From contig OZ038462.1 of NCBI GenBank assembly GCA_964036295.1, positions 41,149,680-41,213,679 of the forward strand: 64,000 nt of DNA, written 5' to 3'. Numbering within the stretch: position 1 is the first letter of the stretch; the number at the start of each line of letters is the position of its first letter. Position numbers and translations under genes: made by a program. Source of the stretch: Plumapathes pennacea (lineage: Eukaryota; Cnidaria; Anthozoa; Antipatharia; Myriopathidae). Shown here piece by piece: positions 1 to 64,000 of the stretch. A model generated the notes under the pieces. It did not search any database. It was not told where the DNA came from and saw only the letters and a list, made by a program, of their open reading frames with translations.

Positions 1-1
1 A

Positions 2-1390
2 AACAGGAATCAAGAACAAACTCGCGATCAACACCTAAGGCCCGCAAGTCAGGAGTCCTGCAGGCTTCAGGCGTCACGACAAGATTATTCCCGACTGTCC
101 AACAGTGAGTGAGCCCTTGATTTTTAATTATCCGTCAAAAACTCCTTCACTGCTAAAAATAACTCATTTAGTAAACTGTTATTTCGATTCCAGCTACGCC
201 GAGTTCACAGAACGGACGCTTCCCGCGATACACAGGACAGCTGAATTCTCTGTCGGCTCTGTACCAGCCTGCTTTTAAACCGTACTCGTTTAGTCATATG
301 TACGACAGCAAATACAGCAACGACTTCCAGGGCAGATTCTGGCCGCCGCCATCACCCGCCAGGTAAATGAGCAACTTTGTTGAATTTCATTCCTTCAGAC
401 AAGTCACCGAGAGCGGAGAGAACGTTACCATAACAACAGTTGTTTAAATATCTTTAATACCGTGTCGCGTGTAGCACTTCTCTACAGCTTTCTTCAGTTT
501 TGCGACCCCAAGTTACACTGTTTACATTCACACATTGGCTCCCCCAGATTTCTTTCCAACGAGTCGTCTGCATGCGAAACAGACAGCTAGACGTAGTTTT
601 GAGAGAATGTTGGTCGCAGTTTGTCCACTCGCTCACTTTACACCTGACCAAAAGAGAGACAGATCTCGACAGAGAGTAAGGAATAACAAGTAATTGACTT
701 ATCGCGCTATTGCAAGTATCGTTGGTAAAACTGCACGAAAAACTGGTATAGCGTGACATTCAGCACTCCCCCACCCCTCTTAAATTGTAACCACCCCTTA
801 CCCTCCCTGCCTCCCTCCTTTCCTTAGTTTGTATGTGCCGATGCGTCTTGACCTTCAGTTTTGTATCGGCAGGGCTGACACCGCGAACTATGCACCAATC
901 AAGCACCAGTTCCGGACAACCACATACCAAGACCACTTTCAAAAGATGACACCTTTCAGCCTGTCGTTTGTGACCCCATTTTCGAGACACAGGAAAAACA
1001 ACCCACAGCCCAACATGGTGAACACCTACAATTATCCAGACAGAGTAAGTTTGCAGTGGGTAGTATACTACAAGTAGGTAGGATACTATATAATCACATC
1101 TCCACTTCAAAGCTTGCACTGGCACTATTGAAAAGCCCTAAACCTCTAAAACCTGGCCAAGCGGACTTGCAAGTCAGCTCAAGTTTATTTAGTGATCAAC
1201 TTGCGTTTAACTTGAGTTTTCTTTTTTTTGTTTTTTGTTTTTAGCTGTTGTTGCTTTATTGTTTTAAGATTTCTTTTTTCTTCAGCCGAGGTGGATCTGG
1301 GACACCAACTCATCTTCAGGAGCACGTGCTTCGACTTCGAGTAAGTTCTCAATCCGTTATGTTGAAGTAGAATTAACTACGTCAATCTAA
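2..1390 (+). CDS. 3' part of an unrecognised multi-exon gene
   Basis: Exons at 2-104 (open from the window edge), 194-362, 873-1044 and 1286 onward are joined by GT-AG introns whose phases agree (A|CT, AG|G, then phase 0). The last exon either runs to a TAA at 1388-1390 or splices at a good GTAAGT donor at 1341. The peptide is rich in Tyr, Phe, Pro, Ser and Asn, with stretches such as SHMYDSKYSNDFQGRFWPPP, APIKHQFRTT and PRWIWDTN. It has no membrane span and no obvious enzyme motif. The composition resembles small ciliary or sperm microtubule-inner proteins, but I do not recognise the family, so that is only an impression. The 5' end lies outside the window. Coding status rests on three compatible junctions and an uninterrupted frame. 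Confidence 0.6.
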
Positions 1391-1560
1391 ACTTTTTATA
1401 CCACTCGCAGTCCTTCCCCCTAAGTTTAGACTTACATTACAACATCAGATTTACTTTGGTTGCGTTCGATTGGGTCTGTTCCGGAAAGAAAAACTGTACT
1501 TTTCTCAAATTCTCTCTACTTGTTTATGAGTTAGGTCCCGTTTATATGGAGAAAAGTTGT

Positions 1561-1650
1561 CCTGAGTACCCGAGACAAGCCGACTACCCGAGATAGCCCG
1601 ACCACCCGAGACAACCCGACCACCCGAGTCACCCTCCTCCCCGAGTCACC
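1561..1650. repeat. Degenerate minisatellite (CCCGA-rich)
   Basis: About five imperfect copies of an 18-19 bp unit built from CCCGAGACAA and CCCGACCA lie downstream of the first gene. Around 1930-1962 there is also a long T run. Nothing coding is seen between 1390 and 2349. Confidence 0.75.
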
Positions 1651-2348
1651 CAAAATTCGGCATAACTGAAAATACAAGAGTACAGAAATCAACGATAAGA
1701 CGATCTTCCTTCGGTCCGTCATCCGTGGGCTTTATAAACTAAGTTTAAAAAGTTCTTTCCAGTCTCCAAACCGAGACGGCCAACTTTGACCAGGTTTACC
1801 CGGGACACTTTTCCATATATTAAACGCTGGGTAAAGTTGTCTCAGCTTTCTCCATATAAACAGGGCCTTAGTGCTCTTTTGAGTCGATAATCCAATCATC
1901 AGGCGCCGCACGCAGAACATACTCTTATGGTGCTTTTTTTTTTTTTTTTTTTTTTTTTTTTCTGACATCAGGTGAGGCACAAAACAAAACTCCGGTAAAT
2001 CGACACCGCTACCACCGCTGGTACTCCAGATAACCAGGGCTGCTTGTGTAAAGGCGAAGTTGGCAAAGATCACAGACCACTGCATTGCCCGTCGACAGGC
2101 AATCGGAAGCTGCTTGAAGTAGTATTCTATGAAATACGGTTACTTAATATGGTTTGCAAGAAACAATTCCACCCCAAAGAAAAGTAACGGAATTTTGCCA
2201 ACTGTCGGCAAAATTCAGTTCAAGGAAATCGAGTAACGTTTTATACATGTATCTTAAAAGATGTTAAATTTATTGCGACACTTCTCCTTTCGCTTAGACC
2301 TCGTTTATATAAAGAAAGCGTTGTTTCCCCAACCCCCGAGACAACTAA

Positions 2349-2702
2349 GGCCCAGTTCAAACGCCGATCTTTTCATGAACCGAACCTAATACATGCAATT
2401 AAGTACATGAAAAGTTCGGCGTCTGAATCAATTAAGAACGGCTGATTTGATTTGGAACAGCTCAGCCGTTCTTCACTCCTGGACCAGCTCGGAATTAGGG
2501 CTTTGGAGCGGTTCTGATTCAGACGCCGAATTTTTCATGAGCCAAATCTAATGCATAAATAATTATAGTGTATCTTAATGTTTTTAATGTATTTGTCAAT
2601 ATTAAATACGGCGTCTGAATCAACAGGCGAAATTAGTAAATTCGGGTCGACCAAATTCGGGTCAAGTTTGGCACATGAAAAGATCGGGATCTGAACTGGT
2701 CC
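2349..2702. mobile_element. MITE, 354 bp, about 29-bp terminal inverted repeats
   Basis: The left end GGCCCAGTTCAAACGCCGAT and the reverse complement of the right end GGACCAGTTCAGATCCCGAT match closely and continue into TCTTTTCATG on both sides. Internal sub-repeats carry GGCGTCTGAATCAA in both orientations. No coding potential. A related terminus recurs near 60.73 kb. Confidence 0.8.
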
Positions 2703-3504
2703 AAAGAACTTTGCCGAACGTTTATATGGAAGAAAACCCGTGCCTTAGTACTTTATCTTATTTTGTACAGTACATAAGGATAAAAGTTACTGATACGAAC
2801 ACCCTCACTGGAATTTACCGTAACAACAACTTTTATGTCTTTGTAAACATCTTTAATCTTGAGAACACCAAAGTTATAGTTTCGAAAATAAAGTATCCTC
2901 ACGAGTTTTATGCTTTACACTATTTATCCGCACTCCCCCACCCTCGGAACTGTCTTGTCATACTTGTTGATGTTGGTTCGTCCATTTCACGATTTCATTC
3001 CATAATGTCACCATCGGTGCTCCCATTGGCTGTTTAGTCCATGACGTCACCAACAGCACTCACATTGGTCTGGTTAGTCCATGATGTCACCATATTTGTT
3101 TCTTTTTGGTGGTGCATCTTGATGTAAGGAGAAAAGGTGCGAATGTTAGCTCTGAAACACTGCAACAATTGGACTAAACTCAAGGACATGCAATAAAAAG
3201 TTTAAAAGCTCTGCTTACAAGAGCCCGGCGAGATTTAAGTTGCCTTTTGCTCCCCTTTCTGACTTTCTAAGCTTTTTGCCGTGGCTTGTATCAACTTGCA
3301 GTTTATCTTGGACTCAGTTCTGTACGTTAGTGTCTAAGCCTTCATACTTTTTCCCAAGTATCTCTGAGTAAACGTGTTCAACAATGATTCGCGTCTAATC
3401 TCTATAGCAAGGAAAGGTAACACAAAAGTCACCCTGGCAGCAAACTTGGAACGGATTTTTGCCTTTATTTGTGAACTTATTGCTTGCCTTAACTTATCTA
3501 AGAA

Positions 3505-3796
3505 CCCGTCCACACTAATCCGAATAAATTTGAAAACGGATATTTATTTATCCGTTTTGGCCTCCCGTCCACATTATTATAGACGCGTTTTCAATGACCG
3601 AAAACGGATATTTTCGAAAACGCTCTCCAGAGTGGATATTTTCGAAAACTCCGGTTTCATTTTGTGGTGTGGACGGCGAAAACGAAGCTTTTCGAAAACG
3701 CGTGATGCCATGATGATCATGTAATCTCTGTGCGCATGCTCAATTCGTGTATTAGTGTGGACAGCGAAAACGATTCAAAAACGATAGTGTGGACGG
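3505..3796. mobile_element. MITE with CCGTCCACACTA ends
   Basis: CCCGTCCACACTA at about 3505 is mirrored by TAGTGTGGACGG at 3785-3796. Between them are many copies of GAAAACG and its complement, so the element folds on itself. It is non-coding. The 2703-3504 stretch holds no supported gene. Confidence 0.75.
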
Positions 3797-4149
3797 AAAA
3801 CTTTCGATGCGTTTTCGTATGAAAACTCCATTTTCAAGAAGCCTTGTGCTTCTATTCTTACGAATTCCCGTGTGTTTCCAAAACTGAACACAGCATACTG
3901 ACAAGTGCTTGGTTTCATTTCTCACGTAAAAGGACTGTCTACAAAGTTTTTCCTTGGTCTGGTTTCTCAATTCCTACCTCTCTTGATTGGTATGGTATCT
4001 TCCTCTCGATCAACCTTGGACTGGAAATCATGCAGTCTGGATTCTTCTTGAGTACGTTTGACCTAAAATTAGGCATATAATTTTCAAAGTTTGGTAATTA
4101 TTGTCATTCTTTTTTGATTTTTGTTTACTTGTTTCTTGAAAATTGGGTG

Positions 4150-6045
4150 TTAATGAGGTAAAAGATCTGCGTGCATGTGAGTAAATGGATAATTATCATA
4201 TAGTACCATGTCACGTTGACCAGGAGGGGGTGACTGCAATCGACTTCTGTTTTTCTTCCTTAGTTCTTCATAGGTTGTGTATTTTGGTTTGGATGTGTCT
4301 TCTTCATGGAACAGACTTGGGGCATGTGCTGAGGAACCTTCCAAAGAAGGGGCTACCATGGAGGCACCATCCCTGGGAGGTCTCACTGATGTTGCACGTA
4401 CTGGGGCTTCAAACTCTGGTGTGTCAAACCGGGCTGATAAAATAATGTATATAGAGGATTTTCACTATCAAAAATTTTTTTCTCCCCACATCCCTCATAC
4501 ATTTCTTAGATTTCTGCAGATAGAAAATACTAGTAAAAGTGAAAGTTACCTGTAGTTTTTCTGCTATCAAGTAACTTTATTTATAGAAAGAGAGAGCTGA
4601 GGGACAAGCCATTTCAAAGATGCCTGTTGCCTCATTTCAAAACAAAATGAGTCTGATTTGCATGACAATAAACACACACAAAAAGCTTCAAACAGAAGCA
4701 TCAGACATCTCAGTATGGCCAACTGCAACTTATCCAATGTACCTTGATTGTCATCAACTTCCTGCTGCTCTGGGTAAACTTTTTTAGGTTTGGGTCCATC
4801 ATAAGGTATGCCAGCTCTGTAAAAAAAATTACAGACAGACAAAATGTTTGGAACTTGTTAGGTCTGTACAAGCATGAAATATTAGCCCTGTACATTCCTA
4901 ACTACCGGTATTATGCAGCTGTGCTCCAGAAATTGACCACTTTCCTACACAGTACAAAGGCCTACACTATACAAAGGCCTATACACTGGTATTCCACTTT
5001 CAAAACACCACTTTTGCTATCACTGCAAAGAAGTTTGTACTTTGACACTGTAAACTGCATCAAAGATGCTCGAAATGGACTTCAAAAAAAAAAAAAAAAA
5101 GTTAAAGAAAGAAAGAAAGAAAAATTAGGGGAGAAAAATAAAGAAAATCCAATGTCACCTATGGTAGTTTCAAATCTTCACAGTCATTTTACCTGTTGTA
5201 GAATTCTCTGACTTGTTCTGCAAGCCTGGAATTGTCCAACTTCATGATTTTCTCGAAACATGTCCTCCGGTATGATGCTAAACCAACTAGCAGACCAAGA
5301 GTGAATACTCCTACAAATAGAAAATTGAGGCTTACATATTAAACTTATTTCACTTAGGGCCATCACAAAGTATTAGGTTGCCTTCTTTTGGGACCCATTC
5401 TGATCCCGGAACATATTCTGTCTTATTTGTTCTATTTGCCACCTATGGGGTGAGGAGGGGGGGAGGGGGAAGGGGTATGGGGTAGGGGGGGAGGGGAGGG
5501 GGGAAGAGGGGAGGGGGGTATCTTGCATGTAGCCTATCCAGAATTTACTGCACCACTGTACCTGGGTAATAAAGTGCTGCAAATCTTTTAAACTGTGGAA
5601 GGAACCCTGGAGAAATTAAAAATAAATGGCATATTACTATAGTAACTACAAATCCTGCATAGTTCATTTACCAGAGGTAATTATGTATTAGACTAAAATA
5701 TACGTAAAAGGATCATTATTTTCGCAACATACCACTCTTCCCTGCTTGCCGTGCCAATAAAATTGAAACAGCACCAAGAGGGATCCCTACAATGAGGATA
5801 GAAACAGCAGTTAATCTACAAGAGATCATATACATCCTCCAGACTTATATAATTCTTGTAACCTACCTCGGAAATACAGGCTGTTTATTCGGCATTCCCG
5901 TAATACTCTTCTCTCCTCCTCAGTAAGCTATAATGAAGAAAAGGTTAGGTCTCTTTCATAACATTATCACTATACTTATCACATCTGAAGTGCGAGTAAA
6001 CAGCCTTTTTAACTTTACCTGAAGGTTTACACCGTCAGCCGCCAT
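4150..6045 (-). CDS. OCIAD1: OCIA domain-containing protein (OCIAD1/2-like)
   Basis: Seven exons on the minus strand: 6019-6045, 5867-5927, 5733-5786, 5562-5606, 5193-5310, 4743-4816 and 4150-4433. All junctions are GT-AG and in phase, giving 220 residues from ATG at 6045 to TAA. The N-terminal half has the OCIA signature LTEEERRVLREC, then a glycine/alanine-rich hydrophobic hairpin (IPLGAVSILL and VFTLGLLVGLASY) and TCFEKIMKLDNS, where vertebrate OCIAD1 has CQEKFKKLENS. The C-terminal exon carries YTTYEELRKKNR, the same motif found near the OCIAD1 C-terminus. OCIAD proteins are membrane-associated factors of endosomes and mitochondria. I cannot tell OCIAD1 from OCIAD2, but the length and C-terminal motif favour OCIAD1. 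It is head-to-head with the gene starting at 6400. Confidence 0.92.
5446..5519. repeat. G-run-rich intronic tract
   Basis: The plus strand has many runs of 3-7 G separated by one or two bases, inside intron 4 of the OCIAD gene; the transcript therefore has a C-rich tract. It has the composition expected for a G-quadruplex on the non-transcribed strand. Confidence 0.7.
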
Positions 6046-6399
6046 CTTCTTTTCAAAACGTATACCGCTGGCCAACTGTAACGCTACTCTGTGGGTGGGG
6101 GGTGGGAAAGGTAAGCCACTATGAAAACTATTCCTTTTGGTGGACCTTGCATGTTTTAAGAGATTTTAGGGGGATGGAAGAAACGATGGGAAAACATGTA
6201 ACTTAGGTTGCTAGATACAAATTAGGATTTTCGCGAAACTTTTCTCTCCTCTGCCCCTCTTGCCCCTCCCCCGTAAATTATGGATGTCCCTTTCTCTAGC
6301 TTGGTGACCGCGCCACAATGCAAACACGACTTGAGCAAAATATGTAAAAGACAATCTGTTGTTTTTCTTTGTAAAAACTGAACACACGAGAGTGTAGAC
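6046..6399. promoter_or_regulatory. Shared (bidirectional) promoter region
   Basis: The 354 bp separating the OCIAD start codon (minus strand) from the start codon at 6400 (plus strand) contains no other gene. Head-to-head spacing this short implies shared promoter DNA. I see no convincing TATA box, and the exact transcription starts are unknown. Confidence 0.5.
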
Positions 6400-9259
6400 A
6401 TGAAGATGACCCACGAGAAGAGAAAGGTGTGGATGATCACGAAGAATAGAGAAGGTATAAACATGATGCCAATTCATTGCAGTGACGTGCTGTCGTAATA
6501 TTCAGAAGTCAGAACCGTGTTTGTTTACTTTGCTCGCACAGCCGTGTCGGAGATCAAAGGGTTTGAATTTTACTCTGATCAAGTCCACGATGATAGAGAC
6601 AGCGACAAAAGCATATTCTTGAAGGTTGGTGAATCTAATTTTGATAAGCACAGGCGAGGAAATGGGTTATGCGATTAGAATCTGAAAATGTTTTCACGGC
6701 CTTCAGATTTCACTGAAACTTAATCATTTTAGAATGAGAAAACAGTGATAAACTTGCGGGAGATGCAGTGGTTTTGTAGAAGATTCTTGTTCTAAACTGA
6801 CCCAATTTCAGTTAGATAGTTCAGAGCAGTGCGACAAAGTCAAGTATCAAGAGATCGATGTACATGAATAAATACATGAATAATATGATTAATATGAATG
6901 TGTAGTTACATATTATAATTGCTATTTTCCAGGAGGTTTCATGGATATTGTTTTGAGTCTGTATTGTGTGACTCACCATCAAACTATTCAACATTTAAAT
7001 ACTTTATTTTCATTTATTTTTAGGATCTTGGTGAACAATTGGGACTCAACAATGATAAGGCAGCCATTTTAAAGGTATGGTGTATTATTTTTGTAGAGGC
7101 CAGTGAGAGGATTTCTTTGACAGTTCATTGTAGTTGTTTTTCACATAAGGTTTGATTTCTCTGTCAGCAGCTGAGGAATGTTAGAGGATCACTGATACCA
7201 CTGAACCGAAATATTCCTCCAAACACCATCACGAGGTGTGTTGTGTTCAGGGTATATTGTTAATCATTTCAGACAGGAACAAAGGCCTCCTCACTTACAG
7301 CAGTGGTATTGGATCAAATTCCCACATGGGAACCACATTGTGACCAGCATATTGACCACTCTGCCACCTGAACACCCTTGCAACATTTATACAGATGACC
7401 ATTAGCTAGCAAGTAACAGGCAGTTTAATATTAAACCTGCCTGTTACTTGCTAGCTAATGGTGATCTATATAATGCTGCAAGTGTGTTCAAAGCTCGCAG
7501 AGTGGTCAATACACTGGTAACAGTGCGATTTCCAGTTAAAAATTTGATCCAATCCCAGTGCCGTAAGTGAGGATGCCTTTTTTCCTGTCTGAATTATGTA
7601 CCCTCCATTGTTAGGCAGGGCTGTTAAGAGTGTTGACCTATCTCTCAATCTTCACTATCCCAATATGAAGGACTTTGAAGAACTCATGCACTTGTTGAAA
7701 AGATCATACATAAGGCAGCCAGAGGTACCACACTTCAATGCTCAGTTCATTTTCATGCTTGTTAGTTAATATATAATATTGTAAAATGGACTTGATCATA
7801 TTTCACATAAGTATAAAAGAGTATTATTCATTCATGCTTAAAAATTGTCTGGTACTTACAAGTATCTGTGAGTTAATTGCATTAAACAGGTATTCAAATG
7901 CCACTACCAACCCTCTCCATATCCTTCCTCCCCCTCTTCTGCCAAAACAATCTAATCCTTGCTTTTCTTCCAGTCCTTACGTACTAGAAGTCTGCCAAAG
8001 ATATGAGACAGGTAATGACATGTCACACCTGGCTACTTAAATTACTAAAATAATATTTATCTTTGAGAAGTTTCTGTACACCTTGGTGTACACTGATCAG
8101 ATATATAGGTAGTGCACTTTCATCTGACATTAAATTAGCACTGTATTCTTTGTCAGTTGAACCCAGCCCTCGCCAAGTCTCCATCTCGACCTACAGTGAA
8201 ACCTACAGAAGGAAATCGGAACTTCTCACTAAGAGAGTGAGTTGATTGTGACATTTTTGCATTTGACACTTTCATGAATTGATCTTTTCTAAACATAACA
8301 TGTAGCTGCACTAAGCTAGCTAGGCATATTGTATACATCCAAAAAGACTTTCAGGAGCAGTCATGATTGCTTGACAACTTCTCCTGAGTGATAACCACTT
8401 TGTTTGCCTGACAACTTCTTCTGAGTGATAACCACTTTATTGTTTGCTTGACAACTTCTTCTGAGTGATAACCACTTTGTTTGCCTGAACTTCTGTAGGT
8501 AGCAAAACTGGAAAGCACCATCCCAGACTTACCAGATTTAAGAAATGCAAAACTGAATGCTGTAAGTTCCTTTTCTTGCATACTTTTTCTTTCAGAATAG
8601 TTAATTAAATCATGTCTAAATTTTTTTTTTCCAAATTCAACTTTTCTAGCTCATTGATGGTAAACCTCATGAAGAATGCATTTAGCTGACGTTTTTGGCT
8701 GCGGGTCTAACTCGGCTTTCTTCTCAAAGCAAAGGGAAACATTTTCATGTGAATCTAGAATTAAACTTTATTTTTTATATACTATGGTATACTGTAGTTG
8801 TGTTGTTGTAAGAATGCGTTGACTACACAGTTGTGCATACTCACTTAGTTTGATTTATGTTTCTCCTACAAAGGAAATGGAGGAAATTGAGAAAATGATG
8901 CGATTTCTTGATGCAAAACTGAAGGTTAGACCCCAGTCCCTTTTCCTATGTTTTATCCCTTTTGCTCTTTTCCTTGCATCTCCCTTTTCCTCCTTCTTCT
9001 CCACCTTCATCTTCTTTTTCTCCTTTAGTTCCATCTCCTCCTCCTCCTTCTTTTTCGTCTTCAATCTCCCCTTTTTTCTCCTATTTTTTCAATTTCATTT
9101 TTTTTTTTTTTTTTGTCTACCTCCCTCAAGTCTCCTTTCTCTTCTCCATTATTTGTAAAATTTAATATTGTATTGTATTAGTATATCGTATTTTTTTATT
9201 TGCAGGAAGCAGAGTCTCGGCAGTGGAAGGGAATGTTCAAAAAGCACCCCCTGTGGTAG
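6400..9259 (+). CDS. Unrecognised conserved-looking coiled-coil protein, ten exons
   Basis: Well-supported exons: 6400-6454, 6542-6624, 7024-7074, 7168-7235, 7619-7724, 8157-8236, 8499-8561, 8874-8924 and 9206-9259 (TAG stop). A small exon ending at 8011 before GTAATG lies between, but its start is unresolved: the frame reading PYVLEVCQRYET joins correctly to the next exon, yet the exon before it ends in phase 0. The protein starts MKMTHEKRKVWMITKN, is acidic and then leucine-rich in the middle (FEELMHLLKRSY), and ends in a heptad-like helix (VAKLESTIPDLPDLRN, EMEEIEKMMRFLDAKLK) and WKGMFKKHPLW. No enzyme motif or signal peptide. The family is not recognised; a scaffold or centrosome/kinetochore-type role would be speculation. 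A polyadenylation hexamer follows near 9499. Confidence 0.75.
7269..7592. mobile_element. Long palindromic MITE in an intron
   Basis: Two arms of about 155 bp are inverted copies: TCAGACAGGAACAAAGGC at 7269 mirrors GCCTTTTTTCCTGTCTGA ending at 7592. They meet at the perfect palindrome GTTTAATATTAAAC around 7422-7435. The arms also share GTAAGTGAGGA and AATTTGATCCAAT. It lies in the intron between exons 4 and 5 of the gene at 6400-9259. Confidence 0.88.
8367..8490. repeat. Tandem repeat, about 42-46 bp x 3
   Basis: Three successive copies of a unit containing TTGACAACTTCTTCTGAGTG followed by ATAACCACTTTGTTTGCC. The array abuts the acceptor of the exon beginning at 8499. Confidence 0.85.
8935..9145. 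repeat. Polypyrimidine tract
   Basis: An intron stretch almost wholly of C and T (CCTCCTCC, CTTCTT and a T run near 9100), transcribed as pyrimidine on the gene's sense strand. It gives long spurious open frames on both strands. Confidence 0.75.
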
Positions 9260-9498
9260 CGTTCTGAAGCAAACTCTTGAATTCAAAACCTAGTGTCACG
9301 CATCACAATAATCTGCACGAGTTTTTCTCCCTTTCCGAAAGCTTAACTTCGTAAAAAGCGGGAATGAGCTTGCAGTTTGAACTAAAGTCGAAGTTATAAT
9401 ACTTGACAGTAACAATATTCAGCAACATACTGTGTTATACAGGTATCGAAAATAGCTGCATAGTTTCTAATGTGAACTCAAGGCAGCTGTATGAATGA

Positions 9499-9504
9499 AA
9501 TAAA
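9499..9504 (+). terminator. Polyadenylation hexamer AATAAA
   Basis: AATAAA lies about 240 bp after the stop codon at 9259 on the plus strand and is a plausible 3' end signal for that gene. Confidence 0.5.
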
Positions 9505-10958
9505 AACGACATGCAGACAAAAAAGTTATTTCTTCAGCGTCACGACATAAAGACAGCATGAACCGTGTGTTTGCTGCGTTCATGAAAGTCAAGGTTCGAA
9601 TTATTAAAATGTTGCGTGCGAGATAAACATTGCTCAGTGTTTTTCCGTGTACGCGTTTCTCGCTGACAAGTGCAGCCTTACCTTTACCAGATTACAATAA
9701 CGCAACGGATAAGAGAGGTGTGAACAACTTTACCGCGCGACTGTTTGAACAGTGTCAGAATCCAATTGGCTGATATTTTGCGTCCCGCGCATGACAGTTG
9801 CAAACCTCGCTCACAGGATAAATTTATCAACACAATTTTTGTGTATGCTTTGTTTTTGCAATAAATAGGCGTCTTTTTTCCCTGAGGCACTTACAGTCTC
9901 AGTAGTAAAACGAATTTATCCGGCTTTGAAGCGACTCGACGCTTTCGCTCGTCTTGTTCGTTTTGCCGTATAGATCCTAGCCTTCCTATTTACGTAATTT
10001 TACAAAACGAATATCAGCACACAGGATGAACAGCCAAACAAGTCTAAAGTGAAAGGAGAGCTTTTCCTTGTGCTTGCGTCATTCGTTTTCCCGAAGGCAG
10101 ATGATCCCTTGTGCTTACGTTTCTCTAAAGAAGCAGGATTTACTCATGACCCCAAATCCATTGAAACCACCCTGACCCAACAGCATGGTGATTCCGCAGT
10201 TCAAAAGCACACGCCAATAAACAAACTGTGTTAAAATTGACGCAAATTTATGACAATCGAAGAGTTAGTGGCGCGTTCTCTTGCTGTCAGAGATCTGTTA
10301 TCGAACGGCCCAGCCTAACGAGCGAATACAGTTACTAAGGCGTCAGGCCGTACGTCCCAAGCTAATAAGGGTTTATGACCTATTTTGCACGATCGAGCTG
10401 TAACAGATACGACGTGACTGAGTGACGATTCGCATTTTCTGTGCTTCTTCATCCACCCTTGCATCGAAATCTGCCGCCCCCCCATTTGCATTTCTAACGT
10501 TTCCTTTACACAACGTAGAACTTAACTATTCTATTATAATTTTTTTGGTTTTGGAACTGATTGAAAACAACCTCTTAATAGAACATTTACCCCATAACAA
10601 GTTGGAGTTTAAATATTGGTAGATATCAATGCGCTTCCCCGACTCGCAACAAGTAGACCTTGAAAGTGCACCTGTGTAAACCGATTACTGGCCGGCACAT
10701 AAACAACGCCTTACAAAATTCTTCAGAATCCAAATAACGAAACGAATTATCTCGACGTAACAGCTGGGTTACCATCACGAGGCTGGCAAGGCTACAACGG
10801 CAGTACCCGCTTCTTTTAAGGCCTGTAACTGAGCATTACATTTTAATTAGTTTAGTCTGCCACCGAAACCGTTTGATGTATTTCGTGTTCCTGTAAAGGT
10901 TCGGAGATATTAGCACGCCAGAGTGCTACTCTGTACCAGGGCCTAGATTGGGGAGGGG
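9505..10958. other. Gene-free spacer
   Basis: Open frames here are short and lack splice partners, family motifs or promoter context. I see no RNA gene and no clear repeat structure until the tandem array at 10959. Confidence 0.5.
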
Positions 10959-11176
10959 GGTCTGCATAACACTTAACAGTAAAACATTTAGACCCATAAC
11001 GCTTGACAGTAAACCCCATCTAGGCCCTCTTGTCTTGTTTTATTAAATATCTAGTCTTGTAACACTTAACTGTAATTTTTTACATAACACTTAACATTAA
11101 TTTTTTTGGCATCATAACACTTAACAGTAAAAAATTCGGGCCCATAACACTTAACAGTAAACCCCATCTAGGCCCT
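10959..11176. repeat. Irregular tandem repeat of ATAACACTTAACAGTAAA
   Basis: At least six degenerate copies of ATAACACTTAACAGTAAA occur with variable spacers; the flanking phrase CCCATCTAGGCCCTC appears twice (about 11017 and 11164). The preceding sequence GGCCTAGATTGGGG near 10941 is its inverse, so the array may be the body of a small mobile element. Confidence 0.75.
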
Positions 11177-11439
11177 CCTGTAAATTCAAGCGGAAATTAT
11201 TGTACTTAGCTTTTTGTAATGCAGAGATAGAAACAATTGGTAGAACCCCGGCGAGATGAGATATAACCCGTAGAACCCCCCCAGCTCTGCAATTGATATG
11301 GCTCATCTCTGATTGATAAAAGAATCCATCATGTATGACCTTAACAACATACAAACTGAAACGACAATTCATAAATTATGAATTGTATAAATTATGCAAA
11401 AAGATCATCAAAACAAACAGATTAAATCAGTACGTGCAG

Positions 11440-12531
11440 CCATTGCGCACAACGATTAAACTGTGCTCCTGAATCCGCTAAGCGAGCAAGCACCCAGAAA
11501 CAGTTGGTGTAGAAACTGCTGCGGGTAAGTGTGAATCGTCTAAAGTCTATAAATTCCCTCGGCTTTATTTCAGCGATTATCGTGAAATGCGCCTTCATGA
11601 CGTATATTCGCGGTTCCTAGTTCTCTTAATCCCTGGAAGGTTCGCCAAACAAGTGTCTTTGATTTGAGACTGAATCGAACTGAACCACATACAGAAGTAA
11701 TGACTCATTACATCATTAATTGCCGGTTTCCTCTGTTTCTTAATGGAAAGTCAGTGTAGATTGCCGTGCCGTTCACGGCTTTCTCGGCGAACCAGACCGC
11801 ACCTGTCGTCTGTAAAGTAACCGAATAACAGCTTTACAAACTCTCTAAAATGTTAATAGCAGTTCAGATATTAAGCTAGTCGACTTCACATAAGTTACAT
11901 GCCTTTACTGCCGTTGATTAATTCAGATAAAGACATCGAGCTTTCTTGCGCTCTCGGCGTATAAAATTGATCATTGATGTCAACTTTGTCTTGAACCCAG
12001 ACTGTTTTTAAAGGATCAGTTAGTACTTATAAATTAAATAAATAAATATCGTTTATTTAAAGTCGAAGCATTAGGGAGTGGTTGCCCATTCTCCCGAGCC
12101 AGAGGTTCATGTTTCAAATGTCCGACCGTACTTAGGCCAGTAAGCAAGTATTCTCTCGGTAAGGTTATAATATGGCACCTTCGCATCCGTTTCACATCTC
12201 ACGACCTATTTTTAGAGGCAACCCTCGGTCAAAACAGTGCAAAGCAACTTTGACACGTGACTATATTGTAGCTGAAGCCGTGGTCATCGCACTTTTTGCG
12301 GCCGCGTTTAGTGTTCTTGGGATTGGAATGTGGCAGACCTGCAAACTTCCAACAGCGGCAGAATTGGAGAGGGACAGGAAACACAGAGAATTCAGAGCCC
12401 GAATGATAGAGAAATATGGCTGGGTTGATACCGCCCGTCCTAATAGTGAGGCGTTCTGGAAACTTTTGGTGAATTCACTGAACTCTTCAAGGAAAGCTGT
12501 CTCCAGAAGAGTTGGATTTGATGCTGTATAA
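11440..12531 (+). pseudogene. Small membrane protein family, copy 1 (probably defective)
   Basis: It has the family layout: a probable non-coding exon ending at 11524 before GTAAGT, and an acceptor TTTTTAG at 12215. The coding exon has lost about 20 bp after GTCAAAACAGTGCA, and the family start ATTATGATT has become ATATATTGT, so the first in-frame ATG in the spliced exon lies inside the membrane span. After EKYGW a further small deletion shifts the frame past the family stop, adding about 40 unrelated residues to a TAA at 12531. The span (VVIALFAAAFSVLGIGMWQT) and charged helix (ERDRKHREFRARMIEKYGW) are intact. An unspliced reading could start at ATG 12172. I favour a recent pseudogene; a product with altered ends cannot be excluded. 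Confidence 0.7.
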
Positions 12532-12828
12532 AAACATTTTATCTTTTGTGCTTTTTTTAGTGCACCACAGTAATCAAAACAACAAGGTGCAATAGGACTG
12601 TATGCTTTACTCGGTCTGTCTACTGAATCAAAGTTCAAAATCATACAAAACGACAGAACACTATTATAAACAGCAACGCTCGGGAACTTTGATTCGAGTG
12701 GTCGGCTGGTCGCACCTTTTAATTAGCTTCATTTGATAGTTTAGGAGTTGGAAGTGAACACTGCTATCATCAGAATGTACCCATCTACAGTTTTCATTTG
12801 AGTGGTCTTTATACAGTCAAAGTTCTCG

Positions 12829-12965
12829 CAGGCGACCACATCGGGAATTAGAAAAAGTGGTCGTAACTAGAGCTGGTCGCTTACGGGAATGGGCTCTCGT
12901 AAGCGACCACACGCTGAAACAGTAGAGGCTGGTCGCTTACAAGAGCTTTTAGCATAAAGCCGCTC
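12829..12965. repeat. Tandem GTGGTCGCTTACGAGAGC-type repeat, left part
   Basis: Variants of GGTCGCTTACGAGAGCTTTT and its complement CTCGTAAGCGACCAC recur here and again at 13640-13825. The array is split by the 523-bp element at 13102. Confidence 0.75.
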
Positions 12966-13101
12966 GGATGCTCCAGCCAAAACTTCCTTGAACTTTTAGA
13001 TTGAGATCTCATCAAACAAAAGATTAGCGCACTATGTCATATATTTCCTGTAAATGCGATCAAGTAGTTCACTTACAGTAAGGTGTTGACTAATACGAGT
13101 C

Positions 13102-13624
13102 CCCCGGGGAGGGGGGGGTACTCCCTATGATCGGCTATACGGAGAGGCTCCGCCCGAAAGGGGTGTATTTTTACGATCGAGGTATAAAAAAGGGTATAGG
13201 AAAATGACGTTTTTTAGGTATTTTAAAGGGTCAATAAAAAGGTGGAGTGAGGAAATAATTTTGGTATTTTAAAGGGGTACGAAAAACGCCAGGAAAAACC
13301 GGGGGGAAAAAATGGCGGAAGACCGGAAACTCCGCCTTGTTAAAAGTGGGAAGCACCCCGCCGTGGAATCGAAGGCTACAATCAAAGCAAGAGGTGTTTG
13401 TACTGCCTGATGCTTCCCGCCAGTTTAGGAACTGAATAAATGATCTGTTGAAGAATGTCGCGTTCCTGATCAAAGGTATAAAAAAGGGGTGCATTTGTAC
13501 TGGAGGTATATAAAAGGGTCCCGATTTTGCCCCCAGGATGGTATTTTAAAGGGTAAGGGGTTGACAGTCCGGGCGGAGCCTCCCCGTACAAAAGTCCTTT
13601 GAGTACCCCCCCCCCCCCTCCGGG
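13102..13624. mobile_element. 523-bp MITE with 8-bp target duplication (hAT-like)
   Basis: The identical 8-mer TACGAGTC flanks the element at 13094-13101 and 13625-13632. The ends are inverted: CCCCGGGGAGGGGGGGGTAC on the left and GTACCCCCCCCCCCCCTCCGGG on the right (close match apart from run length). A second inverted layer follows (GGCTCCGCCC against GGGCGGAGCC). An 8-bp duplication fits hAT or P-type superfamilies. Open frames inside are low-complexity and not transposase. Confidence 0.88.
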
Positions 13625-13639
13625 TACGAGTCAGACCTT

Positions 13640-13825
13640 TTGAGTGCTCGCTTACGAGAGCTTAAACAAAGGAAAAGATCAGTTGGTAATTCCCAAAAGT
13701 GGTCGCGGTCGCTTACGAGAGCTTTTATTACAGAGTTTGAGTGACAATTCAAACGGGGTTTCACAAATGTGGACGGAACTAGAGCTGGCAGCTTACGAGA
13801 GTGGTCGCAAGGAGAGCTTTGACTG
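13640..13825. repeat. Tandem GTGGTCGCTTACGAGAGC-type repeat, right part
   Basis: Continues the array seen at 12829-12965 on the other side of the inserted MITE, with units such as CGCTTACGAGAGCTTTTATT. Confidence 0.7.
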
Positions 13826-14156
13826 TTTTGGTATTCATAAACAAGTTTCCTTGGTTATTAAGTCTTCTTGCCTTTGGCACTGAAAGGGAGATTTTTTTAG
13901 AATAATTTAAATTTGTGCAGCTTGATCAAATTTTAATCTTCTTCTTGTGCACCTCACCGTGAACAAAGTATTATTTACATGTACAAGCAGAGATAGGACT
14001 CCCACTCAAGTCGATCGATATGGTCAAGAACCCATCATGTATGACCTGAACACTAAACTGAAAATTCATAAATTACGGCATGCTTATCTTATCTTATCTT
14101 ATCTTATATACGGTTTATCCAGATTCAAAAACCGTATGTCAAAACAAACATATTCA

Positions 14157-14714
14157 GTACGTGCAGCTAATTGGGCACAACGACTAAACTGCTCCTGAAT
14201 CCGCTAGGCGAGTTACAAACACTAGTGTATAGGGACGTTACTAGCTCGTCTAATTTTAAGTGTAGATTGTCCAAAGACGGCGGCGTGTAATTAATCATAA
14301 TCAAGTCAATTCCCTTGTCGCCGGCGAATCCAGACTCTTAAAAAGACCCAGCCACTTTATACTTAGAGCTGGTAAGCGAACAGTTTTCCCGTTGTGCGTA
14401 GTGATCTTCGAGTCTGTTTTACATTTACCCCGTCTTCTTTTTAGATAAACGGCTCGGTCAAAACAGTGCACGGAGTGTATACTTTGACATCAAGGCAACT
14501 TTGTGCAGTCGTGATTATGATTGTTGCTGGAGCTGTGGTCATCGCACTTTTTGCGGCTGCGTTTAGTGTTCTTGGGATTGGAATGTGGCAGACCTGCAAA
14601 CCTCCAACAGAGGCAGAATTGGAGAGAGAAAGGAAACACACGGAACTCAGAGCCCGAATGCAAGAGAAATTTGGCTGGGCTCCGCATGAGTACGATTACC
14701 GCGCCTCCTTTTAG
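14157..14714 (+). CDS. Small single-pass membrane protein family, copy 2
   Basis: Coding sequence is ATG 14517 to TAG 14714, 65 residues, in one exon that starts at 14445 after CTTCTTTTTAG. The upstream region from 14157 matches the probable non-coding exon of the other copies, but its splice donor is diverged. Residues 1-24 form a membrane span (MIVAGAVVIALFAAAFSV, then LGIGMW), followed by QTCKPPTEAE, a strongly charged helix (LERERKHTELRARMQEK) and the terminal FGWAPHEYDYRASF. Start choice: sequence upstream of this ATG is in different frames in different copies, and the diverged copy at 21350 has its ATG at the same alignment point. I know no named family with this pattern. Topology and function are unknown. 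Confidence 0.75.
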
Positions 14715-15419
14715 TGAGGCATTCTGGAAACGTTGGTGATTTCGCTGAACTCTTTGAGGAAAGCTGTCTCCAGGAGATTACGCCCTTCTCCACGCCGTCG
14801 CAGTCAAATTTAGTTATCTATATAGTGCTAGTTTTTCATTGTCCCCAGAAGAGTTGACTTTGTTTCTTTTCGTTTTTTAGTGTATCACAACAGTGGGGGT
14901 ATCATGACTTGGGTCACGTGTATATATAATACAGACCATCGGTTTGGTGCGCACATGCCAAGATTGAGGAGAAAAAAAACATGAACTAGTGTTTACTCAT
15001 AGGTCAATATGTCAATATGGATAGTTAAGCGATTAACAAGATACTTTACCATGTTTCTCAGTCCATTGAATCAGACTTCAAAATCATACAAAAAAATCAT
15101 AAAATGAACATTGCTATTTAAATATACTCATCGACCTTTCACACTTGGGTTTCATTTGACTTTAGGAGTGGAAAATGAACACTGCTATCATCAGAATGTA
15201 CTTATCTATAGTTTTCATTGATTTGTGAGTGGTCTTTGTTTGATATTCAGAAATAAAACGTTTCCTTGTTATTAAGTCTTCTTGCCTTTGATACTGAAAG
15301 GGAAAAACGAAAAACTTATAATTAGAATAATTTGAATTATGCTTTATCAGATCTTAATCTCTTTCAATTGTGCACCTTAACGCGAACAAAGCCGAGCTAG
15401 AGGTTCGAGCAAAGATAGG

Positions 15420-15735
15420 ACCAACGCTATTCCTAATGTCGATCGATTTGGGTCATCTCTGATTGATAAAGAACCCATCATGTATGACTAAACACTAGAC
15501 TGACAATTCATAAATTATGCTAAAAGCTATTAATGTCCACTGTTTTTTTAAACAAAAGTATTGTTAACATGAGCAGACTGAGATAGGAACCTCATTGAAG
15601 TCGATCGATATGGCTTATCTCTGATTAATAAAAGAACCGTCATGTATGACCTGAACACATTCCAACCGTAACTGACACTTCATAAATTAGCCATACATTA
15701 TGCTAAAAGCTCATCAAGATTCACTGAAAACCTAA
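15420..15735 (+). promoter_or_regulatory. Duplicated upstream block of the small membrane protein family
   Basis: A block with GTCGATCGATATGG, CATCTCTGATTGATAAAAGA, CATCATGTATGACC and TTCATAAATTATGC occurs upstream of family copies (about 11290-11400, 14010-14075, 17495-17600). It is present twice in tandem upstream of copy 3 (15420-15545 and 15560-15720). Position just before exon 1 makes it the likely promoter; no factor site is claimed. Confidence 0.55.
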
Positions 15736-15752
15736 CCAAAACAAACAGGTTC

Positions 15753-16361
15753 GGTACGTGCAACTTAAACTGCTCCTCGATACTTAAGCGAGTCAGAAAA
15801 GACAATTGCAGAAACTATTGGTGTGTAGGCTGCTGGTAAGTGTTTGAATTGTCCAAAGTCTGTGCTCCACGCCATCACTATAAGTTACTTTCACTTACAT
15901 TGTTTTATTTACAAACAGACATCGAACTTTCTGAGCTCTCGGCGTATGATTAATCATATGTCAACAGTCTCAAATTGTGTCGAATCCAGATTGTTACAGA
16001 TCCAATTTCCTCTCCACGTACTGTAGCCGATGAGCTCAGTTTTAATTCATAATGATACTTTAATTCGCGTCTGTTTCACATCTATCCCGTCTTCTTTTTA
16101 GAAAGCCAAAAAAGGTCAAAGCAGTGCACGGGAGTGTACGCTTTAAAATCAAGGCAGTTTTGTGCAGTCGTGATTATGATCGTAACTGGAGCCGTGGTCA
16201 TCGCACTTTTTGCGGCCGCGTTTAGTGTTCTGGGGATTGGAATGTGGCAGACCTGCAAACCCCCAACAGCGGCAGAATTGGAGAGGGACAGGAAACACAG
16301 AGAATTCAGAGCCCGAATGATAGAAAAATATGGTTGGGCTACGCTATATAATGATTACTAG
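15753..16361 (+). CDS. Small single-pass membrane protein family, copy 3
   Basis: A probable non-coding exon ends at 15835 (GCTGCTG before GTAAGT). The second exon starts at 16102 after CTTCTTTTTAG; coding is ATG 16176 to TAG 16361, 61 residues. The membrane span is MIVTGAVVIALFAAAFSV then LGIGMW, followed by QTCKPPTAAELERDRKHREF, RARMIEKYGW and a shortened tail ATLYNDY. One extra G in the 5' leader relative to copy 2 puts upstream sequence in another frame, which supports translation starting at this ATG. Downstream lies the roughly 90-bp dispersed repeat that follows other copies too. Confidence 0.75.
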
Positions 16362-16653
16362 TACCGCCCATTTTAGTAGCGAGGTGTTCTAGAAGCCATT
16401 GGTGATTTCACTGAACTTTTCAGTAGCAAAACCGTCTCCAGAAGAGTATGAGTTTCTTGTCTAGTCTTTTGTTTTTCCAGTGCACCACGACAAGGCACCA
16501 CTGGAGTATGACTTGCGGGGTCATGCATATATTATAAACAGAAACGTACATGAATACTCAAATGTATACTCATTAGAGCTTCCATTTGAGTGGTCACACA
16601 TTTGGTTTCATTTTAACAGTTCAGGAGTTGGAAGCGAACACTGCTATTACTAC

Positions 16654-17011
16654 CAGGGGCGGATCTAGGATTTTGAAAGTGGGGGTGGCTGGAGGCTGAG
16701 TATTGAGTATAGCCACTAGGGGGGTCCGGGGGCAAGCCCCGGGAAATGTTGAAATTTTAGAGTCTCTGAAATGGCATTTGCCCTGCATTTTTAGACCACT
16801 TTCGAGCACAGTTAAGAGTCTAATTTTAAAACGTGATATACTCTATTTCATGCATGGTAAGCACAATTTGATTACTGCAATATAAATTATAGGTATGTAG
16901 TAAGTGTTGATAATTTTTTATTTTATGTCAAAATGCCCAAAATTCCCTCTTTTTTCCACTTCAGAGGGGGGTGGCTAGCCATCCAATCCACCCCCCCTAA
17001 ATCCGCCCCTG
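16654..17011. mobile_element. hAT-type MITE, CAGGGGCGGAT termini, short copy
   Basis: The left end CAGGGGCGGATCTAGGA and the reverse complement of the right end CAGGGGCGGATTTAGGGGGG form terminal inverted repeats. A second copy in the opposite orientation, about 800 bp with a transposase fragment, is at 34323-35123; both share GGGGGTCCGGGGGC-type and GTGGCTAGCCA sequences. It sits inside the 90-bp repeat downstream of copy 3. Confidence 0.88.
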
Positions 17012-17279
17012 TTATACTCAATCCCATTGAGAACTTTCATTTTAATGGTCACACGTTTGGCTTTCACTAATTTGACAGTTCAGAAGTTGGAAGCGAATGA
17101 CTGCTATTGCCAGAAATGTACCCTTACGATTTCTGGGTTGGCAAATTCGCCTTTGGCAGTGAAAGGGAGAAACGCAAATGAAAAAAAAAAATGTAACTAT
17201 TGTAGATCAATTTGAACTATGCTTGAGAGTTCGCCCTGATTACTGCAACCTTAAAATGTATATCAAACCGTCTCTCTTT

Positions 17280-17400
17280 CTTTTTTGCTTAGCCAATAAT
17301 TCGAGTGGACAGTACGCTCTTGAAATCAGGGCAAACTCGACCGGCCTCACTATAAATGCTGCTCTGTTTGTGGCAGACCTGCAAAAGTTTGTTCAGCAAG
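17280..17400 (+). pseudogene. Relic of the small membrane protein coding exon
   Basis: Two pieces still match family exons in order: AGTACGCTCTTGAAATCAGG against TGTACGCTTTGACATCAAGG of the leader, and GTTTGTGGCAGACCTGCAAA against AATGTGGCAGACCTGCAAAC at the end of the membrane span. The sequence between has lost most of the span, and no open frame is kept. Confidence 0.5.
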
Positions 17401-17619
17401 TGTCCTTTATCTTTTAAGCTTAATTCTGACAAAGTATTGCTTAGAGGTATTAGTAGAGATAGGACATTCCCCTCCCCTCCACCCTCCCCCTCAGATAGGT
17501 ATCAATCGAGCAGCTCATCTCTGATTGATAAAAGAATGATCTGAACAACATGTCAACCGAAACTGACATTTCAAAAATTATACATTATGCTAATAGTTCA
17601 TCAAGATTCAAAACCGCAC

Positions 17620-18144
17620 AGCATGCCGTAGCTAGCAAAGTGACAAACTGCTCCTGTTCTTAAAGCGACGGAAAACAATTGGTGTGTAGGCTGCTGGTAA
17701 GCGTGAGGCGTATTATTCCAATTGGTCATCTGTCAACTCTCAGATAGTCACGAATCCAGACCCACAGTTTAAGCTCTCGTAAGGGAGCACTGGGAGCGTT
17801 CTCTTCAGGTACCGCAGTGAGCTGTTAATTCATATGACACATTCGCGTCTGTTTCACATCTATCCCGTCTTCTTTTTAGAAAGCCCTGGTCAAAACAGTG
17901 CACGGAGTGTACGCTTTGACATCAAGGCAACTTTACAGTCGTGATTATGATTGTAGCTGAAGCCGTGATCATCGCACTTTTTGCGGCCGCGTTTAGTGTT
18001 CTGGGGATTGGAATGTGGCAGACCTGCAAACCTCCAACAGAGGCAGAATTGGAGAGAGAAAGGAGGCACAGGGAACTCAGAGCCCGAATGATAGAGAAAT
18101 TTGGCTGGGCTCCGTTTGAACACGAGTACCGCCCGCCGTTTTAG
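17620..18144 (+). CDS. Small single-pass membrane protein family, copy 4
   Basis: A probable non-coding exon ends at 17696 (GCTGCTG before GTAAGC). The coding exon begins at 17880 after CTTCTTTTTAG, and the reading frame is ATG 17947 to TAG 18144, 65 residues. It has the span MIVAEAVIIALFAAAFSV plus LGIGMW, the linker QTCKPPTEAE, the charged helix LERERRHRELRARMIEK and the tail FGWAPFEHEYRPPF, close to copy 2. A Glu within the span (MIVAE) is shared with damaged copy 1 and is unusual for a simple anchor. Intron and exon sizes parallel copy 3. Function unknown. Confidence 0.75.
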
Positions 18145-18159
18145 CGAGACGTTCTCGCA

Positions 18160-21100
18160 GTAAACTCTAGTGTTAATTTCACTGAACCTTTTTTAGGTAA
18201 ATTGTCTCCATTTTACCGTTTTAGTTGTCCAGTTCGCCCCGACAAGATGGCATAGCCGAGTATCACTTGGTTTGAGTGCACAGACTATAATACGGTTGCG
18301 TGCGCATTTTCAAGACTATAAGGGGCCACAGTTGAATTATCACTGACTTTCCTTTCACAACCCTGCCGTAATTCGCAAGGCTATATTTTGCGGGCACGCG
18401 GGCCGCCTGATGGCAAGACTGGAGGAAGCTAAGGGAGCACCTTGGTCACTGCAGAAACAAAACCAAGCTCAGATTTACTACAACATTGTGAAAGTGGCTT
18501 ATTGTATTCGACGTGACGCATTTGTTTTTCATATAACAATATTGAGTTTCAAGGTCGTTTTCTGCCAATACATTTGTGGGCCATATTTGGCTGTACGCAC
18601 ATCCTTGTGAAATTATATTGTTCGTTTGTGATTTCGGGTCAGTGGCAAACCACAGTTGTTTCAATTAATTTTTTATTTTTGTGCCGGGTTCGTAATAAAG
18701 GCTAATTAGCATAGTTGACGATACGTTTTTGGCTTCGAAGCCAAATCAAGCGAATGTCAAGGAGCGGTCCCCCTTTAACGATTAGGTGAATAAATAAGAT
18801 CACCTACAATTCAGTACCCCGGCGATGGCATTGAATGATTCCACGATCAGCAGCTGGCCGTTTTAATTCTTTAGTAGTTTGACGATCGAGCTGGATACTA
18901 AACAAGGGGGAACGCTTTGGAGTGACGTGCATGAGCACCCTTAAAGTACCTATAATGGCAAAAATATTATTGTTAACATCGATTCTACGTCAGGTTAATA
19001 GTTGACTAGTAGAATATTTCTTGGTTTGGATGTTGTGCCTATGAAGGTTTGTTTCGAATATGCTAATGACGTGACGTCTACCCAGGCATTTTGTGTCATT
19101 TCTTTCTCCTTGTAATTGAAACTGGTCTCGGGTTCAAACAAAATATTTGGTAAAATCATTTGTACAAGTGTCAAACAAAACGTGGATGTGTATAAAATAA
19201 GCGGAATAAGCGGAAAGCCGAGTAGTCCACTCGAGAGGTATTGGAGAGGAACGAAGCTTGAGAAGTGTATGCGATCTACGACACTGCGACCTTGGAAGGA
19301 CGCGGACGAGAGGGCTGGCGAAAATTTGGGAGCTATAAACGGAGCAGGCGTTCTGCTCGAAGCGAAACTCGTGATGAATTGTAGGGGCGGACCACCCCTC
19401 GTACCAGTGCTTTGCGGCGGGAATTCCCGCTCTGTTAAGCCTGGTGCTCACTAGCGCATAAGCATAAGCATGGCAATATAAGCATAAGCGTAAGGAACGG
19501 ACGTATTTGATCCTTATGCTTATTGCTTATGTTGCCTGTCTCTCTATTATCCAGTAACTTTTGCCAACTACTTGACTCCATTAAACTTCCGTAGGATCCC
19601 CACAATTCATGAGCTTCAACCATTTACAGCTGGCCAATCATTGGGAACGTGTTAACATGACAGACAGAAACTGAAAAATAATTATGAGCAATTACACAGT
19701 TTGAAAAGGCGAGTGTTTACGTCTCACATATTTGCATACAGTTATTACAATGCAAATATCAACTCGACCGAGACTTACCTGCAGCTCTCCAACGTGCGTT
19801 TCTTTGTTGGTAAGTAAAACAACTCCGTTACGAAAGGTTTTACCTTACAAATCGTTTGGAACCGTATCATCCTGTTATATGGCTCGGCTGGACCCGGCTG
19901 TTGGGGTTTCTCGGTACAAAGTTGCCCTTTTTGCGTATACAGAAAGGCAGTGAATTTTACGGTAATTTTTGCCATTATTTCGCTAATCGCCAAAAAAAAA
20001 AGCAAAGTCTTGTCAAGTTTTTGGGAGTTAAAAAAATGCGTTTGAGCAAAATTGATGAAGGCACGGATAGTTCAATATAGCCTTCCTGAAGAGGCCTTTA
20101 TTTGCATACATAGAATACAATACAATACAATACTCTTTATAGTTTAAACACGGGGAGAGTTATAAGCATCACTGTTTGTGGGGTCATGTATAAAAATAAT
20201 CACTAATAATCAGTGATAAACGGCAATCGTTAACCTATATCTAAAAAGACTTTGTTGGCGCCATTGCTAAACAGTAATGTGAGTAGGTTTTCCTTGCAGT
20301 GTGGGTGTGTTTTGTGAATTCGAGAATTAAATAATTTTATACGTCTAACAATGCTCCAATCGCTGGTTTTAAAAAGTCGGCAAAATGAGTACACGAGGTT
20401 AAACAGCGAAGGCCCCCGACGAACCCCCTGAAGTTTGATTAGTACGTAATTTAGATCAAGGAAGGTTGATTTGGCCAGTTTAATTTACACTCGATTTTAA
20501 TACAAGTTGAAAAGGCGTAAACAGCGTTAGCCTTTTATCCAAAAGCGTTGTATAAAATATTCATTTTGGATCACTTTTAAACTAAAAGTAGACTACATAT
20601 TTTATCTGACTAGAAGTTCCATAATGGAAGTGAAACGCTGCCTGTCCGCACGCATTGATACAGCATTTCCGCGTTGCTGTATTTTCCATACTTTGTCCAT
20701 TCGCACACACTAAATCGGTACGAACGCGCCAGATTATGCAATTAGCTTCGTTTGAGACCACATCGGGTCAATTAGTTCAGTTAGAGGCAACCGAGTACAC
20801 ACTGTACCTACGGGCTTTTTGTGGCTGACTGAAACTCGGCCACTGCGACATTTTCGGCACGAAATTCCAGTTGCCTTGACAGCGAGCGAGAACGCTTCGA
20901 TATAAACACGGTCGGAGTTTCGCTCAAACAGGTCGCGCATTCAACAGATCGAGCTTAAAAAGTTTGGTTTGATTAAACCCAAATTAAAGTATTGCTCGAT
21001 CAATTCATTTCGTGTAGAACCTTCCTGTAGAACATGTGTGTATGGCTCAAAAACAGCACCTGAGAACTGCACACAGAAATGCACTGTACATATAAAGAGT

Positions 21101-21184
21101 AAAATGGATACGAGCTTTTTAATTCTCGCCAGATTAAGAACTAGCCTGTCACGCGCTCATATAGGCCCGCGATCAACGGTCAAG
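18160..21184. other. Spacer between family copies 4 and 5
   Basis: About 3 kb with no supported gene. At 19116-19454 both strands are open for just over 100 codons, but neither frame has domain features or splice partners. An inverted segment rich in GCATAAGCATAAGC at 19450-19530 and a short AATACAATAC run at 20106-20132 are the only structures noticed. Confidence 0.5.
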
Positions 21185-21250
21185 TGCCAGTAAAAGAGCA
21201 GTAAAAGTGCCAGTAAAAAGTGACGGTAAAAGTGGCAGTAAAAATAGAAG
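21185..21250. repeat. Short tandem repeat (AGTAAAAGTGCC type)
   Basis: Five or six degenerate copies of a 12-18 bp unit containing AGTAAAAGTGCC lie directly upstream of family copy 5. Confidence 0.7.
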
Positions 21251-21349
21251 TTTGATGTCCCTTTGGAGGCTCTGTAGATATGACAAAGCATGTTACCATT
21301 TTCCAGATCAAGACGCTTCAAATCCATACGTTTGGGGTGACATATAGAT

Positions 21350-21541
21350 ATGGTGATCCTGACTAGTGTTATACTGGGGTCCATCTTCACGGTGGCTTTT
21401 GGTGTTCTGGGAATACAGATGTGGTATATCTGCACTCATGGAGTGGAGCAAGAAGAAAAACGAAGAATTTATAAAGACAAAATGGCACACAAGTTTGGCT
21501 GGGACCCGTCGCACAATAACAACAGAAGATACTTCTTTTAG
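21350..21541 (+). CDS. Small single-pass membrane protein family, copy 5 (diverged)
   Basis: ATG 21350 to TAG 21541, 63 residues, after a possible acceptor TTTTCCAG at about 21306. The sequence is clearly related but much diverged: span MVILTSVILGSIFTVAFG then VLGIQMW, aligning with FSVLGIGMW of the other copies, then a charged helix (EEKRRIYKDKMAHK) and FGWDPSHNNNRRYFF. Conservation of the start position, the xxVLGIxMW span end, the charged helix and the FGW motif, with little else kept, suggests protein-level constraint. The CKPP linker is replaced by CTHG. It lacks the strongly matching upstream block of copies 2-4. Confidence 0.7.
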   Translation: MVILTSVILGSIFTVAFGVLGIQMWYICTHGVEQEEKRRIYKDKMAHKFGWDPSHNNNRRYFF

Positions 21542-22204
21542 TCGCAGCTGCCCGCAGAGTGAGTCCTGTTTACCAGCTTGTTTAGATAACAAACTTAAAT
21601 AGCTCGAACTGTTTGAAGTCGACAATTTTATCCATGACATGTTCACTGCCTTGACTGCGTTCAGTTGTCGCACAATGGACGGCGCCCAAGTCGGTGCAAG
21701 GGGAAAAACCTTGGACGCTTGTTACAACATCTTGTATCTATGTTTTAATGTTTATTAATCTTTTGTTTGTCGGACCGAGAACTTGTGCCAGATGAGCTAA
21801 ACTATTTATCTTCGTGAACAGATGCGTGCTATGAAAAGATGCTGGAGTAGCCAAGAAAAATTATACCAATAAGAAACTCTATCAATTCCATTTGGCGTCT
21901 GTGATCATTGCAAATTAGCGTGGGAGCCACTGTTTCTCTACCCTAGTTCCAGGTTCCTCGCTTGCAAATAAAGAGCGACGAAGGCTCGGCAGAGAGCGGC
22001 AAAGGCGAACAGTAGCAAGGGGAACGTGTCCTTTCCGCTCGCTTTGTCGTCGCCGTTCTTGTCGGAAAACTCTATACGGACGAGTAATATACGGACCTCT
22101 GGAACTAGGGTACTGTTTCTCCTGCATAAATACATTTGCACCATAGACTCGGTAGTTTGCAAGACGCAGAACTGGCCTCAACGCTACCGTTGTTTTTTAA
22201 TAGA

Positions 22205-22440
22205 TACTTCCAACGTCAGTGCACAGACCTTTTAAACTTGATGTGACAATAGTCTTCACGGCTATAGCTTTAGTTGCTGGCGTTCTTGCAGCCGCATTTT
22301 AGTTTTGTCGCCAGTAGAACTGCATGGTAGAGATCCCGTAACTCCTCCAACGATGGATCGAATAAGTAGAAACAAGGAAGATCGAAGACAAGATGATGGC
22401 CGAGGAAACTATAGCTCTGTTTTTGCCTCACATTTACCAG
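22205..22440 (+). pseudogene. Decayed copy 6 of the small membrane protein family
   Basis: After a TTTTTTAATAG acceptor-like site, the frame reads VTIVFTAIALVAGVLAAAF, matching the family span, but a TAG follows and further in-frame stops interrupt the rest. A charged tail (ETRKIEDKMM) is recognisable about 40 codons later. It lies 0.7 kb beyond copy 5, in line with the tandem array. Confidence 0.6.
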
Positions 22441-22794
22441 CCAGACTGTTACTATGTTGTATTCGGATTATATAACCACTCGAGAAATATCCATATCATG
22501 TTAAGTGGTTTTAATGCTGTTACGACAACCCTGTCATACTCTTTTGTATAATATATGGCGGAAATAATAAAATTAAATATCTGGTGGACTCTATGGCTGC
22601 AACCAGTCATTAGGATGATAAGCCTGTTGCTTCATGTATTTGTTTTGTTGTTTTCTGATTGAGGTCCTTTAAAAGGTGCCGAAAAGATTGAACTAAACCT
22701 TTGTCATGTACTGTAGACATCGAATAAATTAAAAGTACGTGTTACACAGACGCCTTTACAGTTGTAAATTGTCACTTGCTAATTTAACCGGTGT

Positions 22795-25041
22795 GGACGG
22801 TACCCTGTGTTCCAGAGGTGTCTTGTTCTCGGAAACTTGGGCACTGCAGGCCGTGCTTTCTCCGTCTCGGCTTGCGCCTAGTCCCCAGCGCTCGGCGGTC
22901 CGCAAAGGCCGGTGTAAGAGTCTTTTTTGCCCCCCTGGCAAAAAGGCCTCCCCGGGCATTATTGCCCAGGCAAAAATGCCTCCCCGGGCTTTTACGCCCA
23001 GGCAAAAAAGCCCTCTCTGGGTAAAAATGCCCCCCATTCACAAAATCATCAATTTCGAGTTACAAGTAATTCTGATCAACAAATCCGTGCACAGCTCGTC
23101 CGTGCGTAAACATAGGATACTGAAATAATCAAATTCTAGCCAACATCTGGATGTAATCAGTTCATACTGTCAAGTGCTGCGTGACCTGTGGTGTCTTTGA
23201 TGAACTGTTTTGGAGGAGTGAGGTGGGCGGACGGACGGACGGACGGACGGACGGACGGAAAGAAACGGGATGGTGGTGGGGGGGGGGGGGGGGTGAGGAA
23301 TTCCACTCGCCCTCCTCGTTTTATTCGTGCACCCCGCCCTACCTTATTCGTCACAATCCGCGTGGGACTAGAAAATAAAATAGTTTCTTTCTGGAGAATA
23401 TCCCCATTTGCCAAACTTAGCGTGCGGCGGAAACAATTATCGCTGCTTTTTTGTGTTGGAATCATTCTCGGTTTACGGTGAATTTTGATATAACAGAGAA
23501 CGCGTGGCAGAAATTAAACCTGACAGGGTTAGGGTTAACGGCGAACGTCGGAGGTCTCTCTCGGAAGACATTTCAGTTCAGCGATCTGGGAACTTTTCAA
23601 CTAATACTGTATCGAATAAATAGCTTACCCACGTTGTGCCTCTAATAGTATAATAGTACACTTTTACCTTTTAAATTGCGTTTAGTAACTTGACAGCCGG
23701 ATACACTAATTATTCAGTGGTGGACGAGAAACAGGTACTCCAAACGTCAATATTTCACGTTCAAACTTTACCCTGTACAGAATGTCATTGAAGTCGTTTG
23801 TTTCTAAATACAACGGCAAATATCTATTTGGTCTTTGTTGAAATACATTTCCAGTTAAGTGGGAAAAGCACAAGTTGCGACCCTTAATAGGATTATTGTA
23901 CTTTGATTAGCAATTGTAACTTGACATATCATGTCGGATACAATTGGCTTATCATAGGCGAAAGCCAGATTGTCCAAAACGACTCACATTTGTAACGCTT
24001 GCCGAGGGCACGGAGCAGAAGGAACTCACAGGTCACTAACATAACACTTTAATTACAAACGGTCTGAACGCTACGAAGAACCTCAGAAATTCCCTTCACA
24101 AGTCTAAAGTACACGTACAGTCATACAGTAGAACAAAGGCTACACAAAAAAGCGAAACAATAAAGAAAGGCTACTTCACAATAATAATCAAGTATTGTAC
24201 TAAATGGATATTCCAAAGATATCTGAGTTGTGACTCAATAGATTCAGACACGTACTGTATTGTAATCACTAACTAAACGCAACACAGTGATCAGTGTTGG
24301 TTACAATATGATTAAACAAAATAAAAGAACAAACTTTTTAAATAATAGCTTGCCCGAAAGACTATCAAAACAGCAATTTGAAATTTGCTGTCGAAGATGA
24401 CAAAGGTTTTGCCCTCGGAAATGCCAAGACAATCAATGACAGAGAAATCGCAGGCAGCCCACAATTTATTTTAGAAAAGTTTCAAAGCAAACCGCAAACC
24501 TTATTTCAAAGTTCTCGAAATGGAAGGGAAAGAATATAAAAAAAGTGAGGAGGGTAGTACCCTCCTTCCCCCTCTCCCCTGAGTTCTATATATATATATA
24601 TATTTTTTTTGCGTGTTTTCTTTTCTCTCCATTAGCCCTCCCCTTCCGTTTGAGGAGGTGTTAAACAGACGCCGAGGTCAACCAGCGTGACGCGCGTCAC
24701 GGAAGGTGCACGCTCCCTGTGAAGTAAGATAAGAAAGTCCGGAATCGGTGTCACATTTTGGCGCAACTGAATAATTCTCTTTTATGACGCCTTAGAAGAG
24801 TCCTGGTATTGTGCTAACCTTTTTGAATATGCCTTTGTTTGTATTTAAATATCCTTGTTTGGCTAGAGTTATTAGCAACTATTCTAAACGCCGGGCATTT
24901 TAGCCCAGAGGGGGAAACTGTATCTACAGCATTTTTGCCTGGGCGGAAATGCCCGGAGGGCATTATCGCCTGGGATAAAATGCCCGGGGAGGCAAAATAT
25001 TGGGGGGGCATTTTTGCCCACTACACCGGCAATAACCGTCC
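22795..25041. mobile_element. Putative GGACGGT-ended element with internal CCCGGGCATT-type repeats
   Basis: The left edge GGACGGTACCCTGTGTTCCA and right edge AATAACCGTCC reappear with almost nothing between them at 30046-30175. This suggests that the 22.8-25.0 kb interval is a long form and 30.0 kb a deletion form of one element. Inside, two clusters (22930-23035 and 24890-25020) repeat short palindromes such as GCCCAGGCAAAAATGCCTCC. No transposase is seen in 23.0-24.9 kb. Confidence 0.45.
23226..23294. repeat. (ACGG)n microsatellite and G run
   Basis: About eight GGAC units are followed by a run of G starting at 23278. Confidence 0.9.
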
Positions 25042-25369
25042 AAAGTAAAATACGTGAGCACGTCGAAAAATATTTCTGATGTTTAAATAATGAACAAGAA
25101 GAAGCGATTAAAGTAAGGTTTCAGATTTTGTTGGAATAACAATTTTTGTCGCCCGCAGCCGTTTTCATCTCTGCGCGTTAACTAACCTCCCTTACGTCAC
25201 TCAGAAGCATTTTCATTATTAGTGACTTTTATCACTGAACCGATTCATTGAACAACGCGCCAGTTGGTTTCTGGTGATTTGATGGCCAGCCGAACGAAAG
25301 TACAGCGTCCATTGGTATATAACATTTTTCTCGCCTTTCGTGCTTTAATAACTGACGTTAACTTGATAT

Positions 25370-25455
25370 GTACGTCATAAACTCTCATATAAAGACGTCA
25401 TTTAATCGGCTGTATTGTAAGTAACGTGTTTAGACTTGGAACTAGAACAAAGGTA
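25370..25455 (+). promoter_or_regulatory. Conserved promoter and leader exon, upstream copy
   Basis: TACGTCATAAACTCTCATATAAAGA (TATA-like CATATAAAG) is followed about 60 bp later by ACTAGAACAAAG|GTAAGA, a good splice donor. The same arrangement is at about 30641-30718 in the other copy (TACGTCATAC, CATATAAAG, AAGAACAAAG|GTAAAA), so a TATA promoter with a leader exon is likely. Confidence 0.55.
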
Positions 25456-25681
25456 AGAAAAACAAACGAAAGATTAGAAATGCTCATTTACATGATGCTC
25501 GAATTTTTAGCCGTGAACACGGAAGCTAATTTTTACGTCTCGGATAGCACTAGAGTAAATAAAATCAAACGAAAGTCCTGTGTTACTCATTTTGACGTTA
25601 TGCATTTGCAGTTTGCAACAACACTGCGCTAGTGTGTAGTTTTCTTAATTTTCGTGCTACAGCCGTTAATTACAACATACT

Positions 25682-27567
25682 GGTTAAAGTGCACATAAGC
25701 CTTCAGAGGATACATTTTTATACGAAATTAGGAAGTAATCTAAGCAACTTATGCCCAAAAGAAGGCCTTTCCGAAGCGTTCTTATATTTTTTTCACGCGT
25801 TTGAAATCGGAAATATAAAATTCAGACCGCGCAATGTAGGAGACTGGGACCTGTGACGTCAGAGGAGTGGCGCGTTTCGGCTCGGCACCTCTTCATAGCT
25901 CTTATTTATCAGGTTTGTGTACGTTTTTCTCGCTGTTTACCCGTGTTTTTGGACTCGTACGGCAATGGCGAGCTCTAGAAGCGATGAAGAAAGCGGTATA
26001 TCTGATATCTGAACTATATTACATTGATTCCGCGTGTATACTGTACGATATCCACTATGAAGTCCAACCCGTGCGCTGACAAGAGCTACTTGCTGACCAA
26101 GAATGGCATGAAGCGTAACAGAAAGGAAAGGGAGGGAAAAGAACAAGGACCATAACACTGCAAGATCGCTCGGAAGAACATTTTGGAGTCAGTAGTTGGT
26201 AAGCGTAAAATATGTCCGTGTTTTGGATTTGTTAATTACGTGGTACATCTGTAATTGCTTCTCTGTGTTTTACTCATATTTTAGGTGTTCGTGTGGGAAT
26301 TGCAATGTTGATGTGCTACGGCAGCATCGGCATTCACAAGCATTGAGATTCTACGGATGTCTCACGATAACTCTCGCTCGGGATTTCGACTGAGAGCAGT
26401 TGCGTAATTCGTCACGGCAGTTGACCACGGTCAGTTATATTTGACTTCGAGAGAGCGCGGCTCTTCTGAAAAATCCTGGAATGTACAAAAACAGTCATTC
26501 TAAACTTCCCTGTACGGGCAGACAATAAATTATTACACTTTAATTGCGGTTTGTGGCGCCCTTCTTCACCGTTTGGAGGATTTTGCTTTCGCCGCGGTGG
26601 ATCAACAGGCGACTGTCAACAGTCAGAACGACTCCTTTCGGAGTTTGCCAAAAATTTCCAACTTCTGCGGCCGTCGTCTAACTTCGGCGATTGTGGAAAC
26701 CAAGTTGTTTGAGTAAATATGTGCCACAAATCCGGCACACGGTCGACTATAGCCCTAGAAAAATCTAGCCGAAAAACCATCTTTCGCTCGGTTTCAAACA
26801 TGAATTGCAGTGTCGCAGTGTTGACCTCATCGACCATAAACCTTCGGCGAACGCGATGGTTTGCTCATTTGATATTCGATACCTACGATAGAAAAGGTAA
26901 CAAACTTCCCACAGCTGAATATATTTTGGATTAAATATAATTACTTATTACTACCCGTCGACAAATTGTGGGACCCGACGATTACTCGGTCAATCTTTCC
27001 CCTTCTTATCAACTTTGTACTACAATACCGAGATTGTCCTTTACCAGGTCCAAGTCGAGAATGTGCGATTCGTTATTGTCAATTCCATGCAATGTCAAAA
27101 TCATCTGGTTTGAAATAAGCTGAGCAGAACCGGAATTGATCGTCAGCTCCCATTTCACACGTTTGGCCTTGACAAACTGGACCATTTCTCTTTCGCTTCC
27201 TCGCTTCACCTCTTTGGTCATTCGGAAACTGAAACATATAAAATGCGAATCCTTGCTTATGATCTGGCTCCCAGGAGCAGCCTCCAACAACACATCTATA
27301 AGGCATTTCGGAGTAAAACCGGTGAAAACTCTGTTCGGACGAGTCGAGACGCCACTCCTCTGACGTCACAGCCCAGGCCCTTGATCAATCATCTTACGCG
27401 GACAAATCTAAACCGGAAGTCAAAATGGCACTTTTTCGCATGTTTACCGGGCGAAAAAAAATATAAGAACGCTTCGGAAGGGCTTTCTTTTGGGCATAAG
27501 TTGCTTAGATTACTTCCTAATTTCGTATAAAAATGTATCCTCTGAAGGCTTATGTGCACTTTAAACC
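25682..27567. mobile_element. 1.9-kb DNA transposon with about 200-bp inverted ends and a THAP-domain frame
   Basis: GGTTAAAGTGCACATAAGCC at the left end is mirrored by GGCTTATGTGCACTTTAAACC at the right. Mirroring continues through AAATTAGGAAGTAATCTAAG, CTTATGCCCAAAAGAA and, more loosely, TGACGTCAGAGGAGTGGCG to about 200 bp. The paralogous locus near 30935-30965 runs straight from CGTTAATTAA to CAAATTAATCCATT without it. The interior encodes a THAP-like domain (27079-27306) but no full transposase, so it is probably non-autonomous or decayed. Confidence 0.85.
27079..27306 (-). pseudogene. THAP-type zinc-finger fragment inside the transposon
   Basis: From ATG 27306 the frame reads MPYRCVVGGCS, a pattern MFQFPNDQRGE and FRFCSAYFKPDDFD. 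This is the N-terminal CxxxxC, FxFP and CxxxF layout of THAP DNA-binding domains, with Tyr where the zinc-binding His of CxxH normally stands. THAP domains occur in P-element-type transposases and in many host factors. The frame ends soon after, with no catalytic domain attached. Confidence 0.6.
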
Positions 27568-27780
27568 GCAAATTAATCTATTATGATCAGCGGCAACTGC
27601 GTCCCATCGATTCCTTTATACGCAGTGGCACTACGGAATCGGTTGACAGAATCACCAGTACACCGCACGAGCACAACATTCCAAGAACAGTTCCAACTTT
27701 ATCAGCTAAAATCAAGTGAGTGAGATATCACTGTTACGACTTACTCGCGAGATGGCTTGACCTTCAACAATCAACTGTAA

Positions 27781-27930
27781 AGCCTGGTTCACACCAGTAA
27801 AGCAAGCGCAAGCGATCGGTTCACACGGTAAAATTTGTGAAGCAAGCGCAAACGCAAGCGCAAGAGAATGGAAAAGTTTTCATTCTCTTGCGCTTGCGTT
27901 TGCGCTTGCTTTACCGTGTGAACCAGCCTT
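27781..27930. mobile_element. 150-bp hairpin MITE (GCTGGTTCACAC ends)
   Basis: Left AGCCTGGTTCACACC and right GTGTGAACCAGCCTT are inverted. The centre is a long hairpin of GCAAGCGCAAACGCAAGCGC against its complement around TTTTCATTC. It is inserted within the damaged 80-codon gene. Confidence 0.88.
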
Positions 27931-27964
27931 AACGGTTCGAGGTTGGCCATTCGGCTTGACGAGA

Positions 27965-28864
27965 GATCAGTGGCAATTTCCGGCAATTCCACTTTTTTTG
28001 TTGAAACTCAAATTTGGAATCACGAAAATAAAGGAAAAACCAATTCTTAGCGCTATTCTTTCTTGGGAAAGTTGAAATACCTCAATTATTTTCTACGTCG
28101 TTGTATTCGGTCTGCAACGTAAATATACTCGACCTTTCTGAATACAAATCTCGATCTTTTCTGAGATTTGTTCCGGCCAGCAGGTTTGGGGAAATGTCAG
28201 ACATTTTCTCACGTTTGTCTGTCGGTTCGTGTCTCGGAACGAGCCTTTCTCATGCGGTTCCCACGTGACTTTTCGTATAAAACAACGTCGGGCCACTTGC
28301 TCGCCGGGTTTTGGCGCGACGACACATGCACGGCGAGATGTCTTTTGTAAAAGTTAAACGAAAGGGCAAACTGGTTAAGGTAAAAATATCAGACGGTGAT
28401 ACTTAAAGATCATTGAAATGCTTTTAACTCAGTGTTAAGTCTGATATTTTTACCTTCACCAGTTTGCCCTTTCGTTTAACTTTTACAAAAGACATCTTGC
28501 CGTGCATGTGTCGTCGCGCCAAAACCCGGCGAGCAAGTGGCGCGAAGTTGTTTTTTTGTAAAGTCACGTGGGAACAGCATGAGAAAGGCTTGTTCCGAGA
28601 CACGAACCGACAGACAAACGTGAGAAAATGTCTGACATTTCCCCAAACTACTGGCCGGAACAAATCTCAGAAAAGATCGAGATTTTTATTCAGAAAGGTC
28701 GAGAATATTTACGTTGCAGACCGAATACAACGACGTAGAAAATAATTGAGGTATTTCAACTTTCCCAAGAAAGAATAGCGCTAAGAATTGGTTTTTCCTT
28801 TATTTTCGTGATTCCAAATTTGAGTTTCAACAAAAAAGTGGAATTGCCGGAAATTGCCACTGAT
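27965..28864. mobile_element. 900-bp near-perfect palindrome (fold-back element)
   Basis: Arms of roughly 420 bp are inverted copies from ATCAGTGGCAATTTCCGG on the left to CCGGAAATTGCCACTGAT on the right, separated by about 50 bp around 28395-28440. Mismatches are few and scattered. Each arm contains sequence such as GTTCCGGCCAG and CTCGCCGGGTTTTGGCG. The intact paralogue reads straight through the insertion point (GGCTTGACGAGAAAGTGAAC). Confidence 0.93.
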
Positions 28865-30045
28865 AGAGAGCCGTGAACAAAATGCAGCGAGTTCTGTCGC
28901 AGTACGGTTCGTGATCCGTTGCTGTTGCTTCTGAATATTCCTGGTCCCTACATCTTGCTGACTGATTGGCTGGCTGTTTGTATTTTGCACATAAAAGAGG
29001 CTTACTTAAACAAAGAGATGAACTGTAGAAACTTTCAAGATGAACTTCTGAGCGAGTTTGGAAGTAACGCGCCCGACATCACTGCCGACTACACTTCAAT
29101 TTTATGGGACTGACCAGTTACAGTTAGCAGCAAATTGACCTGCATGCAAAACTGCCCTGGTTTTATAAACATCACTGAGCAGGAACATGTCATGGCTGCG
29201 TAGACGTTCAGACAGAAGGATCAGAAACCGACGTAAAAAAAACCCACAGAAAATATCAGAAGCCGAAGATAGACTTGACTTTGGGGTAGTATAGAAGTAA
29301 AGTAAAGAGAAGCGTAAAGAAAATGAGAGATTGGAAGTCACCTTGTCATTTGCATGCTTGTAAATGTAATTTCATTGCAATTCGAGAACGCTGGGGTACA
29401 CTTTTGCAACCCTAAAAAGGGGCGGTGCGAAAATCTTTGTACCCGAAAATTCCGCCAGAAAAATTATAACCTAAAAATCAAATCGCTAATTTTGAAACCG
29501 AAGAAGGACTTATGTTATGTACTGTAGATTGCCTTTGTATAGGACGTTATACAATGTACAGAGCAGTGAAGATTAGGTATGTCGGGACCGTTGAGTTCGG
29601 TTAGCGGAAATAGTATGGGCGTTTATCCCTCATAAACCCGTACTCTATATTGTTAAATTACAGCGCAAATATAATTCACAACCGACCACATGTCTTTTGA
29701 TGCGTATAATGAACTGATCTGCGAAACGCACGCAAGCGGTTTTTGCTGCTAAGATTTGAAACCTGGCAGGATACATTCTTCAGGACAATGCCTGAACGAA
29801 CCAAATACAATACCGGGTACTACGTCGTCCGTTACGTTTAGTTTCAGACCGTGAAAACAATCTTTGTCGATTGATTTAGCTGCTTCATATATTGATAATC
29901 TCTAGTGAAAAACACCGGTAATATCCACCCAAAACTAAAATACCACGAAAATTGTTTCTGTGATATAACGGATATAACAAACAAGAAGAAAAGATTAAAG
30001 TACAGCTTCAGGCCTTGAGGTCTCTTATCATAATATTATATTATA

Positions 30046-30175
30046 GACGGTACCCTGTGTTCCAGAGGTATCTCGCTCTCAGAAACTCGGGCACTGCAGG
30101 CCGTGGTTTCTCCGCCTCGGCTGGCGCCTGGCTCCCAGCGCCACGCGGTCCGCGCAGGCCAAGCAATAACCGTCC
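30046..30175. mobile_element. Short form of the GGACGGT-ended element
   Basis: The 130 bp from GACGGTACCCTGTGTTCCAG to AATAACCGTCC contains only the left-end GC-rich segment (GGGCACTGCAGGCCGTGG) and the right tip of the element suspected at 22795-25041. It directly precedes the second copy of the segmental duplication. Confidence 0.45.
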
Positions 30176-31560
30176 AAACTAAAATACAGCACGGCGAAAA
30201 ATGTTTCCGCTGTTTAAATAACGAACAAAAAGAAGCGATTAAAGTAAGGTTTCAGATCTTGCTGGAATAACAATTTTTGTCGCGGTTTCGTGCAACAGCC
30301 GTTTTCATCTCTGCGTGTTAACTACCCCCCCCCCCCCCCCCCCCCCCCTCTTACGTAGTCAAAAGCATTTTCATTATTAGTGACTTTCATCACTGAACCG
30401 ACTCATTGAACAACGTGCAAGTTGGTTTCCGGTGATTTGATATGGCCAACCGAACGAAAGTACAGCATGATCTTTTGTGCTTATGATTCACTCCATCGGT
30501 ATATAACATTTTTCTGGCCTTTCTTGCTGCAACCGTCGGCGAAGCGCCTCGTGGATCCACATCTTTCTGACAATGTTATGACGCATTTAATAATAAGAAG
30601 ACAGACAAATAAAAACTGACGTCAATTTGTTAAGTACGTCATACTTTTTCATATAAAGAACGCCATTTAATTGGCTGTACTGTAAGTAACGTGTTTCGAC
30701 TTTTAAAGAACAAAGGTAAAAGAAACAAACGAAATATTAAAAACGCTCATTTATATGATGCTCGAATTTTTAGCCGTGAACACGGAAGCTAATTTTTACG
30801 TCTCGGATAGCACTAGAGTAGCCAAAGGACCAAACCAAAGGAAAGTACTGTGTGTTACTCATTTTGACGTTATGCATTTGCATATTGCAACACTACGCTA
30901 GTGTGCAATTTTCTCAATTTTCGTGCTACAGTCGTTAATTAAAGACGATATATACAAATTAATCCATTATGATCAGCGGCAACTGCGTCAGTCTTGTGCG
31001 TCCCATCGATTCCTTAATACACAGTGGCACTACGGAATCGGTTGACAGAACCAGTACAACCGCACGAGCACAGCATTTCAAGAACAGTTCCAACTTTATC
31101 AACTAAAAGCAAGTGTCTGAGTGAGATATTATTGCAACTACTTACTCTCGAGATGGCTTCAACACTTAACTATAACTGTTCAAGGTTGGCAATGTGGCTT
31201 GACGAGAAAGTGAACAAAATGCAGCGAGTTTCCTCGGAGTTGCGTCATTGGCTGACTGTTCGTTTATCGAGCATAAAAGAGGCTTACTTAAACGAAGAGA
31301 TTGACTGGATAAAGCTCCAAGATGAACTTCTGAGCGAGTTTGGAAGTAACGCGCCCGACATCACTGCCGACTACACTTCAGTTTTGTGGGACTGACCAGC
31401 TACAGTTAGCAGCAAAGATTGACCTGCATACAAAGCTGCCCTGGTTTTATAAACATCACTGAGCAGGAACCTGTCATGGCTGCATGGATGTTCAGGCAGA
31501 CAGATCAGGAACCGACCGGAAAGAACCCACAGACAGACTTGAATCAATAACCGTAAATGA
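30168..31560 (+). repeat. Segmental duplication, downstream copy
   Basis: Matches the block from 25029, with promoter, leader exon, open frame and 3' region in order and without the three large insertions. A run of about 23 C at 30326-30348 replaces a short CCTCCC in the other copy. Confidence 0.88.
31153..31395 (+). CDS. Unrecognised 80-residue protein (intact duplicate)
   Basis: ATG 31153 to TGA 31395. The product is small, acidic and helical-looking: it begins MASTLNYNCSRLAMWLDEKV, continues MQRVSSELRHWL and ends IKEAYLNEEIDW, LQDELLSEFGS, TADYTSVLWD. No signal peptide, membrane span or known motif. The frame extends upstream without a stop but only from a GTG, so the ATG is preferred. 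The shared promoter-like CATATAAAG at about 30656 and leader donor AACAAAG|GTAAAA suggest a spliced leader. Preservation of the C-terminal frame in the damaged paralogue supports past coding use. Function is unknown; expression is inferred only. Confidence 0.6.
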   Translation: MASTLNYNCSRLAMWLDEKVNKMQRVSSELRHWLTVRLSSIKEAYLNEEIDWIKLQDELLSEFGSNAPDITADYTSVLWD

Positions 31561-33069
31561 TTTGCATTTTATGATTGCAATTTATTTTGTTCGAAATTAC
31601 TCACAAACAACAGATTGTTGCCCTCAAAAAGACCCTGTTTTACAGGTCATTACAGCGCGACAAGAAACAAGAAATGTATCCATCGGTCGGTGAAAAGGGG
31701 GTGTTACTAAAACGCAAAACAGCGAAACAACGAAACAACGAAACAGCTAATTATTAACTAAAATTAACGGTAATAACTAACACCGAGATTATTACGGGGG
31801 ACAACAAATTCTTAAATAAAATTTACTGCAATAACTAATACCTATATATAAAGGATGATTATTGAACCTATTGGTCAAATAAACAAGCCCGTTGTCATCT
31901 GTCTTTGAGCTCTGGTATTTCCGGTATTTCCGGAGTGTTGTAACGCATTCATTCTTTTTAGTTAAAAAAGCATCAAAAAACAGAATACTCTAATGATGGG
32001 GCTCGAAACGCAGTATCGAATGATTGAACTGAAGGATTGCGTGTTTGAATTTTGACACGAAAAACGCGCCATACAGTTCGCGTGTTCTAACCATGCAGAG
32101 TTCACTATTCGTGACTTGAGTAATAATGCATGTTAATGATATGTCAACCTTTGATAAATTTGTCACGAAGCGCTTGCCTTATAATGAAAACGGCTGCAAC
32201 AAGAAAACCGACAAGCATTGTTTTAAGGGTCTAAAACTGGTACCAGCTTATGGTGCAACGTAACTGTGTTTAATAGACGATTGGACACATGATTGTCCAA
32301 GTTTAAAACTGTTCGGCGCGCAATGGTGCAATAATAAATTCTCCGTTTCGTCAACGCATGCATGAGTGGTGAAAGCGCTCTTGATGTGTGTATTAATTTT
32401 TTCTAATCCTCCTTTCATAAGCATTGATGAAAAGTCATTGTGGTTCTGACAATGACTAGAGCGTCTCACGACACTTTAATTGCTTGACCATCTTCATGGC
32501 CACTTCAGGCCGCCGTGTCCCCGCTCTCGCCACGAATATTGCGTTGCTTGATCGAGTCGACACTCCGTATAATTTCAAAAAGGGAGGCTGTGGTGTGAAC
32601 TGAATTATGGCCCAATAACACATCAACACAAAGCACCGTTGTAAACGACAAGTGGACTGTAAGCAGGCTCTCTTTTCTGGTCAGTCAAATCGTATGTGCG
32701 AGCGAAAAAAACTAAACGCGATTAAAGGTCTGGATGCAAGCGGGGTGCGAGGCGCATGCAGAGGTCCAGTTTAGTAAGAACATAGGGAAAAAAATAGAAA
32801 AAATTATTGGACTTGGAAGTTAAGAACTCCGGAGAGTAAAATGAGTCTACTAGGAAAGAAAATAGTCTGATAAAACGAGTACTTGGAAGTTTTCTACTGA
32901 AATTGATTTGAGTACGCAACTACACAGCCAGGTTGGAAGACCGGAAAATAACAAAGGAGCGCTACTTGGAAACAACACCACCATGGTAAAATTAGTATTA
33001 GTCCAACAGTGTGTTATACGATGGTTAGAGCACAGGCTTCTCAAGCTGAAAAGCCGGGTACAGAAATAA
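31561..33069. other. Gene-free stretch
   Basis: No supported gene. Open frames are below about 75 codons with no motif. A short AACAACGAAACAACG run lies at 31722-31745. Nothing else structured was noticed. Confidence 0.5.
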
Positions 33070-33930
33070 CTTTTAATAAAGGTATAATTTTCTTGTTCTT
33101 GTGCATTCTGGCGCTTCTGACATATTCCGTGCAATTGCCGCGCTCTAATTAGATTATTAGTATTCATAGTACAATTCTTAATTCGTAGTATAATATGCGT
33201 ATTCATAGAGCCGTTTTCGCATGACTGCCGAAAGTAATCGTGCGATTGCTTTGGTTTTGCGTTTGCCACGCTTTCCGATTCGTCCAAGCAGTTTTAGCAA
33301 TATTCTTGGCCAATCAAGAGTAAAAGCAAAACCTGGTTGCGATATTCTCACGCAAAAAAGCAAGCAGCGATGGCGTGTTCTCGCACTGCTGATTGGTCAG
33401 TAAAACCAATCGCAATTACTTAGTTTTGCTCTCACTTCTAATTGGGCGGATGTGTTTTTGCTCACCTCATTGATTGGCTCTTTGATTGCTTTAGTTTCGA
33501 CAGTCATTCGAAAGCTACTCCAATAGGGTCCAGGTCCACTGTGATGAACAGCCAATAAGAATAGAGCGGGATCAGTGGTGAATTTCGAACAGACGGCGGA
33601 CGGTGAAAATTGCTAGTGCAAATTTGCGCTTTCCGAAAAGCAAAGACACGTAACTAAGGATAAAAGGGTACTTGTATTTGTAACTTTGGCATTCGAATTT
33701 AGAGATGATTTCAAAAAGCTAAAGTAGAAATTCGGGAGTTATGGACAATTAAGTAGCGCGGTGTGCTTCATCTCACGCTTGAAGCTGTGTCCAACCTTTG
33801 CTTTGCACTATTTATGATTACAGTTATGAATACTACTTACCTTTTTAGAGCGCGGAAATTGCACGGAATACTCGTTGGAAGCGCCAGAATGCACAAGACT
33901 AGCGACAGAAGAAAACACCTTTGTTAATGG
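33070..33930. mobile_element. Non-autonomous DNA transposon, about 860 bp, 80-bp inverted ends
   Basis: The left segment TTCTTGTGCATTCTGGCGCT ... TTCCGTGCAATTGCCGCGCT (33095-33150) is mirrored at 33846-33901 (AGCGCGGAAATTGCACGGAA ... AGCGCCAGAATGCACAAGAC). Similarity extends outward through TTAATAAAGGT. The interior has repeated CAATC-rich motifs (TGATTGG, CCAATCA) and no coding potential. Confidence 0.75.
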
Positions 33931-34322
33931 TTGGAGCGAGTTTAGAAACCAATATCTGCGTAACTTGCGCTTAAAGGCAAATAAATGTTCTGCGACACTG
34001 GCGAATCACTGTATTTTGCGATAACCGAGTTCAATCATTGTTTTTGCTTTCACAAATTATTTGACATAAGATGTGTTGAGTATAGCGCGCGTTTTAGCGA
34101 AAACGAACTGCCATGTTCACACAGGTGGAGAAAACTGCGCATGTGTAGCATACTATTTGCAGTACGTTTACACGCCGAAAACAGTGGGCATGAGCAGACA
34201 CTTACTTGTAAGAAGTTATTAGTAGGTGACGTAGCAGTCTCTCGGCCAATCAAAAGAGATGGAACAAAGCATCGAATGATAGGCCCTTTTCTTGACAGTT
34301 CGCCCATCAGGCTAGAACTGCT

Positions 34323-35123
34323 CACGGGCGGATTTAGGGGGGGTGGATTGGGTGGCTAGCCACCCCCCTCTGAAGTGGCAAAAAAAAAAGGAATTTATGG
34401 TGTTTTGAAATAAAAAATTTAAAAAAGTGATAAAAATACACTTTCTCTTACGTGAGTCGGTCAATTCAGGAGTATGGGGAGCACGGAGGCGGAGATACCG
34501 TTTTCTTGTGTTCGGAGGGTTCATACTTTGCTCCGCAGTACAATGACCACCGGACAACTGTCAGATTTGGCTGTCATTGCCATGCATGCACACACAATTT
34601 CCATCAACAGAAGGCAGGTTTGCGAGAAATTTATGGCACTGCACCCCAGAAGGATGATGTCACCTTCACTTTTGGCCGATTAACGTAACGTAACTAAGGC
34701 AGTGTGAGCCAACTACTTCTTTCCTGTTTTAGACCATATTGACTTTATCGTTAAAAGAAATTCAAAAGTTTTCTGATACATTAATAATATTGTTTAATCT
34801 ATAAACGGATTTATTCTGCTTAAATCCCGTTTTCCCACGCGATTATCTAATCTATACTTACTATATACCTATAATTTATATGGCAGTAATCAAATTGTGC
34901 TTACCATGCGTAAAATAGAGTATATTACGTTTGAAAATTAGACTCTTGGCTGTGCTCCAAAGTGGTCTCAAAACGCAGGAAATGCCATTTCAGAGACTCT
35001 AGATTTCAAAATTTCCCGGGGGGGCATGCCCCCGGACCCCCCTAGCGGCTCGCGCCTCCGGCGCTCGAACATCAATACTCCGTCCCCAGCCACCCCCTCT
35101 TTCATAATCCTAGATCCGCCCCT
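34323..35123. mobile_element. hAT-type element, CAGGGGCGGAT family, long copy
   Basis: Ends GGGCGGATTTAGGGGGGGTG and the reverse of TAGATCCGCCCCTG match the element at 16654-17011 in inverse orientation. This copy keeps about 430 bp of extra interior, including a transposase C-terminal fragment at 34519-34683. That links the MITE family to an autonomous hAT parent. Confidence 0.88.
34519..34683 (+). pseudogene. hAT transposase C-terminal fragment
   Basis: The frame reads RRVHTLLRSTM, TTGQLSDLAVIAMHAH and ALHPRRM before a stop. This is the typical end of hAT transposases, where LRSTM, a leucine/alanine helix (RLxxLALM-like) and a final PRRM-like basic motif close the dimerisation region. Nothing upstream of about 34450 continues the protein. 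Confidence 0.65.
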
Positions 35124-35166
35124 GCTGCTACATGTGTTAGAAATTCGCAAACAAAGCACACGAAAC

Positions 35167-35419
35167 CGCCCATGCACACGAGCAAGTTTTCTAGGACAAA
35201 ATGTTCTAGTGACAAATGATTTGTCTGTGTATACGGTCGAGAAACTCTCCTTTGACAAGTTTTTTTTGACAAATTTTCGCTTCTTTTCCTTTTGACTTGG
35301 AACTTCATTAACTTTTAGCGGGACTTTGTTGTCAATGTTGTGGACGCCGCAATCTACACGAGCATAGAAATGTCGCAGAAAACTCGTCATATACAAAACT
35401 TGCTCGTGTGCATGGGGCT
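35167..35419. mobile_element. MITE with GCCCATGCACACGAGCAAG ends
   Basis: GCCCATGCACACGAGCAAGT on the left mirrors ACTTGCTCGTGTGCATGGGGC on the right, about 253 bp in all. It is placed immediately after the hAT-type element. Confidence 0.8.
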
Positions 35420-35701
35420 ATAAAAGGCCAGGCTAAGCCGTCAGTCAGAGACAAGGGCTCTCAATCAGCGAAAAGTAAAACACTACAAGACTTTCCGTTT
35501 TCTGAATACAACGCAGTGCAAAACATAATTCATTTTGAGTAAAAACCAAGGCATTTTTTTAAACAAAGTTAAATGTCAGGCATCGCTCCCGCGAAATTCA
35601 AAATATATTTGAAGCCCAAAAGCAATATTTTACCTCAACGCTCAGCGTTGCAGTGGCCTTACACGGTGAATTTTATGCACCCGAGTTTTGAATACTGTTA
35701 A

Positions 35702-35893
35702 AGCTGGTGTTACACTGGTCGATTTGCTTCAAACCCACGCAACGGTGTTGCAAGTTTTTGAATCGCTTTCAAAAACTTGCAACGCGTTGCAGCACTGCAA
35801 ACATCGTGAAAAATCGTTTGCAGTGGGGCGTTACACCTCAACGATTTTTAGCGCAACATCGTATCTTTGCAAATCGACCAGTGTAACACCACC
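35702..35893. mobile_element. 190-bp MITE with GGTGTTACACTGGTCGATTT ends
   Basis: GGTGTTACACTGGTCGATTT and its exact reverse complement AAATCGACCAGTGTAACACC lie at the two ends. The body repeats AACTTGCAACGCGTTGCA-like palindromes. A similar style of sequence (GTTGCGAGACAAGTTGC) is at 63.4-63.7 kb. Confidence 0.9.
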
Positions 35894-37099
35894 TAGGTAC
35901 GTGCGTTTCGGTAAAAAAACAAAACAAAGAACATGGAATTTCGATGTGCAAAGAGGCGGAGCGCGCCCTTTTATAACGCTGTTTCGTGTTTGATAATTTA
36001 AAAAATCAAGACTTGTTGAGCGGCTAATAACATTGCCAGACCTTCTAGTGATAACACATCAGAACGCACGCAAAATATTATGTACAATGTTTATTTTACA
36101 TACTTTGTAAAGAAAATGAGAGTAAAAGCTGCAAAATTCACGAGTCTACCTAAGGATAATAATTAGCTTGTTCTGTGTCCATCATAACTTGTAAAATTCT
36201 CAAATATACATTATACACGAGTGTCAAATGTTTATAAGAATACAACAAAATAATGGTAGTATCAAGATTGTACAGACTGCCAGTTTTTGATATTTATCAA
36301 ATCTTTGTCCCATCATCTATCCCGAAAACAGTTCTATTCATTGTCTAAAACTATTGTTAAACTATAAAACTTGTTTAATGCTAAAAGACCTATAAAAAGT
36401 TCAACCCATTCGAAAATTTAAGCAAAGTGGGCCCGAGGAGACAAAACAACCGGGGTCTCTTGCTCAAGAGGTAGTTGTCACCTTACAGTCAAGTAACCAC
36501 AAAATAAAAACATAGGGATTTCATTGGAAGGAATATTCTTACATTACCAGCTGTTTTATTTACATCTCATGCTCATTTTTGTCCCACGTAAAGTTAAAAA
36601 AGCAATGATCCCTTAGATATTTGCCCTGCATGGATTTACTATAGGACATTTTTGGGATAGTCAAGGAGAAAAATTTGATGGCTAGACTGTCTCATTAACT
36701 GTACAATACCATATAGTAAATTCCAACAATTTGCACTGTTTGAAGAGTGTAAACATACAGGTGGACATAATATATACATTGTGTGCTGTAAGATAAATTG
36801 ACATTCATTCAAGTCAGTCGGCATGTCTAATTCAAGGAACCAGCAGAATCCTAACCCTTACCAGAATTATTAGGATTACTAACTCAGGATAAGGGCTAGG
36901 ATTCTGTTGGTTCCGTGCATTAGACATGCTAAAAGTTAGTTCAAGTATGCAGCCAGAGATAAAATATCTATAAATTGAAAACTAAAAGTTTAGAAGTATA
37001 TAATAACTACTGAAACTAAAATTGGGAGCAAATATAAATCTAGATTGTAATAGAGGGCTCTCTTTGTTTTTGCTGTGTACATTGGGAGCAGTTTATACT
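35894..37099. other. Spacer 3' of the cyclin A gene
   Basis: AT-rich DNA without a supported gene. It probably contains the cyclin A 3' untranslated region. The only structured item is a hairpin at 36821-36929, where GCATGTCTAATTCAAGGAAC and AGCAGAATCCTAACCCTTA are mirrored by TAAGGGCTAGGATTCTG and TTCCGTGCATTAGACATGC. Confidence 0.6.
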
Positions 37100-37340
37100 T
37101 CAGACCAGCGGTATAGACTGTGGTGGAGTCTTACTTGCCACATTTTGGAACCTACAGGAGGAAAAAGAGTAAACAACAAGGAAAACATTTCGCCTTTATT
37201 CAATCTTGGGTCGTGCTCATTGTCCAATCGATGAAACCTTCTGTTTTCTCTCCACACTGTACCGACACCCAACTCAATATCCCACCCATGTTAAATTACC
37301 CTTCTCACACACTGGGAGCCCTGTCACGCCAAATTCACAA

Positions 37341-37389
<49 letters not shown>

Positions 37390-40356
37390 AAAAATACTAA
37401 CACTGATTAAACTTTAGTTAAGATTGCTGTTGTATTGTATTATATAACACTTTAAAATCCCTTGCCTTTGGTTCCGATACTTCTCTCTGATAGCTTGCTG
37501 AGGGTGATTTGGAGCATGACAAAATGTACGATGGAGATCGTGGAGACAAGCTTGGAGGTCATACAGCTCAAAACCAGTGTAATGTGCTAGAGTTGGTGAC
37601 TGGAACATATTAAGAAGTGTCAGCAAACTAGCTTATGATAATACATGTCTCTACAAACACTTAAAATTCAAGTCTGTGAACAGCAGAATCTCACATACTC
37701 ACCCAAGAAGTGAGACCCAGAGTATGTAAAGCTAGAACCACAGAAGAGGCAGCAATAGTAGATGGGAGGTATTTAAGGTAAGGGTCTGCATCCAAGGTTG
37801 TCAATTCACAGAGGTACTGCAAATAAAATAAATACTGTCCGTTATAATCCTGAAATTGGCCCAGGATAATATTTTGTAAAGGAGCCAAATTAACATTGTT
37901 GTGACTTTATGCAAAGAGTTATCCAAGCTGTTCAACAAGAACCCATTTGCTTTTCATGCCGGTTCATTCCCACCCAAGGCAGTGAAATTTAAAAAAAAAA
38001 AAAAAAAAAATGCCTTTCTACCCATGGCTCAGGTGATGACAGCAGGCTGACCCTATCGAGTTTGAGATTGTTCCAAGGTGGAAAATTTACAATACTTTTG
38101 GTACCCACTCTTGAAAGAGAATCCAATTCTGCTACAACAACATCAGGAACAGCTGCAGCTTTCAGGAATCTGTCCAGGAAGTCCAGAACAGTAGGGACTG
38201 ACAAATCAAATGCCAAAACCTTCAGCACTAAGTGCTCCATTTTGAGAACCTGTCAAATAAAGCACAGTGAATCTTATGCCAGTAAATTACACCCACCCAG
38301 CACGAAAAGTGTACTACAGTGTTATTTAAGTTTCTTTGGCAGGCACCAATTATGCCGAACCACACTTTCAGGGGTTACAACACAGAGGTCAAACAAAGCG
38401 GACTTTCCCAAACCCCTCCCCTCCTCATATGGATGGCAACCTTTTTTGTATTAAATTGCACAACTCCTGTAGATATTCTCTCTCATGAACACTACACCTG
38501 CTTATCTGTATAAGTATCATCTGTGATATACACAAACTCAGCAACTTCAGGAGGATAGATCTCTTCAAATTTCCTGTAGGGTACAAGGTCAGAAGGAAAG
38601 AAAAGAAAAGAAAAAACAAACAAACAAACAAACAAACAAAAAACCTGGTCATCCTAAACCCAATCTGTGAACATGGAAACTTATAACAATATTACAGTGC
38701 AGCTGTTACATTTAAATGCCACAGAACTCAGCACATGGGTAATACAGGAATATAGTGCATTTGCAGAATGGTACGAAGCAAGAAGCATGCAGGCAGTTCC
38801 AACGAGCTGCAGTTTTCCTCGCAGCACTGACATTGCAGACAGGAACCGGTCAATGTAGTTTACAGTCAGGTAGAATGTCTGAGGCAGAAGCTTGTACTCG
38901 TCAGCCACCTCCACCAACCAGTCGACAAGGATTGCTCGCATGCTGTGGTTAATGTCAGGTTGCTTTTTCATGTAGCCTGGTTTGGGTCTGTGCTTCAGCT
39001 AAAAAGAAGGCAAGAGGAAGATGGAATTCAACATCCTTAACTCTTCTATGTAGGATGGATATGGTGGGATGTCTGACAAGGCTTCACCCAAACAAGACTT
39101 TACTTCATATTTTCTCTGGACATCACATGCTTCTTGACTGAAAGTTGATAGAACCATCCATTTCTCACTACTAATACCTTTTTTTTATGAAATGGTTGGA
39201 AGAATCTGCATTTTGAGCTCAGGAGTGAAAGGCTGGTTAGATATTTACCCTTTGCAATAAAATAAGTTAATGTTTCACCATAAATGCACTGTTAGTTCCA
39301 CACTGGAGCTACAAATTCAAAGCAAAAAAAAAAAAAACAAAGTGCAAACAGAGAAAGGAAAAATGGCGTGAAGAGGAAAATATGTCGACCGTGCGCACGT
39401 GGTTGAATAAAGATTGCTTCGCCTCGGCAAGAACAACAACAACAAAAAAGACCATACTTTCTCTGAGCATTATTTGTTTAAACTTTTTGATGATATTGAC
39501 ATATTTCATGAATGTTGCATCTGGAATCAAATTGCTTTCCTACCTCAGTGTCCTTTAGATACTTAAAAATGTCTGCGGCATATTCTGGAACCAGAAGGTA
39601 ATCGACACCCGAATCGATGTCGTCGACCTTGCGAGCTTTGGCCACGCTTGGGCATTCAAAATCGTCATCGCTAGAACAACTTCTGTCGACCAACATTGGA
39701 GAATCGACTGCAGAAATAAAGCATATTTACGTTAGAACCGCACAAAAGAACTGAGAATGAGAAAGGACAAAACACATTCTACCATCGTCGTGACTTTCTT
39801 CATGGATGTCTGACAAAGGTGGTCGCGAAAGCGAAGTGACAGCAGCGTCAAGTTCTGGTTCTCGGGACTTGAAGTTTGAAAATGCTGTTCCTTGAGCCTT
39901 TGAAACGACGCTTTGCGAGTCAACATGTATGGTAAATTGCTGATGAGTTGCAGTTGGGACGGCAAAAGCAGATTTTGCTGGACGGGCATAGGCATTTTCG
40001 TCGTTGTTCTTTTGTGAAACGGTGGTGAAGATATTCGTCACCGAAGCCTGTCGAACGGAAAGTAATTTAAGAGGTATCAACATATCGAAAAGACTCATAC
40101 ATTTCACAAGCAGACAAGGTCTGAAGAGGCGTTCAAAGTTCCCACTAACCTGTTTCGCTGCGCGGAAGGGCTGCACCCTCACCGCGGCGTCCACGTTGTT
40201 CGTGATTGTGCCCAAAACTGCGCGCTTTTTTCCTTGTTGGATGCCCAAACCAACTTGTCCATTGTCAAGCTTTACTTTCTTCAATGCGTTGCTTCCTTGG
40301 TTATCTTCCCCAGCATTGTGAGTAATTCTAAATGCACCGCCAAAGGCCAACGACAT
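37100..40356 (-). CDS. CCNA: Cyclin A
   Basis: Nine exons on the minus strand: 40150-40356, 39783-40047, 39544-39707, 38775-38998, 38498-38573, 38109-38249, 37703-37816, 37466-37599 and 37100-37151, giving 458 residues with all phases consistent. Near residue 45 is a destruction-box-like RAVLGTITN. The cyclin core follows: [15 protein letters not shown], then [12 protein letters not shown] (cyclin A MRAIL hydrophobic-patch motif), [30 protein letters not shown] and [11 protein letters not shown] in the second cyclin fold. The C-terminus QAIREKYRN ... PPQSIPL matches the cyclin A tail. Intron 8 appears to use a GC donor (CAAAG|GCAAGG); reading through it gives an atypical tail, while splicing restores the family ending. 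The product activates CDK1/2 in S and G2/M and is degraded by the APC/C. Confidence 0.95.
37343..37384. repeat. (AAT)n microsatellite
   Basis: About fourteen consecutive AAT units just upstream of cyclin A exon 9 on the minus strand, within intron 8. Confidence 0.95.
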
Positions 40357-41661
40357 TTCAACCACTTTTGAGTGTACGTAATTTCAACGGCCTTCCTCAA
40401 GGCAATGGGAAGGCTTTTGATAAAAATAACTACTGGTCGAACAGAGTATTCTTCGATGGTTTCAAAGTGTGCTTTGAAAAGCAAATATTCTGGTTGTACT
40501 GGCACCAAGTAGATCCAACTTGAGCTCCTTCTGTGCAAGAATGGCGTGAAGTGAACGTTTGAGGTCTGCACAGTTTTCAAGAATCCCGCTAATTTATGAT
40601 CAGCCAATCAACGCGCAGAACGAACTCCTTTGTTTTTTTCGCACGCGTGATACTGCTGACCAAAGCGGAGCCAGCCTTCCTTTGTCGGCCTTGGTTTTCT
40701 TTTTTCCGGGTTTAATATTTCCTCCAGTTAAAGTTACTCTCTCCAGCTTTACTTCAATCTTCCACCCCTTTTCACTTTCTCTCTGTGTAAATCATGGTTG
40801 TTTTACCATAAAATCAACGGCATGAAATACGTCAAGGAAACACCGGGACAAAACTAGCGTCAATTCCGAAACCTGTAATTTGCATTCCAGTTCATTGGTA
40901 TGATCAATATCTTCGAAAATTAACAAAGGCGGAACGTCGGAGTGTTGTGTTTCATCAGGACCAAAGGTGGAACCTCATCTTTAGTCAGTAATTGGCCATC
41001 CGCAATCGACTCCAGTGACTGAATTACCGAGCTCTCTAAAAACCACTGAGTTGCTGAGATTGGCAGAAGCCTTTAAAAGTTTTTGCGTTTTGTAAACTTA
41101 TAGCAAGCTGCAGTGCCAAATTTTGCGGATTCCTTAACGCATTTCTGCGTACTTCTTGAGTAAATTGTTTGCATTTCTCAGCTTCCTTTGAACACATGTT
41201 CACGACGGCAATCAGGATTCAGTGCAGGATACAGGGCGGCTACTAAACAGAATGCAACGATATCCTTGGATGACACCCATGTGCTTTAGTTCTTCTCCTT
41301 CAAAAAAAAAAAAAAAAAAAACCGACAACTAAACCTGAACGACAACAGCATACACGTGTAAAAATAAAGGAATGATTGATTGAGCAACGGCGGGTGCAAT
41401 ATAGCAACAACAACGAAATTCTCTGAAATCAAGCGAAACTACACAGCCGAACTCGCTGATGCACAAACATGGTAACGACTGGCGACGCTTTAATACAATT
41501 CTAAAACATTTCAATATCTCGAGGATATTCTTACTGAAACAAAAAGCTAAATTTTATCTCCATCAAAAGAAATTAGTGACACAAGCAGATTTCAGATTTC
41601 AGATCTGTCCGAAAACCACACGCGACCTGAGCCGTGCAATAATAACAACAACAACAACAAC

Positions 41662-41706
<45 letters not shown>

Positions 41707-42251
41707 CAGTTAGAAGGGTAGACTTTGTAACACATATTTGTCGCTTTATTTCAAGTTATTTAAATGTCGATCATATTTACATTCGGTCCACAAAAAGTAA
41801 CCAAAATATACCTAAATCATCAATGCTGACATGAAAAAATGCGACTCTATCCCTTGAGCAGAATCGAAAAAATAATCTAAAATATGTTGTAATTTAGTTA
41901 CACCATTACGCTGGACTTGTGTAATTGGTGAAACAATTAAATATGTAATAAACCTCTGTTGAGTCAAACGTATACTCTCTTGATATTATTCGAATTGCTT
42001 TGTTTTTGTGTTGATAGACATGTAGATACTTTGAGAATTCAGTTAAGGCCAAAACAAAACAAAACAAAAACTCAATACATCATCTAAAATAGATGAAGGG
42101 TTCTTTAAATATTGTGATCAAAATATCGTGATCAAAATGAACCAGGTTTCTGTACGACAGGTAGTTTCAGAGACAGACAGACTAAAACAGAGCCAACCAA
42201 AGTTGAGAAGCATGGGAACAGGAACTCGTCCGAGGCCACCTACTGAGCGGC
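40357..42251. other. Region between the cyclin A start and the PDZD8-like stop
   Basis: This contains the cyclin A promoter and leader (a CCAATC box on the plus strand at about 40601, not assigned) and the 3' flank of the PDZD8-like gene. An AAC then AAT microsatellite occupies 41640-41705. No further gene is supported. Confidence 0.55.
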
Positions 42252-45200
42252 TCAGAGTTGGCAGGAGTCCTCTTCTGTGTCAGCGCAGCTTTGCATTCCA
42301 GAGCAGTACTGTAGCATCAACATCGCTAGCGCTTGGCTTCGCTCCTCGGATTTGGACTGGGGAAAAAAGGGTTATGACACAAAGAAATGACGCAACACAG
42401 GAATGACGACACAAAAGAATGATGACGAAGAAATAACGACACATCTGGCAAAAAAATTACCTCGATCGCAGGCTCTTATCTTGTAACAGAGATTAGAACT
42501 ACAGGGATTTCCCATAAAACCTCATAAAATATATTTTTTGGGAAAGAGTGGGTAGGGGAAGGGGGAGAAGTTGTTCTAAGTCTTAACTGATCTGGCATTT
42601 GCGCAGAGCCGTGATATTCAAGATAGAACAATCAATCGATCAATTGACGCGTGCTAGAGAAGTAACTTACAATCATTGCTTGGATGTGTTTCTTGTGCTT
42701 GCCGCCCTTAGCCTTCTTTTTCAGCTCGTACCATTCTGTCCGTGTTTGATTTTCTTCGTCGATCTCAACTTGTAATCGTGCCATCTGAAACAAGATAACT
42801 GACTCAAGCCGCTGAACGACCAGCAACCAACAACCAACCAACAACCGACAACCAACAACTAACAACCAACAAACAACCAACAACGACCAATAGCCAGCAA
42901 CCAACAACCAGCAACCAACAACCAACAACCAAACAACCAACAACCAGCAAACAGCAAACAACCAACAACCAACAAACAACAACCAACAACTAACAACCAA
43001 CAAACAACGACCAATAGCCAGCAACCAACAACCAACAACCAAACAACCAACAACCCACAACCAGCAAACAACCAACAACCAACAACCAACAACCAACAAC
43101 CAACGACCAACGACCAACAACCAACAGCCAAAAACCAGCAAACCAACAACCAACGACAAACAATCAACAAACAGCAAACAATCAAAGGCAACGACCAATC
43201 AACAGCAAACATCCAACCAACAACAGTCAACAAAAAGCCAACGACCAAAGAACAGGCAGAAACCAACGACCAACGACCAACCAACAGGTACTCACCATCT
43301 CCTGAAGCTTGTGTTTTCGCACCAAAAGTGGAAGGTTAGAAAATAGTTCACGTCCGACCTGAAACAAACATCATTTTCCCTCATTTATACCATCAAATGC
43401 AAACAACTAGAACAATTGAACTGCTATTACAAGTGATGTACTACTTATTTAGAACTTTCATGTGAATGGTTACACCTTCAGGTTTCATTTGACAGTTCAG
43501 CAGTTGGAAATATTCAAAAGGCTAAATGCTCACTCAGTACTAAACCAATACGGAAATCCATTCCACGCTTTACACGAGATGCATTTGAATAGTACGACTC
43601 TCTCACCTCTCTGACTTTAGCTGACGCCCTCGCAATGTCCGTTGTTGCGTCGCTTTTTGCTCTGGCGCGTGGAGAAGCTTCCTGCCAGTCGGTCTCAGAG
43701 TCATCGCTATCGAACTCCTGGAACAAAAACCGTGCACACTATTATTGCCATGCTACTCTAAATCTTATTCAAACTTCGTTCAACAGCAATGTGAGCACTG
43801 CTATTAGGTTCTTGTTCTTATTGGTATCTAAAGTTAGTTGCAAACTAAGAGTGAGTGCCACAAGATATTGTATGATTGTTAAAATAAAAATAGAAAAGTT
43901 AATTTTTCTACCGCGATCTTTGGGTACAATTTTCATCTCGAAGTTGGATCAAAAGGCATTCACAACGGGCACCAAGTAAATACATTATCTTATTAACCGC
44001 CGAGTGCACGGTTCTTACGGTAAGCTGCGGACTGAGTTTTCGCCTCATGTCCGAGCCGTAAGTTCTGGACCAGTGAACCGACCAATCAGAGCGTGCGTAT
44101 TACTTGTGCCATAAAGTAAGACGTATTGTTACCTCTTTAGCGATTGGTTCTTGCTCGTGCTCCTTCTCTTTTTCCATTTGTGTTTCTTTTTCTGTTCTCA
44201 CTTCTTCGTTATCGTCGTCCTTCTCTGATCCAGCTGTTCCACCATCAGTTGTATCTTCTTCTTGAGTTGGTTCAGGCGGGCTCGTAGTATCACCATGCGC
44301 GTTTTTCTCTACGTTCTTCTTTTTGTCGGTTGACGCTTCCTTCGATTTGGAGTCCGTGTTTTCTTCCTCAGCAACATTCCTCATAAACCATCTTTTGCCT
44401 TTTGTAATTCTTTTGGATGAAAAACGATGGGTGATGTGCGTCATAAAGTGCAGGGCATGCGACAAGTAAACAACAACAAGTAAACAATACTGGAGTGTTT
44501 GAAAAGTTAACGCTTAGAACGTCAGTTAAGACATGACCTCGTCTCTTCCCAAACGGAGAAATATGTGAAAGCGACCTACAACAACAACGACAACACAAAG
44601 CGCGATACATACCGGACACAATGTGTGAAATTGAGGCAATGCTGTAGGCACTTCTTGTGACAAATCATAGCACAAACGCGGCACTGAAACGCAACTTTAG
44701 TCCACACCTGCGAAAGAAAAGGTGGTCACGTGTAAGGAACGCCGACTGCTTAAATTACGTATTTTTTAAATTCTAGTCTGAAAGAAAAAATTGCAGATTA
44801 CATATCGAATGCTCGAAAGGCGAACTTGATGACTGACCCAAAAAAATCCTAACTCTTTTTGATTATCAAGTCTATTTTAAACAGAAAAACCTGGCAGTCA
44901 AGGTGTAACAGCCTTTACGTCCCCAATTTGACGCCTTTTCCGTGACCTCCCACTTCCTCTCAACTAAATCAACACCCAGACCCAAAATACTCCGAAATTC
45001 CGAAATTTTCACACCTTCTTGTTGCAGTAGTTACACCGCGTAGGGAAGTAGAACTGCGTCAGGTTAAAATGATGCTTCAGAGGTTCCTGACTGTTACAAG
45101 AAAACAAAAATTTCCAATGTTAGTGACGGGAGAAGGGCACCCTACAAATCTAGAGAACAAATGTCGGTACAGCATCAGGCTTTGTGCCTGTCACACGGCA

Positions 45201-45655
45201 ACCACACCTCCCTCCGTTGGAAAGCGGACGATTAAGACATATTGTGCGTACATTGTCAATTATTTATCTTTAACATTGTCGAGTTCGGAGGGGGATTTAT
45301 AAGCATCGAAGCCGCTCAAGGTAGTTTTCCCATCAATGTTCTCTCGCAACCCGGTTCAATACTGAATGGCTCGAAAGATCAACCAAAGGGGACTAGATGC
45401 TTAAAAATGTGATAATATTTTAGACTTGCCCAAAACAGCGGAACTCACCTTTCTTGTTTATCTGCAGATGTCATTTCATCCTGAAACACAGAAATGGAGA
45501 GTTCAGACTACGACAAGCTGCTAGGCAGAGTATATGCAGGCGAGTGCCAAATGAGTTCTGCGGCACAGAAACCCTAAGGAGCTGTTAAGTAAATAACTTC
45601 GCTGACAAATGTAAGTTTGGTTCCACTTAGCCCACTACTTTTGTGAATAAATAAA

Positions 45656-45716
<61 letters not shown>

Positions 45717-48700
45717 AATAAATCACTTTATTTAAGTCTCAATGTCTTTAGCACTGCCGTGCCAATTGGGGAGAATTGAAATGCAGAAACCATATATCAG
45801 AAACTGAACGCAAATTTGGAGGCTAACCAGTTGGCTATTTACATAGTGTGGCCGAGGATTTTAACTCAGGGCTACCGTGTTGCAAATTCAGCAAATGGTC
45901 AGAGCGGGACTTGAACCTGGGACCTCCGGATTTCAAGTCAGGCGCCCTAACCACTCGGCCACTCTGCTTCCGTCGATCAAAATTCTTTTTTCAACAGATC
46001 AGTTTCTCAAGGTTTCTTGTGCATGCAATCTTTAATACAGCTTTATGAGCTTCATACATCTTTTTCGGTGGCAAGTTCGAAATATTAAGGCCTAAATGAT
46101 CGACCTTACCGGTTCAACAAGCTTGTTTATGGAATCTAGTTTGGACAAAACGGTCTCGTCACAATCAGCAAGCGAAGGTACATGACGGAAAACAACGGTG
46201 ATATCTCCTCCACACAAGTGCTGCTTTAAGCCGGGATGAGAGCGTAGAGAGGGCTGACTGAAACACAAGAAGCTGAGAGTATAGCGAGGGCTGCCTGATT
46301 GAAACAGGGATCAAGATGTTAAGCGAGCCTGTTGTCGTGACTCTAAAATGACGTTAAATAACCCAAGGTAAGTGCTGAACTCTACAAGCGGAGTTCGCTG
46401 ACTTGTTCGCTCACTGGCTCAGTTATTTGCGTTCGTATGTTCTTTGTTTTTGCTCCCTCGCTCACTGACTTAGCCCTTGTTTGCTTTATAACTTACTCAC
46501 TCACCCAAATATATGCACTTGTTAATTATAGTTTACCTACTTACTGATGACGTAAGAAAGAAAGAACAGACACAATGTACCTGGCGATGATTGTGTCGCA
46601 ATGTGGGGAGATCAAAACAAAACACTGCTCATGCTTGCGCGACGTTGTGGCCACACATTGCATGGCCAAATCCATCACAGGAACCGTTATCTAAGAAAAA
46701 TTAAAACGAATCAGCATTATGAGCAAACGAACCTCAGTGATACTAATAGAGTGACGTGAAACTCTCAAATGGTTTGCTATTATTTTCAGATCAAAAAGCA
46801 CTATTCCCACCAGCAAACCCAACACCAGAAACACACTTGCCACAACCAGTAGCAAGACTGTAAACACCGACACCACTAACCACGAGTCCAGCACCCACTG
46901 GAATCATCATAACAGTGCTTATATGAAAACCACCATCCCCCCTTTATCAACACCAACTCCATTGCAAGCATCAACCAACACCCAACCTAAAAATTCGTGC
47001 AAGTGTCTTTAGGAGAACAATGAGTAGCAATACACAAAGAAAATCAAAAGAATTCATAGCAGTCAACCTAAAACCGCTCTAAAAAAAGTGCGGTCATCCT
47101 TTTTGGGAACCAGCGGTCATTTTGTAGTTCAGTGTAATGCTCGTATTCATACTTCAAGACTAAGCCAAGAAACTCTGTGCTGGGACTCAATACGTGCATT
47201 TTCTATAACATAAGTTGTGCACAAGGAAAACGATGCGTGCACACAAGATGAAATTGTACATCAAGTTAGACCGATGGTTATGGCGACGAACGCCGACCAA
47301 CGGAAGTGACGTCAAGAATGTCTGCTGGATAACACTTACATATCCCACCAACATGTCTTTGAGGTTTTTGTCTGCAAACCGGCTCCACACACAGATGTTC
47401 ACAAATTCGTCATTCTTTGCGACCTCAAACTTGAGGTTATCGTTCCAAACTGGTTCCTGAAGATAACACAATGTTTTAAACAGCTGTTTAGCTGGAGGTG
47501 TCTTGCTGTAAACTAGCCCCAAGAAAAAACTGAAAAATGTTTTTATGATACAAAACGTTTTATGATAACATCGTCCTTGATTGACAAAGTTGTAATATTC
47601 GCATAATGATATAACTCCTTTGGAACTTTAGCTGAAAGCGCGATAGAAGGATTGGTCAGATGGAAAACGAAAGAAAATAAGAGCACAATAAAGAAACAAG
47701 GAAAGAAAGAAACGAGGAAACGAAAGAAAAATTATAAAAGGAGAGAAAAGGCAAGAACGACAGGAAGGACGAACAAAGAAATGACGGAAGAAGGAAGGAC
47801 TCCATCGTACAAAGTCAAACGCCAACATACCTGACAAGCCGTGACCATTTTTGTCTTCTTCGTCTCAAGGTCTGACATAAACACAGGCAAGGCTGCGACA
47901 CTGGCTCTCTTTATGTTGACAGAAGGTTTAGTTTCGTCGCCATTCCGCGGAGAGCTTTCTTTACTGTCAGCCGGGTTCACAGCTCCTTGATCTGACTCCG
48001 GTCTCGTGTTGGGTCGACTTCGGTCTTCCCTGAGTGACTGCAACTTCTGATCTCTGAAAAAAGGTCGCCACACCACACAGCTTAGGATAACTTGGCTTTT
48101 GATAGCTTGCTAAGTCATGTATGAGCATAGCCTGTTTTGTATGGCGCATCTTACAACCCTTTGGAATGGCTGGGTGACCCAGATTTAAAACCAGTTTTCA
48201 GTGACTCTGAAAACAACACTGTAAAACTAGTTTCGATTCTGGTGGCACTAGAGCAACACCAAAAACAACATTGTAACAACAACAACAACAACAACAACAA
48301 AATCCTCCAGTACCTTGATGATTTCTCTGTTCCCTCTTCAAGAAGCTGTTGGCTTTCGGGAGAAATGCTCTGCCTTTTTGTGCCTGTGAACAATACCGGA
48401 GAACGTTTTTGTGTGTGCCGGTGTCCCAATCTGAAACGTCCCCCCATAATTTTGTCCGGCCGGACACTTCGGCCCGGGCCAAAATGTCCCCCAGACATTT
48501 CAGCGTGTCCGGCTGGACATTCCAGTCTTAAGGCCTAAGTTTCCTCGCCAGTCTAAAATGTCCCCTGGTCGGAAAGGTGCTTTTGATAGTTACAATGGGT
48601 TCTAACAAGAAGGGATACTTATAAACAACCGAAAACATTAAAAAGGAAGTTCGCTTTGATCTCATAACCTTTTAAGACCACTGAAGAAACGGTAACTTTC

Positions 48701-51700
48701 TCCGAGTCAGACTATTCGCAGTAGTTTGCGTACGAGACAGCTATTACACAACAGCCGCCTGTCTGTCGGCTATTATCTGATCCAGATGCTTGGTGAGTCA
48801 TGTTTCACCAGTACCTGAGTTTGAAGCACTAATCTTCCATACCAAACTCACACAGAATTTCTGGTTTCTTTCAACGCTATATATATTGGCGCCCCGCGGT
48901 CCCGCGCCCGTCGGCATTTGTTGACACAGCATCTAATCTAGCGAGCAAATGTCACTTTTAACTTTCATTCGGATTTTATTTGTCGTAAAGTAGCAGAGCC
49001 TGTAATGAAAAGCGCCGATACAGCTTTTTGGCGCGTAATTGCCAACTAGAAAATTCTTATGCATAAAACTGAAGTTAGATTTTAAAATATCGCAAAACAA
49101 TTTGAAAAAAAAAGTTTGTTACAAATAGCAAATCTATTTTGCTAAACAATGACAGTTTATTGATCTCTCCTGTTCAAAAAATATAGATCCGGGGGGACAT
49201 CCTGGCCAGGGGGACAAAAAAGCCTGTTACACCGGTATCTAAAGTATTAGGCCGAGTGGCGCGACGTTTAAAAACGACACTTCACATTAATACGTACACA
49301 AACAAGGCTTAAATACTTTTGCATACCTTTCTCCTTTTTCTTCTCTGCCTTCTGTCTCATCTCAGTACTGCGTGTTAAAATCTCTCTGACGGAAGACTTG
49401 GCGGCCTCGCTATCTGCGTGCTTCTCCAAGAGCGGTACAACGATGTTCACGAACTCGTCATCAGACTCCGCGCTGTCACCGCCATTGAGCATTACACTCT
49501 TGAAGTCCAGCGGGTAAGACCCATCGACGCTGTCTTTGCGGCCTGTTCCTTCGAGAGCCATGCGGGTCGGAGGTCGTTGTAGCGTTGCAGTAAATCTGCA
49601 GAAATTAGGCAGTCTTTTAAAAATATTATCGTGTTCCGCAGCCCGAAACCCGCAGCAAAAAATCACAAGTCACGGTTGCCATAAACTTGTCACGTTTTCG
49701 ATGTCAAGGAGGAAAGGGCTGGGCTGATGACGTCACGACTGATCCGTTAATAGGGATTTGTATGGGAGATTTTCAAATCATGTTTTACGCGTGAATGTAG
49801 TAAATCTATAGCATACTTCCTAATTTTTTCATTCTATTGACACAAGTTCATTTATTGTCAGATTGAAGCTTCACCTGGTTTTGCTCTTGATTAGTTTGGC
49901 GGCTTGTTTGAGGGACTCGATCTTTTGTCCATCTACAGCAACAAGCACGTCTTGAACCTGAATCCCAGCCACGGCAGCAGGAGAATCCGGCGCAACAGTC
50001 TCGATAACAATGATCTTGCCGAAATCATCCTCCATGATGTTTTTGCTCAGGGTCAGCCCAAAGGGAACGTCATGTTCACGAGAGATTTCCACCTGGGATA
50101 AAAAGCAAGAATCTTTGAGAAGCTTGCTAGCTTCTGTTTACTTTAGTCACACCTCTCTATACAGTATACTAATCTAGTTTGTTAGGCTTAGAAGCTCATA
50201 CAAACCAGTTTGAACATCATGGCAAGATCATCTTTCACCAAAATCTTGGCACGATTGCAGATAAATCTCCCGCCGGTCTCCCACATAAAAAGGACGGGGA
50301 TGCTCTTTGGTAATTTTCGTTTTGACCCCTAAAAGGTACTAAATGGGCATGGCTCGAGCTTAGTTTGACCCATAAAAGGTAACAATAAAAGTATACCAAA
50401 AAAATAAAAGTTCATTTGACTGACACCCTAAACGGTACCACGTCACATAAAAATGTCAGCGTTTGACATTGAGCACCCAAAGCGGTACCAAAACCCGTAA
50501 TTTTTGACCTCTAAGAGGTACGATGAGCATCCCCATCCTTTTTTTATATGGAAGTCCCCCCACCCCCTCTGGGATAAATTTCGACTAAAAAATGAATAGT
50601 CTTCAAAAATCTTGCAAGATATGGGCAAGATATTGTTACAAAGATGACTACTCTAAGATCAGCCAAGATTCATCAGGTTAAGATCATGCTTTTATCTTGG
50701 ATACTATTGTATCTTGGCAAGGTCTTAGTTTATTTCTCAAACTGGGAAAGAAGCAGGCACCTAGTAAGCAAAGGACAACTTAGAACCTTCCATTATTGGG
50801 TTCATATCCATCACATATCAAAAAAAAAAGTTTCACTGCATTACATTACATATATTATTAAATACCTCTAGAACAGGCCACACGCTCCTCTTGTTCTCGG
50901 CTAGCTGCTTCCATGGTAATGAATCTATTGAAACACTACAGTATAGGTTGACCCCACTCTCGGCCTCAGGCAATCTTGAGCAGCCAATTATGTTGACCTC
51001 AAGAGTGCCGACTGTGAGGAGACTATCGTGAACGTACACCTGCTGAGTTTCATCTTGCGGCACCAGTTCTGCAAAGAATGGGTGGTACCTCATCTTGTAG
51101 TTGGGGAGGGTGTGCTTTTTGTAGAGTGACTTCCGCAGGTGATTTACAATCAGGGAGGTCAGCTGTGGAATATTTTTGCCCTCAAACTGGGATTCTGCTT
51201 CAAACTCTACCTCTGGCTCCTGTGGATCAGTAAGAAAAATTCATTTAACAACATCATTCTGAAGATGACTGGAATAAATGAATGGAATAACAGACAGGCA
51301 GGCAGAAGGGACAAAATGGAAAGATGGAAAGGACACATGCTGTTACACAACTTCTGTTTTGAGCTAGACCAAGTTTCTAGTAGGCTTTCGATCAAAAAAA
51401 CCTGCAGCTTATTGGCCAACAGGTCAGGAGACTTTCAGGCTCATGATCACTATGTTCACGACACAATACCTCCAAGAAGGCCAAGGACCAGTGAGTACAT
51501 GGATTTCTGGAGAGCTGGACTCTTGCACGTCCCTTCAGGTAAACAAGTTTGACAGCCAACTGGACTGACCTGCTGAACAACAGGTCCACCTGGATTGCAA
51601 GATGACAGCCCCCTGAATACTCCAGGTCCAGTGCAATATCCAACTCCTGGGGAACTTCTTCTGGATTCTTGGTTCCTACCTTCATTATGGTTGCACCTGA

Positions 51701-53759
51701 GATTGGGAATGAATCATTGAAATCCATGAGTTTATGAAGTTTGACTATCTGTCTAATACATGCATGTGGATGAACCTTGGGTGACTATATCAATTCAATG
51801 TGAAAGATGATACAGACAGTAGCTGACCAAAGAGATGCACAAATCAGCTTTCCAATTCATAAAATGCCCCCAAACATCCATATGGCCATATTTCTTTAAT
51901 TTCTTCTTTTCATTTTCAGCAGTAACAGTGCTGGCTGTAATCAACTTCTGTGACTTCTGTTTTTAGATATACTAGAAAACTATTCCCTGACGTACAGGTA
52001 TAACTCTGCATCAGTGCAAAAGTCTGACAGAGTTAACTCTTCACCTGGACAAGATGGACAATATTGCTCTTAGGAAGGGCTAATGCTCAAAATGTCAGCT
52101 ACCATAACTCTTCATAGCCTTCAGCATATCCCCATATCAATCTTCTATCAGCATGCTATTAAGTAACTAGTCTGCAGTCAAAAACATGACCTCTTTGGGT
52201 CGCATTAGTTGGCTGTTGGATTTGTGGGATTTAACTAATTATTGGACTTTTTTTTTTTTGTGGGGGGGGGGGGGGGGGGGGGGAGGGGGAGGGGAATGAA
52301 ATTTGGCTTCATTCATACTTCCCCATCACTATACTTCTCCTGGGGTCTGGGAATACCACTATTTCCAAGTCACACCTTTAATAATGGGAAGTGAAGTTCC
52401 CAAAGCAAAGTCTTGTATGGTGATCTGTTCTATGACCTTCCCTGCAGCTCTTCCACGCATTAGTTCTAAAAATTCTATGTTCATTTTCTTCAGAAAGAAA
52501 TTCTTCATTTCTGGTGAGTCCCTCCATTCTCGCCACAGAAATGCCAGCAATAGATTCAAGCTGTTGTAGGACTCCTTCTCTCTGGGACTTTCAGCTGTGA
52601 GGTAGTCAACAAGAGACTGCAAGAAATTCATATGTACTGAACTCATAAAATGGATCTGTAACATATTTTGAAGGGGGAGGGGAAGAGGGTTGCCCGACTG
52701 CAGTTTAGGCAGAGGTGCTCCTCATACCTTAAACCTTGACCTTATTCAAGATACAAATCTGTATCTTTCCCTGCCCTGTCTAAGACAAAGCATTTTTTAA
52801 AATTTTCTAACCCTGTTCAAGACTAAAACCTTATGCACCAATCAATGTAAACCCCAAGGGGGGGAGTACAGGCAATAGGCCAGGATTTGACAACACAGAC
52901 AATCCTGTTTGTTGGGCATTTGATTGTGAGTCGCAGCCCGAGGGTTTTTGCAGAACTTTTCTGCCCCTGGGTGGGTCTTATTAGATACATTTGAATAGCA
53001 TTTATGTCCCCGCCCTCAGGAATTTGACTGGAATTTTTACTTTTTGTTCAAATTCCTGCCCCTTGCCCGCACTCCATCCCCCCCCAACCCTAACCCCCCC
53101 CCCCCCCCCCCCCCCCCACTTGGTGTAGAGGGAACCGAAGATCAGAGTATAGGGAATAACTCAAAGCTTTAATAGTTCTCACAGTGTGCGCTGTACTCTC
53201 TACCTCGTGCGTTTCCTAACCGGTTCTTAACTGGTTCTGCTGAGTAACCGTACGTCCTACTACATCGGGGTTTACATTGATAGGTGCATTACTTGAACTA
53301 AGTATATAACACCATATTTGCATGGCAATAACAGCGTAATTTTTCACAAACAATGAAACACACCAAACGGAGCTTTTGGGTTTCTTTTCTAACGCAGGAA
53401 GCAACAGATACTCTGTTAGGCCACGGAAAAACGACAGTCAACCTCCCGAATTAAAATGACAGCTGGTTTATAAATGAAGTTTGACAAATTATCAATTCTC
53501 TTAGCATTTCTGTTAGAAAATGATAACAGCGTATTGGGAGATTTAGGGTCTATATCATGAGGCTAAAATTCAATTTTCCTTAAACACACTTTCGGCATGA
53601 AACAAGTCGTACCTTTGGGTACACTACTTTGGCTCGCTTTGGGACCAGTTTTGGAGTATCCTTGTCTTTCGACGACCACCATTTGTAAAGGAGAAACGCT
53701 TCTACGAGCAAAACTGAAAAAACTCCAGTAAAAAATGCTAATATAAACGCTATGATCAT
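42252..53759 (-). CDS. PDZD8: PDZD8-like SMP/PDZ/C1 lipid-transfer protein
   Basis: Eighteen exons on the minus strand, 952 residues: 53613-53759, 52376-52616, 51470-51696, 50866-51219, 49875-50092, 49327-49595, 47831-48051, 47340-47456, 46581-46690, 46110-46257, 45449-45480, 45015-45090, 44613-44707, 44133-44391, 43607-43717, 43296-43358, 42671-42784 and 42252-42308. Order: N-terminal membrane anchor (MIIAFILAFFTGVFSVLLVE); SMP domain, about 70-290 (EFLELMRGRAAGKVIE, YSGGCHLAIQVDLLFSRS, KKHTLPNYKMRYHPFF); PDZ, 324-396 (PFGLTLSKN, APDSPAAVAGIQVQD); linker; C2-like segment (EPVWNDNLKFEV); C1 finger, about 700-750, with H-x12-C-x2-C then CRVC and HKKC; acidic region; coiled coil. PDZD8 tethers ER to other organelles and moves lipids through its SMP domain. 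The last exon and the exon 14 acceptor are less certain. Confidence 0.93.
42812..43290. repeat. CAACCAACAAC minisatellite in a PDZD8-like intron
   Basis: About 480 bp of CAACCAA, CAACCAG and CAACGACCAA units with higher-order repetition lie between the exons at 42671-42784 and 43296-43358. It produces long spurious open frames rich in Trp, Leu, Val, Cys and Gly on the minus strand. Confidence 0.95.
43440..43515. repeat. Copy of the dispersed ~90-bp repeat
   Basis: AGAACTTTCATGTGAATGG ... GGTTTCATTTGACAGTTCAG ... CAGTTGGAA matches the repeat found after small membrane protein copies (12722-12815, 15140-15235, 16560-16650, 17025-17130) and, in inverse orientation, at 62374-62575. Confidence 0.75.
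45640..45985 (-). mobile_element. tRNA-derived SINE with (ATTT)n tail
   Basis: Read on the minus strand, the head is tRNA-like: A box TGGCCGAGTGG, anticodon region GACTTGAAATCC, B box GGTTCAAGTCC (about 45975 down to 45890). An unrelated body of about 160 bp follows and ends in an ATTT microsatellite (45640-45722). There is no long variable arm or clean acceptor stem, so this is a retroposon and not a serine tRNA gene. It lies in an intron of the PDZD8-like gene. Confidence 0.82.
48269..48301. repeat. (AAC)n microsatellite
   Basis: About ten consecutive AAC units in a PDZD8-like intron. Confidence 0.9.
48437..48560. repeat. GTCC/GGAC palindromic cluster
   Basis: CCCCATAATTTTGTCCGGCC, GGCCCGGGCCAAAATGTCCC and GTGTCCGGCTGGACATT repeat short inverted motifs. 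A similar fragment (GGGGGGACATCCTGGCCAGG ... TTACACCGG) is at 49190-49240. The style resembles the CCCGGGCATT clusters at 22.9 and 24.9 kb, which end in ACACCGG. Confidence 0.5.
52247..52294. repeat. T run followed by G run
   Basis: About 10 T, then more than 20 G with few interruptions, in intron 2 of the PDZD8-like gene. Confidence 0.85.
52832..53289. mobile_element. MITE, about 460 bp, ATGCACC-ATCAATGTAAACCCC ends
   Basis: ATGCACCAATCAATGTAAAC at the left mirrors GTTTACATTGATAGGTGCAT at the right. A long C run at 53088-53118 lies inside. A single matching end (TTATGCACCTGTCAATGTAA) recurs at 58193 next to a G-rich run in a receptor gene intron. Confidence 0.82.
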
Positions 53760-54265
53760 CTGAAATCCGAATTGATCCAAGAGACGTCACCATATTGTTT
53801 TTAACCCTGGAAGATACGTCATTTATGTCACATTATAGTGTCGTCAACCGCTGACCTGTGAGACTGACTCGTATGAACGCCGACGTTTTGGGCCATCACA
53901 CCGTATATTTGTACAGGTTCTTTTGAGATCGAGCTAAAACAAAACACAGCCACACAGGCTAAGAAACGGCGCTGCTATGAGCCAGTTAGAGTTTGGAAGT
54001 GTTGACGAAACCAAAGAAATCGATTATACAGTTTTCGCGCGTGCCTCATTTCCGGTTTGCAGTTGGGTCCTGATTGGTTGATACGTTCTAAGCTGAAGGG
54101 TGTGCGCGCGCGTCTCAAGTGCCTTCAGGGCTTTTGTATGAAATTTTTAGTGTCAAAGCAGCACGTCGTTGCTTTGGCACTGTTGTACTGATGTGAAAAG
54201 TCAACGGGAGAGACATCGGGGGCAGCCGTCTTTCTTGTCGTCTTTTAAGTAAGGAGCGAACAATT
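53760..54265. promoter_or_regulatory. Shared promoter region between the PDZD8-like and receptor genes
   Basis: The 506 bp between opposite start codons contains no other gene. An inverted CCAAT box (TGATTGGTTG) lies at about 54072. No clear TATA box on either side was seen. Confidence 0.5.
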
Positions 54266-57200
54266 ATGATGCTCCAACAGATGCTTGCTCTGATCCTCTT
54301 CAATGGCTTTTGTCGAGCTTCAGGTAATTTAAGCTGAAATGATTCGTTTAGTTGAACCAATTTCTTGCGGTCGTTTGTAGTAGAATAGTAGAGATAGGAT
54401 CAGTTTATGGCGTGAAAAAATTTACAGTCGGCTGTCACCAGTGAGAATTGTACTGATATGAGTTCATGACAGAAAAAATCGTACGTGATAAAATAGATAA
54501 ACATAGTTTAGTGTTGTCGTTGTAGTGTTTAGCTTACTTCTTAAATATTTCGTCATACACTGAATACAAAATAATGAAGTGTAATGACAGGAGGAAGAAA
54601 CAGGACTTGCGTCCCAATTGAATGGAATTTAAAAAGTGAAGTCCAGCCCGTTTGTTGTCCTTTCGAGTCAGACGACATTCGAATCATTTTCAAATTCCAT
54701 GTGTGGTCTGGGCGTTTATATTGAAAGTAGCTGTATTATTTATATTACGTATGTGTTGAGGTATTAAATTTAGCTTTTGCTTCTATTTTGGCTCAGATTA
54801 GCATGTACAAGATACACAACAGCATTACAATAGCTTGCCAGCACGGTGGTGAACTAAAACACTTCCATTTTAACGCGGATCATGCAGCTTCAACAATTTT
54901 ATCAAGTCAGTTCTCATTTTCCGCTATTTACAAACAGCTTAGAACTTTTTTATGCTGTTGTTTAAGTTTAATCTCATAAGTCATCACAATTTTGGGGTTG
55001 AACTACAGAATACCCCACAATCCTTACAGTACTTTTCAATTAAAACATTTTAAGATTTATAATGAAACTTGGTTTTCCTTTTTTTTCTCATTCTACAAAG
55101 TGCTCTGAGTTATTTGTGACAAAAGATTCAGGTATTCTGTAGTTGCTCTGGAACTCATCATCACAGAAACTAATTTAAACATTAGGGTAAATAGGAAACT
55201 TGATCAATAATCTGTTGACTTCTACAGTTGAACCTGCTATTTTGGAAGCCCCACATTTTTTGAAATAGCAGAGTTTCAAAATAACCAAGCTAGTCAAGCT
55301 GGTCAAGCTAATCCACAGGGATTCTGCTCGACTTCGAAATAACAGGGACTTCGAATTAACCAAGTTCAAAATATGCATGGTTTGACTGTATATACCCATT
55401 TCCAAAAATTGTTGAACATGCAGCTTAAGTTCAGATTGGTTGCCCTGTTGTCCCAGACAACTGAAAACGTGCTGGGGAAACCAAATAGTGTACAGTGGCT
55501 GGTCCCTTGGGCAACCAAATAACTGCATAGCAGAAAACCTCTTGCTAGCCTTGCTAAACAGTTCTATTTATTTATTTTTATTTTTGCATATGGGTCTGTC
55601 TTTTTTCCACAGACTTTAAGTTCTTGAACCCGGAGCCTCTGGTTATTCTAGCACATTTGGGGAGTAGTGTGAAGATAAACTGCACAACAACTGATCCAAA
55701 TGCTACAACAAGCCTGTGGGTTAAGTTTGCACAGCAGTCTCAACTGAAACCTGATAATTCCAAGGTCTTTCAAGATGGTGATGTCTATACGATTATGGAC
55801 ATTAAAAACTCTGATAGAGGGTTTTACAAGTGCATGGCTACTAATGCCTTAGGGGACAGTATTTCTTGGACACAGAACAGACTTCTTCATGGTAGGGTTT
55901 TGTTTTCATTGCTTTCCTTTCGTGTAAAGTTAACCAATCTCAACCTGATAACTCTCCCACCATCCTTCAAGCTTGCATTTGCTAGAACCTTTTTCTTTAG
56001 ATAATAGCTATATAGTGGCAAAGGAGAGCTAGGAAAAGTATAATTCAAATCAACATGTTTGGGAAACAGCACCTAAACATCACCTAAATTTCAAAGCTCT
56101 TACCAATGTACCATACAGGGGACTGAACCCTTAGACTAAGAGTCAGCAGCCCAGACTCTGAGAGTAGAAGAGGAGTTTTGTAACCAGGCTAGTTTACAAT
56201 AAATGATATTAATTATACTTTGTTCGTTTCTTTCAGTGTTGCAACCGTCAGACCCTCAGCACACTGTAAGCCCCCTGACACGTTTAATTGCTGTGGGAGA
56301 AAGTGTAAACTTTACATGTGAGGTTAATGAACCTGGGCAACAAGTTACCCTAAAATGGTACAAAGAAATAAACACAAATGACTTCAGTCCAGTTGCGACA
56401 AGTCAGGTGGATGAGCAGAGAACTAACACAAGAGTCATACTGGTGCTGATGATTACAAAAGCCACAGCATCAAATCAAGAAAGAGATATCTTTAAGTGTG
56501 AGCTGACTTATGGCAGTAACGCGCCCAAGAACAAATATGTCACCCTGACGATAAGAGGTAAAATCATCAAGAATAAATAAATAAATGTGGAAGTGAAAGG
56601 GCAAGATCATCACAACTTGCATTTGTTTCAGAGTGTTTGCTGTGTCATTTCAGAAGTTTAAAATAGTGTCATGCCTGTGGTTTTCTTGGGCTTGCTGTGC
56701 AGTTTGTATAGGTAATTGCATGATTTTGAGTGCAATTTGGAATAAATTAGCACGAGTAAATTTTTCAAAGACCACAAAATTGCACGAGTGCAATTTGTGG
56801 TCTTTGAAAAATTTATGAGTGCTTATTTATTCCAAAATTGCATGAGAAATCATGTGATTACTTGTTAATAACATGCATACAATAATTTACGTTGTGCAAT
56901 TTTTTTCAATTTCGTTACAATTCACAAGCCGTCAAGAACTTTGTTTTCTCACAAACAGAATTGGAATCGTCCTGAGGAAAGAAAACATGCCCCTTTGTTT
57001 TGTTTGGCTTTGCAAATACGTGCACCAGCTGTCGGCAATTTTTAATTTCAAATTTCTGCACTCTTGATTTCACATTTCTGCACTGTTAATTACACGTTTT
57101 TGTACTGTTTGGGATAAATTGACATGTGCTCAGCCAATCAGAATGAAGAAATTATTGTATGCATGTTATTATTAAACAACTTTATTTAGCTCTAGTATCT

Positions 57201-60200
57201 AGTATGGAGGTCAGGTGACAGAAAAAGATGGTAGCTATGCAGTGCCAGAACATTTTAATTAATTTGTTTGTTTTTGGTTTTTAGCACTGCAAGCCCCAAT
57301 TGTGCAGAGTTTTGTAACCAGCTCAATAAATGTGAAAGAGCTTCAGCCCTGGAAAGTTTCCTGCAGGGTTGAAGGTTTCCATTTGCCCAACATAACTTGG
57401 CTCAGAGATGGCCAGGCACTCCCTGTGTGCAACATACCTGTAAAAAGTGGAGTAAAGTGCAGTCAAAATGATAATTATATTGCAAATCAGACTGAGCTGA
57501 CAGGATGGAGGATTAAGAGTACTCTGGATATAAAAAGCATGCAGCGTCCCACAGGCAGTGATGCCACAAATTTTACTTGCTTGGCAACGAATAGTTTGGG
57601 ATCAGCAAGGAAATCAGTCAGAGTTATAATACAAGGTGAGAATATTGCTGTCCACTTTGCAGGCCTGCCAACTTTCAAATCTGTGCCTTGTTTCCCATGA
57701 GCCTTTTGTGAATCGCTCGCTATGTATAGTTTATGACATGGTGTCCTAGCTCCCACTGTCGTTGTCACTCAAAAAGTTGTCGTTTTAACTCAAGTTTGTG
57801 GAAAAAGTTATCTTAGCTACATGTAGCTAATATGCCAATCTACCCCACTCCCACCCCCAGAGGGTTGCACCCCTTCACTAAGTGAGACCCAGGTTGTTGG
57901 CCTGAGCTCCCACCTGAAAATTTGTTGAGGTTTGCATCTCTGCTTAAATGACAATCACCTGTCTGGATTGCATGATACATCATTTGGTTAATATGGATAT
58001 TATTTTCCTTTCATAAGACTGTCAAAAACCAAAGTAAGTACACAGCCAATCACAGAGGCTGTGAGAAACACTTTTAACCAATCAGAAGCCACAAACATTT
58101 GCAGAGAAAAATTAATGCTCTCGCCACTTGCTTATGGGGAAGAAGATTGCAATCAAGTTTTATTCCTGATTGGCCAAGAATGCTGCCAAACTTATGCACC
58201 TGTCAATGTAAACCCCAAGGGGGGGGGGTGGGGGGGGGGGGTGGGGTTCCACTGTAGTAGTAAACAATCATCTTCTCCCTCTCTTTTATCTCCATTCTAT
58301 TTTTTTCTTATTTTTTCAATTGCCAGGTCGTCCTGTGATAAGAAATGTCAAAAGCAACTTCTTGGGCACAAGCAGTGTATACTGTGAGGTGGAACCCATC
58401 CAGCCTCACCCCAAGATACAGTGGTTATATCAAAAGTGGCATTGTGACAGTCATGAATCTGTTTGTGTCGCACACAAAAATTGGGAAAGTATTCCCTCAG
58501 ACCACAGTGTTACACCTCCTGTGACAAATTTAACTTTGCACAGTGAGGTAACCATTCCCGACAGGATAGAGGAAGGGTTTTATAAGTGCACTGCTAAGAG
58601 CTCACTTGGACAAGATTCCCATGAGTTGGTTTTTAGTCGGCATGGTAAGTTGTCATGCTTACTCAACCTACAGTCCTGGACAAAAGTGTTGACACATTCT
58701 CCCCTCCCCTCATTCAATGTTGGTAAATTAATTATTTAGCAACGGTTTTCCATCAAAGTCTTACCGGAACTCTTCCAGATTCAAGCTACAACATTGATAC
58801 GGGGAGGGGGGTGATTAGAAAGCAGTTTTAGTTGGAACTGGATGACTCACAGCATGGTAGTTTTGACAAAAGTACGACATTTGGCATGTGTCAACACATT
58901 TTGTCCAGGATTGTCTGAGTGCGGTTTTCTAATTCTACACGTAATGGTTTTCCAGAAAAGTTTGAAAACGCAGTGGAGTTTGAGGAACACCGATTGCTTT
59001 ATTTTGGCTGAAATGTAAGCCTATATTACCTCGAGTTAAGAAATTGACAGTTGAATGATGCATCTGCTTACAGTTATTGAATAAGTGCACGTCGAGTCAG
59101 ATCATGTTTCAAGAGAAGATTGCTTTAGATCATAAGAGTTGGGTGTTTTTTATGATCCTATACAAGGGTCCCATATTTCCATCGAATTGCAAGATTCAAC
59201 AGTGGGCAGTGCAACCTGTTCAAGATCAGTACGGGTGAAAGTCACTTGAAAACAGACAAATAAATCATCATGACACAAGCGCACATACAACGAGCAATAC
59301 ATTACTAAGTGCAAATTGTGCCCCAATTAGAGCGACTGAGTGAAGGGAAAAGTCCGCTACAGAACTGCTTTGTCGTCGGTGAAAGTTTTTAAGTGTCGCT
59401 CAACTCCAAAAGCTTGATAAAATGACATGTAATGCAACTGAATCAGATGATTATTTTAATTAGTTCTATTTGGTAGAATAATGCATGCTCTCACATCAGG
59501 TAAATTTCACTAAAAAGTTGGAAAAATTGTTACAAAACCACTTGGAATGGCATAAAGAATGATATTTTATCCGAATATGATATAAAATTATAGCTTGTGT
59601 TGCACTTGGACAAAAGTGTTGACAAATTCTCCCCTCCCCCCCATTCAATATTGGTAATTTAAATGTTTAGCAACGGTTTTCCATCAAAGTCTTACAGGAA
59701 CTCTTCCAGATTCAAGCTACAACATTGGTACGGGGAGGGGGTGATTAAAAAGCAGTTTTAGTTGGAACCGGATGACTCACAGCATGGTAGATTCGACCAA
59801 AGTACGACATTTGGCATGTGTCAACACATTTTGTCCGGGATTGCAGCTGCCCCATCAACTGGGATAGATTCTGATTTTCTTACCTGGTGTGCAAATTTGC
59901 TGCCCCCAGGCGAGGAAAAACTGGCAATTTCACCCTTTCTCCAACTCTTTCCACAGTAAGTTTTTATGGTTGCCATGCAAATTCCTTGCCCTCAAGTCTG
60001 ACAAATCTTAGATTTATACTGATCACATTTCTAACCATTTTTGACCATGTACTTATTGACCACATTACCAACCAACAGCTGGAATTGATCAATACAGAAT
60101 CTGATCCATCACAGGGAATTTGTCTGAGTTTAGTGGTACCAAACAAACAAGCAATCAAACAGTTTTGTGTATTGTGTTTCAGTGGTCCTTATAGATGCAG

Positions 60201-63200
60201 ATAAGACAGTGCTGAACGTGCAAGACACCCTGGTGATCCGCTGTATTCATAAAGAAGCAAACTTTGATGGCTGGGCTAAAGACGGAAGAAGTTTGTACAC
60301 AGATTCAGAGGGACGAGTGAATGTGTCAAAACAAGTGCATTTCATCACTTTGCAAGTGTTTAATCTGACAGTGAATGACTCTGGAGTCTATTCTTGTATG
60401 TCTAGGATGCCCAAGGGGAATGCTTCTGTGGAGATCGCTGTGAAAGGTAAGGGAATATTAAACTGTATCCATTACCCATTACCATGTTGTGATCCATTAT
60501 CCTATTCACTCTTAACTTAAGAATGATCAACTTTAATATTCTCTTTCAGTTTCACAAGATATTATACCATGCACTAAGGAGAACTTGGATTTTGACAGTG
60601 TTCTCAGATGACAGCTGATTGAACTATGAATCATTTCTCACTGAATTACTCATATATTATATGGATGAGACATACTGTAGAAATGATTTAATTTGTTAAT
60701 CTGATCTGATCTGATCCACTTTGGGTCTCTTAGGCCTGGTTCAGCCGTCCCTCTTCACGTGCGCCGAACCTAATGCAAATTAGCTAAAAAATGCATACAA
60801 CTTATGTTTTACAGTGTTTTGTGGCTTTTCCTGATAGTATGGTGCATGGCCCGAAAAGTGGTTTTTGATTAGTGTGGCAAAAAGTAATTTACGCAAAGTT
60901 AGCATTGAGACAATATTGCTGGTCAGCCATCCCCTGCAGACGGGGGTGCCACGTGGGATTCTGGGGCTTAACACGTTTAACAGTTGTTTCTCGCAGCAGA
61001 TAGTGGCGTTCAATGTTGCTAGCTGGATCGAAGCATCAATTTTGCCTCTCCCAGTCAGGTTTAGATCTCCAGTGATTATCAGTGTGATGGGTACCTGGTG
61101 GTGGGCTGTGGCAGGGTTGCCATGGATACCTCCTTAAGCCCTCAGATACTGCACTTAGCAACTCCCTCGCTAGGCACCTACCCCTAAACCCCATCTTGGC
61201 GATGAGGTTAAATTGTTGAAACTCGTTGATTTGTGATGGTCCTGGTTTTGTGCTTTGTTGCAATGAAAGCCATAACGTTTGCTTGTTTGTTTGCAGAAAT
61301 CTTTAAGCCAAAGATCATAAGCTTATCAAATCAGACATCATTTAAAGGAAATTTCAGCACTGTCCTTTTCTGTAATGTGTCGGCAAACCCTGAGGCAAGC
61401 ATTTCATGGATGAAGGATGACAGGAGCCTAACCATAACGCAAATGCCAACAGTGGACTGTGGAAGGTCTCTCGTGGCTGGATATTATCAAACGAAATCAA
61501 ATAAGTATGCCCTTGTGATTTGCCATCCCAGTCACAAGGCTAACTCAGGCCGATACAGGTGTACTGCCAAGAATCGGCTGGGTTCTGAAAGTCGAGACAC
61601 CTACCTCAATGTACTGGGTATGTATCTAATACTAGAAATAAGATATTCGCAGAGGTTCCCTTGCCCAAATGGTCAGAAATATGGCCTTGTCATTTCTTGA
61701 TATCTTGTTGACTGCTTGACTTGCACACACAATATTAAACTGCATGCATTCAAGTTCTTGGGAGACTTCATTAACAGCATTGGGGATGATCGAGTGGATT
61801 AAAAAAAAAAAAGCCAGTGCCTATTACCTGGGGGTGGGGTGGGAAAAAAAGCCTTTTCATTTGTCTTTGCATTGGAATGTTTGTAGCGTTGTACAATCAT
61901 GGTCAAGCGCAATTTTACTTCTTTCCCAAGAAAGAGATCACTTCGAAGGTTGAAGGTCTTTGCAATGTTTTTCTTTAACCGATACATTGTGTTCTCTTTT
62001 TCTTTTCTGGAAGAATTTGCTGTGGCAGAGATTGCCAATTCCCCACCAAACAATATCATCAAAGTTGCCCTGGAAGATCCAGTTAACGTCACATGCACAG
62101 GCTCTGGAAACCCCAAGCCGCGTGTTCAATGGTTGAGTCTGGCAAAAGAAAGGTCTGATGTGTCGTACAAACCAGATGACTCTAACCCATCACAGGCAAT
62201 ACTGTATATTGCAGCTGTAGAAGAAAAACACTTCGGAAATTACAGCTGTTTTGCAAAGAGCTTCCTTGGTGAATCAGAAGTATTCCTAGGTGAGACTTAT
62301 TCATAATCTTTACACTGTTTGCAAGAGATTGATTGCAGGTCTCAACCCAAAAATCTCCCACTCCTGAGATGTGACCACTCAAATGAAAACTCTCAGTGAT
62401 GAATACATTCTCATGCTAATTCCTGAACTGCCAAATGTAACCTAAAGGTGTGACCACTCAAATGAAAGCTCTCAATGAGTACATTCTAACGGCAGTGTTT
62501 ACTTCCAACTCCTGAACTGCCAAATGTAACCTAAAGGTGTGACCACTCAAATGAAAGCTCTCGATGACATGGGGCCAAAAACAAATTTAACTGGGTGGGG
62601 GTGCGTATAAAATCTCTCGCACACAAATGCTTCGGATGACTTGCTTTGTTAAATTAAACCGTATAAACGAGCGCACGGTTCTGCGACACACCTAGCAATC
62701 CGGGGCCGTCACAGGGCAAGATTAGTGTCGCTGCCTCATTGCAGCAATTATCAAGGGTCACGTTTCACGGTTGGTAGACAAATCACTTTTCATGAGGGAA
62801 AAAAATGCTCATTTCTCTTTTAAGGCGGAAAAAAAAAGTCACTTCACGTCTCACGAAAATACCCTTTACCACCCTTAATAAGAGCTCTTGATGAGTACAT
62901 AGGAGGTTCCACTGTCTGTTAAGTGTGGATTTTGTAGTTGGTGCAACAATTGTGAAATACCAAGACTGAGCCAAGACTCGTCCTCAAAAACATAAGTTGT
63001 AAACAAGAAAAACGAGTCTTGCACACGAGGTAAAAGCTTGCCTCGAGTCGGAAGTGACGTCAACGTATTTGCGTAGTGCCTATTTGTGTAACTTGGCGTC
63101 TGTTGTTATTGTTTCAGTGCTACAAGAAAAAGAGACACTGGGGGCTACTGATGACCCGCCTTACTTGGCCATCGGGTTAGGCGTCGGCTTCGGTGTCTTC

Positions 63201-63302
63201 CTGATCATCGCGATCTTTGTCATACTGTGTATCTACCGTTACCACAACAAACAAATTGCGGAGTACCGAGATGTCTTCTATTCGCAAGGATCTGATTACC
63301 AG
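54266..63302 (+). CDS. Seven-Ig-domain transmembrane receptor (VEGFR/PDGFR-like ectodomain), 5' part
   Basis: Nine exons: 54266-54323, 55613-55891, 56237-56557, 57285-57635, 58327-58644, 60183-60446, 61297-61617, 62014-62289 and 63118-63302; 791 residues in the window. Exon 1 is a signal peptide (MMLQQMLALILFNGFCRAS). Exons 2-8 each carry one Ig domain, bounded by phase-1 introns, with Cys pairs such as INCTT/YKCMA, FTCEV/FKCEL, VSCRV/FTCLA, VYCEV/YKCTA, IRCIH/YSCMS, LFCNV/YRCTA and VTCTG/YSCFA. Exon 9 has a short stalk, a membrane span at about 746-769 (LGVGFGVFLIIAIFVILCIY) and juxtamembrane AEYRDVFYSQGSDYQ, then a phase-0 donor. Seven Ig domains plus one span match the VEGFR class, but no kinase exon is present, so other Ig receptors remain possible. 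It is head-to-head with the PDZD8-like gene. Confidence 0.88.
55223..55390. mobile_element. Mariner-like MITE (TACAGT...ACTGTA)
   Basis: TACAGTTGAACCTGCTATTT at the left and the reverse complement of the right end TACAGTCAAACCATG are inverted, with TA at both tips as expected for Tc1/mariner-type insertion. The body contains GAAATAGCAG and GAAATAACAGGGAC. It lies in intron 1 of the receptor gene. Confidence 0.75.
56712..57174. mobile_element. Hairpin plus flanking inverted ends in a receptor intron
   Basis: At 56712-56861 the sequence folds on TTTTTCAAAGACCACAAA and its complement with a GCACGAGTGC centre. Directly after, TAATAACATGCATACAATAA (56867) is mirrored by TTATTGTATGCATGTTATTA ending at 57174. 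Either two adjacent MITEs or one nested element. Confidence 0.7.
58675..58910. mobile_element. 236-bp MITE, first of a direct pair
   Basis: Ends CCTGGACAAAAGTGTTGACA and the reverse complement of TGTCAACACATTTTGTCCAGG are inverted. A near-identical copy in the same orientation is at 59605-59840. Confidence 0.85.
59605..59840. mobile_element. 236-bp MITE, second of a direct pair
   Basis: Same sequence as 58675-58910 with scattered differences (CTTGGACAAAAGTGTTGACA to ACACATTTTGTCCGGG). The two are separated by about 690 bp of unrelated intron DNA between receptor exons 5 and 6. Confidence 0.85.
60732..60790. mobile_element. Solo terminus related to the MITE at 2349
   Basis: GGCCTGGTTCAGCCGTCC and GCCGAACCTAATGCAAATTA resemble the left end of the 2349-2702 element (GGCCCAGTTCA, ACCGAACCTAATACATGCAATT). 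No matching right end was found nearby. Confidence 0.45.
62374..62575. repeat. Tandem copies of the dispersed ~90-bp repeat
   Basis: Two to three direct units of GTGACCACTCAAATGAAAGC ... CCTGAACTGCCAAATGTAAC are present. This is the reverse orientation of the repeat seen in the small membrane protein cluster and at 43440. Confidence 0.85.
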
Positions 63303-63397
63303 GTAAGCTGGACGAAACACACCGCATTTTCGGCCGTAAGGTCAACTTATATTTTATTCAGCGGTCATTAGTGCACAGAACTGTGGATTCAGATTAA

Positions 63398-63735
63398 AGG
63401 GCGTGTCACACGAGGCAATTTGTTTTTGCAACTTTTAACGCAACGCCGTTGCGAGACAAGTTGCCGAAGAAATTGCACGTGACAACACGAAACTCAGTTT
63501 CACCGGCCATAGCAACTTGCAACGCAATGAAAATTGCGGGACAAGTTGTAGGAAAAGTTGAACATGCAGGCTTCTACTTTTCGCAACGTTATGTACGTGC
63601 AACTTGTTTCGCAATGCTACGGTCAACTTTGCGAGACATTGCCTTGCGTGACCTTAACGCTTGTAAAACCTCAGGCGAGAAACTCAACACTAGGACTGGA
63701 GCGCAGCTAAAAGCCATTTTAATGCATTTTCCATA
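63398..63735. repeat. GTTGC/GCAAC-rich MITE-like region
   Basis: After the last receptor exon, GCGTGTCACACGAGGCAATT is followed by many inverted GCAACTTG/CAAGTTGC motifs, as in transposons of the 35702 style. A clear right terminus was not located. Confidence 0.4.
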
Positions 63736-64000
63736 AGATAAGTTGTGCGCAAATGGGGTTTTCATACGATGTGAAATTTAATTTGAGTTAGATCAAGTTT
63801 TATAAAATTACTGATGCTGGGCGCGTTCTGATTGGATTAAAAAAACAAAACATGTTAGATGAGAGTATGTTTTACGCTGACGTGTGTTTTATTGACTAAT
63901 TATTTTATAAAAGAAATATATAGCGCGTTCCTGTGTAGTATAGCCTCGTCTAAACACTTGGGAAGTTGGAAGAACACTTGGGTTGCGTATAGGGAAACCA

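Follow-up and report, generated by a model that had tools for sequence, protein, structure and literature searches.

The window analysed here, a whole stretch of 64,000 nucleotides (positions 41149680-41213679 of contig 1, in an assembly of 290,015,204 bases and 24 contigs), contains an array that very probably consists of tandem protein-coding genes of one small membrane protein family. Homology between the copies, their tandem layout, constraint at the protein level over the family and the finding of no further copy in the genome are taken as established. The reading as a whole, in which the array is a tandem gene family of one small membrane protein that would work as an accessory subunit or regulator, has about an even chance of being correct. 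Small membrane proteins are easily overlooked by gene prediction, and a duplicated, selected small family represents a compact target in which VLGIxMW, C27, M48, K51 and GW can be tested singly, while the two age classes of copies permit a comparison of old and new function.

Table 1. Coordinates in the window of the gene copies, relics and upstream blocks of the array
Feature	Positions	Strand	Basis or remark
Upstream block and putative non-coding exon 1, copy 1	11330..11524	+	GT donor 11525; four-copy alignment
Copy 1, damaged	12265..12429	+	Range limited to the homologous part of the frame
Copy 2, intact, 65 aa	14517..14714	+	AG acceptor 14443-14444
Upstream block and putative non-coding exon 1, copy 3	15650..15835	+	GT donor 15836
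Copy 3, intact, 61 aa	16176..16361	+	AG acceptor 16100-16101
Possible relic, insecure (predicted at 17280)	17369..17385	+	Shares an exact 17-bp stretch with copies 2 and 4
Upstream block and putative non-coding exon 1, copy 4	17560..17696	+	GT donor 17697
Copy 4, intact, 65 aa	17947..18144	+	AG acceptor 17878-17879
Copy 5, diverged, intact, 63 aa	21350..21541	+	Possible AG acceptor 21305-21306
Decayed relic of a further copy (predicted at 22205)	22217..22394	+	Alignment scores against shuffles

Three similar intact copies, a diverged intact copy and a damaged copy had been described in the original prediction, and the corresponding open reading frames were all found in place (Table 1). In copy 1 the start codon is gone through a small deletion and the frame runs open beyond the usual stop. 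Repeat finding returned a 228-nt family of four copies, three of which show 70%, 82% and 86% identity to the reference copy. On the antisense strand, the frame in register lacks stops in three of the four intact copies and is interrupted by one in copy 3. In copies 2 and 3 the coding frame is also open upstream as far as the acceptor; their leaders (14445-14516 and 16102-16175, respectively) lie in frame with the ATG and have GVYxLxSRQxCAVVI in common. These open leaders are probably due to chance, and a longer N-terminus may occur in some copies. As a feature of the family, a longer in-frame N-terminus was rejected and the ATG was retained as the start, because copies 4 and 5 carry an in-frame stop upstream of it, their open frames counting 74 and 66 codons.

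The organization around the coding parts is that of a putative two-exon gene. Most copies had been proposed to share an upstream block and a non-coding exon; this holds for copies 1-4, in which the block is common to the alignment of the four close copies, and fails for the diverged copy 5 and for the relic at 22205, ahead of which the block was undetected (18900-21300 and 21560-22230, respectively). GT donors are present in three of the four close copies (1, 3 and 4), the usual exon-1 donor being lost in copy 2, where a GGTAAG seen by eye at 14371-14376 might replace it, and AG is found just ahead of the coding part in all five copies. Ungapped comparison of copies 1-4 shows the coding part to be 86-98% identical, with 93-98% for the membrane half and 86-94% for the C-terminal half. 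The values are 63-76% for the upstream block together with exon 1, 64-88% for the leader of exon 2 and 70-77% for the sequence immediately following the coding part; the putative intron has 34-58%, and its final 41 bases 73-100%. At the sequence level, such a profile is the one that would be expected of a gene with a leader intron. Copies 1-4 would have arisen by duplication of a unit of approximately 1.7-2.3 kb, copy 5 would be a paralogue of earlier origin, and one or more additional copies would have decayed.

Two such decayed copies had been suggested, and one of them stands. Aligned with copies 2 and 4, the relic at 22205 obtains scores of 49 and 46, above the highest values of 32 and 33 seen in 300 shuffles each; its alignment with copy 5 gives 33, where shuffles go up to 39. 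For the relic at 17280 the scores with copies 2, 4 and 5 are 34, 40 and 23; the corresponding shuffles reached 35, 41 and 35, which leaves this relic weakly supported.

Kinship between the diverged copy 5 and copies 1-4, as claimed beforehand, is beyond chance on the basis of alignment scores. Indeed, a profile built from copies 1-4 assigns 41 bits to copy 5, the maximum among shuffles being 18.1 (5000 shuffles of copy 5 with its halves shuffled separately, 4964 of which were scored and reported). Whole-genome searches point in the same direction: copy 2 as a query reaches copy 5 at E 1.6e-5, and copy 5 as a query reaches the other four copies at E 2.9e-6 to 6.3e-5. In a search that passes over very common words and scores the best candidates only, the matches in the 290 Mb of the genome at E <= 0.001 are these five copies alone, five of five within the array. 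One hit of copy 5 elsewhere, on contig C11 (E 0.545, 33% identity), was put down to chance. Similarly, a motif pattern matched the genome at five places, every one inside the array, and nowhere on the opposite strand or in a reversed control; since the pattern was derived from these same copies, its informative part is the absence of further matches. The upstream block of copy 3, searched against the genome, gave four matches, again all in the array, the block of copy 2 being missed.

Repeated units inside 11 kb could also be expected of a mobile element fragment. That the array is such a fragment is hardly credible, as the copies lie head to tail in a single place, matches of the coding part and of copy 3's upstream block at E <= 0.001 occur only within the array in a genome search that passes over very common words and scores its best candidates, and inverted repeats of 40 nt or longer are absent from positions 11000-23000. 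Neither a transposon-encoded family nor an already named one, the two identities that the original prediction had set against its own reading, turned up in the libraries and the genome searched.

The remainder of the window contains other candidate genes. An exon-like open reading frame on the minus strand (39727-40380) corresponds to the cyclin-A N-terminal APC/C-binding region, with a match to Pfam Cyclin_N2 above the cut-off (E 7.8e-11). Immunoglobulin-domain exons extend over 55558-63371 on the plus strand, with Pfam matches at both scanned frames (56203-56580 and 57263-57697), similar-looking exons recognized by eye at 55558, 58212, 60134, 61230 and 61887, and a likely membrane span, again by eye, at 63003-63371; together they probably form one cell-surface receptor gene. 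Exon-like open reading frames are also present on the minus strand at 47187-52721, where one C2 match reaches 21.3 bits, just below the cut-off of 22, and the other scanned frames have no Pfam match; these frames presumably recall PDZD8, an SMP lipid-transfer protein. Finally, a long low-complexity stretch at 42632-43346, reading NNQQPTT on the plus strand and VVGCWLL on the minus strand with two open frames per strand, is a simple-sequence repeat.

The coding parts of the array support purifying selection on the family as a whole. In a codon model, in which copy 1 was entered as 55 codons and stop codons were omitted, the best of three topologies gives an omega of 0.395 and omega 1 is rejected (2dlnL 12.2); rejection is also obtained with the other two topologies (2dlnL 12.5 and 10.3). 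Taken with the higher identity of the coding part than of the intron, these values bear out the earlier suggestion of selection on the protein. The comparison proposed for copies 2-5 is in line with them: Nei-Gojobori dN/dS is 0.30, 0.41 and 0.42 among the three close intact copies, and 0.31-0.35 between copy 5 and copies 1-4, the latter with saturated dS (1.6-1.8). For the damaged copy 1 the values against copies 2, 3 and 4 are 0.66, 0.34 and 0.68. Differences between close intact pairs at codon positions 1, 2 and 3 number 6, 5 and 14; 6, 5 and 9; and 7, 4 and 12, respectively. The constraint is unevenly distributed along the protein, with an omega of 0.241 in the membrane half versus 0.444 in the remainder. 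In particular, close intact copies differ by 1-3 non-synonymous changes in about 61 sites of the membrane half, versus 10-12.5 changes in 80-89 sites elsewhere. The better conservation of the membrane half suggests a function for the span itself.

Branch tests distinguish among the copies. Omega 1 is rejected for copy 5 and copy 3 (2dlnL 12.57 and 5.66), while copies 2 and 4 are compatible with it (2dlnL 1.69 and 0.01, with an estimate of 1.13 for copy 4). On the branch of copy 1 omega is at its upper bound and not different from 1 (2dlnL 1.41), so that this damaged copy looks unconstrained. The array might then be dying, a former gene whose copies are now mostly untranscribed, and the fit of copies 2 and 4 to omega 1 goes along with this, as do the damaged copy, the one clear relic and the lost splice donor of copy 2. 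The chances of this scenario are nonetheless small, given four intact frames, an overall omega below 1 and an identity that falls sharply outside the coding part.

The predicted products are consistent with small membrane proteins. All four intact copies encode 61-65 residues, hence fewer than 100, with one predicted membrane span. The membrane span and charged C-terminal part that had been proposed are both recovered: the best 19-residue Kyte-Doolittle mean is 2.38-2.66 in all four, in a hydrophobic stretch that begins at residue 1-2, and the C-terminal part has 13-17 charged residues of both signs among its 34-38. Sixteen columns are invariant in all five copies, including VLGI, MW, C27, M48, K51 and GW. 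AlphaFold2 run on the five sequences of the window yields a weak model (mean pLDDT 67.9, pTM 0.27) with helices at residues 2-27 and 32-52, the first of which, as modelled, is hydrophobic enough for a membrane span. An amphipathic nature of the charged helix was considered and rejected, its hydrophobic moment being under the shuffle mean in all four intact copies; a simple groove-binding helix is therefore unsupported. Beyond the span, the net charge of the four intact copies lies between 0 and +3, values that do not separate cytosol, lumen and mitochondrial interior.

A hydrophobic stretch that begins at residue 1-2 is also what signal peptides look like, and the protein could be imagined as a cleaved signal followed by a secreted charged tail. 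Such processing is quite improbable, in that the hydrophobic half is the better conserved one, the opposite of what is usual for a cleaved signal, and the only invariant cysteine (C27, kept in five of five copies) sits at the end of the span.

In the preferred reading of a tandem family of membrane proteins, the N-terminal helix would insert each protein as a signal anchor, the anchor region would comprise the conserved AF(S/G)VLGIxMW stretch and the boundary cysteine, and a short helix, highly charged and closing with F/Y-G-W, would be presented to a partner. The likeliest role, tentatively proposed, would concern a larger membrane complex, which the protein would join as an accessory subunit or else regulate. 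A fuller version, to which we give somewhat less than an even chance, is that of an undescribed, lineage-restricted microprotein family, arranged in tandem and under purifying selection, in which copy 5 keeps an ancestral role in a complex and the younger copies are variants. The array is best read as the outcome of ordinary tandem duplication of a membrane microprotein gene that is possibly lineage-restricted; families of this kind are familiar, and the family itself may be new. As it stands, the array is one among many uncharacterised small gene families.

The claim that no described family has this layout was upheld in Pfam, NCBIfam and PDB, where no match exceeds the cut-off, and holds for these libraries only. 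In the Pfam scan of the five proteins, with copy 1 taken as its 119-aa open reading frame, nothing reached the curated cut-off and the best E value was 0.006, over the charged stretch. NCBIfam gave no match over the curated cut-off. The candidates TFA2_E-tether (the best, at E 0.006), T4SS_pilin (0.04) and DUF6725 (0.11) from the Pfam scan, and TrbK_Ti (0.052) and MamI (0.073) from the NCBIfam one, were ascribed to composition, and these weak family matches sit under their cut-offs wherever a cut-off is shown. In PDB there were no matches for copy 2, and a profile finds one chain, mL88, at E 3.2 over the charged stretch. Short patterns fitted 57 stretches in GTDB genomes and 70 in IMG/VR, with confirmation in 0 of 57 and 0 of 70. 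In the literature searched, no mention was found of the motif letters VLGIGMW or VLGIQMW, and nothing joining coral, micropeptide, single-pass and tandem.

Two families deserve separate consideration. UPF0640 (PF15114), which we take to be SMIM4, is absent from the matches of the five proteins at E up to 10, in a scan whose filters remove the majority of those above about 0.1. A distinct UPF0640 homologue is located on contig C4 of the genome (G000:C4:619122-619241, 54.9 bits versus a cut-off of 27); therefore, the array is unlikely to be UPF0640. As for C12orf73/Sloth2 (brawnin), whose Pfam family is presumably PF15054, no such match was listed in the Pfam scan.

Among known systems, SERCA-regulating micropeptides such as sarcolambans belong to the same size class; they have their span at the C-terminus, whereas the array proteins have it at the N-terminus. 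SMIM proteins in general are alike in size and in their single span, and differ in that no profile match was found here; to our knowledge, VLGIxMW and a terminal F/Y-G-W are not features of any named SMIM family. The array could still belong to an animal microprotein family that is already known, such as that of a mitochondrial assembly factor, as a member too diverged for the profiles to recognise. This is unlikely, since none of the five proteins reached a Pfam cut-off, the PDB profile match is only at E 3.2, and the genome's own SMIM4 homologue counts against the SMIM4 candidate. What speaks for it is the size and single span, which recall Sloth1 and Sloth2, described in PMC9681215 as likely paralogues of 79 and 61 residues, with one predicted span each, that regulate complex III. 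The likeness to these complex III microproteins (human SMIM4 and C12orf73) consists of fewer than 100 residues, one predicted span and likely paralogy. Sloth1 and Sloth2 are carried by one bicistronic message, whereas in the array every one of copies 1-4 comes with an upstream block of its own.
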